From Agaricus subrufescens (Eukaryota > Basidiomycota > Agaricomycetes > Agaricales > Agaricaceae), in contig JAQOTE010000037.1 in assembly GCA_029945375.1 (NCBI GenBank), positions 62,001 through 126,000 on the forward strand: a DNA stretch of 64,000 nt, given 5' to 3'. Under the pieces are notes generated by a model, which ran no database searches, had not been told where the DNA came from, and saw only the letters and a list, made by a program, of their open reading frames with translations. Shown piece by piece: positions 1 through 64,000 of this stretch (within the stretch, counting starts at the first letter, position 1; each line of letters opens with the position of its first letter). Made by a program: the position numbers and the translations under genes.

Positions 1-1365
1 GCGCCTCACCACTGCACTCAAATCACATAAAATCGGGATATTTTCAGGAGAGCGTGCCCAGGCCTAGGTAGATTAAGTAGATGCTGTTACCCGAGTTATT
101 AACAGACCTCAATGAATATCGGGACACAAAAGACGATCTTCGATTTGGTTTCAACAATTTCCCGTAGAAAGACATCAGGTGTGGGGATCGTGGGTGGATT
201 CGCGGGTTTGAAGCATGCCGTCACAGTACCGGAACCAACCTGTGAAAAAAAGTCATTTGGTGTCAACAACAAGAATTGAGTAACTTACCGTCCAGACCAA
301 CTGAATAGCTCCCATCGCATCTATACGATTCTAGGTTAATTAAACGTCATTTAATGGGAATAATAATACTTACGAAAGACTGGTAAAGAGTGAGCAGCAA
401 CCGGCATGCCAGTCATATCGATCTCTCCATAATCTCAGGGGCTGGGTTCAGGCTTTCGTAGAAAACAGTGACAGGCAGACATACAAGGAAGGCGGCCCCA
501 TTCGACGAAATTACTGCTGAGTATTGGGACAGGCTTAGGCTGAGCGGTCGACCCTTGAGTTGATAATAACTAAGCAACAGCGCCAACAAAGATCAGGACA
601 ACACACCGGATGAGTGTAATATAAGGACAACCGGATCCGCACAAGTCCGGACAGGAGCCAACTGTTTATAAGTATCATCCCCATTATAAAGGTCGCCAAA
701 TTGCGGCGCGGCGAGAACGCTGATGGCGATCCCTTCTTTTTCCAATATCGCAGTAGCCTCCAGTGCAATTCGCTGCATGGCTAAATCAGGACTGACGAAC
801 AGGAGTCGGAGACCAGTGGATCGGATCAAATGAGCAACACCAACGACGGAATTGCGAGTAGAGATAGGAAAAGCTGTGAGCCCTGCATGCATGATACCGA
901 GAGTGAGGGTGCTGTAAGTGATGGTATCTAGAGAAATATCTAAGTCACTGCTGAATAGTCGTTGTGAACGTATCCCTCACCGAGGGTGGCCAGTATACCA
1001 ATGATGGCAGCCTTGGTCCCATCTTCAGGCAGAGCAGCATGGTGGCGGGACACTATCACATGCCCCCTTTGAATAGCGGCGTATACTTCTGGATAACATA
1101 GTTCACGAGTGCCATTGCCTGTAGAATCGTCGGCATAAGTAAAAACGGGATGTCGGGAGCTGTTTGAGGCGTGGAATGCATAGAACTCGGGAAGCGTCAA
1201 TGAATCGTTGAATGGGGGGCGCGTGAATGTGGCGCTTTTCGATCCCTGCAGGGTGGGTAAGGACGCGACGTCAACCATCACGGGAAAGGTTATTGCTGTT
1301 CGGCAAAAAGTACCTGCATTTATCTTGGTTGCGAGCCTACAATTATAGTCTTCATCGGCACACAT
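1..1365 (-). CDS. NRPS-like adenylating enzyme (adenylate-forming reductase type), N-terminal part, runs off the left edge
   Basis: The first 354 residues are visible in seven exons: 981-1365, 607-927, 485-553, 374-433, 289-320, 108-239 and 1-63. Introns are 44-53 bp and all phases agree. After splicing, the adenylation core motif A3 reads HSSGSTAQPKPVPI, its first part ending one exon and its second part opening the next. It is followed by YYGEIDMTGMP and a HAMG segment at the end of the SLPVF exon. The N-terminus has the LTLPEFYAFHA start typical of mushroom alpha-aminoadipate-reductase-like proteins. Family knowledge: these enzymes activate a carboxylic acid with ATP, load it on a carrier domain and often release it reductively. 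The carrier and reductase domains would lie left of position 1, so the reductase assignment is inferred. It may work with the PKS at 6933. ATG at 1365 is the first in frame. Confidence 0.85.
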
Positions 1366-2216
1366 TATCTCGAAAACGGGAGCCGGGCTTGTATCACAAT
1401 CAAGATTTTAGTCTTGGTTGTGTGGGAAAATATGATGAACCGTACCGCACTCCGTCCCAACCCTTCTGTACGTGGCAGTGAGGATCAGAAGCATTCTGTG
1501 CAGATAAAAGACGTCGATCAACGGCGGAGGTTAGCCCGCCTCTCATACCGTCAGGAAAGAGAGATACCAGTGCTGAACGCCAGGCCGTGTGTTTGCCATC
1601 GTGCGAAGGGTTATTGCACTTGCTAAATCAACGTTGGTGGGAAGGAGAATCCGGATTGGTCGGGTAGCGGCCTTAAACCGGCCCGGGGTGTCACAGTCCC
1701 CTTTCCCAGGGCCCACGGGCAAGTCCGAGAAAGCCGAGCCAGCGCACCAGCAGAATCATGTGGTTAAACACCTAGCATCTTCTGCGAGAAGTGGGGAAGA
1801 TTCGTCATAGTCCAACCTCCGAATACTTCGATGCTTCGATGCAGCAGTCGTAGCCACCCGGTTAATGTGACCATATTTCCCTGGTGCACTTGCCTCTGAC
1901 CTTGCGGAAGTGGCACAGCAACTGAACAGCTATCAAATTGGATCATGAAACTCCGACGTGAGTAAAAATTCACAGCTGGAGATAGCAGGCAACCGAAGAA
2001 ATTTTTACTGCGTGACGTTGCACCTGCGTTGCACTATGAGCCAAGATCAATCAATCATTAGGATCTTGAGAAATCGACTAAACGGGATGGTGATGCATCT
2101 GAATTTTATCTACATTCTAAATTCCACGAGGATCTGCCAGAGACCCCGAACAGCATGTATAAGAACCGATCAACGAGTTACATTCGTGTATCCTCGCGGT
2201 GTGCTCGGCAACCACC
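1366..2216. other. divergent intergenic region
   Basis: This is the shared upstream region of the leftward adenylating enzyme and the rightward 7TM gene. It contains a GC-rich stretch around 1670-1730. Short open frames here lack family features and splice logic. I see no RNA gene or repeat. Confidence 0.5.
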
Positions 2217-3508
2217 ATGGGCATTCCTTTGGACAAAGCAGAACTTCTTTCGCTATTCATTGAAAATATCATTTATGGTGCGCTTCTGTCGTTCGTGCCA
2301 GAAAACAGACGATGATAGCCACAACTTCATACGTTAGGAATTTTCCTCACTTTCTACATCATTCTTATCGTGATCTCTTCTGCCAGAGATCCTGTTCGGA
2401 TATCTAACCAACGCTTCGTTCTTCCTGTTGCCACTTTTATGATGGTCCTGGCGACAACGGTAGGCTTTTATTCTTCCTTCAATTCAACGCATCACTGAAG
2501 CAAAGCGATAGCATCTTATTCTCGACTTTGTGCGCTTGGTCCAAGCATTTGTTACTGGTGACCCAACCAGACCTCCAAACCCAATCGTTTATTACGAACA
2601 AATCTCTAACCCCCTTCACGTTGCAAAGACGGTGCTATACGTACTACAGACGATCTTGGGAGACGGTGTATTGGTATGTCACCTCTCTCCTTAACTCATA
2701 TACAAAATTCATCGAACCGTAATCCAGGTTTGGCGATGCTACATCGTGAACAATAGATCCCTTTATATCATGGTACCTGCCGGAGTCGTCTTAATGGCAA
2801 ACCTAGGTATGTCACCATTGTCAACTCCGTCTTTGTCGTTACTGAGTTTCTTAGCCATTGGGATGGTTGTGGTTTGGTCTTTGTCTGCCGCTGTGCCGGG
2901 AGCCAATATATTCCAAACAGCCGCTCAGTTCATCGAATCGTTCTTCATCCTCACGATGGGTCTTAACGTCTGTTGCACTGGTATGCAAACGTTTGATATA
3001 CACCAAAATATGGTACTAAATCTTGTATCCTAAGCTGCCATCGTTTTCAAGATTTGGGATAGTCGCAGAAATACCACCTTCACCAGTGGCCGCAGCCTAT
3101 TCCCAGCTATGGCCGTAATCATCGAGAGCGGAGCCATCTATACCACAAGTGTTACCGCCCTTCTCATTTCTTACCTCACTGGTTCCAATGGCCAATACCC
3201 CGCCTTGGATTTGATAACGCCACTTGTGGTAAGTTTCAATCTAACTGGATACGAACATTGAGGTTAACAATTCTCAGGGCGTTACGTATTGCCTCATCGT
3301 ATTACAAATTCACTTCCACCTCAGGGTGAAAACATCAACCGGCGGTTCAAATAGTCTCTCACATAGTTGGGCGAATAATCGAAGAGCTCCTACATACGAA
3401 CTTCGGAGTGGGGTGGCCGTTCATATCACAGAACAGGCGGAGACACGAACTGATTCCGCATCACCGCATAGTTCTAAATTGAGGAAAGCCTCTCTAGACG
3501 AAGCATGA
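2217..3508 (+). CDS. seven-transmembrane fungal membrane protein, 324 aa
   Basis: Seven exons give a continuous 324-aa protein: 2217-2277, 2338-2459, 2512-2673, 2728-2806, 2855-2980, 3035-3228 and 3278-3508. All introns (48-60 bp) have GT-AG ends and the exon lengths sum to 325 codons. About seven hydrophobic segments are spread over the first 260 residues. VWRCYIV after the third helix, FKIW, and the IIESGAIYT segment in a late helix are hallmarks of a large Agaricomycete 7TM family of unknown function. The tail is hydrophilic and Ser/Thr rich. It is probably a plasma-membrane sensor or receptor-like protein, but no ligand is known. The start ATG lies in an ACCACC context. It sits between the two biosynthetic genes, without proof of a shared role. 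Confidence 0.8.
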
Positions 3509-6500
3509 TATGTCCTTATCCTCTCCAGTGGCATTTTTTCTTGTATATCACAGGATACCCCTTCTTTCCTAAAATTAATTTACTACTCTATTACTAGTAG
3601 CTTAATCTCCACATGAACCAGCTTGTTTCAGACGACAGATACGTTGCGACTGTTCTTATCAATATAGGATGGACACTCCACAAGTTGAATGCGCTGTATC
3701 CGGGGGCTTACCTCAGAAATAGATCGCAAAACATAAGTAATGTCGCAGACAAGTACATTTATATAAATAAGATAGACAATTGATCGTAGGTATCAAAAAA
3801 AAATCATTCGTTGAGACACGGACAACGATTAGAGAATCAAAAGTGAGAATGTCAAAGATTGGCTATGCACTCGGGGTCTCCCCTGGTGCAAGAACTCCCA
3901 GCCACCTGCCCAGGTTGACCTCAATTAGAACGGCTTTATTATAGACATAAAGGAGTAGAGGATGCTGCGAAGCACTATTTAGGATAAGTGGTACCATCAT
4001 AATGGAAGGAATAGGTAATCACTGATTCGATTTCGAGGGAACCCGGGCTCGTGCAATCACCGGCGACATGGCAGGATCATCAAATGCTCACATCAGAAAC
4101 CTTTGGCTGTGCTTCTCATCCGCGGATAACAGGGCCCATCTAATAATGTGTCTTCTAAAACTGCTTCACCATTCAAAAAATTACTGAGAAAATGATTGTG
4201 TCTGACCGAATTCCCCTACCCGGGTTATAATATCTCAGTTTACTGCTTCGATAAAGAAAAGCCTCATTCCGGGTCTTGTTCATGGCGGGTTATATACCCA
4301 CATCGTATTTTTGAATAATTTTGATGCCCTTCATATCATCGGCGGGTGATGGCAGGGTCTCTGATAACGACCCAAAATTAGACACGAAGATTTCCTCAGC
4401 TCATTAGTGCCTCGTGTGTTGATTCAGCAAAACATGCAAAGCGCGAGTGAGTGTTCCATTGCTCCATTTTTCTCCACGACTAGTACAGTTACAGCCGCAT
4501 TCTCAATGCTTCAGAAGCAGGATCTCTGATTCTGTCCGGGTTCGCCACACATCTGACATCTGGTTCTGCTGAAACTTCCGCCGACTTCGCCACCTGTTGT
4601 ACACAGCCAAATGATACGCTACTGGACTCCACACGCGAGCAAATGAAAACGCACGTATCGGTGATCGCTATGGTTGACGGGTGACAGTTTCTTAGCATGC
4701 TCGGGATGAAACCAAACTCTTATTTTTTTAGTGGAGCTATTATGATGAAATCAACTCCTGGTATTAGCAGCTAAATCTTCTTTGACCCCGTCAGAGACGT
4801 GGATGTAACTATCTGTGTCAGTATTCGTTGCACCCCCTCGCTGTCAAATGTCGTGGTTGTGGCATTGCGACGGTCGTTATATCTGAACATGATATTCGGA
4901 TCTTTGATCACAGAGTACTGTGATACGATGCGACCAAGGATCTTAAGCCCTCTGTACCACGCCGTATCTCCACTCTCGAAGGGCACTAAAACTGTATACA
5001 GAAACACCTATTTTTCTCTCTGGTGAGGGGTGCCAGGATACAGAGTGGTATGAAGAATACAAACGTTGTGGGTAAATACACGACTACTCATGGTACAAAA
5101 TAAGACTATTGACGATACTCGGGGAAAAGGGGGGTGGCAGCTATATTAGTCCCAATCCATGGCACAATCGAGACGAGAATAGCTGATGACAAGAAATAAC
5201 GAAGAATGTGCGCTTGTGTTAAATGGCAAATAGTGAGCGCTTGAAACTTAAAAATGAAGGGAAATGAGCACCTAAATCGATGAATAGCGGCGAGGGGGGT
5301 TCTATAAAGGGATGGTATGGCCCTAATGATCTAGACTATCATCGGTAAGGAATTGCCGGGTCCTGCCTGTAGAGCAATCTTACCTGTCAAGTCCGCGTGA
5401 CCTTTGACCAGACAGCAGTAATGGCAACTAGTACACTGCTCAAACCAAAAAAATTTCCCTCACTGCCGTTGTACGCCCTAGAATACTCATTGAGGGTCTT
5501 GAACTATCACACTCGAGATCATTGGAAGCCATAGAGTTGTAGATGGAAAATAATCAAGACATGCATTACTCATCAAGGTTTGCCCATTTGACTTTTTTGA
5601 CGAGCCTGCAAACCCTCAAGGATCAATAATGCCGGTATCATTTATCATGTTGACATAAGCTACTCCTTAGAGTTTTTGGTCCGCAAACGCATATTCGGCA
5701 GTTTCAGACTGGCGGTCATTTCGTGTGATTTGAAAGTTTGCTCCATTGGTATTACATGGAGTAAGTTCGTCATTGTTTGACACGAAAAACACTACAATTA
5801 CAGCAGAGAAGACTCGAACGAGTTTTGTAGTTACACTACGATATCATGGCTCAGAAATTGTTAAGAAAAAACGATTCTATGATTATCAAACTTCAGGTAC
5901 TAATGTAATTAGTGAACGGGGATTTGATAACGCAGGGCCGTCAGATAGAACCTCTCTCACTTTTAGGTCCATCTTCTATTTACAATATTTTACCCTCTCC
6001 TTCTTCGGCTTTTCCCTTTCGCGCAAAGGCAAACCATCACTCCGGTATAGAGGCCACTTAACCGCTCGAATGCAGGGGCTGTCGACTTATCACGGGTTCA
6101 GAGTTCGAACGTTCAGTGGAGCATAAATGACGGTTGAAAGCTGGTTGAAAGCCCCCCGGTGGCTGGAGTCCAGATGTGTTTTCAAATATGTATCCCCGGT
6201 GCAAGGCGTTTGGACCGTTGTGCTTCGCGTGGCTCCATCAGAAATAAGGGGATACATCGGATGAGATTTTTTTAACTCTATATATTGTGCTACCATCAAT
6301 CAATGGGGCATGATATTTTGATCCGCCTCGCGCGCGTGCAAGTTTCGTCTGTGTCCGAGTTTTAGTCGGACATAAGGGCCGTACAAGCATGCTAGCTGCC
6401 TAGCGAAGCTTTTTACGGAACATGAAGAGGGAGTGGGCCAGTTGAGTTTCGACAGCAAGGCGTCCCTCGGCCGATGATTAATGATTACCCGGACGCACGT

Positions 6501-6932
6501 CTGACAGATGATAGCCCCTTAATAGTTTTCTTCTGTGCCAAACTATAGTTGTGATAGTTGACAGAGGGAAACCAGGATATTTATCTCGAAGGGCCTCGTG
6601 TGGAAATATGTACATATAAACGCGTGGGATTCGGGCTCTTGTCCCCTTAAGACTTGAACATTCTAAAGTCCATTCAGTCCCAGGTAATTTTCGTTTTCAA
6701 GCAACACTTTCTAAGCCGATCTTTTCTAAACCCGAGAAATAATCACCACTTCTGAATTGACTGCCCGCTTGAGCCATGAGCAGATCCTAGATCAGGTTAT
6801 CTGGTCGAGTCAGCCGATATGATCTAGATCTTTTTGTATTGTTATCGTCTTGCCCATAATTACACTTATTCTCTAGGTATTTAATCATAGTTATCCCACT
6901 CTCAGGGTTGAGACTTCCCCCAATACGGTGTG
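3509..6932. other. gene-poor 3.4-kb intergenic region
   Basis: I find no gene supported by both reading frame and splice sites. Open frames at 4771-5007 (-) and 5746-6126 (+) are short, lack recognisable motifs and cannot be extended by plausible exons. No LTR, tRNA or tandem repeat was seen. The right end should hold the PKS promoter. Confidence 0.45.
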
Positions 6933-9900
6933 ATGTTTGCAGTCGTAAGTTTCCCTATACCTTATGAGGGTCTGTAACCACTAAAATTTCGGACCAGGTT
7001 GGGATAGCCGCCCAGCTGCCCTCTGGACAGATTGCAACTGAAGACTTGAGCTATGAAGATTTCTGGAAATTTCTCTTGGATGGGGAAGACGCATTCGAGG
7101 ACCTTGATCAACTTAAAGTGTCACCTAATCCGTATGTAGACATACCTTTTACCTGAGTACGCTGAATAGAGTCTAGGTTTGCATCGGTGATCTTGTCCGA
7201 CATGCCACGAAAGGGTGCTTTCTTGAAATCGATGTCCGAATTCGATAACTCGGCCTTTGGAATAAGTAGTGATGACGCGCGGGTGATGCCTTATAGCGCG
7301 CGACGACTAATGGAGTTGTCCTTTCTTGCCTTACTTGATTCGGGAATCCAAACTCGTGAACAACCCATCGGCTGTTTCATGAGTGGAAACAATGATCTCA
7401 ACCTGGTAAGCATTGTCTTTTGCCTTCTAATCCAGATAGATGACTCGAGACCATCAGGATAATATGAACTCGGATGGAAGCCTGATTTACGCACCGAGTG
7501 GTCTCCCGAACCGCATTTCCTACGCCCTCAATCTGAAGGGCCCATCCATCGCTATTGACACTGCTTGTAGTTCTTCGTTAACAGGTTTGCACTTAGCCAC
7601 TTCGGCCATCAAGAATGGAGACTGTACGGCGGCTATAGTGGGTGCTGCTCAAAGTAACAGAAAGTCAGTGATGTCACAGGGAAATGTATGTGGCCGTTTT
7701 GCCTCTAACCCTGATTTCTTACAGCATCTTGGAGTGGTGGAGATATGAAAAGGCGCAAGTGTTGTCGCCGGATGGGATATGCAAACCTTTTGACGAGCAA
7801 GCTGATGGGTACAGTTGCTAGGTGTTTCCAGGGAGTCATATTGACAGAGAGTCCAGGTTTTCGCGGGGTGAAGGTGCTGTCGTCGTCGTTGTAAAAAGCC
7901 TGAAAAACGCGCTCATGGACAATGACCATATATACTGCACTGTGAGTTATAGTCGAATATCGCGTACCCAAATAGTCACGTATCTTTGATAGATTGCGGC
8001 GTCTTCTCACGCCGCAACCGGGTCAGACTTTCCGCTATATGTTCCTAATGGACCCTCACAGCAACAAGTCATATCGCAAGTCTATGAAAAGGCGGGAAGA
8101 GAGCCTACAGAAGTTGATTATGTGGAGCTTCATATGACAGGTTGGCTGGAAATTGTTGACGCCTTTGGGAAAAAAATTGACCATTTGAAGGAACGAGAAT
8201 CGGAGACCCCATTGAGGCGAACGCCGCAGGGCAAATCTTCTGTTCAAGTGGGTCCAATATAAGAGTAGGATCAGTAAAAGGAAACGTGGGGTAGGTATTG
8301 AATGCATTGGTGTTGTTAGGTTTGTCCTAATGTAACGAGAGAGGTAACTGTCACGTTACACGATGAAGACCTTTCAGACGGAGGACTCGACAGGTATAAC
8401 TATCGGGTTAAGAAAAGTCTAGCTAATACAAACAGTGAATAGAGGTTTATATATCTAGAGACTGTTTGTCTAAGCTGTGTTAAAAGAAACAAATAACAAA
8501 TATCGGTAATGACATAGCCGGCGCTACATACGCCCTCCAAGGCTCTGATGAAGAGCATTTTAGTTTTGAAAGGATAATTGAAAGTGGAAGTTGAAGTAAA
8601 AGATGAAGTGATTTCGGTGAAGAAACAAATTTAAAGGGCAAACCAAATATAACTCTTTTCCACCGATCGTCACATGTGAATTAACATAGGCCCGGAGGGA
8701 TCACCGGCAGAGACGACCTCAGTGTTGGTCAGGTGAGCGGGGTCGATAGTTTCGTTCATGGCCGAATGAGTGGAGTCATGGGGAGAGTTGAGAGCGTCGT
8801 CAATAGATGAGTTAAAAAGACTGGGCGATCCGGGGGTTGATGGGATGGTGCTTGCGTTATCATCCTCGAAATACCTGCGTGGTTTTCTTTCATATGGTCT
8901 GGTTCTCGCCCTCCGGAACGCTCCCTTCCCTATAATACGATTAGGACCATATCCAACTTTCTCCACCAACTCATTCTCCTTCCTAATGGCGCTGCTGACT
9001 ATGGCTCGTGTCATTTTCACAACTACGTCGTCCTTAGTATGACCGTTAACATCCGCTAATCCCATTTCCATAAGGGTGTTGTTCTTGGCAGGTGGAACAG
9101 CGAGAGCGTAATCGATGAGATCAAGATCGTTGAATGTGATCTGTTGACGATCAGGAGGGACTATCCAACGAGTTTCGTGATTGTCCCAGTAGGCGTAGCC
9201 GAAAGGTGTACTTTGGTGATGGTTAAAAATGCGAGCAAATTCGGAATAGCCAACTGGCTGAGGGACAGTGAGATTGCCTTTACGAATTTGGCTGTCAAAG
9301 ATGTTGTAGGAGCGCATCAAGGCGGGGGAGAAGTGGCGATAGACAGGGGGTTTGGACGCGAAGTCAGGATCGGTAGTATCCTTGATAGTCCAAAGGGCAG
9401 GTTCCCAAGCATAGATGAATGGGAAATTGCTTTTGAGCGTATTCACGAGAGTTCTCGGGGGACGCCAGTTTACCTCGGGCATACTGAGAAGGGTAGAGAG
9501 AGAGTGAGTATCTGTGAAGGAAAAGTAGTGAGCAGAGAAAGGGGTGACTTGAGTCGAGATACTTGGATCCTCGTTAGGGCTTTTAAATGTATCATATACT
9601 TCTACGCATCCGAGCAGGATCTGTTCATCGTCTATTCGAGCATTTTTCCCTTCTCCGACCAACTCATCTATGTTGTTTATTCCTTGTGCCTCGAAGTATT
9701 GAGTTAAAGCGGTTAAGTGATCCACCTTATGGTATGGGAGCCAGGTGACGTCGCCTGATTTCCATACTATTTCGAATAAGGCGTCACGCCTTTTCCCCGA
9801 ATGGGATTTGACATGGGATACCGACCACTCCTGGCCAGAATTTTCCCATATGGTTTCTTCAGCACGGTTAGGGAATAATCGGTCGTCATTTGGTACATGT

Positions 9901-12900
9901 ATTCTGAGCAGAGATGAGTGAAATACATCATGTATGCCTCGTTGTTTCAAGTTTTTTGAGATCCCAATGCGGAATGAGTCGTTATTGAAGTTTTGGGTTA
10001 TTGGAAATGGACCCACATACTTCGGGAAAAACTTTCTTGCTAAACCCTTTGGTACAGATAGATTCTTGCTTGATATGTAGACTAGGTCACCCACATCGAA
10101 TGGAGACGGCAATCGTTTTTTGTTGGCGTATTTTATCTCCTTTACTCGATGGGCTATAATGCTGTCGTGAGCATCGATGATTGCCAGTTTCAAATTGGCG
10201 GCAAATTTTAGGACGCCAGGATATTCTTTTTCCCTGCCCGTGTCCCATAGGAAAGCACGGGGTAGTAGCCCGTAATTTAGGAAGAACGGAGCATAACCCG
10301 TAACTTCCGACCTTGCGGAGTTGATAGCAAATTCAACAGCGGGTAGTTTCGTCACCCAATCTTTTTGATCTTGCGAGATGCATTGTCTAAGCATCTGAGT
10401 AATTGTTCTGTTAGCCCGCTCTGTTGCACCGTCTGACTCAGGGTGGTAGGCGCTAGACATGTGCAGTTTAGTTCCTATTAATTCGTGTAGTCGCTTCCAA
10501 AAGATGCTGTTGAATAGGGAATCGCGATCGCTTATGATCGATCTTGGTAGTCCATGTAACCGGTATATTTCGCTGAAGAGGAGTTCGGCGATTTCTTTGG
10601 CGCTGAAATTTTGTCTACTTGGTATGAGATGGACCATTCCAGTGAGTCGGTCAATTACTGCTGTGATGGTATCGAACTTTCCGTTCCTGTTTTGGGATTC
10701 GGGCAGAGGTCCGACGAAGTCGATACCAATACTTTCCCATGGCCGTGACGGAGTTTTTAGGGGGTTGAGCAGTCCGTATGGTTTGTTGTTCGAGGGTTTG
10801 CTCCTCCTACATGTAATACATGATTCACAGAATGTGGCGGTCTCTTTGGCCATATTTTTCCACCAGACGTGGTCCCTCAAGTAAGATAAGGTCTTTCTAG
10901 GACCTAAGTGTGCTAATAACGTATGGGCTTCCGATATTAACATTTCGCGCAGTTTTCGACCGTTGACCATTGTGTCTGGTATACACATGGGAGTAGTTTC
11001 ACCGAGTTTGATATACAGTATTTCTTCTTTCCATATGAAGTTTTTGTGTTCTTTTGGTCTTTCGATGATAGACTTGAAGGTTTCATCTCCCAAGTATTTC
11101 CCTTTAATTGCTTTAGCAATGTCGATGCTTTCTTCATTGTTTGCGAGGAACATCGTCTGTTTAATAGGGCTTTTCATTTCGGGAGGGGTGAGTTCTGGAC
11201 TCGTTTTATTTTTAGTCACCTCCTGAGTTTTCGGGTCTTCTTCCCGAGAAGTGTCGTTAGGCAACGTGTCAGCGATAGTGAGCGGTTCTTGTATGCGTGT
11301 AGGTTTGGTCTGTCTCGCTGGTATCTTAATGACCAGTTTCTCGTTCTCGTTGGTTTGCTTTTTGGTTGCAGGCTTGCCTGGTGAGTTCTTTTTCGTTCTT
11401 TGTTTACGTGTACTCTGATCCCCGCCCTCCTTTCCTTCTGGCAGGAGGAAACGAGCATATCCCCTACGCCCATTCAAGCGGGCAGAACGTCGTACCTCCA
11501 CTGCCGAAGTTTCTACTATGGCATCGTCGTCGCGCGCGCCCTCCGCTCGATCCCTCACTCTCTGGTGCACTTTACCGTTTGCGGAAGCAAGCAGAGATGC
11601 TTTCCCTTCTGTGGATACGAGCACCGGCCGCGTCACCTCTGGCAGGGTTGGACCGTCTTCGTCCATTACATCGTGGTACGTGTATTCTCCTCGTGCTCGA
11701 ACTGTTCCCGCTTTCTCATTCGAGTATAGACGAGACAAGGCGTCGGACAATATGTTCTCGGCCCCGGGCACATATTCGATGTCAAAATCGAATTGCGAGA
11801 GCTTCTCCATCCATCGTGCTTGCCGCGGCGACAGATCCTTCTGCCGAAACAGATTGATCAGTCCCTTGTGGTCTGTGTACCATCGGAACCGACATCCTTG
11901 CAGTATGTCTTTATGCCGCATCATTGTTTCCAATCCCGCTAACATCTCTATTTCGTGTACTGGATAGTTTTGTTGCGCAGGATTGAGTTTAGCTGAGTAG
12001 AACGCTGCTACAGTCGCAGTTTTCCAATCCGGCCCCTGGCTTATCACACCGGCAATACCAGTTACACAACCATCCGTGACAACGTTGACTGGAGGAGCGT
12101 TCGCCCCATATTTCAATGGCTTACGATGGTTGTTCTTACAGGTTAGCGCTTTGTTTTTGATATCCTCGAATGCTCGCTGATGTGTATACTCCCATCTGAA
12201 AGGAACCGTGTCTCCAGTTAGTTCGCTCAGGATACCCATGGGTATTCGTACTCTATCCATATCGTCTGCTAGGTAGCCAGCACACCCCAAGAATCCCCTC
12301 AACAGGTCCCGGTTGGTTGGTGCCTTCCACTTCGAGAGAGCGTCAACCTTATCGGGGTCCATCTGGATTCCGTCGTTGACAATCATCCTGCCCAGGATTT
12401 TCATCTCTTTCTGTAGGAAATGGAGTTTCTTCTCGCTTACGAAGAACGAATTCTTCCTTAGCAGGTCGATGACTAGCTGTACATGTCTTATGTGGTCACC
12501 TAGTGTTTCCGAGAAAATGAATATGTCGTCAAGATAGACTTCGAGGAAGACGCCTATGTATGGAGCGAATATACTGGTCATAATCATCTGAAAGGTAGCC
12601 GAGGCGTTGCAGTCGCCTTGCTGCATAACGAGGCTGATCATCGTGCCGTTGGGGGTAGACATCGCTGTCCTCTGGACGTGGTCGGGCCGGACTCGGATTT
12701 GTTCGTAAGCGTCCGTTAAATCTATCGAGCTACGATATTTAGCTGACGAGACTTTCCTTAGGATGGAGTCTATTTCTGGTAGTGGTGATGATAGCTTTTT
12801 TGTGTTGGCGTTTCGTTCCCTTAGGTCGACTACTGTGCGCAGTTTCATTGGTTCCCCAGGTTTTCTGGGTTTAGGAAGGAGCAACATTGGGACAGCATTA

Positions 12901-15900
12901 GACACAGGCATAGGTTTCCATCTTCCACTCTCGACGTATCGCTTCTTTTTATCTAACCATTGTTCCAGCAGAGCGTCCGGGCATCTCGAGGGCCTCCAGT
13001 TGTATCTCTTTGTGGTGTCTATTAGCGGGATTTCGTGGTTGATTTCGCGTAGTGGTGGAAGAGGTGTGTCTATAGCGTTTTTACAAAGTGGCTTCGCATA
13101 CTCAATTAACTTTTCACGAACCTTTTGTAGATTATCCTCATAGATTTCCGTTGCTCTCGACTCGAGTATTCGTATCCTCGGTCCTTTTAGGGGTAGGGAC
13201 CTGTCGCTACCGATTACGATAGCAGGTGGTTCCAGGCAAAGGCTGATGCGATGTTGGTAGAGGAATGGAGTTCCGAGAATAAGATCGTAGTTGGAGAGAT
13301 TCATGACGTCAAAGCGTCTTTCTTCTTTTATGCCTTGGTAAGTCAATGTGGTCGTCGTACTGTAGTTCACCTTGGATCGAGATCCCTGTACCGCCATCTG
13401 GACTTGTAATGGTTTTGCTAATTCTTCTTTCGATAGATCCAGTTGTTGCACCAAGGCTCCGGATATGAAGTCACTGAGGGAGCCCGAATCAACTAATGCC
13501 CTTGCTGGATGTCCGTTGACGTTGACGACGATTACCAAAGGTTTTGGTACTGGTCGAGTGACATCTTTGACATTTGCGGAGTTCCTTTGCAATGTCGGGT
13601 AAGTACCCGCTTTCACTTGTGCACCAAATGCTTCAATCTCTATATAGTCTGATTCTGAGCACTCTTGTTCAGATTCGCTGTCTCGAGATTCAAAGTTCGA
13701 GTCTCTCCTGTTGTCGTATGGTCCCTTCTCGAGATGTTCCCATTGCTCAAGAGGGACTTCAGGCCACTGTTTTCCTAATTGCGGTCCATATTCAAGTCGC
13801 CAGTATTCTTTGGTCCACCATCCCACTATGTTGAACTGGGGATTTTGTAGGAGTCCATAAGGTATAGAACGGCATATGCTTGTTCGAATGTCTCTGATTT
13901 CCGCCATCTCTCCCCTCTTTATCGCTCCATATCGCTCGTGATAACAGTATTCGAATTCGGATTCAACTCTATGAGTGAAGCCTCCCCAAAGCAGTCCTTT
14001 CTTGGAGTTTAGAACGAACTCTGCGTTCGCAAGGTAGTCATCCTCGTAATCGCTGTCAATCGCTATTTTGTCTATCATGGTTGTTATGCATTTAGGTACG
14101 GGTTTTCGACCTGCTGCGAAGAATAATTTTCGCCATATGTACCGTGCGATTACGGATGGCTTCCATGACAATACATGCTCCATGTTCATGGTGATCTCGC
14201 ACCTCCAGGCAGAGCTAGTGATGTAATATCTTCCACGTCGTTTGCGCACCTCATTGTTATACCATTTTTTAGGAAAGAATTCCATTAGGACTCGTTCCAG
14301 CTTATTGGTTGCAACATCTCCGATCAACCCATTGTTTGAGCACAGGAAGTGAGCAATCCTTTTTCCAGTATTATATGATCCGTTATAGTGTAGTCCGTTG
14401 TCTATGAATCGAAACATCCGTTGACCTAGATCATCCCCAGTCTCTTCTTTAGGTTTGTTATTCCTGAACTGGTTACTAACCCAACTATTCACCCTTTCCC
14501 AGGAGTCCATTGTTTCGCTCTCATCACGTAGGAACGAGAAGACCGAGGATTCAGGGGGTACCGCAATCGTGTCCCCATCCATGACTTTCACGAATTCGAA
14601 GTTTTCTCTCGGATCGTATCTATTGTCACGTCTATACGTTTTACCAACTGCCACGTCTGCAAGCAAGTTCAGGAGTGCCCGTTTATACTCGCAATCGTGG
14701 AGATCGTGTGAGGTTGAGTTTTGCCTAGGGGCTGGTTGAGCACGGTGGTATTTGGGTGAGCTGTATTCTATATCTTCTTCTAGGCTCGAGTTGGAGACGC
14801 TTAGCAATTCAGGTAGATCATCGCCGATTATACCGTCTTCGTCATTGTACAGTCCCCTCCAATTTTCGTCTGGCGTCATTCCTGGACCTCCACCTGTGTC
14901 GTCGTTACTTAGTGTGTCAGAGACATCCAGTTGTCCGTCATAGGATGACGTTTCCGAAGGGCAACGTTTATTGGGGTGGAAAATTCTGAGAGAGGCGAGT
15001 ACAAGTTCATTTGCGCATTCAGTAGTGTCCGCCAATGTCCGCAGTCTTTCAGTTTCTTCTAGATTCGCAACTTCTACATTGTTGGATCGAATTCCAGGTG
15101 GTCCTTGAGAAGAGGAGGAGACGACTTGGGAGTCGGGACATTGCCTAGTCATATGGCCTCCGTCGCCACACTTCTGACACTTGCCTTCCCTTCGTCTACG
15201 TTCCCATTCTTCTTTAGGTACCCAATTCGACTTTCGGTTTTCTTTGGTGAAATTGGTTTTTCGACGGTATGTAGGTGAGGAGCTGCGCTTTCTCCTTCGG
15301 TATCCGTTGTTCATATTCGCGGTAGTATTAGTTCTGCGCCCGAATTTGGTTTTCTCCCTCCGATAATGTCCTCTATTTTCTTGGTTTTCGTTTGAAGAAT
15401 TTGCCTTGTGTGTGTGATGTTTCTTGTGATTGTGACGCGATTTTCTCTCACTGGTATTTCTTCGGGATTGGTTGTGATTCGGGTGTTCAAAGTTTCTGGT
15501 TAACACCACTGATTGTGCCATTTCTATGCGTTCCGCCGTTAACTTGATTTCTTCCAGGGAGTTTAAGTCAGGATTCAAATTGCTCAGCCAAAGCTGTTCC
15601 TGGATTTCTGAACGAAGTCCATGCCAGAATTTATCTGCCATGGTACGTTCGTCATTCTGATTTTCTGCATCCAATCCGACAACGATGAAGAGTTCATAGA
15701 GTTGGCTTGTGTATTCCTTAACAGTCATTGAACGTTGTTTTAGATTGTTCAGTTTTGATCGTTGTCTGGTTCTAAAATCGGCAGGGAAACAGTGGTTAAA
15801 CAAGGCCTCAGCGAATTCATGCCACTTCCACCGTTGTGGTTGTAGCGACACATTCAGTAGGTAAAAGTCATAGGCTTTTTCAGTAAGAAATTTCGAGGCA

Positions 15901-18900
15901 ATTGTTACTTCTCGTTCTTTTGGGGCACGACCGTCGCTTAGATACTCATCGGTTTGTTTTATAAACCTGAAGAACTTTTGTATGGAGGGGGATCCGTCAT
16001 ATTTCTCAGGGGGAATAGGCTTGAACAGTGAGTAGCTATTCTTTTTCGTTTTGGAGTTCCGATGTATTTTAGAGCGATGACTATTCATGCTATCAGAGCT
16101 TGTATAATCAGGCATGTCGTTTGATGAGGAGTCGCTCGGACTACTGGACTCATCTTCGGATGAGTTTGACGAGGAATCGGATGGTTCAGGTTGACTATCC
16201 TCAGGTTCAGAGTCATTTGGGTCTGGTATTGTGATTGGAGATTCATGATATCGATGAGAAGAATGCTTTCTCGGATGCGCTTTCTTGTGTCTGGATTGGT
16301 GACGCTTATTTCCTTTGCGTTTAGATTTCTTTCGATAATCATGAGATTCGTTTTCCCTCTCGGGGGCGGTAGAGCGTTGTCGGAGTTCGTCGAATGCCAT
16401 TCCTAAATAGCTTTTGGGATTGACCAGGTCTATTGGTCTATTTATCCCTGACGAGTTACCCAAGCTAGCATTTTCAACATGCGATTGTCCTCGATTCCTG
16501 GTGTAATTGTTTCTTATGAATTTACCGATACCCTGGCTTTGGCCATTTTGCTTTGTTGGCTTGTCTCGAGCGGGGGTAGCTCTTATGCTCGGGGTTATTG
16601 TGTCTGATATGGTACTGCTCTGTCGCGGGGTTGAGGTGGCCTTGGGCCTTTTCCCTCTTTTTTCCATTATGCGTTTCGCTTCTTCGAACACGCGTTGTTG
16701 GGCCTCCGGATTTAATTCTTCCTCCGGTATATCGGAGTTTCCCCAGTTGCGGGGGTCTATACCTTTTCCTTTACCAATTGATGGCCCTGCTTTGGCTGTG
16801 TTAGCGAATTCAACGTTCGCTCGCCTATTGTATATTATACCCCTTTGTTCTTCAGTAAGATTGGCGGCCGCCGTACTGATATCTCGGGTCCATTGGTTGT
16901 CTTCCAGTTGTATAGAATTTTCTTCCTCGATTGGATTGATCGAATACAGCGCAGTATAGTAATTGTCATTGTTGCTAATACTAGTTTTCTCGTTCGGGGA
17001 AAGTGACAAGGTGCTTAGGGAATTAACTATTTTTACGAAATCGTTAGACAAGCTAGATACATCGTTGTTATCTTTATACTCGACTCTCGCGTCCGAGACG
17101 TCGGGGCTTGTTGATGAATATGGGGATAAACCCTCATCATCCGTGGAAGAGATCGGGTCCTCAGGTGGATCCGCGATCTTGACTTCCAGTTGAGGTATAT
17201 TTTCCTCGCATGATACGGTGGGTCTTAATACGGTTTCCTTCTCCACAGGAGGAAGGAGATGGTCAGGGACTGGGAGTCCGGGTGGCTGTGCAGGAAATTT
17301 TTCATTAACGGGTTTTTGAGAGATAGACTCACTTTTTTGTATTTTTTGAGTTTGATTTTGAGTAGTACGACTTCGCAGATTGTATCTTGACATTCTTGTT
17401 TTGATGTGGTTTGAAGGTTGTTGATGACTATAGAGGTTAGTCTTTTTGTTTGACGGAGTGAATTACCTGGTTGGCCTAACCGGGGTCTTCCAAACGTCGA
17501 GTGGGGAGTAAGGAGTTTTTTGTTAAGAGTAGATAGTGGGGGCTGTCGAAAATATGTAACGAGAGAGGTAACTGTCACGTTACACGATGAAGACCTTTCA
17601 GACGGAGGACTCGACAGGTATAACTATCGGGTTAAGAAAAGTCTAGCTAATACAAACAGTGAATAGAGGTTTATATATCTAGAGACTGTTTGTCTAAGCT
17701 GTGTTAAAAGAAACAAATAACAAATATCGGTAATGACATAGCCGGCGCTACACCTAATTGCTTCTTAGTCACCTCGAAGGTGCTGCTTTCTTAGCATCCT
17801 TGGTGAAGGCATGCCATATCTTCGACAAGGGGGTCATACCTCCGACGGCCAACTTTTCTGTCCCGAACAGAGCCATTGACTGGGACAAGTATGCGATTGA
17901 GGTCGTCACAAAACCAGTAGCGCTCGGGTGCAAGACCAAAGGCAAGCAACCGCTGATCTCGATTGCCAGTGCGGGAATAGGCGGATCAATTGGTCACGTG
18001 CTACTCGAAGGCCCGCCGGTGAAAGCCATCGCGCCGCACTTACCGCACGAAAATTGTGCCCTTTTCCTCGTCGGAGGACTAACGCCCGCCGCAGCGGAAA
18101 CTGTGGCGCAAGAGATCTTGCGTCTTCCCCATGATCGTGAAGTAATTCTCGCAAATGCCGTGCATGCTTCGCGACAAGCACGGCAGCTCCCTTGGAGGTC
18201 TTTCTTCATCCTCAACAACAACAACTCCATTCCGCTCGAATCCCTTCCTCGCCCAATCTTAGTGCCTACAAAGGCTCCTCAACTGTCTTTTGTTTTCTCT
18301 GGCCAAGGACCTCACAATGCGCACATGGGTCACCAGTTGTTCCAGCGCTATCCTGTGTTCAGGAAGGCCGTGATCGAATTGGACGAAACTCATCGGAAAG
18401 TCATGGGATACTCTCTCTTGAAAGCTACTGGCCTTTTTTCCCGTGATATAACCGATCCGAAGATCCTACAGAAGAAGTGGCCCATCATTTTTACTCTTCC
18501 TGCCCTTGTCATGGTCCAAATAGGTCTCTTCGAGCTTCTCAAGAGTGTAGGAATCGTACCAGATTACTTACTCGGACATTCGGCTGGAGAGACACCGATA
18601 GTATACGCCTCTGGAGCTGGTCCGATGGCTATGGCCATGGAGATAGCCCTCGCTCGCGGTCGTGCCATGACATGCGTAGAATCTATAGGTGCTGGTATGG
18701 CCGTTGTCGCATCGAATGTTGCTACATGCCAAACTTTGATCGACCGAGTAAACCAGGGTGGCCCCACAGGAGACCATCTCGAGATTACTTGTTTCAATGC
18801 AGAAGATTCGGTAACCGTATCAGGAAAGACGGAGCTACTAAACGCTCTTGTATCGTCAGCGAAGGAACGAGGGATATATGCTCAGCACATCAACACTTTC

Positions 18901-21900
18901 GTTCCTGGGCATTCAAAGTACATTGAACATTGTCGAGAAGAACATAATCGGCTCGTCAAGGACATCTTCAATAGGTATCCAGGCCCACATATGCCTATCA
19001 TCCCTGTTTTTTCCACGTGTAGACCTGGCGAAACAGTCCACGAATTTACCGCGGAATACTTTTGGGATAATGTCAGGAACCCGGTTCATTTCACCGATGC
19101 GCTGTCCCTACTCCTTGCAAGAAACAACTCGTCTACGTTTGTGGAGATCTCCCCTCATCCTGTTCTTTCTAGTGCTATTTCTTCTTATGGCGTTCCATCA
19201 ACGCGCACTGTTTGCCCAATGCAAAGATTTCCAAGGGGCGCGTATGACCCCAACCACGAGGTTGTGTATTTCCTCACGAAGATTGCTCAGGTGGCGTTGG
19301 CCGGTTATAACCGGACCGATCTGTCTGGGCTGTACGGTATCCCAAAAAACCATAAACCATTGTTCAACCATCCGCTACGCAGGTCCCAGGTCCCGCCTTT
19401 CAAAACATTCAATATAGCCCGCACTAAAACTCCAACCCCGCTTCTCTCTTTTCTACCTTCCCTTAGCCGCGATGCACTTGATCTGTTTCGCCAACATCGA
19501 GTAGGCGATGTTCCTGTTGTTCCTGGAACTGGTTGGATCGAAATGGTGCGAGGAGATTTTTTTCAGGCTCTTATTAGTGCTAACTTCGTGTGATAGGCCT
19601 TGGAAGCTGGTGGCCGTTGTTTATGGGACATCGAATTTCATTCCCTTTATTCTCTACAGCAAGATCGCACCCCAGCTTTACATTTTGAACGAGAAGGTCA
19701 CAACAGGTGGTCTGTAACGTCATCTCAAACCATCGATGTACCTAACGTCAGTCTTCCACTTTCGGGGCTGTCGTCTATTATTAACTTCATACTCTAGATG
19801 GAAAATCGTACTCTGGTCGCCACAGGTTGTTTAGGAAAGGGTTCCTCCCAACGCACTATCAATAATCTCAACATCATGGTTCTACAACGAAAACTTAACA
19901 ATATCTCTTTGGAAGGTGTGCCTACATCTGACTCTGGCTTCATACCGGTTGCTCAAACAGAACCTGCAGACCTTCATACAATCTTCGGCAACAAATGTCA
20001 TTACGGCCCATTATTTAGCCGTATCGTTTCCTTACGCGGAGGTCCTTCTGAGGCACTGGCAGAACTTCGAGGGTTGGATAAAGAAGAAAGGTAAGTGTAT
20101 ACCGCCCAACAACGAAAGAGGCACGTTTACAGAAGGAATCCAAAGGTCGGCAGGTTATATTCTCCACCCGGCTGCTTTGGATGCATGCCTTCGCGTTATC
20201 GCATACCGAGAACTGCTACAAGTATGGGATACGGGCCTCTGGTTCCCCAAGCACATCCGAAAATTTATTTGCCATAAGGAAATGAATTCACCTTCAATCT
20301 TCGTTTATATTCGCCTTAGTCGTTGGGAACTAGGTTCCAGTTCTTTCCGCCTTCTACGAAACTTATGCTGATATTTCCCTCCTACATTTAGATTCTCGAA
20401 CATTCAATATATCGATCACAAACGACCAGGGCCATCTAATCTGTGAATTCGAAGACTTCACCTTGTGGCGTACCCAACCAGACGTAATTTCCAAGCCAAG
20501 GCGAGCGCTCAAATTGACTTCCGAACCACTCTCAATACCGAGCATCACCTTTCCTGCGTCGCTCCCATTCCAGGGTCAGGACAAGAACTCCCACGAGAAG
20601 CTCTTCTGTGTCCTAGATCATATGGTGCTTGAACAAGTCCGGAAAACGCTTAAACTGCAACCGCATTGCGGAAAAAGTGTATGTTCTAGAATAGCGCCAC
20701 TAGTACTACCAAACAGCTGACGTTTCTCTCATTCAGGTCGATAGATCACGGTACCTAACATGGATGACTGAGTTGAGCGAGGCTTCAAGTCCGCCTGAGT
20801 TACTGGAACATTCCGAGCATGAGGTCCGCGAACAACAGCTCAAGTGGCCTACATACTTTGAAATTACTCGACGACTTGGGCAAGTACACGAAGATATCCT
20901 ACTATCTTCTCAGGTATTCTCCTCTACTTTTTTCTTTCTGAAACTTTTTACTTAATCATACGTGTTTAGGCAGCTGTTAATGCACTTTTCGCTGATGACT
21001 TGATGAGCCGGTATTACGTGGAGCATAATCGTTTATCTGGAGCTTGTGAAGAAATGTCCCAGCGATTTGACAGTATTATGAAGGCGCTGACTGAGTCGGG
21101 GAGGCATACAGCAAAAGTTCTCGAAATTGGAGCGGGTACGAACTAATGGCCTACGTCCCTTAGTCAGGATATTGATGTGCCATATTTTCTAGGGACCGGG
21201 ATGCTTACGCGTCAACTTGATTCCGTGATCAAGAGATACCCACAAATCGTAGTGGAATATACCGTCACTGATGTATCGTATTCGCTTGCGCAAGATTTGG
21301 CAAAGTCATTGGAGCAGGATCGACTCATACCAAAGGTCTACGACGTAACCAAGGATCCCTATTCTCAAGGTCATTTGCCTGAAAGCTATGACATCATTGT
21401 GGCTTACCACGTTCTTCATGTCGCACCTGAGCTTGAAACTTTAGCTCGGCGGCTGCACGATCTACTCGTACCAGGAGGTTTTCTACTGGCAGTGGAGATA
21501 GATAACACGTCATGGTCCGATAAACCTGGAGCGGCATGGATGGACTTTACTCTAGGGTCTTTTTCCGAATGGTTCGGCTACCATGATGAACGCGACCATT
21601 GCTCGATGATTCCCTCCCAGTGGGAAGCATTACTACACTCTTCAAATTTCTATAATTTCTCGACGATTATTGGATCGAAATGCTGCTTCGATTTTATTTT
21701 TACCTGCCAGAAAAAGCTCGATTCCGCCAGGACGACAGCTGAGCAAGCACCCGCTGTTGAGATATACCACTACAAGGATGGAGAGGAACGCCAGCTCCAG
21801 CACTTCTTCCGCACTTTTAATCCTGGTGAAGGCGGCGTAGTGTGTTTATGGACAAGCAGTAACTACGACAGCGACTCTGCGATGGGCTTGGTTATGACGC

Positions 21901-24900
21901 TCACTAGGGAGTTTGCAAGTTGGACGATCTGGTTGGCAATGTTCGATCGCGATGTGGATGCCACGAGAGCTGAGGAAATCATCAAGGCCAACCATCTACA
22001 CCTCGCCCGTGAGCGTCTCGCATACTTCTCCGCTGAAGGGACCCCTTCCTTTCCTCGAGTTGTGCGACTGCCGCCTCTTTCAGATGAACATACCGCCCAA
22101 AGTTTCGCTCCTCCCTCGAAGAATCACCTTATTTTACGGGTCAGCGATCATGATCATGATGGTTTCATTGGAGAGGTCGTTAAGAGCAGAGACCCGGAAG
22201 TTCCCGAGGGGTCTGTCGTAGCCGGAATAAGCGGGAAGGTTAGGAGAACGACGCTCCTTACAGTGCATAGTGGTAGTGTTATAAAGGTTGACCAACCGAA
22301 CCGCCGATTACTCCCATACCTGCCAGCGATGCTACTCCAATTTGAATGCCTTGAATCTTTTCGTTTCATGCAACCACTCTACGACCATCCCCCCTTACGA
22401 ATCCTAATAGCCCTGCGCAGTCAAAATTTGACGAGCACACTATCTGGCCTTCTCGACGCATCATCGTGCAAGATCACCGTTCTTACAGAACCTACCAACT
22501 CATTTGTGGATGTTGTTGTGACGGATCCAGAAACTATCAAGGCTCATCCTCTGCTGGAACAACAAGTTGGTACGAATGGTCGAATGGTGATTTGGTCTCC
22601 TCAGTTGGTCGAACGCGTTGTATCCCGCGAGCCTTGGATACTGCGCCATATTTTCAAAATAGGTTTGAATAATTTCAAGATCCCACTCGATACGCCCTGC
22701 ATCGCTGGCTCTGATGACATGGTTGACACCTTGCGATCTAATGAGCCCAAAGATTCTCCGCATAGCTTTCTGGATCCACATCGAGTATACCTATTGATCG
22801 GAGGTATCGGAGGTATTGGTCTCCATCTTGCAGTCTGGCTTTATCAGGTTTGTTAGTCATTGTCTCTCCCACTGAGCTTTACCCAAGTCATTTTTCACAG
22901 AACGGTGCACGTCATATTTATCTCACCTCTCGTCGAGGACGAGACACTGTTCTACAAGCAGATGACGCCTTGCTTCGGTACAAACTCCAGTATTTGGAGA
23001 GTCTGACAGATCTTGATTTGCGATTGGTTACTTGTGATGCTTTGAGTGTCAATGAAACCAAAGAATTCCTCGCTTCAATTCAACTTCCTATCGCTGGTTG
23101 TTTCCTCATGCCGCTTATTCTCCGTGACTCCCTCTTCCTTAATCAAACGGAAGAAACGATAGACATCGTTAAGAGATCGAAAGTTGAAGCCTTCAATATA
23201 ATCAGCACTCATTGTGACTTAAAGGCGATGGATTTCTTCGTTGCATTTTCGTCTGTAGCAGCCCTTTGGGGTAACCCTGGACAATCTAATTATGGGAGGT
23301 ACATCCTACTTGTATCTTCATTTCGCGTATATGGTTCTCATGCTTTGCTTGCAGTGCTTGCGCTATTCTGGATGGGAAAATGTCGGAATATCTAAACGCT
23401 TTTGCTCTACTTGTGCCTGCTATCATGGACGCGGGATATATTCTGCGGGCGGGGACACTTGATCATTTTAGTTTCACGGGCGCTGATGAATGGGGTATGA
23501 GCGTTGAAGGTGTGTTGATATTGTATCGATCATATGCGCTTGACTGACCGAACAACATAGAACTTTGTGAATACATTAGAGATGGGATCCGGAGAGTAAA
23601 GCTAGGGATCAATCCCTCGATATACATTCCCGATATAGACACCCGCATGTTAACCAAGCATCTCGCTCTACCACCGCCCTACCGCTTCCTCGTTCCATTA
23701 TCATCACCGAGAACTACAAAAGCACGGACAGCCATACCACAACAACCGGAGAATTCAAGTCTGGATGTTGAAGCTGTTGTTAAAGTTGTGCGGGAAATTA
23801 TTCGAACGAGTCTCGGAATTCAGGATGAAGACGCATTTTCACCTGACATCCCTCTCATTAACTATGGTCTCGATTCCATTCGAGCGACTCGCCTATCTCG
23901 TCAGCTCAAACCACATATTGAAATCTCACAGATGGATCTCCTGCTCGGGATGTCGTGGACGAAGTTGGAAGAACGAGTCAAACGCGATTGTTCAGCCAAA
24001 ATGGAGTCACTTGATGTCCTCACGATGCGTAAAGGCGCTGTCCTCTCATCCCTAGATTCCATACGAGCGTCTCAGCCTTTCAAACGACTAGAGCCTCGCA
24101 TCCAACCCTCACATGTCGGCGTGCTCCTCGGAATGTCCTGTATATCATGGGTGGAGCTCAGAACCAAGATTATACAGATAGGCGATGACAAATGCCAGGA
24201 TAGGAAAAGGGTGTTTAGTTCCGGTGTTGTTGATGACTGTAGAAAATTAGTTGTCGAGAGCCTGGGCGTTGATCCCGCGACATTCGATGTCGATATACCT
24301 TTCATCAATTATGGTCTGGATTCGATCAGGGCGACAAGGCTCTCCAGACAGCTACAGCCATATCTGGAGGTTTCTCAGATGGATTTATTGTTAGGTATGG
24401 CATGGAGAGGACTTGAAGGGAAGATCCTGAACACGGTTTACCCGGATGAGTCTGCACCAATGACGAAGAAATTTATTCGAGGATCGGCTTCCCCGAAGCG
24501 ATGGTCGGTGTCATTCACCAAATTGGATGAGTCAATTGGAGATGGACCTATCATCCTGGCGTTACCAGGGGCCACCGGGGCATTAGGCACGATTTCTCCG
24601 ATAATGAATCATGCTAAGAAGGGATCCGCAACCATTTGGGCGGTTCACTTTGACTCCCCTATGGGTGCTGATCCGCCACCGTCTCTGCAAGACCTTGGTA
24701 ATGAAATTTTCGAAGGAATCAAGGAACGGTATCCCCATGGCGCTCTACGTATTGTGTCGTTCTCAGGTTCCAGTGCTCTAGCCTTTGTGTTAGCGAAAAG
24801 CTTCGAAGCTGAAGGAAGACAAGTTCTGGATATCTCATTCCTCGACCATTTCCCGGCTCTATTTTGCCATGATTGGTATGACATCGAAACTTACATTACG

Positions 24901-25365
24901 TCGCGTGACGGAGATCCCGAAACATCGAAAATGCTAGACGATATTGCAGAACGTGGAACCGAAATCATGCTTCGTATGCAAGAAAACGACCCGACTATGC
25001 AAAAGGCGCCTCTGAATTGGGGAGGACACGACAAGGCGAAGGTGGAGGACGCCCTACGGGGTCTTGAAACCGCGAGAATGTCAGTAAAAGCGTCAGTTGC
25101 GTTTATCAAGGAGCTTTATAACCAACTGCGAAGTGGTTCTGAGACATACGATGAAGTACTTATACGGTGGCTAGGAGCCGTGAATGCCCCACTCTTGGTG
25201 GTGACTGCAGATAGGGGATTCTATCAGGTAATGGAAAAGCCATGGGCCGATATGGGTGCGGGTAAAGTCTTGGTGTATAAGAAGAATATTCGGGTTGTAC
25301 GAGTGGATGTTGCGCATTTTGAGTTAGTTGGATGCGAGACCGTTTCGAAGCAGTTGGGTCTGTAG
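6933..25365 (+). CDS. type I polyketide synthase (KS-AT-DH-MT-KR-ACP-ACP-ACP-TE), about 2688 aa, 19 exons, interrupted by a Gypsy element in intron 8
   Basis: Exons 1-8 lie in 6933-8290 and exons 9-19 in 17769-25365. I followed all 18 junctions and phase is kept throughout (2689 codons with stop). [10 protein letters not shown] with Cys168, ELHMTGT with His303 and GNVGH with His340; the last motif is split by the giant intron. AT: GHSAGE near residue 605. [13 protein letters not shown] with His915, and HPAALDACL for the Asp half. Methyltransferase: LEIGAGTGML SAM loop, split by the intron 21136-21192. [10 protein letters not shown] nucleotide loop and [16 protein letters not shown]. No enoylreductase motif is seen. 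Two good carrier sites (NYGLDSIRA) flank a shortened one. The C-terminal thioesterase has FSGSSALA. A methylated, partly reduced polyketide released by the TE is a reasonable inference. No frameshift or nonsense codon was found. Confidence 0.88.
8331..8528 (-). repeat. 3' LTR of Gypsy element 1
   Basis: 198 bp starting TGTAACGAG and ending GGCGCTACA. It matches 17555-17752 base for base by eye and is preceded by the target duplication CCTAA. Confidence 0.95.
8670..17393 (-). CDS. Gypsy element 1 Gag-Pol polyprotein, 2907 aa, single frame
   Basis: One uninterrupted frame encodes the whole element. A Ser/Arg-rich gag region holds the CCHC knuckle [15 protein letters not shown] near residues 737-751. 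A long acidic region of unknown role follows. The aspartic protease has [11 protein letters not shown] near 1300, RT has YLDDIFIF near 1619 and RNase H has VTDGC near 1773. The integrase has a zinc-binding HLGP and CESCITCR segment near 2150-2190, then GIDFVG, ISDRD and ATERAN with 35 residues between the last Asp and the Glu. A chromodomain-like stretch ([15 protein letters not shown]) lies near 2520. A further extension of about 350 residues has no recognised domain. Gag and Pol are not separated by a frameshift or stop, as in some fungal chromoviruses. The first ATG, at 17393, was used. Confidence 0.93.
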   Translation of the reverse strand: MSRYNLRSRTTQNQTQKIQKSESISQKPVNEKFPAQPPGLPVPDHLLPPVEKETVLRPTVSCEENIPQLEVKIADPPEDPISSTDDEGLSPYSSTSPDVSDARVEYKDNNDVSSLSNDFVKIVNSLSTLSLSPNEKTSISNNDNYYTALYSINPIEEENSIQLEDNQWTRDISTAAANLTEEQRGIIYNRRANVEFANTAKAGPSIGKGKGIDPRNWGNSDIPEEELNPEAQQRVFEEAKRIMEKRGKRPKATSTPRQSSTISDTITPSIRATPARDKPTKQNGQSQGIGKFIRNNYTRNRGQSHVENASLGNSSGINRPIDLVNPKSYLGMAFDELRQRSTAPERENESHDYRKKSKRKGNKRHQSRHKKAHPRKHSSHRYHESPITIPDPNDSEPEDSQPEPSDSSSNSSEDESSSPSDSSSNDMPDYTSSDSMNSHRSKIHRNSKTKKNSYSLFKPIPPEKYDGSPSIQKFFRFIKQTDEYLSDGRAPKEREVTIASKFLTEKAYDFYLLNVSLQPQRWKWHEFAEALFNHCFPADFRTRQRSKLNNLKQRSMTVKEYTSQLYELFIVVGLDAENQNDERTMADKFWHGLRSEIQEQLWLSNLNPDLNSLEEIKLTAERIEMAQSVVLTRNFEHPNHNQSRRNTSERKSRHNHKKHHTHKANSSNENQENRGHYRREKTKFGRRTNTTANMNNGYRRRKRSSSPTYRRKTNFTKENRKSNWVPKEEWERRRREGKCQKCGDGGHMTRQCPDSQVVSSSSQGPPGIRSNNVEVANLEETERLRTLADTTECANELVLASLRIFHPNKRCPSETSSYDGQLDVSDTLSNDDTGGGPGMTPDENWRGLYNDEDGIIGDDLPELLSVSNSSLEEDIEYSSPKYHRAQPAPRQNSTSHDLHDCEYKRALLNLLADVAVGKTYRRDNRYDPRENFEFVKVMDGDTIAVPPESSVFSFLRDESETMDSWERVNSWVSNQFRNNKPKEETGDDLGQRMFRFIDNGLHYNGSYNTGKRIAHFLCSNNGLIGDVATNKLERVLMEFFPKKWYNNEVRKRRGRYYITSSAWRCEITMNMEHVLSWKPSVIARYIWRKLFFAAGRKPVPKCITTMIDKIAIDSDYEDDYLANAEFVLNSKKGLLWGGFTHRVESEFEYCYHERYGAIKRGEMAEIRDIRTSICRSIPYGLLQNPQFNIVGWWTKEYWRLEYGPQLGKQWPEVPLEQWEHLEKGPYDNRRDSNFESRDSESEQECSESDYIEIEAFGAQVKAGTYPTLQRNSANVKDVTRPVPKPLVIVVNVNGHPARALVDSGSLSDFISGALVQQLDLSKEELAKPLQVQMAVQGSRSKVNYSTTTTLTYQGIKEERRFDVMNLSNYDLILGTPFLYQHRISLCLEPPAIVIGSDRSLPLKGPRIRILESRATEIYEDNLQKVREKLIEYAKPLCKNAIDTPLPPLREINHEIPLIDTTKRYNWRPSRCPDALLEQWLDKKKRYVESGRWKPMPVSNAVPMLLLPKPRKPGEPMKLRTVVDLRERNANTKKLSSPLPEIDSILRKVSSAKYRSSIDLTDAYEQIRVRPDHVQRTAMSTPNGTMISLVMQQGDCNASATFQMIMTSIFAPYIGVFLEVYLDDIFIFSETLGDHIRHVQLVIDLLRKNSFFVSEKKLHFLQKEMKILGRMIVNDGIQMDPDKVDALSKWKAPTNRDLLRGFLGCAGYLADDMDRVRIPMGILSELTGDTVPFRWEYTHQRAFEDIKNKALTCKNNHRKPLKYGANAPPVNVVTDGCVTGIAGVISQGPDWKTATVAAFYSAKLNPAQQNYPVHEIEMLAGLETMMRHKDILQGCRFRWYTDHKGLINLFRQKDLSPRQARWMEKLSQFDFDIEYVPGAENILSDALSRLYSNEKAGTVRARGEYTYHDVMDEDGPTLPEVTRPVLVSTEGKASLLASANGKVHQRVRDRAEGARDDDAIVETSAVEVRRSARLNGRRGYARFLLPEGKEGGDQSTRKQRTKKNSPGKPATKKQTNENEKLVIKIPARQTKPTRIQEPLTIADTLPNDTSREEDPKTQEVTKNKTSPELTPPEMKSPIKQTMFLANNEESIDIAKAIKGKYLGDETFKSIIERPKEHKNFIWKEEILYIKLGETTPMCIPDTMVNGRKLREMLISEAHTLLAHLGPRKTLSYLRDHVWWKNMAKETATFCESCITCRRSKPSNNKPYGLLNPLKTPSRPWESIGIDFVGPLPESQNRNGKFDTITAVIDRLTGMVHLIPSRQNFSAKEIAELLFSEIYRLHGLPRSIISDRDSLFNSIFWKRLHELIGTKLHMSSAYHPESDGATERANRTITQMLRQCISQDQKDWVTKLPAVEFAINSARSEVTGYAPFFLNYGLLPRAFLWDTGREKEYPGVLKFAANLKLAIIDAHDSIIAHRVKEIKYANKKRLPSPFDVGDLVYISSKNLSVPKGLARKFFPKYVGPFPITQNFNNDSFRIGISKNLKQRGIHDVFHSSLLRIHVPNDDRLFPNRAEETIWENSGQEWSVSHVKSHSGKRRDALFEIVWKSGDVTWLPYHKVDHLTALTQYFEAQGINNIDELVGEGKNARIDDEQILLGCVEVYDTFKSPNEDPSISTQVTPFSAHYFSFTDTHSLSTLLSMPEVNWRPPRTLVNTLKSNFPFIYAWEPALWTIKDTTDPDFASKPPVYRHFSPALMRSYNIFDSQIRKGNLTVPQPVGYSEFARIFNHHQSTPFGYAYWDNHETRWIVPPDRQQITFNDLDLIDYALAVPPAKNNTLMEMGLADVNGHTKDDVVVKMTRAIVSSAIRKENELVEKVGYGPNRIIGKGAFRRARTRPYERKPRRYFEDDNASTIPSTPGSPSLFNSSIDDALNSPHDSTHSAMNETIDPAHLTNTEVVSAGDPSGPMLIHM
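17555..17752 (-). repeat. 5' LTR of Gypsy element 1
   Basis: 198 bp, same sequence as 8331-8528 and followed by the second CCTAA. Because the polyprotein is on the minus strand, this copy should drive the genomic transcript. Confidence 0.95.
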
Positions 25366-25710
25366 GATAAAGAAAAAAGGATTCGTATTATCGCATGTAA
25401 ATCAACTGCATTCGATTGACTCCACTCAGACTCGATATTTCTGCGAGCGGGAAAGTCGTACCGTCTATGCTCTATAGAACTCAGAACATGACTATTTCCT
25501 GAGCTCTCGAATGAATGCAGAAACGACCACTATATCTAGTAAGTGAAAGTGAACTCCAGGCCAGCGATACGAGAGACATGCCAATAGGCTGACAATGATA
25601 CAGAATGCTGTACAAACACTGGGCGGGCTGCCAAGAAACATTACGTGTATATGAGGCACACGGCGATACTAAATAGATACAAAAGTCCAAGATAAAGAGT
25701 CCGACATGTT
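25366..25710. other. convergent intergenic region, 3' flanks of PKS and FAR-17a-like gene
   Basis: About 345 bp between two stop codons on opposite strands. It should contain both polyadenylation regions; I see no gene or repeat in it. Confidence 0.5.
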
Positions 25711-26765
25711 TCACGCCTTGAATTTACTGATGGCGTCCTCTTCAGCCTTCACGTGCCCATCGGAAAGCTCCACAGCCTCATTTCTTTCACCCCTTCCCCT
25801 GACCAGATGTTCTCTCAATACAATAACATACCGAATGACAATGAAAACAATAGCTTGCCCGACCGCGATACCAACGATATATCCTGTAAGAAGGGCGCCT
25901 TGCTTTTGAGGGTTGAGGAAGTCATAAACTGAAAAAGAACCCGAAAAGCAGGATTAGATGTTGAAAAAAGTGTGACGATTGTGACTGGAGGGATCGTACC
26001 GTAGAATCCTTGACTTGCGTAAGTGATGTATGCGACACCCAAGTAGAGTCCCAGAAGAACGATAGTAATCGGAAGGTGGACCCAACGTAAAGCTGGAACG
26101 TTGGTACAAAGAATTTCGAACAAAGCAAAAGGAGTGTTTAAGATATGTTGAGAAATATTCACCCAGGCTATTCGAAAAAGGATTATGAGCTATAAGGAGA
26201 GACTATCAATAGAGCTATGACATACCACCAAAGGGCGTTGTAAACGTATCCGGAGAGGACAACAGTGCCCAGTAGACTATAGTCACAATGATCGCTACAG
26301 CAATAAACTTAGTTGTATAGGACTCGTCAAGAACAGAAGGGCTCACGGTAGGTTGCGATTGTGGCAAAAAGCAATTCATGGAGAAATTGGAGCCCCCTAT
26401 GCCACGACTGTAGAGGATACTGCCACGGGCGACCATCCTTAGACGCTGTCGCAAAAACAATAGTTTGGGTTCCGGAAGCCCAAAACCAGGCTATGAGGCC
26501 GACGTAGGAAAGGTGGGTAAAGTAAGAGAAGTACCTATACGAAAAGTTAATCGACAGAACACAAGGTCAAAGCAACAGCATACCCGTCTACATCGTCGGA
26601 CACGGCGCCAGACCAGACAAGGATTACGATATTGCTGACCAGCGAGTATGCGCCCAGTATAAGACGTAGACCAGCGAGTATATGGGACGAAAAGAGATGC
26701 GAAGTCACATATTTACAGCCCTGGTCAAAACTGGCTGTTGGTGATGGCAACGACGATCCCGCCAT
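25711..26765 (-). CDS. FAR-17a/AIG1-like multi-pass membrane protein, 274 aa
   Basis: Five exons give 275 codons with stop: 26584-26765, 26347-26534, 26226-26294, 26000-26167 and 25711-25928. Introns are 49-71 bp. The protein has about six hydrophobic segments, including LILGAYSLVSNIVILVW and FIVIRYVIVL. YFSYFTHLSYVGLIAWFW and SWHRGLQFLHELLF resemble the mushroom branch of the FAR-17a/AIG1 family, some members of which hydrolyse hydroxy fatty acid esters. Activity of this protein is unproven. The tail is short, charged and probably cytosolic. ATG at 26765 was chosen because it starts the conserved part; an upstream in-frame start would add 24 residues. Confidence 0.75.
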
Positions 26766-27137
26766 GTATGGAAAAAAAGGAAGAGAAAAGAACAAGGTCG
26801 GGTTGATGGAAACAGTTGATTTACACACGCTTGTCACCCGATGGCCGATGAGGCCGAGGCCTTGCCCAGCCTACGCACAGCACTCTCAGCACTTGTTACC
26901 GACTCTGGGACTCAGGAGACGATGAACTCTGTCTCTTGTAATTATTTATAAGTCTTACCCGCACAACAAATAAAAGCAAATTGATAAGGGGCTGATTGGA
27001 TATCCCGATGACTTAAAATAGCTAGCGTTTCCGTCAACCATGATCACCGGAAACGTCCTTGGCCATGGATTCATATGTTATTTTTCTTCCCACCCAATAC
27101 CATCCGGTTCGGAGTACCAAGAGTTTCGCGACAGTAC
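26766..27137. other. intergenic region
   Basis: About 370 bp upstream of the FAR-17a-like gene and downstream of the next leftward gene. No gene, repeat or RNA was recognised. Confidence 0.4.
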
Positions 27138-28250
27138 TCAGACATGACTTTGTACGCATATCTCAGAAACCTGCCCGAAGCGCAATGTACTTATTTCTTC
27201 GCTCTGTATTTGAAAATAATCCGACCCCTGAGATACCCGATAGATAATCAAAAGCGAGGCCATAGGCTAGAAACCCCAGTGCATGCCTTAGTTCTAGGTT
27301 ACCAAAGTCGAGGATAAAACACGCTCACCTGCATCGGAATCCAAATCTGCGTCGCAATATTTCCCAAAATACCCCGGATATAGCCTACCAACGCAAACAT
27401 GTCAATAACCAAAGCCAAGCTAGCTGATTCAACTAGCACTGTCATCACGTTGAGATAAGGTATTGTACTGTTTTTGCCTAGGGCTTCAATGGTGACCCGT
27501 CGATAACGTAGGATGAGAATAGTAATGCAGAGAGTGACTAGGACGTTGAGAAAACCACTTATGCCGCATTGGATTGGAGAAAGGATGTCAGAAAATCCTC
27601 CATCTGTGTTAAAAATGGCTAGCCGTGTGGTAACTGTGATACCCGTGCCTTTGGAAGGTGAGTCCACCTCTGACATCTTGTGGAATTTTCAAGGGTGACT
27701 TACAGAGCATCACGATGTAGACAATCAAAGGCAATACCCAAACCAGCGTGAACCAACCCCTTTGTCCCCGCAGACCACCACTAGCAGTATAACACCTCCA
27801 GACCTAGTCCCCACAACTCATGTCAGAAGATAACATGCCAGAATTCGAAGACCAAAAATTCACATAAAGTCCGTCAGTCGTGAGATTGATCATCAATAAC
27901 AGAATATCAAAACGTCCCAATAACGGATTTGGTGGACGCAAATTCCGAAAAAAGCAGGCGTCATCCAATATGCTGTTGATCACCATGACCATATCGATGA
28001 CTTCCGCCACGGTTGTGAGAAGTAGTGTGAATATCACATATATGATCAACATGGTATGCTTGTTGATTCGTGAATGACCTCCTAGGCTCTCCGCCCAATG
28101 TCGACGTCGACGTAGTCCAAGGTAACAAGCATGCCCTACGACCAGTAGAGCACCATATCCTATACCAGATAAGATACAGCCTACCATCCAGCACAATCTA
28201 ACCATGCGTGTACTGTCGGGCAGAGGACTATAACAGTGGTCTAAACTCAT
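27138..28250 (-). CDS. fungal multi-TM membrane protein, tandem paralogue A, 311 aa
   Basis: Four exons (27864-28250, 27704-27803, 27329-27648, 27138-27266) give exactly 312 codons with stop. Hydrophobic segments include the IGYGALLVVGHACYLGL helix, the IIYVIFTLLLTTVAEVIDM helix and GISGFLNVLVTLCITILIL. The VWRCY motif after exon 1 is the same as in the 7TM protein at 2217. A paralogue of identical length and exon plan lies at 29523-30634, so this is a tandem duplication. Function is unknown; a sensor or receptor-like role in the membrane is a guess. ATG at 28250 is used because similarity with the paralogue begins there, although the frame is open for 27 more codons upstream. Confidence 0.75.
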
Positions 28251-29522
28251 GCCGGATAAGAGTAGTAGAGGTGGGAGGGAAGGACAGGATAGACACCGTA
28301 TTACCTCTATAAAACGGTTTCTGGTCGCCACACATCTTATAGTAACCTACTACTTTTAGCGGCCAGTGGACAGACAATGGCCCCAATCTTACTGCTGTTC
28401 CGAAATATCTTTGTTCTTTGTTCTTTCGTATAGAAGTCGTACAACTGACCTTTAAATACCGTCTTTTCTTCACAACGAACAAAACAGCAAGATGGCTATT
28501 GCAACCGGGTTTAAGAGATCAGAGCGGATCCCAACAGCCGGTGACATATGTAGTATACCGTTGCCTGATTCTCAACAGCGATGTCAAATTCCCCGAAACC
28601 CGGAACGCTTCGATGTCGAAAACCTGAAATTAGCTCTACCAGGTCGTGTGACTTCAGTTTACAGTCAATTGCCCCAAACTCTACCTAACCCTCCTGCTCA
28701 TGCTCCCGCCTGTAGTAAAAAATCATATTAACATCCCAGCTCAAGACGAAGAAAAAATTTGAACAACGTATCTCCCGTGCACAAAATTGCTTCCTCGAAC
28801 GGAAAAGCAAAGAACGCATGGGACTGAAACCGTCTCTCTGCTCTCTGATGCTTGCATCACTATCGTTTCCACTATTGCGAATTCGGTTGGTTTTACTCAC
28901 ACTCTATCTATAATCCATCCCTTCCATTCTTAGCCTTTTCTTTCCCTTCACCCTTTTTTAACACAATAAGATTATTCAACAAAAAAAAGAAGCATTCGTA
29001 ATCAAGAGTCCATATCGCCAGCGGAAGAAATCAGAAATTATCACCAAATAAAGTTTTTATCAATAGAACTATCAAATAGCTGAGAAAAACACTTTCACAC
29101 TGACCGGCAACACGAATTCAATATTTCTTTAGACTCGGCAGGCGGCTGACTCTGTTCCACAGAAAAGGAACACCAGGATCTCCATAAAACAAAAACGATG
29201 ATACGTTAGCTAAGGCATCACATCACACATCCCTCTCTTCTTGAAGTCGATCATCACCAAGCCTATACTAATAGTACTCCCCTCGATCACACACGGCCCG
29301 ATAATTCCAACCCCTCCAAAGCCATTTCAGATAAGTCGCTCGACGAGGGACAAATCATGACGAGAAACCAACTCACAAGCGGTGGCAAGCCAGCGCTTTA
29401 GGTGTTTCTGATAGAGTAATAAATACAAAAACTCCAACATACTTAGAAAACATCTGCACAAAGTGGCTGCTTAACCATTAGAGCAATTTCTGAAACCCTG
29501 TTACGAATTTCGCAGCAGTGGG
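28251..29522. other. spacer between tandem 7TM paralogues
   Basis: 1.27 kb without a supported gene. Around 28510-28560 there is sequence resembling 30965-31015 upstream of the second paralogue, so the duplication carried part of the promoter flank. The interval 28960-29120 is AT-rich. Confidence 0.45.
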
Positions 29523-30634
29523 TCAAGCACGATTTTGGGCGCACAGCTCGGAAACCTGTCCGAATCGCAGCGTACTTATTTCTTCGCTCTGTCTCTGAAA
29601 GTAATCTGACCCCTGAGATACCCGATAAATGATCAAAAGCGAAGTCATTGGCTGGAAATATAAAACATCAGTAACGCCCCTCACTCGAAACTAAACACAC
29701 ACACAAAAAAAAACCCTCACCTGCATCGGAATCCAAATTTGCGTCGCAATATCTCCCGAAATGCCCTGCACGTAACCCACCAGCGCAAATACATCGATAA
29801 CCAAAGCTAGACTGGCCGATTCGATTAAAACTGTCATCACATTGAGGTAAGGTATTGTGCTGTTTTTGCCTAGTGCCTCGATTGTGATGCGTCGATAATG
29901 GAGGATGAGAATCGTGATGCATAGAGTGACTAGTACGTTCAGAAAAGCAGTTATGCCATATTGGATTGGAGAGAGGATGTCGGAAATTCCTCCACCTGTG
30001 TTGAATATGGCTAGTCGTGTTGTGGCCGTGATACCCGTGCCTTTGGGAGTATATTTAGCCCTGACATCTCCTGATTAGTTTGGTAACTTACAGAGCATTG
30101 CGAAGTAGACAATTAATGGCAAGACCCAAAGCAGACTGAACCAACGCCGAGTCTGTCCCCGCAGACCACTACTCACAGTGTAACACCTCCAGACCTATTC
30201 CTTTACGTCAGAAGCCAAACATCACATTATTTCAAAGCCAAATAGCTCACATAAAGCCCATCAGTCGTAAGATTGATCAGCAACAACAGAATATCAAAAC
30301 GTCCGAGTAACGGGTTCGGTGGACGCAAATTCCGAAAATAGCAGGCGTCATCGAATACGCTGTTGATCACCACGAAGATGTCGATAACTTCCGCCACAGT
30401 CGTCAGAATAAGCATGAACACCACATATGTCGTCAACATCGTGTTTTTGTTGATCCGTGAATGCCCTCCTGCACTGTCCGAGTTCCTTCGTCGACGTAGT
30501 CCGACATAACAGGCATGCCCTACAACCAATAGAGCACCATATCCTATACCAGATAAGACACAACCTGCCATCAAACACACCCTCATCATACGTGTACTGT
30601 CTGGTTGAGGGCTGTAACAGTGGTCTGAGCTCAT
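29523..30634 (-). CDS. fungal multi-TM membrane protein, tandem paralogue B, 311 aa
   Basis: Exons 30251-30634, 30092-30194, 29721-30040 and 29523-29651 give 312 codons with stop, the same length as paralogue A. The third exon is 320 bp and the last 129 bp in both copies; the first two differ by one codon each. The N-terminus MSSDHCYSP aligns with MSLDHCYSP, and the VWRCY, RLAIFNT, ILSPIQ and IYRVSQGSDYF segments are shared. Both copies lack stops or frameshifts, so both are probably functional. The third intron is 69 bp with a T-rich stretch. No function is known for the family. Confidence 0.75.
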
Positions 30635-31611
30635 ACCGGATGAGAGTTAATATGGGGTGGGGTAAAGGATAAAATCTATACTGCATCACCTCTATAAAAG
30701 ATTTTTTTTTTTGGCTAGCTTTGGTAGACATCTGATAGCTATTAGTAGCGGGCAGTAGATTGACACCTGTCTTGATCTGATGACTATTTGTGAATGTTCT
30801 TGTTCCTGTCCTTGTTCTTTGCGAGGAGATCGGAGTACCCTCAGCCTGCTGTCGGATCTCTAGCTATCACTGAGCCCCTCACTACCAACAGATTGCGAGG
30901 AGATCGGAGAAGTCTCAGCCCGCTGTGACCTCTAAATACCATTGAGCCCTTCACAACCAACAGAGATAGAAAGGCAGAAATCACAGTGGGTCCCAGCGGC
31001 CGGTAACACAAGCGGTGTTACGAAGGCCAATGATAGATTTCCCGCAACCTGTGATGCCGCGATGGCGAAATCTAGTCCCTGATAGGGATGAATCAAGGGG
31101 AAAAAAAACTCTCCCAAACCGGTTTTCTTGTACAAATAGCCAAGCTGCCTACTCCGAGTCGGATGGAGAAGTATGGATACAAGGCAAAGTGTGAGGATAC
31201 ACATCTCTAACAGTCGAAAAGGGCTGAAACGCTCAATCATCATGATCATCGATTGATCATTTATCGCCCCCGCGATAGTGCCAGCATGATGAATCGGTAT
31301 TACTCGTTCTGGTCAAGTCACTGTTAGTATAGCAGTTCAATAGGCCACTTATTAGTAGGGTGATACATCATCAGATCTACACATCTTACAATATCGATGT
31401 GGCGCGAAAGAATGACAGGCCAGAAACGAGCGTGCTTAGCCGAAGTAGGAGGAAAAGTAAGTGATAATTCGATGATTTATCCCACTACAAGAGCGGGATG
31501 GGGCGTAACTAAGCCACTGTCTCTACAAATGAAAGTGACCAAGTCTCTATATATCTATGTCTATATCTAGCCCAAATATAAAATAAGTAGTGAGTAATAT
31601 CAATCTAAAAA
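30635..31611. other. intergenic region upstream of paralogue B
   Basis: It holds the 74-bp tandem repeat listed separately. It also holds a 105-codon minus frame (30932-31249) with two hydrophobic stretches that I could not join to any gene; this may be a relic of another membrane protein. The rest has no recognisable content. Confidence 0.4.
30820..30965. repeat. imperfect tandem repeat, two units of about 74 bp
   Basis: Units start TGCGAGGAGATCGGAG at 30820 and 30894 and both end near ACCAACAGA. They differ by scattered substitutions and small indels. Confidence 0.75.
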
Positions 31612-33495
31612 TCACCCTCCCCTCCTCCTCCCCTTACCCCCATCCAAATCCCTCTTCCTCAACCTCACACTCTTCGGCGTAACCTCAACCATCTCATCCT
31701 CACTCATATACCCCAACATCTCCTCCAAGCCCATAACCCTCGGCGACCCAAGCACGACCTTATCATCCGCCATGACAGTCCTAAAATTCGTCAACTGCTT
31801 TTTCAAACACGGATTCACATGCAACGTCTGCGGTTTATTCGTCTCGCCTATAATCATCCCGGGGTATACTGCATAATGAAATTCAGAACAAGTCAAGATT
31901 TAGAGAAAAAAAGAGATTTACCTTGAGTGTTGGGTTCGATAAACATAACACCTCGAGCTTGCAAAGGCGCCATGGCATACCCCGAACTGGTACCATTCAC
32001 CATCGAAACCAAACTTCCCCGCTCGCCCCTCCCCGTATTCGCAATCTGTCCGCCCTTGAACGGTTCATATCCTTTGAAAATATGATTCAACGTGCCCTGT
32101 CCGTGTACATCCGTTTTGAATTCCCCAGCGAGGTAAGAGAGAAGACCTCTCGATGGGATGTTGACGACAATTTTGACAAAATCGTCAGTGGCGTCGGTGC
32201 TATTACCACCACCGCCGGAAGCGGGTTCATAGGACACCAAAGTCCCTTTTCTCAACGTCAGTTTTTCAACAACCGTGCCCGCATACACTTCCTTGACAAC
32301 AATACTACACTCTTCCACCGGTTCCAACCATTTGCCAGCATTGTCAGGATCAGGTATCAACACCGCCTTTGGTGCACCTACGCACAACTCAAAACCCTCT
32401 CTGCGAAGTGTCTCGAGCAAAACACCGAGATGTAACACGCCCCTTCCACGTACTTCGATGGATTCAGCTGTTGGTCCCGGAAGGACTTTTAATGAAATGT
32501 TGGTTTGGGATTCTTTGAGGATACGCTGACGAATCATTTGGGATGTGAGTTTTGTGCCTTCCTTTCCTGCAAAGGGCGAGTCGTTTGGGTGGATTAGAAT
32601 GGAAATGGTGGGTGGATCTATTGGTGTGGTCTATTATGGGTGCGTTAGGAAACGCATGACTGCAATGTAAGAGGGAACGTACGGGCAAAGGTTGAAGACC
32701 GCCCTCGGCCCAGCCATCCGGAGAAATCAGGGTAGCGTTGACACCAACACCAACCTCCTCATCCAAGCCTCGAATGCCCGCAATGGAAACGATCTCTCCA
32801 GCACCAGCAACATCCCTCTCCTCCCTCTCCAGCCCCTTCCTAATCAAAATCTTCTTAACCTTGCCCTCGCCAATTTTCTTGCCCTCTGAGTCGATGGCCC
32901 AGAGGTTATCGTTGACGGAGAGGGTGCCGCTGTGGATGCGGCCGAGGTGCAAGAGGCCGAGGTATGGATCGTGTTCGAGTTGGACGGAGAGCATGGAAAA
33001 GGGGGTGGCGGTGGGGAGGTGGGTGGGTGCGGGGACGTGGGAGAGGATGAGGTCGAAGAGGGGGCCCATGGAGGCGGAGGCGGGCGAGGTGGTCGGGGAT
33101 GCCCAGCCCTGCTTGGCCGAGGCGTAGAGAAGGGGATAGTCTGCCTGCTCGTCAGTGGCGCCGAGAGTGGCAAAGAGGTCGAAGAGGTCGCTTTCGACCT
33201 GGGCCACGCGTGAGGTTTGGCGGTCGACTTTGTTTACGACGACTAGCGGACTGTACGTTATCAGCCAGGAAATGGTAAGGCTAGTGGCGAAACACACCGT
33301 AAGCCTCTGTTGAGCGCCTTGCTCAGGACGAATCGCGTCTGCGTCATGGGGCCCTCTGTGGCGTCGACGACCAGGGCGACACCGTCCACCATGCTCATGA
33401 TCCGTTCGACCTCTCCGCCAAAGTCTGCGTGTCCGGGGGTGTCGACGATGTTGATGAGGTTGCCCTGAAAGTTGATGCTGGTGCACTTGGACAGG

Positions 33496-33536
<41 letters not shown>

Positions 33537-33798
33537 GACGCGAGTGCCGTGGGTATCCTCTGTGGAGGACGCGAGGTCGGAGGAGACGGGCTTGAGGGTG
33601 CCGGACTGGCGGAGGAGCTGGTCGACGAGCGTCGTCTTGCCATGGTCGACTGCAAAAAAGATGAGCAACAGCGGGGAGAGCGGGCGGGCCGGGCCTACCG
33701 TGGGCGATGATGGCGACGTTGCGGATGCGGTCCGGCGAGAACGACGGCGCCGTGGCAAACCCGCGACGAAATCCACAGCCGACGACTGCGCGGAGCAT
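31612..33798 (-). CDS. TypA/BipA-family translational GTPase, probably mitochondrial, 661 aa
   Basis: Five exons (33699-33798, 33298-33649, 32683-33250, 31922-32630, 31612-31868) total 662 codons with stop. All GTPase motifs are present: VDHGKTT (P-loop, opening exon 2), RGITI switch 1, [11 protein letters not shown] (G3), NKVDR (G4) and ASAKQG (G5). Domain II and III follow, then the BipA-type C-terminal part with [21 protein letters not shown] and YPGMIIGE. Bacterial BipA/TypA acts on ribosomes and is about 600 aa long. The extra N-terminal [15 protein letters not shown] stretch is basic and amphipathic, which suggests a mitochondrial presequence. It ends in a basic tail rich in Arg, Lys and Gly. 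It is head-to-head with the NACHT gene at 34105. Confidence 0.9.
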
Positions 33799-34104
33799 TG
33801 GCCAACAGCGACTACGCGATTTTTTGCAGTGAGGTGCATCACGTGGATACTATTTATAGTGTGGTTTGAAATGGGACAGGATGATTTATATATCATACGA
33901 TATATGGACACGAGGGCATTCTGGGGAGCTATCAGTAAGTCTTCTAGTCACAGCCATGAAGTAACCAACTCATACAAACAGCGTCTATATGTCAGGGGAC
34001 TGCTTCTTAGGCGAATGCCGAGCACCCTACACGTTCTTCACGCAGGTAGCACCTCGAGGCATATTCATTCTTTCCTCCCACCATCATCCCTACTATTCCC
34101 CCCC
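33799..34104. promoter_or_regulatory. bidirectional promoter region between GTPase and NACHT gene 1
   Basis: Only 306 bp separate the two start codons, so one region must serve both genes. The same head-to-head junction recurs before NACHT genes 2 and 3, where the GTPase side is broken. No TATA box was clearly identified. Confidence 0.6.
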
Positions 34105-36549
34105 ATGCCGGCCCAGAAGAAAAGAGTTAGATTTAGGGAGTGGATATACAGCTTCTTCTCCTCGAAGAGCTCGAGTCGTGAAAGTGAGTATTCCTGTGCC
34201 TACTCTGTATAGATCTGACCTGAGCTCACTTTGCGTCTATCAGGCTCGGGGGGCTTGTTTGAAAATGCGGGGACTGTTGCTGTGCAAAATTTAACCGTGA
34301 CGGAGATACAAGGGGATCAGCATAATAATAATAATAATACCCATATAGTGAACAATACAGTGCACAATGCGGTGTTCAATACACAACGCGATCACACCAC
34401 GGTGACGCAGAGTGAGCAGTTACAAGTTTCAATTTCGATTCTAACTCACTTCGACTTTGTCTAGTCATGAATTTGCTTTCGCAACATATCATCCAGGGCG
34501 CCGCTCATGATTCCTCCGCTCGCTCGCCCCCTCCGCGTTGCCACCCGAATACACGTGTCAAGCTGATTGCTCGTGTTACTGCTTGGTTTGAAGGTCAAGA
34601 TCCGCAGGAATGGCTCTTATGGATCACCGGTCCCGCTGGCGTTGGCAAATCAGCCATCGTCCAAACCTTTGCCGAGTATCTTGTCAAGTCTAAATCTCTT
34701 GGAGCGTCCGTATTCATCTCTCGTCCAAACAAGCGCAACAACCCAAATGGAATCTTCATCACCATCGCCTACCAGCTGGCCACTCGCATCGAGGCATATC
34801 GCACTTACATTGTCGAGCGAATCAGTCTCGATCCAGAAGTGTTACGTGGAGACATGGAGGCCCAATTTTCGACGTTCATCGTTGAGCCATTTGTGGAGAG
34901 GAAGATTGGCGCAGGTGGTAAACGATGGGGTGTATTACTGGATGGGCTTGACGAGCTACGAGGAGAGGATGCGCAGTGCAACATCATCAATCTCATTAGC
35001 ACCTTTGTGCGCGATCACAGCGACGCCCCCCTTGCCTGGATCATAGCCAGTCGTCCCGAGTCACACATATCGAATACGTTTGATGATGATGAAGTGCAGC
35101 CCAGCTGTCGCAAGGAGTACATTCCCATTGACTCGACGGAAGCATGCGAAGATGTTGAGTGCTTCTTGCGATCAAGCTTCAAGGCGATACAGAAGAAGTA
35201 TCGCCAGTCTCTTCCGAGTGACTGGCCCACCGATACCGACTTTTTGCAGCTGACTGTTACTGCCTCAGGCCTTTTCGTGTATGCTCAAGTCGTGATGGAT
35301 TTCATCAGAGATCCAGACTGTGCTGATCCAGCCTTGCGGTTTGAGATTGTGGTATCTGTCATCAGTCGTTCTACTCATGTTCCAACAAACGATAATCCTT
35401 TTGTCCACCTGGACGCATTCTACCACGAAATTCTTTCCTCGATATCACCAGCGCACTGGGAAGCGGCGAAATTGTTACTTGGATTCACTGTTCACGAGAT
35501 AGATCGACTTCGTCTCGAAACATTCCGGACGCTCAGAGGAATGTCCATACTCTTCAACCTTAACCGAAATACGGTTTACGCATGTCTAACCAAGTGCCGA
35601 TCTGCGCTCAAGATTCCGGATTGGAAAGTTGCGCACAAGCAGAACTTGACATTTCTTCATGCATCGTTTTCCGACTACCTCAAAGACTCAAGGCGATCCG
35701 CAGACTATTATGTTGGTGATATCACCGACATCGAGAGTGTGGCGGCATCAAACCTTGTCGAGCTGTGGAAGAAGTGCAGCGGAGATGATATCGCACCAGG
35801 TATGTGCCGTGTGTCAATCCCCATACTGAAAGTTGACGTTATGTTGGCTCCAGCGTTAATTAAATCTACCTGGCTTCAGTATTGCTCAACAGTGAGCGGC
35901 GAGAAAGTGACATCGGCAGTTGTAAAATTCCACGCAGCACTCTTCCAAGATATCGTTTCCTCTGTTTCAAGGTTTCCACGCAAACGCCAGAAAACGGAAC
36001 TAGGCAAGCCTTATCTGCCTAACCGATATGAACTGCCGCTACTGGAAGTCCACATGGCGAAGCTATGCTACCACCTCTCCGCGACTGATTTAACAGACAT
36101 GGTTGACTATGAGGTACATATCCACAACATTCTTCGTTTTCCTCCCAAAACTCAGTACTCTCACAGTTGGGTACACTCTCAAGCACTAACGAGAAACGTT
36201 TGCGGAAAGCTCGACTCGGGGCCCTCACGTTCGGGCACCTTAATCAGACAGAAATGAGCCCAGCAAAGGTTTATCTTGGGCGCATGGGGAACCTCATCAG
36301 GAAGGGCTGGATACTGAATCGAGTGAGCGTGCCCATCTTGTTTCAATTTAAACACCTCTGACTATGTTTTCGTCTTTCAAACAGCCGCGCTCAAGTGCTG
36401 AATTAAACTCGTTTGTATCTGAACTAGAAGACATTCAGCAAACCTTACCAGACCATAAAGTTACTGTTTTTGGAAGCGTACCTAGTGGGCGGGTTGTAGG
36501 ATTTTGGTCCACAGGGGACACGTGTTATGTGATCCCTTATCCCGAATAG
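34105..36549 (+). CDS. NACHT-domain STAND NTPase, tandem copy 1, 738 aa
   Basis: Exons 34105-34183, 34244-34411, 34465-36113, 36167-36322 and 36385-36549 give 739 codons with stop. The N-terminus is short and basic (KKRVRFREW), then Asn-rich ([16 protein letters not shown]). The NACHT domain follows, with Walker [10 protein letters not shown] near residue 135, Walker [10 protein letters not shown] and the ASRPE sensor segment. The rest is helical with no obvious WD40, ankyrin or TPR repeats. Fungal NACHT proteins often act in nonself recognition or regulated cell death; a role here is inferred from family only. The intron at 36114-36166 is supported because all three copies stop if it is read through and continue identically if it is spliced. 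Near FPRKRQK the copy differs locally from copies 2 and 3. Confidence 0.88.
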
Positions 36550-37534
36550 ATCTGTCAGGTGGTTTCAAATATCTTTTTCATTATCTAATATTGCCCGAGA
36601 TATCCGAATGCCCAGCTTGCTATTCCTTCCAGCCATGTCTTGGAGATTACGAACTGTGATAGACAAGTAATTATATTAAGACGAAATGGTAACCTGCAAA
36701 CTTCACCTGGTGGGCGGGCCGTAGGATTTCGATCTGCAGAAAACACGTATTAGGCGATCCCTTATCCTGAACAGATTTGCCAATTGATTTCGAATATAGT
36801 CCTCTGCCCAGCTTTCTGTTCCTTCGAAACATGGCTTGGTGATCATAGACCATAGTTGACAAATCCTTGTTTTAAATGTCGTATTACTGTGTTGTCGAGA
36901 ATTAATTGCTTGTGGCCCTATTCAGATCTTGTTCAAGCGATGCGTTCACTCATGCGATGCTTGGTACGGCGTCTCCATCATTGAGGCGCTGGTGCTCTGT
37001 TCTCTAGATACTTCGTTTACATCTTGCCAGCTCAGATAAGGACCTTTTGGTACGTGATATCGGCCTCAAAAACTTGCCATCGGTCACTCGTATGACTCAT
37101 ATGAGTTGAACAATTCTTTATTCTGCACATCTAATTCCACGTCTGCTTTCGTAATACTCGAATTCTCAATCAGTGTTTTCATAGAAGTTTAGTCTGCGGG
37201 AAGGGGATGTTAAGTATTTTTGAGTTGATAAAAAAGGCTGATTGACGTACTTGAGTCTGAATGGTCTTGAGAAAGGTGCTGTGGTATAGGAACAATGAAG
37301 TAAACTGATAAGGGTTCCACGAAGCGTTGAAATGCGAAAAGGGGCTCTCCGGGCAAGAAAAGGCCGGCCTGATTGAATGACACGATAACAGCCGGGAGGA
37401 TTGTGGATACAGATGCAAATGACAAGTTCTGGTAAACGTGGGTGGGGTATGTCGGGATTGTCATGAGGGCGTTCTGGGCCGCAAGTTGGCAGGCATTGTT
37501 ACGGCGGACATTTAGCTGTCAAGTCGTATGCAGA
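36550..37534. repeat. 3' flank of tandem unit 1, shared with unit 2
   Basis: Nearly 1 kb after NACHT gene 1 has no gene. It resembles 40881-41630 after gene 2, for example the shared TGATATCGGCCTCAAAAACT. Inside it, 36690-36900 repeats part of the last exon region in degraded form (GGGCGGGCCGTAGGATTT). Confidence 0.6.
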
Positions 37535-38153
37535 GTGGTGCTGTCGCAAAGAGGTCAAAGAGGTTGCTTTCGACCTAAGCAATGCGTGAGGTTTGTCCGT
37601 CGACTTTGTTTACGACGACTAGCGGACTGTACAACGTTTCATCAGCCAGGGAAAAAAAAACTAGTGGCGAGACGCACCGTAAGCCTTTATTGAGAGCCTT
37701 GCTCAGGACGAATCACGTCTGCATCATGGGACCCTCTGTGGCGTCAACGACCAAGGCGACACCGTCCACCATGCTCATGATTCGCTCGACCTCTCCGCCA
37801 AAGTCTGCGTGTCCGAGGGTGTCGACGATGTTGGTGAGGTTGCCCTGAAAATTGATGCTGGTGCACTTGGACAGGATGGTGATGCTGTGCTCATGCTCGA
37901 GGTCGTTGGAGTCCATGACGCGAGTGCCGTGGGTATCCTCTGTGGAGGACGCAAGGTCAGAGGAGACGGGTTGGAGGGTGCCGGACCGGCGCAGGAGCTG
38001 GTCGACTGCAAAAAGGATGAGTAAAAGTGGCGAGAGAGGGCGGGCCGGCCTACCGTGTGCGATAATGGCAATGTTGCGGATGCGGTCCGGCGAAAACGAT
38101 AGCGCAGTGGCAAACGCACGACGAAAGCCCAGGCTGACGACTGTGCGGAGCAT
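37535..38153 (-). pseudogene. TypA/BipA GTPase relic 1 (exons 1-2 and start of exon 3)
   Basis: This matches about 33165-33798 of the intact GTPase gene. The exon 1 start ([15 protein letters not shown]) is kept. Exon 2 has lost 24 bp between two GGTCGAC direct repeats, removing the P-loop GKTT. A CGA-to-TGA change gives a stop after the MMQT residues (codon at 37713-37715). Everything downstream of the early exon 3 is missing, so no active GTPase can be made. Confidence 0.88.
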
Positions 38154-38425
38154 TGGCCAACAGCGACAACGTGACTTTTCGTGGTGGGGCGTGTCTGGTT
38201 TGTTCCCTTTAGACCCTACATTGACCCCTAATAGGTTTGGTCGAGCTATGATTATGGGCCATGGCCCGTCTTGCAGCTAAGTCACCTGTCCACGAGCCGG
38301 AAGCAACCAGTCCATAAGAACGGGGCAAATGCCGAGCGCCCTTCACGTCTTTGTGATTCAAGCAGTGCCTCGAGGCATTTCCTTAGTTCCTCCCGTCATC
38401 ACCGCTACTTTCCGTGCTGTGCCAG
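38154..38425. promoter_or_regulatory. duplicated upstream region of NACHT gene 2
   Basis: 272 bp between the relic start codon and the NACHT 2 start. It is equivalent to the bidirectional spacer at 33799-34104 and probably still drives NACHT gene 2. Confidence 0.5.
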
Positions 38426-40880
38426 ATGCCGCCCCGCAAGAAGAGAGTCAAGTTCAAGGAGTGGCTACTGGGTTTCCTTCTATCAAAATCAAAGAATGGT
38501 GCTCGTGAAGGTTTGTGGCTCATTCAACTAACGCTCTATGGGGCTAATCAGCGCTTGTTTCACGATACGCAGCATCAGCAGGCTTCTTTGAAAATGCAGA
38601 AGGCGTCGCTGTAAAGGATTCCATCATGACATCTGTCCGAGGAAATCAGCATAATAATATGGTGAACAGTACCATAAATCATCATACGGTGAACACCAAT
38701 GCAATCAATATACAAGGTGAAAACACCACGGTGACGCAGAGTAAGCAATTCACAATTTCAACGTCTATCCTTTTTCACTTTGGCTTTGTCTAGTCATGAA
38801 TTTACTCTCGCAACATATCATCCAGGGCGCCGCTCATGATTCCTCCGCTCGCTCCCCTCCTCCACGTTGCCACCCGAATACACGTGTCAAGCTCATTGCT
38901 CGTGTCACTACTTGGTTTGAGGATCAAGATCTGCAGGAATGGCTATTATGGATTACCGGTCCCGCTGGCGTTGGCAAATCTGCCATCATCCAAACCTTTG
39001 CCGAGTATCTTGTCAAGTCTAAATCCCTTGGAGCGTCCGTTTTTATCTCTCGTCCAAACAAGCGCAACAACCCAAACGGGATCTTCATCACCATCGCCTA
39101 CCAGCTGGCCACTCGCATCGAGGCATATCGCACTTACATTGTCGAGCGAATCAGTCTCGATCCAGAAGTGTTACGTGGAGACATGGAGGCCCAATTTTCG
39201 ACGTTCATCGTTGAGCCATTTGTGGAGAGGAAGATTGGTGCAGGTGGTAAACGGTGGGGTGTATTACTCGATGGGCTTGACGAGCTACGAGGAGAGGATG
39301 CGCAGTGCACCATCATCAATCTCATCAGCACCTTTGTACGCGATCACAGCGACACGCCCCTTGCCTGGATCATAGCCAGTCGTCCCGAGTCACACATATC
39401 AAATACGTTTGACGATGATGAAGTGCAGCCCAGCTGTCGCAAGGAGTACATTCCCATTGACTCAACGGAAGCGTGCGAGGATGTTGAGCGATTCTTGCGA
39501 TCGAGCTTCAAGGCGATACAGAAGAAGTATCGCCAGTCTCTTCCGAGTGACTGGCCCACCGACACCGACTTTTTGCAGCTAACTGTTGCTGCCTCAGGCC
39601 TTTTCGTGTATGCTCAAGTCGTGATGGATTTCATCAGAGATCCAGACTGTGCTGATCCAGCCTTGCGGTTTGAGATTGTGGTATCTGTCATCAGTCGTTC
39701 TACTCATGTTCCAACAAACGATAATCCTTTTGTCCACCTGGACGCATTCTACCACGAAATTCTTTCCTCCATATCACCAGCGCACTGGGAAGCGGCGAAA
39801 TTGTTACTTGGATTCACTGTTCACGAGATAAATCAACTTCGTCTCGAAACATTCCGGACGCTCAGAGGAATGTCCATACTCTTCAACCTTAACCGAAATA
39901 CGGTTTACGCATGTCTAACCAAGTGCCGCTCTGCGCTCAAGATTCCGGATTGGAAAGTTGCGCACAAGCAGAACTTGACGTTTCTTCATGCATCGTTTTC
40001 CGACTACCTCAAAGACTCAAGGCGATCCGCAGACTATTATGTTGGTGATATCACCGACATCGAGAGTGTGGCGGCATCAAACCTTGTCGAGCTGTGGAAG
40101 AAGTGCAGCGGAGATGATATCGCACCAGGTATGTGCCGTGTGTCAATCCCCATACTGAAAGTTGACGTTATGTTGGCTCCAGCGTTAATTAAATCTACCT
40201 GGCTTCAGTATTGCTCAACAGTGAGCGGCGAGAAAGTGACATCGGCAGTTGTAAAATTCCACGCAGCACTCTTCCAAGATATCGTTTCCTCTGTTTCAAG
40301 GTTTCCACGCAAAACTCGGCACATAGGGGGTGACAGGTACTTACTGCCTGACCGGTACGAACTGCCGCTACTAGAAGTACACATGGCGAAGCTATGCTAC
40401 CACCTCTCTGCGACTGATTTAGCAGATATGGTTCACTATGAGGTACATATCCCCAACACTCTTCATTTTCCTCCCGGCACTCAGTACTCTCACGCAGGGT
40501 TCACTCTCAAGCACTAACCAGAAACTTTTGCGGAAAGTTCAACTTGGGGACCTCACGTTCGAGCACCTTAATCAGACAGAAATGAGCCCAGCAAAGGTTT
40601 ATCATGGGCGTATGGAGAAGCTCATCAGGAAGGGCTGGATACTGAATCGAGTGAGCGTGCCCATCTTGTTTTGATTCAAACTCCTCTGACTATGTTCTCA
40701 TCTTTCACACAGCCGCGCTCAAGTGCTGAATTAAACTCGTTTGTATCCGAGCTCGAAGTCTTTCAGCAAACCTCGCCAGACCATAATGTTGTTGTTTTTG
40801 GAGGCGTACCTAGTGGGCGGGTTGTAGGAATTAGAAGTACAGACGACACGTACTATTATGTGATTCCTTATCCTGAATAG
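38426..40880 (+). CDS. NACHT-domain STAND NTPase, tandem copy 2, 740 aa
   Basis: Exons 38426-38510, 38573-38740, 38794-40442, 40498-40650 and 40713-40880 give 741 codons with stop. The exon plan equals copy 1 and exon 3 is exactly 1649 bp in both. Walker A is GPAGVGKSA and Walker [10 protein letters not shown]. From about residue 90 to 590 it is nearly identical to copy 1, while exons 1-2 (KKRVKFKEWLLGF, GFFENAEGVAVKDS, VNSTINHHTVN) are closer to copy 3. It is intact, in contrast to the adjacent decayed GTPase piece. The downstream frame after the 40443-40497 intron ends with CYYVIPYPE-like residues as in copy 1. Confidence 0.87.
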
Positions 40881-41631
40881 CATTGTCAATTAGCTTCCAA
40901 TGTCTTCTTCACCATCAGGATCGCCTTTGATACTGATACCCAGCTTGCTATTGCTTCCAGCCATGTCTTGGAGATCACGAACTATGATAGACAAGTAATT
41001 ATATGAAGATTAATTGTTTGTGGTCCGATCCAGATCTTGTTCAAGCGATGAGTTTGGCCATGTGATGCTGAGTACGGCGTCTCTATCATTGAGGCGCTGA
41101 TGTCCTGTTCCTACATACATTGTTTACATCTTGCCAGCTCAGATAAGGGGACTGGAAAAATGTTTTGGTGACGTGATATCGGCCTCAAAAACTTGCCATC
41201 GGTCGCTCATATGACTCATATGAGTTGAATAGTTCTTTTATTTTGCACACCTAACTGCACCTCTGCTTTTGTAATACTCGAAATCTCAAATGAAGCAGTG
41301 GGAAGATTCTTCTTGGTATTTTCATAGAGGTCTAGCCTGCGGGGCGGGGGTGTCAAGTTGATAAAAAAGAATGATTGACGTACTGGGGTCTGAATGATCT
41401 TGAGAAAGCTGCTGAGTGAAGTAAAACAATGAGGGTTCCACGAAGTGGTGAAATGCGAAAACGGGATCTTGAAGGAAGAGATGGCTGGCCTGATACGATA
41501 GGTGCCAAGACAAGTGTGGATACAAGTGTTGATGACAAGTTCTAGTGAACGTGTGCAGGGTAGACCAAGATTGTCATAAGGGGATTCTGGGCTGTAGGTC
41601 GGCAGGGATTGTATGTTCTTTCATACTTGCG
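40881..41631. repeat. 3' flank of tandem unit 2
   Basis: This noncoding stretch is homologous to 36550-37534 with indels. No gene was seen. Confidence 0.6.
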
Positions 41632-41790
41632 CAAGGAATCAAAGCAAGGAGGCGACAGTGATGAGGGGCAGCGAGGAGAAAAGGCTGGCTGGTCTACCGT
41701 GCGCAATGATGGCGGATGCGGTCTGGGGAGAACGACAGTGCAGTGGCAAATGCACGACGAAAGCCCCGGCCAACAATGTGGACGCGATTT
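41632..41790 (-). pseudogene. TypA/BipA GTPase relic 2 (exon 1 only)
   Basis: It matches the exon 1 region and first intron border of the GTPase gene (ACCGTGCGCAATGATGGCG, then GATGCGGTCTGG). The start codon region is lost and there are deletions. The rest of the gene is absent. Confidence 0.75.
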
Positions 41791-41976
41791 TTCGAGGGGG
41801 GGAGTGTCACGTGTGTTTTATTTATACCCGAGTAATTTCTTACTGGCCGTGCTATGTTTATGGGTGGCTTCTTGGGCAAATGCCGAGCACCGTTCACGAT
41901 TCGGTGGTGCAGGCAGTGCCTCGAGGCATTTCCTTAGTTTTTCCCACCACCACCGCTACTTTCTTTGCTGTACAAA

Positions 41977-44420
41977 ATGCCGCCCCGCCAGAAGAGAGTC
42001 AAGTTCAAGGAGTGGCTACTGAGCTTCTTGCCATTACAATCAAAGAATGGGGCTCATGAAGGTTAGTGGCTCATTCAACTACATATCTACGGGTCTGATC
42101 AGCGATTACTTTACCATACGCAGGATCAGCAGGTTTCTTTGAAAATGCCCAAGGCATCACTGTGAAAGATTCGATCATGACGGCTGTACGAGGAGATCAA
42201 CATAATATAGTGAACAATACAGTGAACAATACGGTGTTCAATACACGAAGTGAACACACCACAGTGACGCAAAGTATGTAGCTCCAAATTTCAATTTCTA
42301 CTCTAATTCACTTCGGCTTTGTTAGTCATGAATGTACTTTCGCAACATATCATCCAGGGAGCCGCTCATGATTCCTCCGCTCGCTCCCCTCCTCCACGCT
42401 GCCACCCCAACACCCGCGTCAAGCTGATTGCTCGTGTTACTGCTTGGTTTGAGGATCAAGATCTGCAGGAACTGCTGTTGTGGATCACCGGCCCCGCTGG
42501 CGTTGGGAAATCAGCCATCGTCCAGACCTTTGCCGAGTATCTCGTCAAGTCTAAATCCCTTGGAGCGTCGGTTTTCATCTCTCGTCCAAACAAGCGCAAC
42601 AACCCAAATGGAATCTTCATCACCATCGCCTACCAGCTGGCCACTCGCATCGAGGCATATCGCACTTACATTGTCAATCGAATCAGCCTAGATCCAGAAG
42701 TATTACGTGGAGACATGGAGGCCCAATTCGTGGCATTTATCATTGAGCCATTTGTGGAAATGAAGATTGGCGCAGGTGGTAAACGATGGGGTATATTACT
42801 GGATGGGCTTGACGAACTACGAGGAGAGGATGCGCAGTGCAACATCATCAATCTCATCAGCACCTTTGTGCGCGATCACAGCGACGTCCCCCTTGCCTGG
42901 ATCATAGCCAGTCGTCCCGAGTCACACATATCAAATACGTTCGACGATGATGAAGTGCAGACCAGCTGTCGCAAGGAGTACATTCCCATCGACTCGACAG
43001 AAGCATGCGAGGATGTCGACCGATTCTTTCGATCGAGCTTCATGGCGATACGGAAAAAGTATCGTCAGTCCCTTCCCAACGATTGGCCCAACGACACAGA
43101 CTTCCTGCAGCTGACTGTTGCTGCTTTGGGCCTTTTCGTGTATGCTCAAGTCGTGATGGATTTCATCAGAGATCCGGATTGTGCTGACCCCGCGTTACGG
43201 TTTGAGATTGTGATATCTGTCATCAGTCGTTCCCCCCATGTTCCTACGAACGATAACCCTTTTGTCCACCTGGACGCATTTTACCGCGAAATCCTTTCCT
43301 CAATATCGCCAGCACACTGGGGTGCGGCCAAATTGTTGCTTGCATTCACTGTACACGAGGTAGATGGACTTCATCTTGAAACATTCCGGACGTTCAGAGG
43401 AATGTCCATACTCTTCAACCTCAACCGAAATACGGTTTACGCGTGTCTGACCAAGTGCAGATCCGCGCTCAGGATTCCGGATTGGAAAGTGGCACACAAG
43501 CAGAATTTGACATTTCTTCACGCATCATTTTCTGACTACCTCAAAGACTCAAAGCGATCTGTGGACTACTATGTTGGTGATGTTGATGACATCGAGAGAG
43601 TCGTGGCATCAAACCTTGTTGAGCTGTGGAAGAAATGTAGCGGAGATGATAATGCGCCAGGTATGTGCCGTGTGTCAATCCCCATACTGAAAGTTGACCT
43701 TATATCGCCTTCAGCATTGATTAAATCTACATGGCTTCAATATTGCTCCACAATGAACGGCGAGAAAGTGACATCGGCAGTAGCTAAGTTCCATGCAGCA
43801 GTCTTCCAAGACATTGTTTCCTCTATTTCAAGGTTTCCACGCAAAACCCGGCACATAGGGGCTGACAGATACTTTCCTGACTGGTACTCACTGCCGCTAT
43901 TGCAAGTACACATGGCGAAGCTATGCTACCACCTCTCCGCGACTGATTTAGTAGATATGGTTTACTATGACGTACGTATCCCAAACACTCTTCGTTTTCC
44001 GACACTCAGCACTCTCATGGCAGGGTTTACTCTTAGCGACTGGGCAGAAATTTTTGCGGAAAGTTCAACTTAAGGATCTCACATTCGGGCACCTAAATCA
44101 GACAGAAATGAGCCCAGCAAAGGTTTATAAAGGGCTCATGGGGAAGGTTTTCGTGAAGAGTTGGACACTAAATCGAGTGAGCGTGCCCATTTTGTTTTCG
44201 ATTTAAACTCCTCCAACTCTGTTCTTGTGTTTTTTGACAGCCGCGCTCAAGGGCTGAATTAAACTCGTTTGTGTCCGAGCTAGAAGATATTCAGCAAACC
44301 TTCCCACACCGTAAGGCTGTTGTTTTTGGAGGTATGCCTAGTGGGCGGGTCGTAGGATTTTACCACGCAATGGATACATGTTATGTGATCCCTTACATCG
44401 GTAGAATTAACGGCGATTAA
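41977..44420 (+). CDS. NACHT-domain STAND NTPase, tandem copy 3, 737 aa
   Basis: Exons 41977-42061, 42124-42273, 42326-43971, 44024-44176 and 44241-44420 give 738 codons with stop. Walker [10 protein letters not shown] and Walker [10 protein letters not shown] are intact. The core carries many more differences from copies 1 and 2 than those do from each other (for example FVAFIIEPFVEMK, GDVDDIERVVASN). The Asn-rich segment (VNNTVNNTVFN) is shorter than in copy 1. The last exon ends differently: after VIPY it runs on as IGRINGD into the palindromic repeat array, so array sequence supplies the stop codon. Confidence 0.87.
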
Positions 44421-45010
44421 TCGCCCATGGCTATAGCCATGAATCACGATACATGGCTAATAATCGGGCGTTATCGTGATTATTACCCACGTATCTATAA
44501 TTGTGGGGTAGAGCAGACTATGCGAGAATAATCATGTTTAATTGTTAATTGTAGGCAGAGCAGACTATGCGAGAATAATCATGCTTAATTGTTAATTGTA
44601 GGCAGAACAGACTATGCGAGAATAATCATGCTTAATTGTTAATTGTAGGCAGAGTAGATTAGGCCGAAATAATCATGTTTAATTAGTGGGGGGTAGGTGG
44701 TACGAGAATAATCATGTTTAATTGGTATTATAAAATCTTGATGAAACGGAATATTTTGAATCTAGGACTCGTGATTTAGATAATCATGATTACCTTGTGC
44801 TGCTAGTGGGTGTATGTCCGGATAATCATGATTAAAGTGATATTCATGGTTCAGTGTGTGTGGGATATAATCATGATTAAAGTGTTTCCTGCTCACAATG
44901 TGTGGATGAGCTAGATAATCACGATTAGCATTAAGCCCATGATAATCATGATTATCAGAGATCGCGGTATGGGGTTATGAGATAATCATGATTATCTAAA
45001 CATTAATCAT
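44421..45010. repeat. palindrome-rich repeat array
   Basis: The block begins with the perfect 16-bp palindrome CATGGCTATAGCCATG (44426-44441). A 47-bp tandem repeat follows (about three full and one to two decayed units from 44513, each with AATAATCATG). Then come six spaced copies of ATAATCATGATTA or close variants. Two of these are the perfect 16-bp palindrome GATAATCATGATTATC at 44941-44956 and 44981-44996. The region is AT-rich and noncoding. Confidence 0.85.
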
Positions 45011-45213
45011 GCTTTCAATTAAACGATAATTGGACAACGGCATTCAAATAAACATGATTTCAGGGCTCAAAGCACACCTATTCATTTTAAGGGAGACGGC
45101 GGGACTTCTTATGGGGTCGAGGACTATCTTCTTCTGACACATAGGCCCATCGCTTACTAACGGGAACTCTACAGTGAAATAATGAGACCGGTTGTAGAGG
45201 ATAATGCTTGGAC

Positions 45214-47030
45214 TCACTTTGTGCGAGGTGCCTGATTCTTGTCAGTCACGGGACCCGTCTGCTTCGGTGGTCTTTTAGAGCGTGCTGAAGCCCGAATAGG
45301 CTGTGTGTTTGATTTTCCTTGCCTTGGGCGTGGCTTCCGAGTTCCCACTGGAACAGGTAAGTCATCGGGGGAGGGGACTGGAGCCTCAGTTGACGAGACA
45401 TTTTGATTGGCTGGTAAAGCCCGGGAAGAGCCAGAGTCTGAGTCATCGAGTCGTGTGGAGGTGGAGTCAAGTGCAGGGGTGTGCACGGCGTCTCCGAGGG
45501 CAGGGATGGGCTCAGGCAGAGGTGCTGGTGCAAAGGAGGGGGCGCGTACAAGAGCGGGAATGGGTTCTGGTAGAGATATGGGCGCGGATGATTGGGCGTG
45601 CTTGAAGGCATGGCCAGGATCCAGAACAGAGGGAGGGGTTGGCTCGGGACTTGGCACAGGGGTGGGTACATGCTCAGGGGTAGGGATGCGGCCAGGGATA
45701 AAGGTAGGCTCGGGCAGAGGTAATAACTCGGAGAGAGGCTCGGGGGAAGGCACAGGGATGGGAGCCGGTTCAGGGAGAGGCACAGGGATGGGAGCCGGCT
45801 CAGGGAGAGGCACAGGGTTGGGAGCCAGCTCGGGGAGAGAGATGAGGGCAGGGGAAAGTGCCCGGGGATTAGCTTCTTGGCCGAGAGAAGTCGACGTAAT
45901 AGCCTTGTTTGTAGCCACTCCTGTTCTGTAAAAATCATGATTAAGAAGTTCATTATGCGAGAAAGAAAAGTGTTTTACTCCGCTGTTGATGTTGAAGGGG
46001 TGCCGCTACCGTCGGAGGTAGCATCTGATACTTCATGTACTAGAAAAAAATCGGTGAGGAACTGTTCATCAGTAATAGTAGCCTTCAGCTTACAAGGGAG
46101 AGCTATATCAGCCAGAGTTGCAAGATAGCCACTCAGGTGGGCGTCATACCGCTCATTGAAGGGGCTACAGTGTGCAATGTAATCATTATCATTGCTGACA
46201 AAAAACCTGAGGATACTCTCAGCGAGATTCTTTCGCAGTAAGTGTGACTCACTTGTGTTCCTTTATTTGATTCGAGCAATGTCGATAGGCCATCGTGATA
46301 AAAACTATTGCATCACCGTATTCCCTTCGTTCCCATCCTAGAAGGCGTCGAACAGCTTCACTAGCCTTATCACATAGTTCGCCTTGCGAGCTGTGTAACG
46401 TTTAGCATGAACAAGTAGATACGAATTAATCAGACGTACGCAAGTATTTCCGCTCGTGTGGGAGGTTCGGCACGTCTCATGGCATCTTCTTTAAGCTGAG
46501 CTTTAAGGGCGGAACGTTCCGCCGCAGATAACGTTTCTACTCGATCCGTGACCGCTTGATTCCACTTCGCTATATATGTATCAGGTACGTTGGGATTAGG
46601 CTCCTTCGCTGTGAGGGTAAGTTCGTCCTTGTGTTGGTTGATGACCAGGTCTCTGATACAGGGAGCTCTGGAAGACTCGGATCCCGTGTTGATTCTTTCC
46701 TGCACAGGTTTGCGTCGAATGCTGATACCATGTTTGGTACATTGGTTCTTGTACCAGTTGTGTATTTGCTACTCCAGATCATTAGTGTACTATAATACCT
46801 AGGTTCAGAATATTACATACTGCGTTTTCCTGTGAAGTTGTCTGGCGCGTCTTACAGAAATGAGGAATAGCGACGCCGTCAACCCACGCAGTGAGATTAG
46901 ACCATGCCATTGTCCCTGGCTTCGAGTCAATACCCCTACGCATGTCAAAACAGTCGTCCAGCATTTCCGCAAGTACGACTTTATCCGCATGACTGAGAGC
47001 TTTCAAACCTGCGGAGTTCTTTCTGCCCAT
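45214..47030 (-). CDS. uncharacterised spliced protein with proline-rich repeat region
   Basis: Supported exons are 46821-47030 (MGRKNSAG start), 46440-46768, about 46234-46390, and a following exon starting after the CTCAG acceptor. The C-terminal exon ends with the stop at 45214. The junction of exons 1 and 2 gives ENA-QIHNWYKNQ, resembling the W-[FY]-x-N segment seen near the N-terminus of large Agaricomycete families of unknown function. The C-terminal exon has imperfect repeats of PLPEPAPIPVP and a basic end (SARSKRPPKQ). Junctions between 45920 and 46130 are uncertain. I do not recognise a function. It could belong to a mobile-element-associated family, but I saw no terminal repeats around it. 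Confidence 0.5.
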
Positions 47031-47467
47031 GGTAGAGAAGGTTTCAGAGAAGCAGGCACGCGTCGAAGGAGAAAGTGTGGACTGAGGGACAAGATAGAAA
47101 ATTGGGGCGACAGGAGTGGAAGGAAAAAGTGGGCGACGTTCAAATCCAATTACACGTATAAGTCTTAACAGTCAGTCCTGGAAAAGCCTACGAATATATT
47201 CTCATATAAGGACTAGTACGAACATGTGGTTGCCAAATTTTCCCAATATCTCACTTAAGATCCTAGCATCTACCAGAGATGACCACGAAATTTGATAGAT
47301 TTTCGTACGATTGCCTGTTTTACTGCTCAAAATTTGGTATCTGAGATATAGTTTGCCTATACACACCATCGTTAACCCCTCCGTCTTCCATTGGTGTACG
47401 TCAAACGGCCATAGATCTTGAAATCTTCATTGAGTTGCTCATATCCGACTGAGGGTGAACCTGCCGC
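47031..47467. other. upstream flank of the proline-rich gene
   Basis: About 440 bp between the start codon at 47030 and the LTR. The inserted element lies in what was probably this gene's promoter side. No other feature was seen. Confidence 0.4.
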
Positions 47468-48818
47468 TGTAGAGGTAGTAAATGAAACGTTAAGGGTGTA
47501 GCTAGTTTAATAAACACACCACACTTCACTAACTAGTACTCGTAAATGCAAGTTCGTGGGGAGATGTTCAAGAGAAAAGGTTATTTCGAAGTTAAAGTTA
47601 ATAAAGAAGGAATTCCAAATAAAAGAATCCTCAAACTTGTTCTAGCTACGAACGGGCCGAAGGGCTACGTGAACTTTGAACTCTAGCTACTGCGTTGTAG
47701 CCAAACTAAGTCGCACCAATGACGTTTAATGAGGAGCTGCGATGATCTAACTCGCCAGTTATCCACCGACTCCGCAATTACAACTCAAACTAGCACCGAC
47801 TTACACCTCTGCTGGATATAAGCGTGCGATGGTAGCCTAGCTAGTCTCTTAAACTATCGTATCACTGTCAACCTAGTGAATTCTCTGAACGGGTAGCGTC
47901 TCCGACGTGAACTGCTGAACTAGTCTGAGTTTTTCTAGAAGCTCTCTCGCAAGCTAGTTGTTATTCACTTATTAGATCGCTACTTTACAAATCACGATCC
48001 TCAAAGCTAGACGTGGGCCGGAGATTGCTTGCCTTTCTTGACGCTAGCTAGAGGGTTTTTATATTCACATTATGCGTACAAATATTAACAAAGTAGTTCT
48101 ACTATTACTAAGGGTATCATATGGACTGGGCTGAGGGTACGGATAGATCCTATCCGCACCAATCATCATGGTTGGAGCAGGTGCTGCCTGACGTCGCTTA
48201 GCACCTTACCCCTTCCAACTAACAATGGTAGCTAGTCCCCATTGTGCTACCCCTGGCATCCACATGGGTACGTTGTCAGGTTTCAGAATGCCGAAGGCCG
48301 CTTGGCTGAACGTTCTATCCGTTCAGATTCGTTATCGATATGTGATGAGAATCCTAATCGGTGATATGTCCGGCTAGCTAGTGGGTCCACGATAATCTGA
48401 TGGGATTTCAGCTCGCTAGTTTGCGTGATAGCCGTTCCCTGTCCGAGCCGATGTCTTCTGCGGGTCAACTGCTTCGAATAGTATATCTCGGGAGGAGTGA
48501 TCTGTAGTTTCGCTAAGCATAAATCGACGTTTCGTCTAGGTAGTTAGAGCGTCATCGTCGTATTTCGGCCTAATTAGTTGTCACCACCAGATCTAATGCC
48601 TCTACTCGGATCATTCCTGGTAGCTAGTGACTATATTTGCCTTACACGGTACAGTTTTCCCGTATAAGAGTCAAGGCGGATTTATCAGACTACGAGAGAT
48701 ACTATTGAGGTGTCGAGAGATGGTTAGGTTCTGACCCTGCACCTTGGCTAGTGGGTGTTATACCCTTGTAAATACTAGCTAGTACATTTCTACGCGTAAA
48801 ACGGCGCGGGCCGTATCA
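47468..48818 (-). repeat. 3' LTR of Gypsy element 2
   Basis: 1351 bp starting TGTAGAGGTAG and ending GGGCCGTATCA. By hand count it contains about 23 CTAG tetranucleotides. A 61-codon minus frame inside it (48283-48468) is present in both LTRs but has no features of a gene. Confidence 0.93.
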
Positions 48819-49433
48819 TCTCCCCCTCACTATAAGCTGACTGTCCCCAGTCATCGAACTGCTGGATATTTCTGAGTTTATCGGGGCTGTTGCCATGCTT
48901 CTGGTATACTGACTTGTGCCTACGCGAATCCCTCGGGTGCTTTTAGCCACACGTGTTGCTGATGTTTTAGGAACTAGCGGTCTGCCTGTCATTTTAACTA
49001 CGGGGTGCGGAATATTGGGTACACGTGGCGAATATTTTTAGATCTCGGACCTCGGGGTTAACTAGTTAGTTCCCGGGTTGGCGGATCCTCCATCGCTTGA
49101 TCGGACTCGCTATCTCCGCTTCTATTTTTATACCTTATCCTCCGTTCCTCGATAGCTACTGATTCTTCTGTCTTTTTACTGTCTAGCTCACTTGTGTAGA
49201 GACAGAAACATCGCTGTAACTGGTATGGATGGACAAAACAGCTCGTCCGTGCTTTTTGTCTCGTCCGATTTTAATCGTGTTCCTGCGATGGCATAGGATT
49301 AGGTAGGTGGCGTTGCTTTATTAGGTACGGCGGTTACGGGCTCGGCCAACTACCAACTCGGCCGGGAACGCCTTATATAAACGTTTCCTTGGCTTGGTAG
49401 CGTGTCCTTTGTTTCTTGCCTCCTGCTTCTACG
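48819..49433. other. internal noncoding part of Gypsy element 2 with TATA-like promoter for antisense gene A
   Basis: About 615 bp. It starts with the polypurine tract (minus strand, 48819-48829). A TATATAA box at 49374-49380 lies 54 bp before the start codon of antisense gene A, a suitable distance for a plus-strand promoter. Confidence 0.6.
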
Positions 49434-51220
49434 ATGCCTGCTGCTAAACCCAAGCCTCGCAAGTCTACTGTCGCCTCGAAGCCTCAAACTGCTCCCAAAT
49501 CTAAGTCTCGGCCCCATATCAAACAGGAAAAGGTCGCCGCTTCTTCTGCTACTACATCTGCCCCTCCGTCGGCGGCGCTTGTGGCTTTGAAGGCCTCTTT
49601 GACTGCAAAGACTGCTGCTCGCGTACTCGCACAAGCTCGCGCTGAGGAGACTGCCCTCGCCGAGAAACTGGCGAAGTTGCAAGCCGCTGAACCGGACCCT
49701 CTTCCCGTTGTTGAGGTAGAGGACCCCGTTGCTTCTGATCCGTGAGTCGATCCTTAGGATGATACTAACTAGGGATGCTATTGATTGTTCGGTGTCTAGC
49801 GAGGATTCCGCCGATGAAACTGCCGAAGGAAGCGTTGACGAATTGGCTAACGATTCTGCTGAGCGCCCAGCCCGCGGCCAGAAGCGCCCTCGTTCTGTTT
49901 CGCCTGAGGTGGTTTCCGCTAAAGCTCCTCGCACCTCTGCGCGTCAGTCTGCTGCCGCTTCCAAAATCAAAGCTACTCCTCCCGCTTCCACGTCCAAAAC
50001 AACCCTCCCTGCCAAAACGAAAGCTCCGAAGGCGGACCCTATCGAGCGTCGCAAAGGCGCCTTGCTTACTATCACTGAGAAGGCCAAATTCGATAAGAAA
50101 CACCCCCCCCCGGTTCGTGGCAGTGGTATGTTTTGAAGACTTCCGTTTCTTTTTAAACTAGTTTCGCTGATCTGCTCTTTTACAGGCTTACGTCGTAGCG
50201 ACGACTTAGTACGGGACTATGGTATTGTTGCTGGCACCCCCATCCTTGATCATACGGCTAGCCTCTTCACTATGGCTTCTGATATCTGCTCTCGTGCGGT
50301 CCCGGATGGCGGTTGTATCTCTTGTTTGTTGAATTTCAACATCTGTGATCATTCTTACGATACTCTTTCTGGTGAGACTCGGGCAGCGACGGCGGACGTG
50401 CGTGACGAACTCAGCGCTGCTATAGCTGGTGCTGCATGTTTAACTTGTCGCGCTAAAGGCCGTTCCCATTGCTCCCACAATAAGCCTGCGCCTGTGGTCC
50501 AATTCTTGGCCGAGGCCCTCCGTTCTCATGGTCTCTCTAGCGAGTCCTGTACGTCTTTTCTCTTTGGTCTTTTTCTGTACTGATTTTGTCGGTTTTACTT
50601 CTTTTCTAGCTCTTCGTGTTGCCGCGCGCAATCTTAGCGTTGGTTACACTCAATTGACGATGCAACAGAAGCTTCTGTCATTGTCCCAAGCTCGTCTTCT
50701 GTCTGATTGTGCCTGTCACGCCGCGGAGATTTTGCAAGCTCGAGCAGTGCATGCCCACGATCCCGATTATTTCGTCAACGCCCATCTCGTCAAGGATCGT
50801 TCGCAACTCGATACGCTTTTCGAGATTTGTGAACAATTCTTTCCGTCCCCTGGCGCCCCCGAAGCTTCTCATGAAGCCGCTCTTCGTCTCTATCAGGCTT
50901 ACGGCGACATGATGAACTTTATTCATGAGACCGACGACTTGCACCGTGGCGGTCATTACTGGAGTAACCTCCCGGAGAGGCCCCCCCTTCATGCTAGTTT
51001 TTCAACTCGTAATACGATGGCTCAGGAGATGCACTTTCGCCAGCCAACTGAGGCTTCTGAAGATTCTGTCAATGACGAACTTGCTGGAGAGGAGGCCGCC
51101 GATGAAGATGCTTCTGAAGAGGAGGTGGCCGCTGAGGCCGTCGTCCCCATTACCTCCTCTTCTCGCTCCTCGCCGTCCAAAGGCAAAGGCAAGGCTGTGG
51201 TGGACGAGTCTGCCGTTTGA
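49434..51220 (+). CDS. antisense accessory gene A of Gypsy element 2, 535 aa, four exons
   Basis: Exons 49434-49741, 49800-50125, 50186-50548 and 50610-51220 give 536 codons with stop; introns are 58-61 bp. The N-terminal third is Lys/Ala/Ser-rich and probably disordered, with an Ala/Glu/Lys helix (near residues 55-85) and a basic KRPRS stretch that could be a nuclear signal. The middle has two similar cysteine clusters, CISCLLNFNICDH and CLTCRAKGRSHCSH, that is CxxC-x6/7-CxH, likely zinc-binding. The C-terminal part is helical and then very acidic. I recognise no known family. It lies inside a retrotransposon but opposite to gag-pol. The frame, splice phases and upstream TATA box argue that it is a real gene. 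Confidence 0.75.
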
Positions 51221-52027
51221 TCGTCGTCTGCTGGTGGGGTCTCCATTTCTGCCACGGTTTCATTTTATTTTTCTGTCTTATCTTGCTGTTGTCTTGTTTT
51301 GAATCTGTACTTAACTCGGGTATCCACTCCCATCTCTGTCGTAGTTAAAGTACTGAATTCAAATTTCTGTTGTTCCGTTCCTAGCTTGTGTTTCCGCAAA
51401 CAGCTAGCTGGTGCCCTAATCGGATTCTTGATCCGTAACTACAACTTATCTCCTTCTGGTGGCAATTATTTCATCGCGTCATACCTTTGAGATTTCGCTC
51501 TGTTATTTGAAATTGGGCTATCTGTAATCCGATCGCTCCTCTTTTTAGAGTAGATCGGAAGCCGATCTCTTCCCAGCATTAGGCTGGTTGCTTTTCTGTC
51601 TTTTTGCGAGGTAAAGGTCTTGTATATTCCCTTGCTGCTTACGGCCTGGCCTGAAAAAACCTACGGAGGTTCTCTTTTACCCCTCCCCCCCACTATATGT
51701 TTAAGACGCCCTCGTCGAACACTTAGTGCATAAGTTGCCCTTGTGACACCAGCTAGCACGTCCTTTACAAGTGTGCAGGTCTAAGCGAATGCCGCTTACA
51801 TTTTTCCGAACTACCAAGTTACGTGCTCTGGAGCATGTGGTCGGTAGGTACCCGAGAAGTGAACAAGTCCCCCTACCCATGCTTTATTATCGCTCACTAG
51901 CTAGCAGGATGCCATGGGTCGAGTTCGCTTCGTATCTGATTTTGCTGGTCGAGGCGGCTATAAAAGAGGCCCTCCTCGGTTTATTTTCAGACATCGAACC
52001 GCCTACCCTACCCTCGATTCGCCCTAC
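51221..52027. other. spacer between antisense genes A and B
   Basis: About 800 bp. It contains the presumed 3' end of gene A and a TATAAAA box at 51959-51965, 63 bp before the chosen start of gene B. No further gene was seen. Confidence 0.5.
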
Positions 52028-53362
52028 ATGTCTTCGACCCCTTCCAATGCCCCTACTGGCCCTTCTGGCGGTTTACGTCCCGATACGCAACTAGCTAAGA
52101 CCGAGTTGGAAGATAATGTCACTAATTATCACCATCGCGTCAATCGCTACGAGTCGAAACAAACCACTCGAGGTTCTGTAGGCAATGCCTTGTCCCTGGT
52201 GCCTGATTCTGCTGTGCGTTGTGGCTAGCTTGTCCTATTTTAGTTTTATCTAACGATGCCATACAGACTGCCTTGCTACAGCAGCTCAAGTCCGATCCCG
52301 CAGCCGTTGACAAGCCCGAGATATTCAAATTGCTGGGCCGTACTAAACGCTGTTTCGACCACTGGCAGGACAATTTCGAAAAGGATTACAAGTATCCCAC
52401 TGTATACTCCAGGCTAGTTGAGATCCTGGAACAGAAGACTCGTACCAAGGGTCCCTCGTCCGGCAACGCCACCCCTGTATCCAATATCAGCACTAAAGGT
52501 TCCTCGGCTGGGTCTGAGGCGTCTAACGTCCCTCCTTCTAAAAAGGTAAACCTCTAGCTACTTGCTCTATTAGGTGCTGATGAGGATTCAGCGTCGTTAT
52601 GCTAAGACTATTAAGTCCTCTGCCACTGTCGAGAGTAGCGATAGCGGTAGCGAAGAGGAGGTCGTTGTCGTCCCTCCTCATAATGCTCCTAAGCTTCCTG
52701 CTACATCTAACGTAAGCTGATCTTCTTCTTGTTTCTTAACTAGTGGTTAATATCGCCCCTAGGCCATGGAGATCGACGATGATGGGTCTATTCCTTCTCT
52801 CGTCCCCACTGCCCCAGGTAGTGAAGCCTCTTCCGCCAGAACTCGAAGCAACTCTTGTTCTGCTGCGGTGCGTGCAACTAACTACTTCTGATATCGCACC
52901 CATTCCTGATTAGTCCTCTCTATCTGGTCGTTTCAGGGGCCATCTCCTATTCGTCCCCAGACGGTGCGTATTCCTTATGCCACTGTGCCCGGCTTGGATA
53001 CTAGTAGCTGGACTTACAAACGCGCTGTACAGCTCCTTACTGGTATGGGTACTGCGGCATCCATAACTGCCCCGTTACATTCTGGTGCGGTATCTGCTAC
53101 TAGCTAGTTTATGATCTGTACTGATGCATATCTATTAGGCAAAGGCCTTCTTAGTGTTGTACAAGGACTTGCCGCTTCCGCCCTCGAGGTCGACCATGCC
53201 GCCCTCAAGACCTCATCCAAGCACAACTTGGAGGCTAGATACTTGGTCACTAATGGCCAATTAGTTTCGGCTGCTCAGGACTTGGAAGTTTCTGTACGCC
53301 GTTACGAGTTCCTCGCACAACAACAAGATACTTTGACGGGTATGCTTAACAAGGGCACCTAA
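52028..53362 (+). CDS. antisense accessory gene B of Gypsy element 2, multi-exon
   Basis: The frame starts at ATG 52028 (MSSTPSNAP). A GT-AG intron (52173 to about 52243) joins it to VLSNDAIQTALLQQLK. It continues through LLGRTKRCFDHWQDNFEKDY and Ser-rich acidic stretches (SSDSGSEEEVVVVPP), then PSPIRPQTVRIPYATVPG, and ends with a helical segment (53143-53362) containing LEVSVRRYEFLAQQQD. About seven short exons are needed. The third junction (near 52546-52575) would be a very short intron and is uncertain. No family was recognised. The helical ends and acidic middle suggest a protein-interaction role, which is only a guess. It ends 125 bp before the pol stop on the other strand. Confidence 0.6.
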
Positions 53363-53487
53363 CTAGCTAGCCTAGCCCCTGTCCCTTTTCAAGGTTACTG
53401 TAGTAGTTCTGTACTTCTGAGACCGTCCTGTCCTTTCCGTTGAAGATCGTGTCCTAGCTAGTGTTTGTTTCGCAATCTAGCTTTTTG

Positions 53488-56400
53488 TTAAGTGGTTGAG
53501 ACTACTAGTTCGACGTCTTTTTCCTCATCTAAAGATCTCTCGAGCTCTTGCTTCTCTAACAACTCCAGTTCTTCCTCAGTAGCGTCCAAGAGGCCGCGAA
53601 CTTTATCGCTGAATACGATTTTTCGCCTAGCTAGATAGGGCACTATCCTGTAGGCTGCCACCTTATTCTGCCATACTGAGCCGTCATATTCTGCCACAAG
53701 GTATGCTCCTCCTTTAAGCCTTTTGACGATAACCACTGGACCTAAGTATCTAGTTTTCATTTTCCTGTCTGCTGACATTTCTATAGCCGAATTTCTTACT
53801 AGAGCCAAATCTCCTGGTCCTAGATTGAAATCTTTTATTTTATGTTTCATATCTTCTTCCAGCTGCAAGGCCCGTCGAAGTTTTTCTTCACTAATTCTCT
53901 GTCGCATTTCTTCTACATGCGAGATGTGCTTAGCTAGCGCTTGCGCCCGTAGCCCTAGCAATTCTGCCGTGGATATCATCTTATTAGGGTAGCTAACTAG
54001 CCATGTTGCTTCTTCTATATCCAGCGGGATGGTTGGTTGGGCCCCAGTTATCATGAAATATGGTGAGCAACCTGTGCCTTTTCTGACTGTTATCCGGTCG
54101 GCCCAGGTTACGTGGTGTAATACCCAGAACCATCGTTTCAGATCTCCTCCGGTAGCCTTGTAAAGCATCTGCCGCAGATCCCAATGCGGTCTCTCAATTG
54201 TCCCATTAGCTTGTGAGTTATATGGGGAGATAGCTACTCCTTTAATCCCATATTTCTCCTCTAGCCATCGGACTGCTTTCCTAAATGGGGCACCGTTATC
54301 TGTGACAATTTTGACTAAGCTACCCCATCGGCATATTATGTCTTCGAAGAGCCAAGCCCCAATAGACTTGGCATCTTCTTTTCGTAATGCTCTGGCTTCC
54401 ATCCATGATGAGAGCGCACACCTCCCATGCACTATATGTTTACAACCGTTGGAGGCTGTAGAGATATGTACCGTATCGGCATGCAGAATCTGAAATATCG
54501 ATGGTGTATGGGTTACTACTGGCGGTAGTTCCATTGCCATCTTCTGTCTAGCTTGACACAGGTGGCAGGACTTGACGTACCAGGCTACGTCGCCTTCCAT
54601 CTCTGGCCACCAGAATCTCTGCGATACTAGCTTGTTGGTTGCGTACACCCCTCGATGTCCTAACTTGTCATGACACTGTTTCATAATGTACATGCGCTGA
54701 TCGATTTCCACAACTAGCTGTGGGTTCCCGGTTCCTGATATCTTCCTAAATAGCCGTCCTTGATCGTCTATCCAGAAATGTGAGGCTGCCCTGATGAACC
54801 TCGCTTGTTCTGGGGACATTTTCGATGTATTGACATTACTAGGGTTACTAGCTAGCCATTCTTTTATTCGAGTTAATTGTCTGTCCTGCATCCTTGCTTC
54901 GGAAGTACGCCTATCTTGATCATAAGGATCTTCCTCCGCATTAATTTCGTCTGAATCGTCATCTACTGTCGGCCCTTCAGGTTCTTGATACGTAGCTTGT
55001 TCCTCCATGTCTGCTACGTTATTCAGAAATATCCTCAACGGATCCGGACAGTCTGCGGACTTAGCCATTTGTCGTCTCTGCTGTATTTCTGATTGTAAAA
55101 CCTGGTTAGCTTCTGCTATTGTTAACTGTAGCAGACTATCTTCGTTCATTATCTGCTGTATGAAGCCTGTTCTGTCATCAATTTCCTCAATGAAGTCCTC
55201 TAAAGGCAAGGGATCCTCATCATCCGGGTTTTCCTTTACTAGTTCGAAGTCTCCTTGGTCATCTTCTGACACATCGTCGAATCGCCGTTCTATGGGATCT
55301 CCCGGATACCATTTGCGTCTAGATAACCCATCGGGTCCAAAAGTCTTTCCTTTCTTATGGAGTAAAACTAATTGGAAATTAGTTCGGATATAATCCGCCC
55401 ATCTGTTAACTGTTGCATTAGGTAACTTGCCCGGATTGTTTAACATTCCATGTAGATATTTGGCGTCCGTCTCGACGATGAGATTTCTGCTTCCTCTGAG
55501 CAAATAAACTTCTTCTTCTAGCGCCATTCTAAGTCCACACAACTCTCTCTTAGGTTGTGAATACCTCTGCTGCCTTTCATCCATCAAGATAGAGTTGAAT
55601 TTCACATAATGGATAATCTTCGGATTTTCCTCATCCCTTTGATAGATGTAGTATCCCACCGCGCGCCAAGAGGAGTCAACGGCTAACACTATCGGCTGAG
55701 TACTTGGAAATTTAGGATTTCGGGTATGAAAGCAACTAGCTATGCTGTCTTTTAGTCTTTGCTGTGCTAGTTCCTGCTCTGGCCCCCATATAAACGGTAC
55801 ACCCTTCTTACAGATATTATATAAAGGTGCTGCCAAGGTCACAAAGTTAGGAATGTGATTTCGGCATTGTACTGCCGTCCCTAAGAATGCTCTGACATCT
55901 GTAGTGTCGGTACATTCCCCCCAACGGAGTATTTTCCCTATGGCATCCCTAGAAGGTTTCCTACCTTTATATGAGCACTCAAATCCTACGATCGTGATAT
56001 AATCTGCACATATCGTAGTCTTGGGACCGGAGAAGGTCCCTCCTGAATATTTCATTCGTTGTAGGATCCTATTAACTGTCTGTAGATGCTCGTATACGAA
56101 TCGTCTGATGCCATGGTTTTCTTTTAAAACCTCGTAGCTAGTAGTAGACCCATCTAGTTCGTATCTGGTAGCGGGTCCTCGAATAGGCACGTCATCTATA
56201 TAGGGCAACGTATACTGAGGGATCTCTTCTCTGAGTATAAAGGTCACGTCCTCATGAAAAATAGGAACCGAATTTGTCCATCCCATCGGCAAAGTTACTA
56301 GCCTGAGGGCTCCGAAGGGTGACTGAAACGTAGTGAGATCTCTGGATGAACTAGCTAGTTTACGGTTATCGTACCCGACCCACAGATCAAGTACTCCTGT

Positions 56401-57198
56401 ACAGGCTCTCCCTGCAAAGTGCATAGCTAGTTCCTCAGTAGCTGGAGGAAGCCCTGAATGTGCGATCGTAACCCGGTTTAACGGTTCTAAACTGTGTACC
56501 AGACGGAGACTTTTTCCATCTTTCTTTAAGACACAAAACCATTTAGACCTGTACGACGAGTTTGATGGTTCATAGACTCCTGTATCTATTTTGCGCTTTA
56601 TTATACGACAGACTTCCTCGTATATGGCTGGGGGTATCCTAAACTGCTTTTCTACCCATGGGGTATGTGCCACTGTGGGTATTTCTACTGCTGGAAAGTA
56701 CTTTTCCTTGAAGCTACCTCGTTCACTGTCTTCCCAGGCAAAACACTCATTCTGCTGGGCGATCAGCCAGTGCATTAACTTTCGTTCTTCAGGCCATAAG
56801 AAATCTCCGCCGTGTGCGGTATCTAGTTTGTCCTTTCTTTCCTGAGTATAGCGCCCCTTGGCTTCAAACTCGGGTGGGTTTACCATTAACTTGGGCATTC
56901 CTTCTAACGGATCCCCAGTTATATCTCGCTCTATGCGGAATTTCGCTGGTAGCTCTCCCAGGACTGGTTTTACTTTTAGCGCCACGGGTTTATATTTCTT
57001 AGCTAGCACCATGGTTGGTTTCCACTGTTTATCTTCTTCGACTGCGACTACTTTATGGTATGGTTGGTAGTCTGTGGTGACGTTTTGCAGGTACTGACTG
57101 AAAATTGCCTTCTCAGGAAGGTCTACTTCTTCCAAGCTCTTCTGTAAATATACTAGTTTTACTTCTTCATCGTCTAGCTTGTTGGATTGAATCGGCAA
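53488..57198 (-). CDS. Gypsy element 2 pol: reverse transcriptase, RNase H, integrase
   Basis: A 1236-codon frame without breaks. RT has the catalytic YIDDVPI near residue 330. RNase H begins with LAVDSSWRAVGYY. The integrase has the zinc-binding pattern HDKLGHRGV then CHLCQAR, followed by HADTVH, VTDNGAPF and NGTIERP for the DDE triad. No chromodomain was recognised after it. The frame has no ATG at its beginning; it is open upstream through 57297, where it overlaps the end of the protease frame in the -1 phase. It is therefore probably made as a frameshift extension of Gag-Pro. Confidence 0.92.
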   Translation of the reverse strand: MPIQSNKLDDEEVKLVYLQKSLEEVDLPEKAIFSQYLQNVTTDYQPYHKVVAVEEDKQWKPTMVLAKKYKPVALKVKPVLGELPAKFRIERDITGDPLEGMPKLMVNPPEFEAKGRYTQERKDKLDTAHGGDFLWPEERKLMHWLIAQQNECFAWEDSERGSFKEKYFPAVEIPTVAHTPWVEKQFRIPPAIYEEVCRIIKRKIDTGVYEPSNSSYRSKWFCVLKKDGKSLRLVHSLEPLNRVTIAHSGLPPATEELAMHFAGRACTGVLDLWVGYDNRKLASSSRDLTTFQSPFGALRLVTLPMGWTNSVPIFHEDVTFILREEIPQYTLPYIDDVPIRGPATRYELDGSTTSYEVLKENHGIRRFVYEHLQTVNRILQRMKYSGGTFSGPKTTICADYITIVGFECSYKGRKPSRDAIGKILRWGECTDTTDVRAFLGTAVQCRNHIPNFVTLAAPLYNICKKGVPFIWGPEQELAQQRLKDSIASCFHTRNPKFPSTQPIVLAVDSSWRAVGYYIYQRDEENPKIIHYVKFNSILMDERQQRYSQPKRELCGLRMALEEEVYLLRGSRNLIVETDAKYLHGMLNNPGKLPNATVNRWADYIRTNFQLVLLHKKGKTFGPDGLSRRKWYPGDPIERRFDDVSEDDQGDFELVKENPDDEDPLPLEDFIEEIDDRTGFIQQIMNEDSLLQLTIAEANQVLQSEIQQRRQMAKSADCPDPLRIFLNNVADMEEQATYQEPEGPTVDDDSDEINAEEDPYDQDRRTSEARMQDRQLTRIKEWLASNPSNVNTSKMSPEQARFIRAASHFWIDDQGRLFRKISGTGNPQLVVEIDQRMYIMKQCHDKLGHRGVYATNKLVSQRFWWPEMEGDVAWYVKSCHLCQARQKMAMELPPVVTHTPSIFQILHADTVHISTASNGCKHIVHGRCALSSWMEARALRKEDAKSIGAWLFEDIICRWGSLVKIVTDNGAPFRKAVRWLEEKYGIKGVAISPYNSQANGTIERPHWDLRQMLYKATGGDLKRWFWVLHHVTWADRITVRKGTGCSPYFMITGAQPTIPLDIEEATWLVSYPNKMISTAELLGLRAQALAKHISHVEEMRQRISEEKLRRALQLEEDMKHKIKDFNLGPGDLALVRNSAIEMSADRKMKTRYLGPVVIVKRLKGGAYLVAEYDGSVWQNKVAAYRIVPYLARRKIVFSDKVRGLLDATEEELELLEKQELERSLDEEKDVELVVSTT

Positions 57199-57293
57199 GA
57201 CCTCACTGATATATGGCTGACTAGTGTCGGAGTCTTGACTGATGATGCAGGCCGCTTCTCCTTCAAGCCAGGGCTCGAATTCCTCGAAGCTAC

Positions 57294-57303
57294 TTAAAAA
57301 TTT
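57294..57303 (-). promoter_or_regulatory. candidate -1 frameshift site, pro/pol
   Basis: Minus-strand sequence GTA AAT TTT TAA contains the heptamer A AAT TTT directly before the pro stop. It fits the X XXY YYZ rule. The -1 phase opens directly into pol. Confidence 0.65.
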
Positions 57304-58367
57304 ACATCTACTGATTTGGGTAATTGTCCTCTCGCGTATGTTGACAAGGTAGCCTGCTCTTTAGTATTCGGATCTGTGATGTTTATATACTGAAGACCCT
57401 CCTGTGAGTTTACTATCTTGCTCTCGGTTATTACATCAAAAGGTCTGCCCAATAGTAATCTGTATGCTGCACCTTCCAGAATATGAACTTGCAAATGGAC
57501 TGTGATGTTTCCGAAGGTGAAGGGCACATTTCTAGCTACTCCTTCTGTTCGCGATACAGCACCATTAGCACCCATCATATTAATACTGAGCTTGGGGTCC
57601 CAAGTTATCTTGCATTCGCTGGCAGCTTGTTTAGACATGGACACGATTTGTGATCCACTATCTAGTAACGCTTCTTCTTCACAAACACGATTTACTAAGG
57701 CTGGGATTACTCTGAGATGCTCCATACCTTTGGCGGCTACTGCTTCTGTGCTAGCTACCGCGAAGATCTGTTTTTGTCGTTCGTTGGAATTCAACGTAGA
57801 CAAATATTGCATGATCGGATCTTCGATACGCCAATTTTGCACGTATATCCCCGCCGCGTTTCTAGCTAACTCGCTAGTGCGTTTAGGGATTTCCAGCGAA
57901 GCGGTATCTACTACATCCCAACCATTCTCCTGCGAGGAAGTACTGTTTAGTCCCGTTTCTGATCTTAACTCTGTTTCCACTTCTAGGGTGTTGTTTCCTG
58001 TAGGGACTCTTCTCTTACTGATCACTTCTTTCCACATTTCTCTGAGTTTAGGTGCCATAGCTAGTAACTCCTGCTGTGTTAAGGTAACCTCCTTGCCGAA
58101 TAGACGCGTCAAAACCTCTTTAATATCGACATTTTCCTCTACTTGAGTCTGATGTTTATAACTAGGAGGCTTTCTGGTCTCATTCATGTATCTGGCTGGT
58201 AAAGGTGGTACCTCCACTACTGGTTTCATAGCCGGCACTCTTCTATAAGGGAACACTCCTCTGTTGTCTGTAGTTCTATTTCTTTTCTCTGTATCGTCCT
58301 CGGTCGTCTGATCCTTCTGGAAGCGAACCTCTTTTCCAGAAGTCGACTTCTTCATTGGACTTTTCAA
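57294..58367 (-). CDS. Gypsy element 2 aspartic protease frame
   Basis: About 357 codons. The active-site region reads EEALLDSGSQIVSMS, and the second conserved segment is YRLLLGRPFDV, as in retroviral-type proteases of LTR elements. The frame overlaps the gag stop in the -1 phase. The nearest ATG is at 58355, 9 bases after the gag stop, so reinitiation is an alternative to frameshifting. The N-terminal 150 residues are hydrophilic and of unknown role. Confidence 0.87.
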   Translation of the reverse strand: MKSPMKKSTSGKEVRFQKDQTTEDDTEKRNRTTDNRGVFPYRRVPAMKPVVEVPPLPARYMNETRKPPSYKHQTQVEENVDIKEVLTRLFGKEVTLTQQELLAMAPKLREMWKEVISKRRVPTGNNTLEVETELRSETGLNSTSSQENGWDVVDTASLEIPKRTSELARNAAGIYVQNWRIEDPIMQYLSTLNSNERQKQIFAVASTEAVAAKGMEHLRVIPALVNRVCEEEALLDSGSQIVSMSKQAASECKITWDPKLSINMMGANGAVSRTEGVARNVPFTFGNITVHLQVHILEGAAYRLLLGRPFDVITESKIVNSQEGLQYINITDPNTKEQATLSTYARGQLPKSVDVNF

Positions 58368-58373
58368 AAATCC
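58364..58373 (-). promoter_or_regulatory. candidate -1 frameshift site, gag/pro
   Basis: Minus-strand sequence G GAT TTT TGA places a G GAT TTT heptamer directly before the gag stop. It is like the known GGAUUUA class of retroviral sites. The -1 phase opens into the protease frame. Confidence 0.55.
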
Positions 58374-60340
58374 GCCTTCTTGGCGGCGGTCCTCTGAGTA
58401 AACAATTTCATCATTTGCTGTATGAGCTCATCTTCCTCAGCCGTTTCCGGTCTGGCTTGTGGCATCAGGTTTTGTACAAATGTTTCCATTGTTGCTAGAC
58501 GACCTCTCATACGCTCCATTTCCAAAGCCTGTGCATTGGCTTTTTGTACATCCTCTCTTTTCTGGATAGCTACAAGTGGGATAGGCCTGGAGGTACTCGA
58601 ACTAGTTACTGAATACCCGGTATCTGGTTCGTCTTCTCCTTGGGGTAGCTCAGGCGCTCCAAAGATAAGAGCTGCCATGGAAGCGGGCAAGTATTTTTCA
58701 ACACTTTTTCTAATCGGTACTCCTGGTTCTCTGGGTATTCCGGAGCCATCTGCGAACCTTAGCTTCGACCCATCCTGTACTATTTTTCCGTCCTTCTCGT
58801 CCTGAGTTTTATAAGGACAGACTATCCATCGATGCCCTGTTTCATTACAATAGAAACAATTCGAATTTGCGTTCGAATTGCCTTGGTAGCTGGTCTGATT
58901 TTGTGACGGATTACGGTTCTGCTGATGCGAGTTAGTTGTTCCAAGCTTAGCGATACTGGCTGTTATATTGGAACTTAACGAGTCTACATAAGCTTGCATG
59001 CTCTTCTGGCTCGTTACTAACGATTCTTGCATCTCTTTTCGTCCAATCACTATGGAATCTTTTATCTGGCTAATATCTTGTTGCATAGCATCAATTTCCA
59101 TTTGCACAGAGGAGGACGAACTGCTAGTTTCCTTTTTGATATTAGAAGTGTGTGATCGAGGGTTCCGTTCTCGGGCTGCGTCTATCGCATATACTCCTGT
59201 CAGGCTGTTCCCGTTAACTAGTTCGACCGCTTTTCTGATTACTTCTGAAATTGTATAAGGATCCTCGGATCTTCCTTGTCCTTGTAATGCTTGACGGGTT
59301 CCTTGTAGACTTAGTCTGGCCACAAGTGCATCCCTGAAAGCTGGACTTAGAGTATTCACGAATTCTTCTACTAGCTCCCTGTTGGAGATAATCGAAGGTG
59401 GCGCTTGGCACTTATTTGCTTGCGACTGGAACTGCCGACGGAAACTAGAGAAGTCCTCCTGATCGGTTATTCCTATCTGTCTGAACTTTCTACAAATTGC
59501 CTTTAACTTGGCCACTGACCCTTTTTCTTCGGTCACTAGTTCAGGGTATTCCTCTTTTAATCGTTTTAGGAAGTTTGACCAATTCTGATTGGTGTATTCT
59601 TCAAAACTGATCCATTCGTCCCTGACGCTTTTGCTGACATAACTAACCATCCATTTAAGTTTTTCAGCGTCATCGGTAATACTAGATACTTCGAACTGAC
59701 GTTCTAGATGCCAGATGAAGTCTCCTAGCTTGTCTATTTCGCCGTCCCATTTGGGTGCGCCTTGGGAAAAAGGTGCTGGCATATGTGGTGAAGGCATGTT
59801 TTGTGCTGAGTTCGAGTTTGATGATGCTGATGGTGCGGGTACTCTTTGATTAAGAGTAGGGCTACTAGCTCGGCTGTTTGGTAAACTAGTTTGCGCTGTA
59901 TTAGGTAAAGGGGACACGGGCGAATTAGGCAGAGAGTGATAGACTGTGTTGTCTGCGGATTTAAACTGCCCTGGTATATCCAACTGTGATGAACTTTCGT
60001 CGAACACTGCTGGTTGATAAAATGGATTCGGTTCTGTGTCTGTGGGTGAAGAGATAACCGGTTCCCTAAATCTGACCGACCTAGATCCGCTAGCTAGTTC
60101 TTCTGATTGGGCGCTCGTTTGGCTTTCGCTAGTTTCGCGAGCTTTTTGTTTCCTAGCTTTACGCTTTTGGAATAAGATCTGATCAGGATCGTCTAGTCTA
60201 GGAACTAGTTCGTTTGACTGAGAATTGTTAGTCTGTCTCGCTCTTGGATTGAAACGCGACAGAGTTGGGCTGGTATTGTTTAACTCTATGAAGCTTGGCT
60301 TCCTAGAGTGCTGAGGTTGGTTTTTCTGTTGCTCAGGCAA
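58364..60340 (-). CDS. Gypsy element 2 Gag, 658 aa
   Basis: Starts at ATG 60340, about 85 bp inside the 5' LTR. The N-terminal 200 residues are Ser/Pro/Asn-rich. A retrotransposon capsid-like helical part follows (KWDGEIDKLGDFIWHLERQF, DEWISFEEY). A coiled-coil-like segment precedes a zinc knuckle of CCHC type, CFYCNETGHRWIVCP, near residue 500. The frame ends at a T5 run overlapping TGA. Confidence 0.9.
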   Translation of the reverse strand: MPEQQKNQPQHSRKPSFIELNNTSPTLSRFNPRARQTNNSQSNELVPRLDDPDQILFQKRKARKQKARETSESQTSAQSEELASGSRSVRFREPVISSPTDTEPNPFYQPAVFDESSSQLDIPGQFKSADNTVYHSLPNSPVSPLPNTAQTSLPNSRASSPTLNQRVPAPSASSNSNSAQNMPSPHMPAPFSQGAPKWDGEIDKLGDFIWHLERQFEVSSITDDAEKLKWMVSYVSKSVRDEWISFEEYTNQNWSNFLKRLKEEYPELVTEEKGSVAKLKAICRKFRQIGITDQEDFSSFRRQFQSQANKCQAPPSIISNRELVEEFVNTLSPAFRDALVARLSLQGTRQALQGQGRSEDPYTISEVIRKAVELVNGNSLTGVYAIDAARERNPRSHTSNIKKETSSSSSSVQMEIDAMQQDISQIKDSIVIGRKEMQESLVTSQKSMQAYVDSLSSNITASIAKLGTTNSHQQNRNPSQNQTSYQGNSNANSNCFYCNETGHRWIVCPYKTQDEKDGKIVQDGSKLRFADGSGIPREPGVPIRKSVEKYLPASMAALIFGAPELPQGEDEPDTGYSVTSSSTSRPIPLVAIQKREDVQKANAQALEMERMRGRLATMETFVQNLMPQARPETAEEDELIQQMMKLFTQRTAAKKADF

Positions 60341-60424
60341 GTGCCTTGAAGAAGTAGAAGTAAAAGGATATGAAATATCGAATAAAACCTTTACACTGAA
60401 ACTCCCCTCGCGGTGGGCTCCAGA
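60341..60424 (-). other. 5' untranslated segment and primer-binding-site candidate of Gypsy element 2
   Basis: The minus strand immediately inside the 5' LTR reads TC then TGGAGCCCACCGCGAGG. The TGG start fits a tRNA primer site (pairing with a 3' CCA end). The tRNA identity was not determined. Confidence 0.6.
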
Positions 60425-61774
60425 TGTAGAGGTAGTAAATGAAACGTTAAGGGTGTAGCTAGTTTAATAAACACACCACACTTCACTAACTAGTACTCGT
60501 AAATGCAAGTTCGTGGGGAGATGTTCAAGAGAAAAGGTTATTTCGAAGTTAAAGTTAATAAAGAAGGAATTCCAAATAAAAGAATCCTCAAACTTGTTCT
60601 AGCTACGAACGGGCCGAAGGGCTACGTGAACTTTGAACTCTAGCTACTGCGTTGTAGCCAAACTAAGTCGCACCAATGACGTTTAATGAGGAGCTGCGAT
60701 GATCTAACTCGCCAGTTATCCACCGACTCCGCAATTACAACTCAAACTAGCACCGACTTACACCTCTGCTGGATATAAGCGTGCGATGGTAGCCTAGCTA
60801 GTCTCTTAAACTATCGTATCACTGTCAACCTAGTGAATTCTCTGAACGGGTAGCGTCTCCGACGTGAACTGCTGAACTAGTCTGAGTTTTTCTAGAAGCT
60901 CTCTCGCAAGCTAGTTGTTATTCACTTATTAGATCGCTACTTTACAAATCACGATCCTCAAAGCTAGACGTGGGCCGGAGATTGCTTGCCTTTCTTGACG
61001 CTAGCTAGAGGGTTTTTATATTCACATTATGCGTACAAATATTAACAAAGTAGTTCTACTATTACTAAGGGTATCATATGGACTGGGCTGAGGGTACGGA
61101 TAGATCCTATCCGCACCAATCATCATGGTTGGAGCAGGTGCTGCCTGACGTCGCTTAGCACCTTACCCCTTCCAACTAACAATGGTAGCTAGTCCCATTG
61201 TGCTACCCCTGGCATCCACATGGGTACGTTGTCAGGTTTCAGAATGCCGAAGGCCGCTTGGCTGAACGTTCTATCCGTTCAGATTCGTTATCGATATGTG
61301 ATGAGAATCCTAATCGGTGATATGTCCGGCTAGCTAGTGGGTCCACGATAATCTGATGGGATTTCAGCTCGCTAGTTTGCGTGATAGCCGTTCCCTGTCC
61401 GAGCCGATGTCTTCTGCGGGTCAACTGCTTCGAATAGTATATCTCGGGAGGAGTGATCTGTAGTTTCGCTAAGCATAAATCGACGTTTCGTCTAGGTAGT
61501 TAGAGCGTCATCGTCGTATTTCGGCCTAATTAGTTGTCACCACCAGATCTAATGCCTCTACTCGGATCATTCCTGGTAGCTAGTGACTATATTTGCCTTA
61601 CACGGTACAGTTTTCCCGTATAAGAGTCAAGGCGGATTTATCAGACTACGAGAGATACTATTGAGGTGTCGAGAGATGGTTAGGTTCTGACCCTGCACCT
61701 TGGCTAGTGGGTGTTATACCCTTGTAAATACTAGCTAGTACATTTCTACGCGTAAAACGGCGCGGGCCGTATCA
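60425..61774 (-). repeat. 5' LTR of Gypsy element 2
   Basis: 1350 bp, same as 47468-48818 apart from one missing C in the CCCC/CCC run near 61195. Followed by CCGC, the probable target duplication. Confidence 0.93.
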
Positions 61775-62107
61775 CCGCCACCAATAGTTCCTGGTGTTTC
61801 ACTTCGGGCACTGCGTAGAAGTCGGAGACCACCGTATGTCTCGAAAATTTTACTGAGTTGCCCACATCGCGCCTCGGAAATCTAATCGTTGGGGGGATCT
61901 GCAGGCTTGAATTTCTTGCCCACATTAACTCTAGATCTGACCCGCAGAACCTAGATTTAATGGGGATTTTGAATTTTGTATGACATCTCCTTCGGCCGCG
62001 AAATCAGACCAAGAAATTAACATTAGTAGTCGGAAAGCACCCCTATCTTGAAAGATCCATGTTTGGCTGCATGAAACACACAACAGTAAAATTGGCTCTA
62101 CTACTGA
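61775..62107. other. flank between LTR and the next gene
   Basis: About 330 bp with no recognised gene. It is the 3' side of the leftward gene at 62108. Confidence 0.4.
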
Positions 62108-62851
62108 CTAAGAAGGATACATTCCAAAGTTCGTTACATCTACTTCAGCATATTTCAGGAATATGTCTTTGTGATCGCCATAAGCATATTCTGCGCTCCA
62201 TTTGAGGGGCACCCAGGTTTGGGCACAGGGATCGAATGCATGTACGTCATGAGGGTATTTAATACCTTTTTCCTTCAACAACACGCGATAATCCACAAGT
62301 CGGATAGGCTTGGTGGAATCGCTTAAGAAAGGGATGAGAACTGGGGATTCCTCAGACTATAATAGTTAAATTTAGTTATTATTAAATGGAGAGAGAGAGA
62401 TTATACCTTAATCCAAAAGACGAAAACCTTCACAACCGGGCGGTTCTCAGCGGACTGTGCTACGGCTGACGCGCCTCCCGCCCGCTTTGGCGCTAGAGAC
62501 CGGCGTTTATCAATGAGAGCACGGAATTCCTCATTATTTTTGACGAGGTCGTGGACGTCTATAGTTGATCTAGAGAAATAAATCCGATTGCATGCCTTGC
62601 ACTGGTGATATTGGTTATACAAGCGACAGAACAAAGTACAAAGAACTTACGAAGGAGAACCACTTCCCGGCATGAGACAAGGAAGGATCGCTTTGGCTTG
62701 TACATAGCCTCTTCGATCTCAATGAATGTTTTGGGCAGAGAGAACCAGAGGGAGGGGCCCCCGCTTGTTTCAGCAGAAACTTGCGGATTTTCGCTTCGTT
62801 CTCCCTTCGGAGTACGGTGACACTTTCCTGGGTCGACTTAGAGCGTTGCAT
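62108..62851 (-). CDS. uncharacterised protein, 214 aa, three exons
   Basis: Exons 62651-62851, 62407-62601 and 62108-62356 give 215 codons with stop; introns are 49-50 bp. The first intron is taken to end at ACCAG before 62601, because this keeps phase and yields CKACNRIYFSRS. The N-terminus is basic and helical (LRRENEAKIRKFLLKQAG). The C-terminal half has WVPLKWSAEYAYGDHKDIF. A mushroom-specific protein of unknown function is the best description. No membrane segment or signal peptide was seen. Confidence 0.6.
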
Positions 62852-63173
62852 GGAGTTTCAGCTTCATGCGATGGTAGTTAATATAAGTTACTAAAACCCC
62901 GACACATACGTTTAATCTCATTCAATTCCCTAGACTTATAGCTTAGGCCTAGATTTACTGTCGATCTGTCTGAAGAGATTTGTAGTTGAGACCTAGATAT
63001 GTTGCTGATCATTCTGAAATTTTTTTGGGTGCAGGGTCGACGGTCATCTCATTGTAAGGCTAGCTTGGTCAATAAGTAAAAGAAAAGACAATATTTGTAC
63101 AAAAAATAATGCTCGGCCGAACTATATTATTGGTCTCGATAGAAGTTTCGAGTACCAGAGTCCACCCCGCACG
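62852..63173. other. divergent intergenic region
   Basis: About 320 bp between two outward-facing start codons. No TATA box or other motif stood out. Confidence 0.4.
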
Positions 63174-64000
63174 ATGCACTACATCCTCTTAGGAAACGAG
63201 ACGGCGCCTCCTGTTTGCCGCGACTCAGTCATTAGGGTCGAGAATACTCTCCCCGTCACTACCGACGATACCGAATCACCTGGGACCCCAAGTGATGATA
63301 GGAGTTCCCCTTTCCCTCCCCTTCTTTCTTCTTCTGACCTCCCGGATATCGAGGAGTTTCTGGAGTACCACAAACAGTTGCGATTATCCAGGGAGAGGAG
63401 GGCCAGCTTGTCATCCCTCCCAAACTCTTCCCTTCCGTCTTCTCCTGTCGCCGAGAGAGGTTCTTCGCCAGAAGAAGACTCGGTTCCCGGTGTTATCTAT
63501 TTCTATGAAAAGGTACTCACTTCCTCAATCATTTACCAATCCAATTACTTATTCTACTAGGCCGGAGAGGAACCCTCTCACTTTGAGATACCTTCGAGCA
63601 GCGGGTTTTTCTGTCCTATCAACAGCTTGCCCTTTCTTGATCAAACCCGAATCATCACCCACCCTCTCAAGGTATACGATACAATGAAAGGGGGCTTCGT
63701 CGATCTACCCCCTACCGCATTCTGGCGCCAGTATTCCCGTAGCCAGTACTTGATCGTGAAGGAAAAAATTATCGCGAACCGTGATTGCCCCGGGCTTAGC
63801 ATACTAATTAGGAATCTTGAGGACCCTGTTGATCTTATGTCCCGGGATGATGTATGCCGTGATAGTTGGCAGCGAAGTCAAGTCAGACCTCCTCGAGTCC
63901 CCTCACCGGAGTTGGTCCGATTCCATCAACTCTCATACGCTGATATAGGCATCCAAACGATTGAGCCAACCGAGGGGAAGAAGCGGAAATGCGACGAAAT
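63174..64000 (+). CDS. uncharacterised protein, partial, runs off the right edge
   Basis: Exon 1 63174-63512 and exon 2 63561-64000 are joined by a 48-bp GT-AG intron. The visible 259 residues start MHYILLGNE and contain a Pro/Ser-rich acidic stretch, then a folded-looking part (VYDTMKGGFVDLPPTAFW, SQYLIVKEKII). The last codons are basic (KKRKC). No family was recognised and the 3' end is missing. Confidence 0.6.

Follow-up and report, generated by a model that had tools for sequence, protein, structure and literature searches.

Accessory genes in antisense orientation have been described from LTR retrotransposons, but little is understood about them. The plant Gypsy elements Retand, Grande and RIRE2 contain antisense open reading frames between pol and the 3' LTR, which in Grande are preceded by a promoter; nuclear or DNA-binding roles were proposed for the products (PMC11963269, PMC7264820). 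The antisense gene brtn was reported for Boty-like Gypsy elements of the fungus Botrytis cinerea (Zhao 2011, as cited in PMC7264820, PMC8365987 and PMC4227169). HBZ of HTLV-1 is a spliced gene antisense to gag-pol, which encodes a regulator (PMC1459196). Finally, a mobile group I intron was described that carries, in antisense, a homing endonuclease gene interrupted by a spliceosomal intron, the removal of which was shown (PMC9548176). For LTR elements, conserved antisense genes with introns were not met in the literature searched, which was mostly non-subscription.

The window considered here, a stretch of 64,000 nucleotides from Agaricus subrufescens, contains a Ty3/Gypsy-type LTR retrotransposon with gag-pro-pol on the minus strand (Table 1). 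Two LTRs with TG...CA ends, a polypurine tract and a putative primer-binding site were present, and the order of domains in pol was RNase H before integrase, as in Ty3/Gypsy (RT_RNaseH at 554–658, Integrase_H2C2 at 888–939; Pfam), while RVT_1 gave no Pfam row in the pol frame at E values up to 1. The LTRs were 99.7% identical over 1359 aligned columns; the element is a recent insertion. The flanking match, a possible target-site duplication, amounts to 4 bases only (CCGC) in the one copy examined.

Two multi-exon genes on the plus strand, A followed by B, are located in the region that separates the pol stop from the 3' LTR. An earlier note on this DNA had described two genes with introns, oriented opposite to gag-pol and placed between pol and the purine tract; with corrected splice sites, this description was borne out by open spliced frames of 535 and 353 amino acids. 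The TATA-like boxes named there are likewise present as sequence motifs at 49374 and 51959. Introns of gene A have 58, 60 and 61 bases; in gene B, intron 2 (52546–52591) and the donor of intron 5 (53085) were set by hand to hold the frame open. Genes B and pol are convergent and separated by 126 bases.

Table 1. Positions of the element, its parts and the two antisense genes in the window.
Feature	Position	Strand	Remark
Ty3/Gypsy-type LTR retrotransposon	47468–61774		gag-pro-pol on minus strand
Flank match CCGC, left	47464–47467		4 bases, possible target-site duplication
3' LTR	47468–48818	-	1351 bases; TG...CA, CA end at 48818
3' polypurine tract	48819–48833	-	plus strand CTCCCCCTCACTAT at 48820–48833; adjoins 3' LTR
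TATA-like motif, gene A	49374–49381	+	TATATAAA; 60 bases 5' of start codon; sequence only
Gene A	49434–51220	+	4 exons, 535 aa; open spliced frame
Gene A exon 1	49434–49741	+	start codon
Gene A exon 2	49800–50125	+	
Gene A exon 3	50186–50548	+	both Cys clusters
Gene A exon 4	50610–51220	+	stop
Internal polypurine tract	51680–51696	-	plus strand CCCCTCCCCCCCACTAT; between genes A and B
TATA-like motif, gene B	51959–51966	+	TATAAAAG; 5' of gene B; sequence only
Gene B	52028–53362	+	6 exons, five introns, 353 aa; open spliced frame
Gene B exon 1	52028–52213	+	start codon
Gene B exon 2	52267–52545	+	
Gene B exon 3	52592–52711	+	
Gene B exon 4	52763–52867	+	
Gene B exon 5	52937–53084	+	
Gene B exon 6	53139–53362	+	stop
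pol frame, stop to stop	53488–57360	-	1290 aa; RNase H, integrase zinc-binding domain (Pfam)
Protease frame, stop to stop	57294–58427	-	377 aa; aspartyl protease and DUF4100 (Pfam)
gag frame, stop to stop	58364–60463	-	Ty3_capsid match weak, below cut-off (Pfam)
Likely primer-binding site	60407–60422	-	TGGAGCCCACCGCGAG; read by eye, putative
5' LTR	60425–61774	-	1350 bases
Flank match CCGC, right	61775–61778		

As in Retand, Grande and RIRE2, the extra antisense genes are located between pol and the 3' LTR and are kept across families (see below). Unlike in these plant elements, there are two multi-intron genes, with introns common to families, whereas the word "intron" is absent from the main texts of PMC11963269 and PMC7264820. 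In addition, the TRP28 domain (PF04195) was not found in A or B, neither of which showed any Pfam family at E values up to 1. Boty, compared by its published description only, is similar in that a Gypsy element of a fungus bears an additional gene in antisense. HBZ shares the orientation antisense to gag-pol and the splicing, which is predicted in our case; it is described as starting in the 3' LTR, whereas the TATA-like motifs of A and B are internal to the element, beyond the LTR, and instead of one gene there are two, with 3 and 5 introns, respectively. The system of PMC9548176 resembles the present one as a mobile element with an antisense gene bearing a spliceosomal intron, but is, as described, not a retrotransposon and has a single intron of 47 bases. 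Antisense accessory genes were already known from Retand, Boty and HTLV-1 HBZ; a conserved pair with multiple introns was not met in the literature searched.

When the genome of 44.65 Mb in 44 contigs was searched with positions 49000–53500 of the window as DNA query, 24 matches were obtained, 19 of them at 99–100% identity, two at 95–96% and three partial ones at 87–91%. The 19 young copies differed in 44 variable alignment columns; all predicted splice sites were intact in each of them, and the frames were open in 17 (gene A) and 19 (gene B). The LTR side matched as well, at 96.7–100% over about 1.4–1.5 kb in these 19 copies, and over 804 bases in L020. No intronless copy was present among the copies aligned. 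GT..AG borders were retained in 35 of 36 introns of gene A in 12 compared copies and in 34 of 35 introns of gene B in the 7 copies whose B was complete and aligned; in L052 and L053 gene B was absent from the stretch fetched.

Homologues of A and B, in equal order and orientation, occur in two further Gypsy families of the same genome, with integrase identities of about 69–73% across the three families. Family 2 was first met through the last exon of A, which yielded three weak rows with 29–31% identity in a protein search. Its pol shares 67% identity with the pol of the window element, and its genes A2 (734 aa) and B2 (447 aa), which are oriented opposite to pol, match their counterparts A1 and B1 with 28% identity over 197 aa (E 1e-23) and 26% over 375 aa (E 5e-22), respectively. 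Family 3 (C4 and C13), with an integrase 73% identical to that of family 2, carries A3 and B3, as read from the C4 copy; B3 shares 27% identity with B1 and 44% with B2, and the core of A3 shares 24% with A1 and 47% with A2. The check set beforehand, a search for other copies with the same cargo, was therefore positive at both levels, in near-identical copies and in two diverged families. The earlier note had left open whether the cargo is a conserved trait of a family or stems from a single capture of host genes; since the pair is common to three families, conservation is upheld, and the case is stronger than the note had put it.

The introns correspond as well. All five introns of gene B have equal order and phases (0, 0, 0, 0 and 1) in the three families; introns 2, 4 and 5 fall into the identical alignment column, intron 3 lies within one column, and intron 1 agrees between families 1 and 3, being shifted by five columns next to a gap in family 2. 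In gene A, intron 3 occupies the identical column in all three families, and intron 2 has equal phase, being four columns off in family 1, again beside a gap; families 2 and 3 have three of three introns in common, and family 1 has one intron of its own. This agreement is not wholly independent, because splice sites were chosen by hand for open frames and the models of families 2 and 3 were made with the homologue in view; those of family 3 depend on a GTCCGT donor for intron 1 of B and intron 3 of A, and on one GC-AG intron.

Linkage to pol was examined from both sides. At 40 of 45 gene A loci, which were hand-picked with one row per locus, leaving out extra pieces of insertion-split copies, an integrase was located on the opposite strand, 2.1–3.9 kb downstream. 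The five unpaired loci include the split copy C5, the neighbour C8 and C11, the next 1.5 kb of which are without pol. Among 85 of 268 candidates scored, all 34 full-length integrase rows with at least 69% identity were paired with gene A, and distant pols (35–46% identity; 10 rows, 9 loci) had no gene A row, although a far-diverged gene could escape; at one distant pol locus, 3 kb downstream contained no match to A2 or B2 as queries. The full match list for gene A, 101 rows, contained no clear stand-alone host homologue. Outside the own genome, a single homologue was obtained: P0001 from Agaricus bisporus var. burnettii, a hypothetical protein of 556 aa with 44% identity (E 2e-53). Its gene was predicted independently of our models, and its fold model was too poor for use (mean pLDDT 46). 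A protein search with the gene A alignment had zero matches; it missed also P0001, which is a row of that alignment, and is hence no evidence of absence. The corresponding search with the gene B alignment returned nothing at E values up to 0.1, PDB searches produced just two weak rows, both for B (E 0.66 and 0.94), and viral contigs scanned with the gene A alignment and the integrase contained no relatives.

For gene A, dN/dS was 0.176–0.35 in 12 of 12 copy comparisons (Nei-Gojobori), in which dS reached 1.04. Six comparisons of gene B were sound and gave values of 0.22, 0.12, 0.15, 0.14, 0.38 and 0.24. Further rows for gene B were dropped: L044 (0.92), L052 (0.98) and L053 (0.87) as misaligned, gene B being wholly or partly missing from the stretch, L050 (0.41, 320 codons) because of an internal deletion, and L041 (0.67, partial) and L020 (0.69) with 6 and 3 substitutions, respectively. 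An excess at third codon positions in the predicted phases was present in 10 of 10 exon-set tests (p from 3e-3 to 3e-30), in which related copies are not independent. The gene A introns of L052 differed at 58 of 125 sites, approximately the expectation from its dS of 0.80, and thus introns drift while exons are held. The comparison of substitution rates between copies, as suggested in the earlier note, shows constrained and not neutral exons, and dN/dS well below 1 together with the frame-specific constraint shows purifying selection on the protein.

Basic motifs resembling nuclear signals occur in A (KRPR) and B (KKRR), and residues C255, C258, C296, C299, H306 and C307 of A are invariant in an alignment of three sequences. 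The duplicated Cys cluster noted earlier holds in part: both clusters are present, but family 2 does not keep the final His of either CxH. These motifs would fit a nuclear or nucleic-acid role of the proteins, but do not show it, and the earlier proposal that A is a nucleic-acid binding or regulatory protein is a guess from its sequence.

Since the pair is common to three families, with matching introns, constrained exons and linkage to pol, A and B appear to be lasting accessory genes and not the product of a single capture. With a probability of roughly 0.8, a single Ty3/Gypsy lineage has kept them as accessory genes over a long time, in an antisense arrangement in which their introns would survive in genomic RNA, and with regulators as the possible products. 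We infer the following course from the sequences. Both genes would be transcribed opposite to gag-pol, probably each from a separate promoter within the element, and the transcripts would be spliced like those of host genes. The genomic RNA would be the complement of A and B, with the introns reversed and without usable splice signals; because they could not be removed there, the introns should come through reverse transcription intact, and A and B would then be expressed from integrated DNA. That opposite orientation should protect the introns, as argued previously, follows from the geometry, and intron survival may be the cause of the orientation. In laboratory retrotransposition indicator genes, the gene is antisense to the element and its intron is sense in the element RNA, from which it is removed. 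The analogy drawn earlier with such genes is therefore only partly apt: an intron-bearing gene antisense to the element is common to both, but the introns of the cargo are sense to the cargo gene and would be retained in genomic RNA.

As for function, we would tentatively favor, at somewhat less than even odds, proteins that act in the nucleus and regulate RNA or chromatin of the element itself, a proposal modelled on the plant antisense ORFs, where such a role was proposed, and on HTLV-1 HBZ, where it was shown. A more far-reaching and rather unlikely idea is that antisense orientation and obligatory introns form a device, paired with the internal polypurine tract, by which A and B could be made only from integrated DNA transcribed in the nucleus, with neither genomic RNA nor its translation as a source; this could provide early/late or copy-sensing control as in complex retroviruses, with a separate fungal origin. 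A conserved pair with eight introns would mean that a retroelement can retain antisense spliceosomal introns over many cycles of reverse transcription. The lineage offers selection, intron landmarks and recent copies for tests of function; furthermore, element-borne genes such as A and B may become annotated as host genes.

Three other explanations were weighed. The introns and TATA-like boxes resemble those of host genes, and A and B are without a viral or transposon domain in Pfam, as expected if one element had taken up host genes a single time and had then multiplied them as passengers. This is very unlikely in view of the constrained exons; a recent single capture was rejected, since the cargo extends beyond one family, has no clear stand-alone host homologue in the gene A list and is mostly linked to pol, while an ancient event at the base of the lineage would remain compatible. 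The antisense transcripts might also act as RNA, for example as double-stranded RNA which tunes silencing, with the proteins mattering little; regulation by antisense RNA was raised as an alternative for plant elements in PMC7264820, and the convergence of gene B and pol at such a short distance would suit it. We consider this unlikely because the low dN/dS and the frame-specific constraint point to a selected protein, but both roles could coexist. That the frames are due to chance or are an annotation artefact, without real genes, has an almost negligible probability. The gene models are indeed hand-made and derived from nucleotide data, but homology across families, the agreement of introns, the third-position excess and the independently predicted homologue of another Agaricus contradict this, and chance frames were rejected on the excess and the intron agreement.

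Beside the genes, the element has a second polypurine tract: the motif next to the 3' LTR (48820–48833) recurs between A and B at 51683–51696, both occurrences being exact, whereas 0.75 matches in the window would be expected by chance at up to two mismatches. The internal tract may be a second plus-strand priming site. It was present in all four sequences of family 1 examined (window, L043, L044 and L020), in 8 of 10 of family 2, with L052 and L053 missing it, and, in a variant form, in the single sequence of family 3 examined.

In three further genomic copies of elements bearing genes A and B, the two genes gave discordant synonymous divergence. Compared with its reference, copy L048 had a dS of 0.187 for gene A and 0.021 for gene B; for L020 the respective values were 0.044 and 0.004, and for L043, 0.067 and 0.198. 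Since dS differs between the genes within one and the same copy, the sequences suggest that recombination between copies has taken place.

The second polypurine tract (see table) recurs also in the other families. A length variant of 14 bases, at 51641, was present in 5 of the 19 young copies.

Features of the main element and of the remainder of the window.
Feature	Positions	Remarks
Second polypurine tract	51680-51696	between genes A and B; similar to the tract by the 3' LTR (48819-48833)
Frame overlaps, main element	57294-57360, 58364-58427	gag/protease/pol
Second LTR element	8330-17752	frame on minus strand; repeats and domain matches
Repeat pair	27138-30647	stretch of ~1.1 kb, second copy 2.4 kb away, 82-84% identity
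P-loop (NPHP3_N/NACHT) protein gene	34376-44395	three repeated copies

Gag, protease and pol are encoded in three overlapping frames, each at -1 relative to the preceding one. Candidate slippery words (CCCAAAT and AAATTTT) were found in the first overlap as listed; none was found in the second. In the second LTR element, 199-base repeat pieces (100% identical) flank one single frame of 2930 aa, with matches to gag, protease, RT, RNase H and integrase. The P-loop gene copies are spaced at ~3.5-4.3 kb, and a Pfam match was obtained for two of the three.
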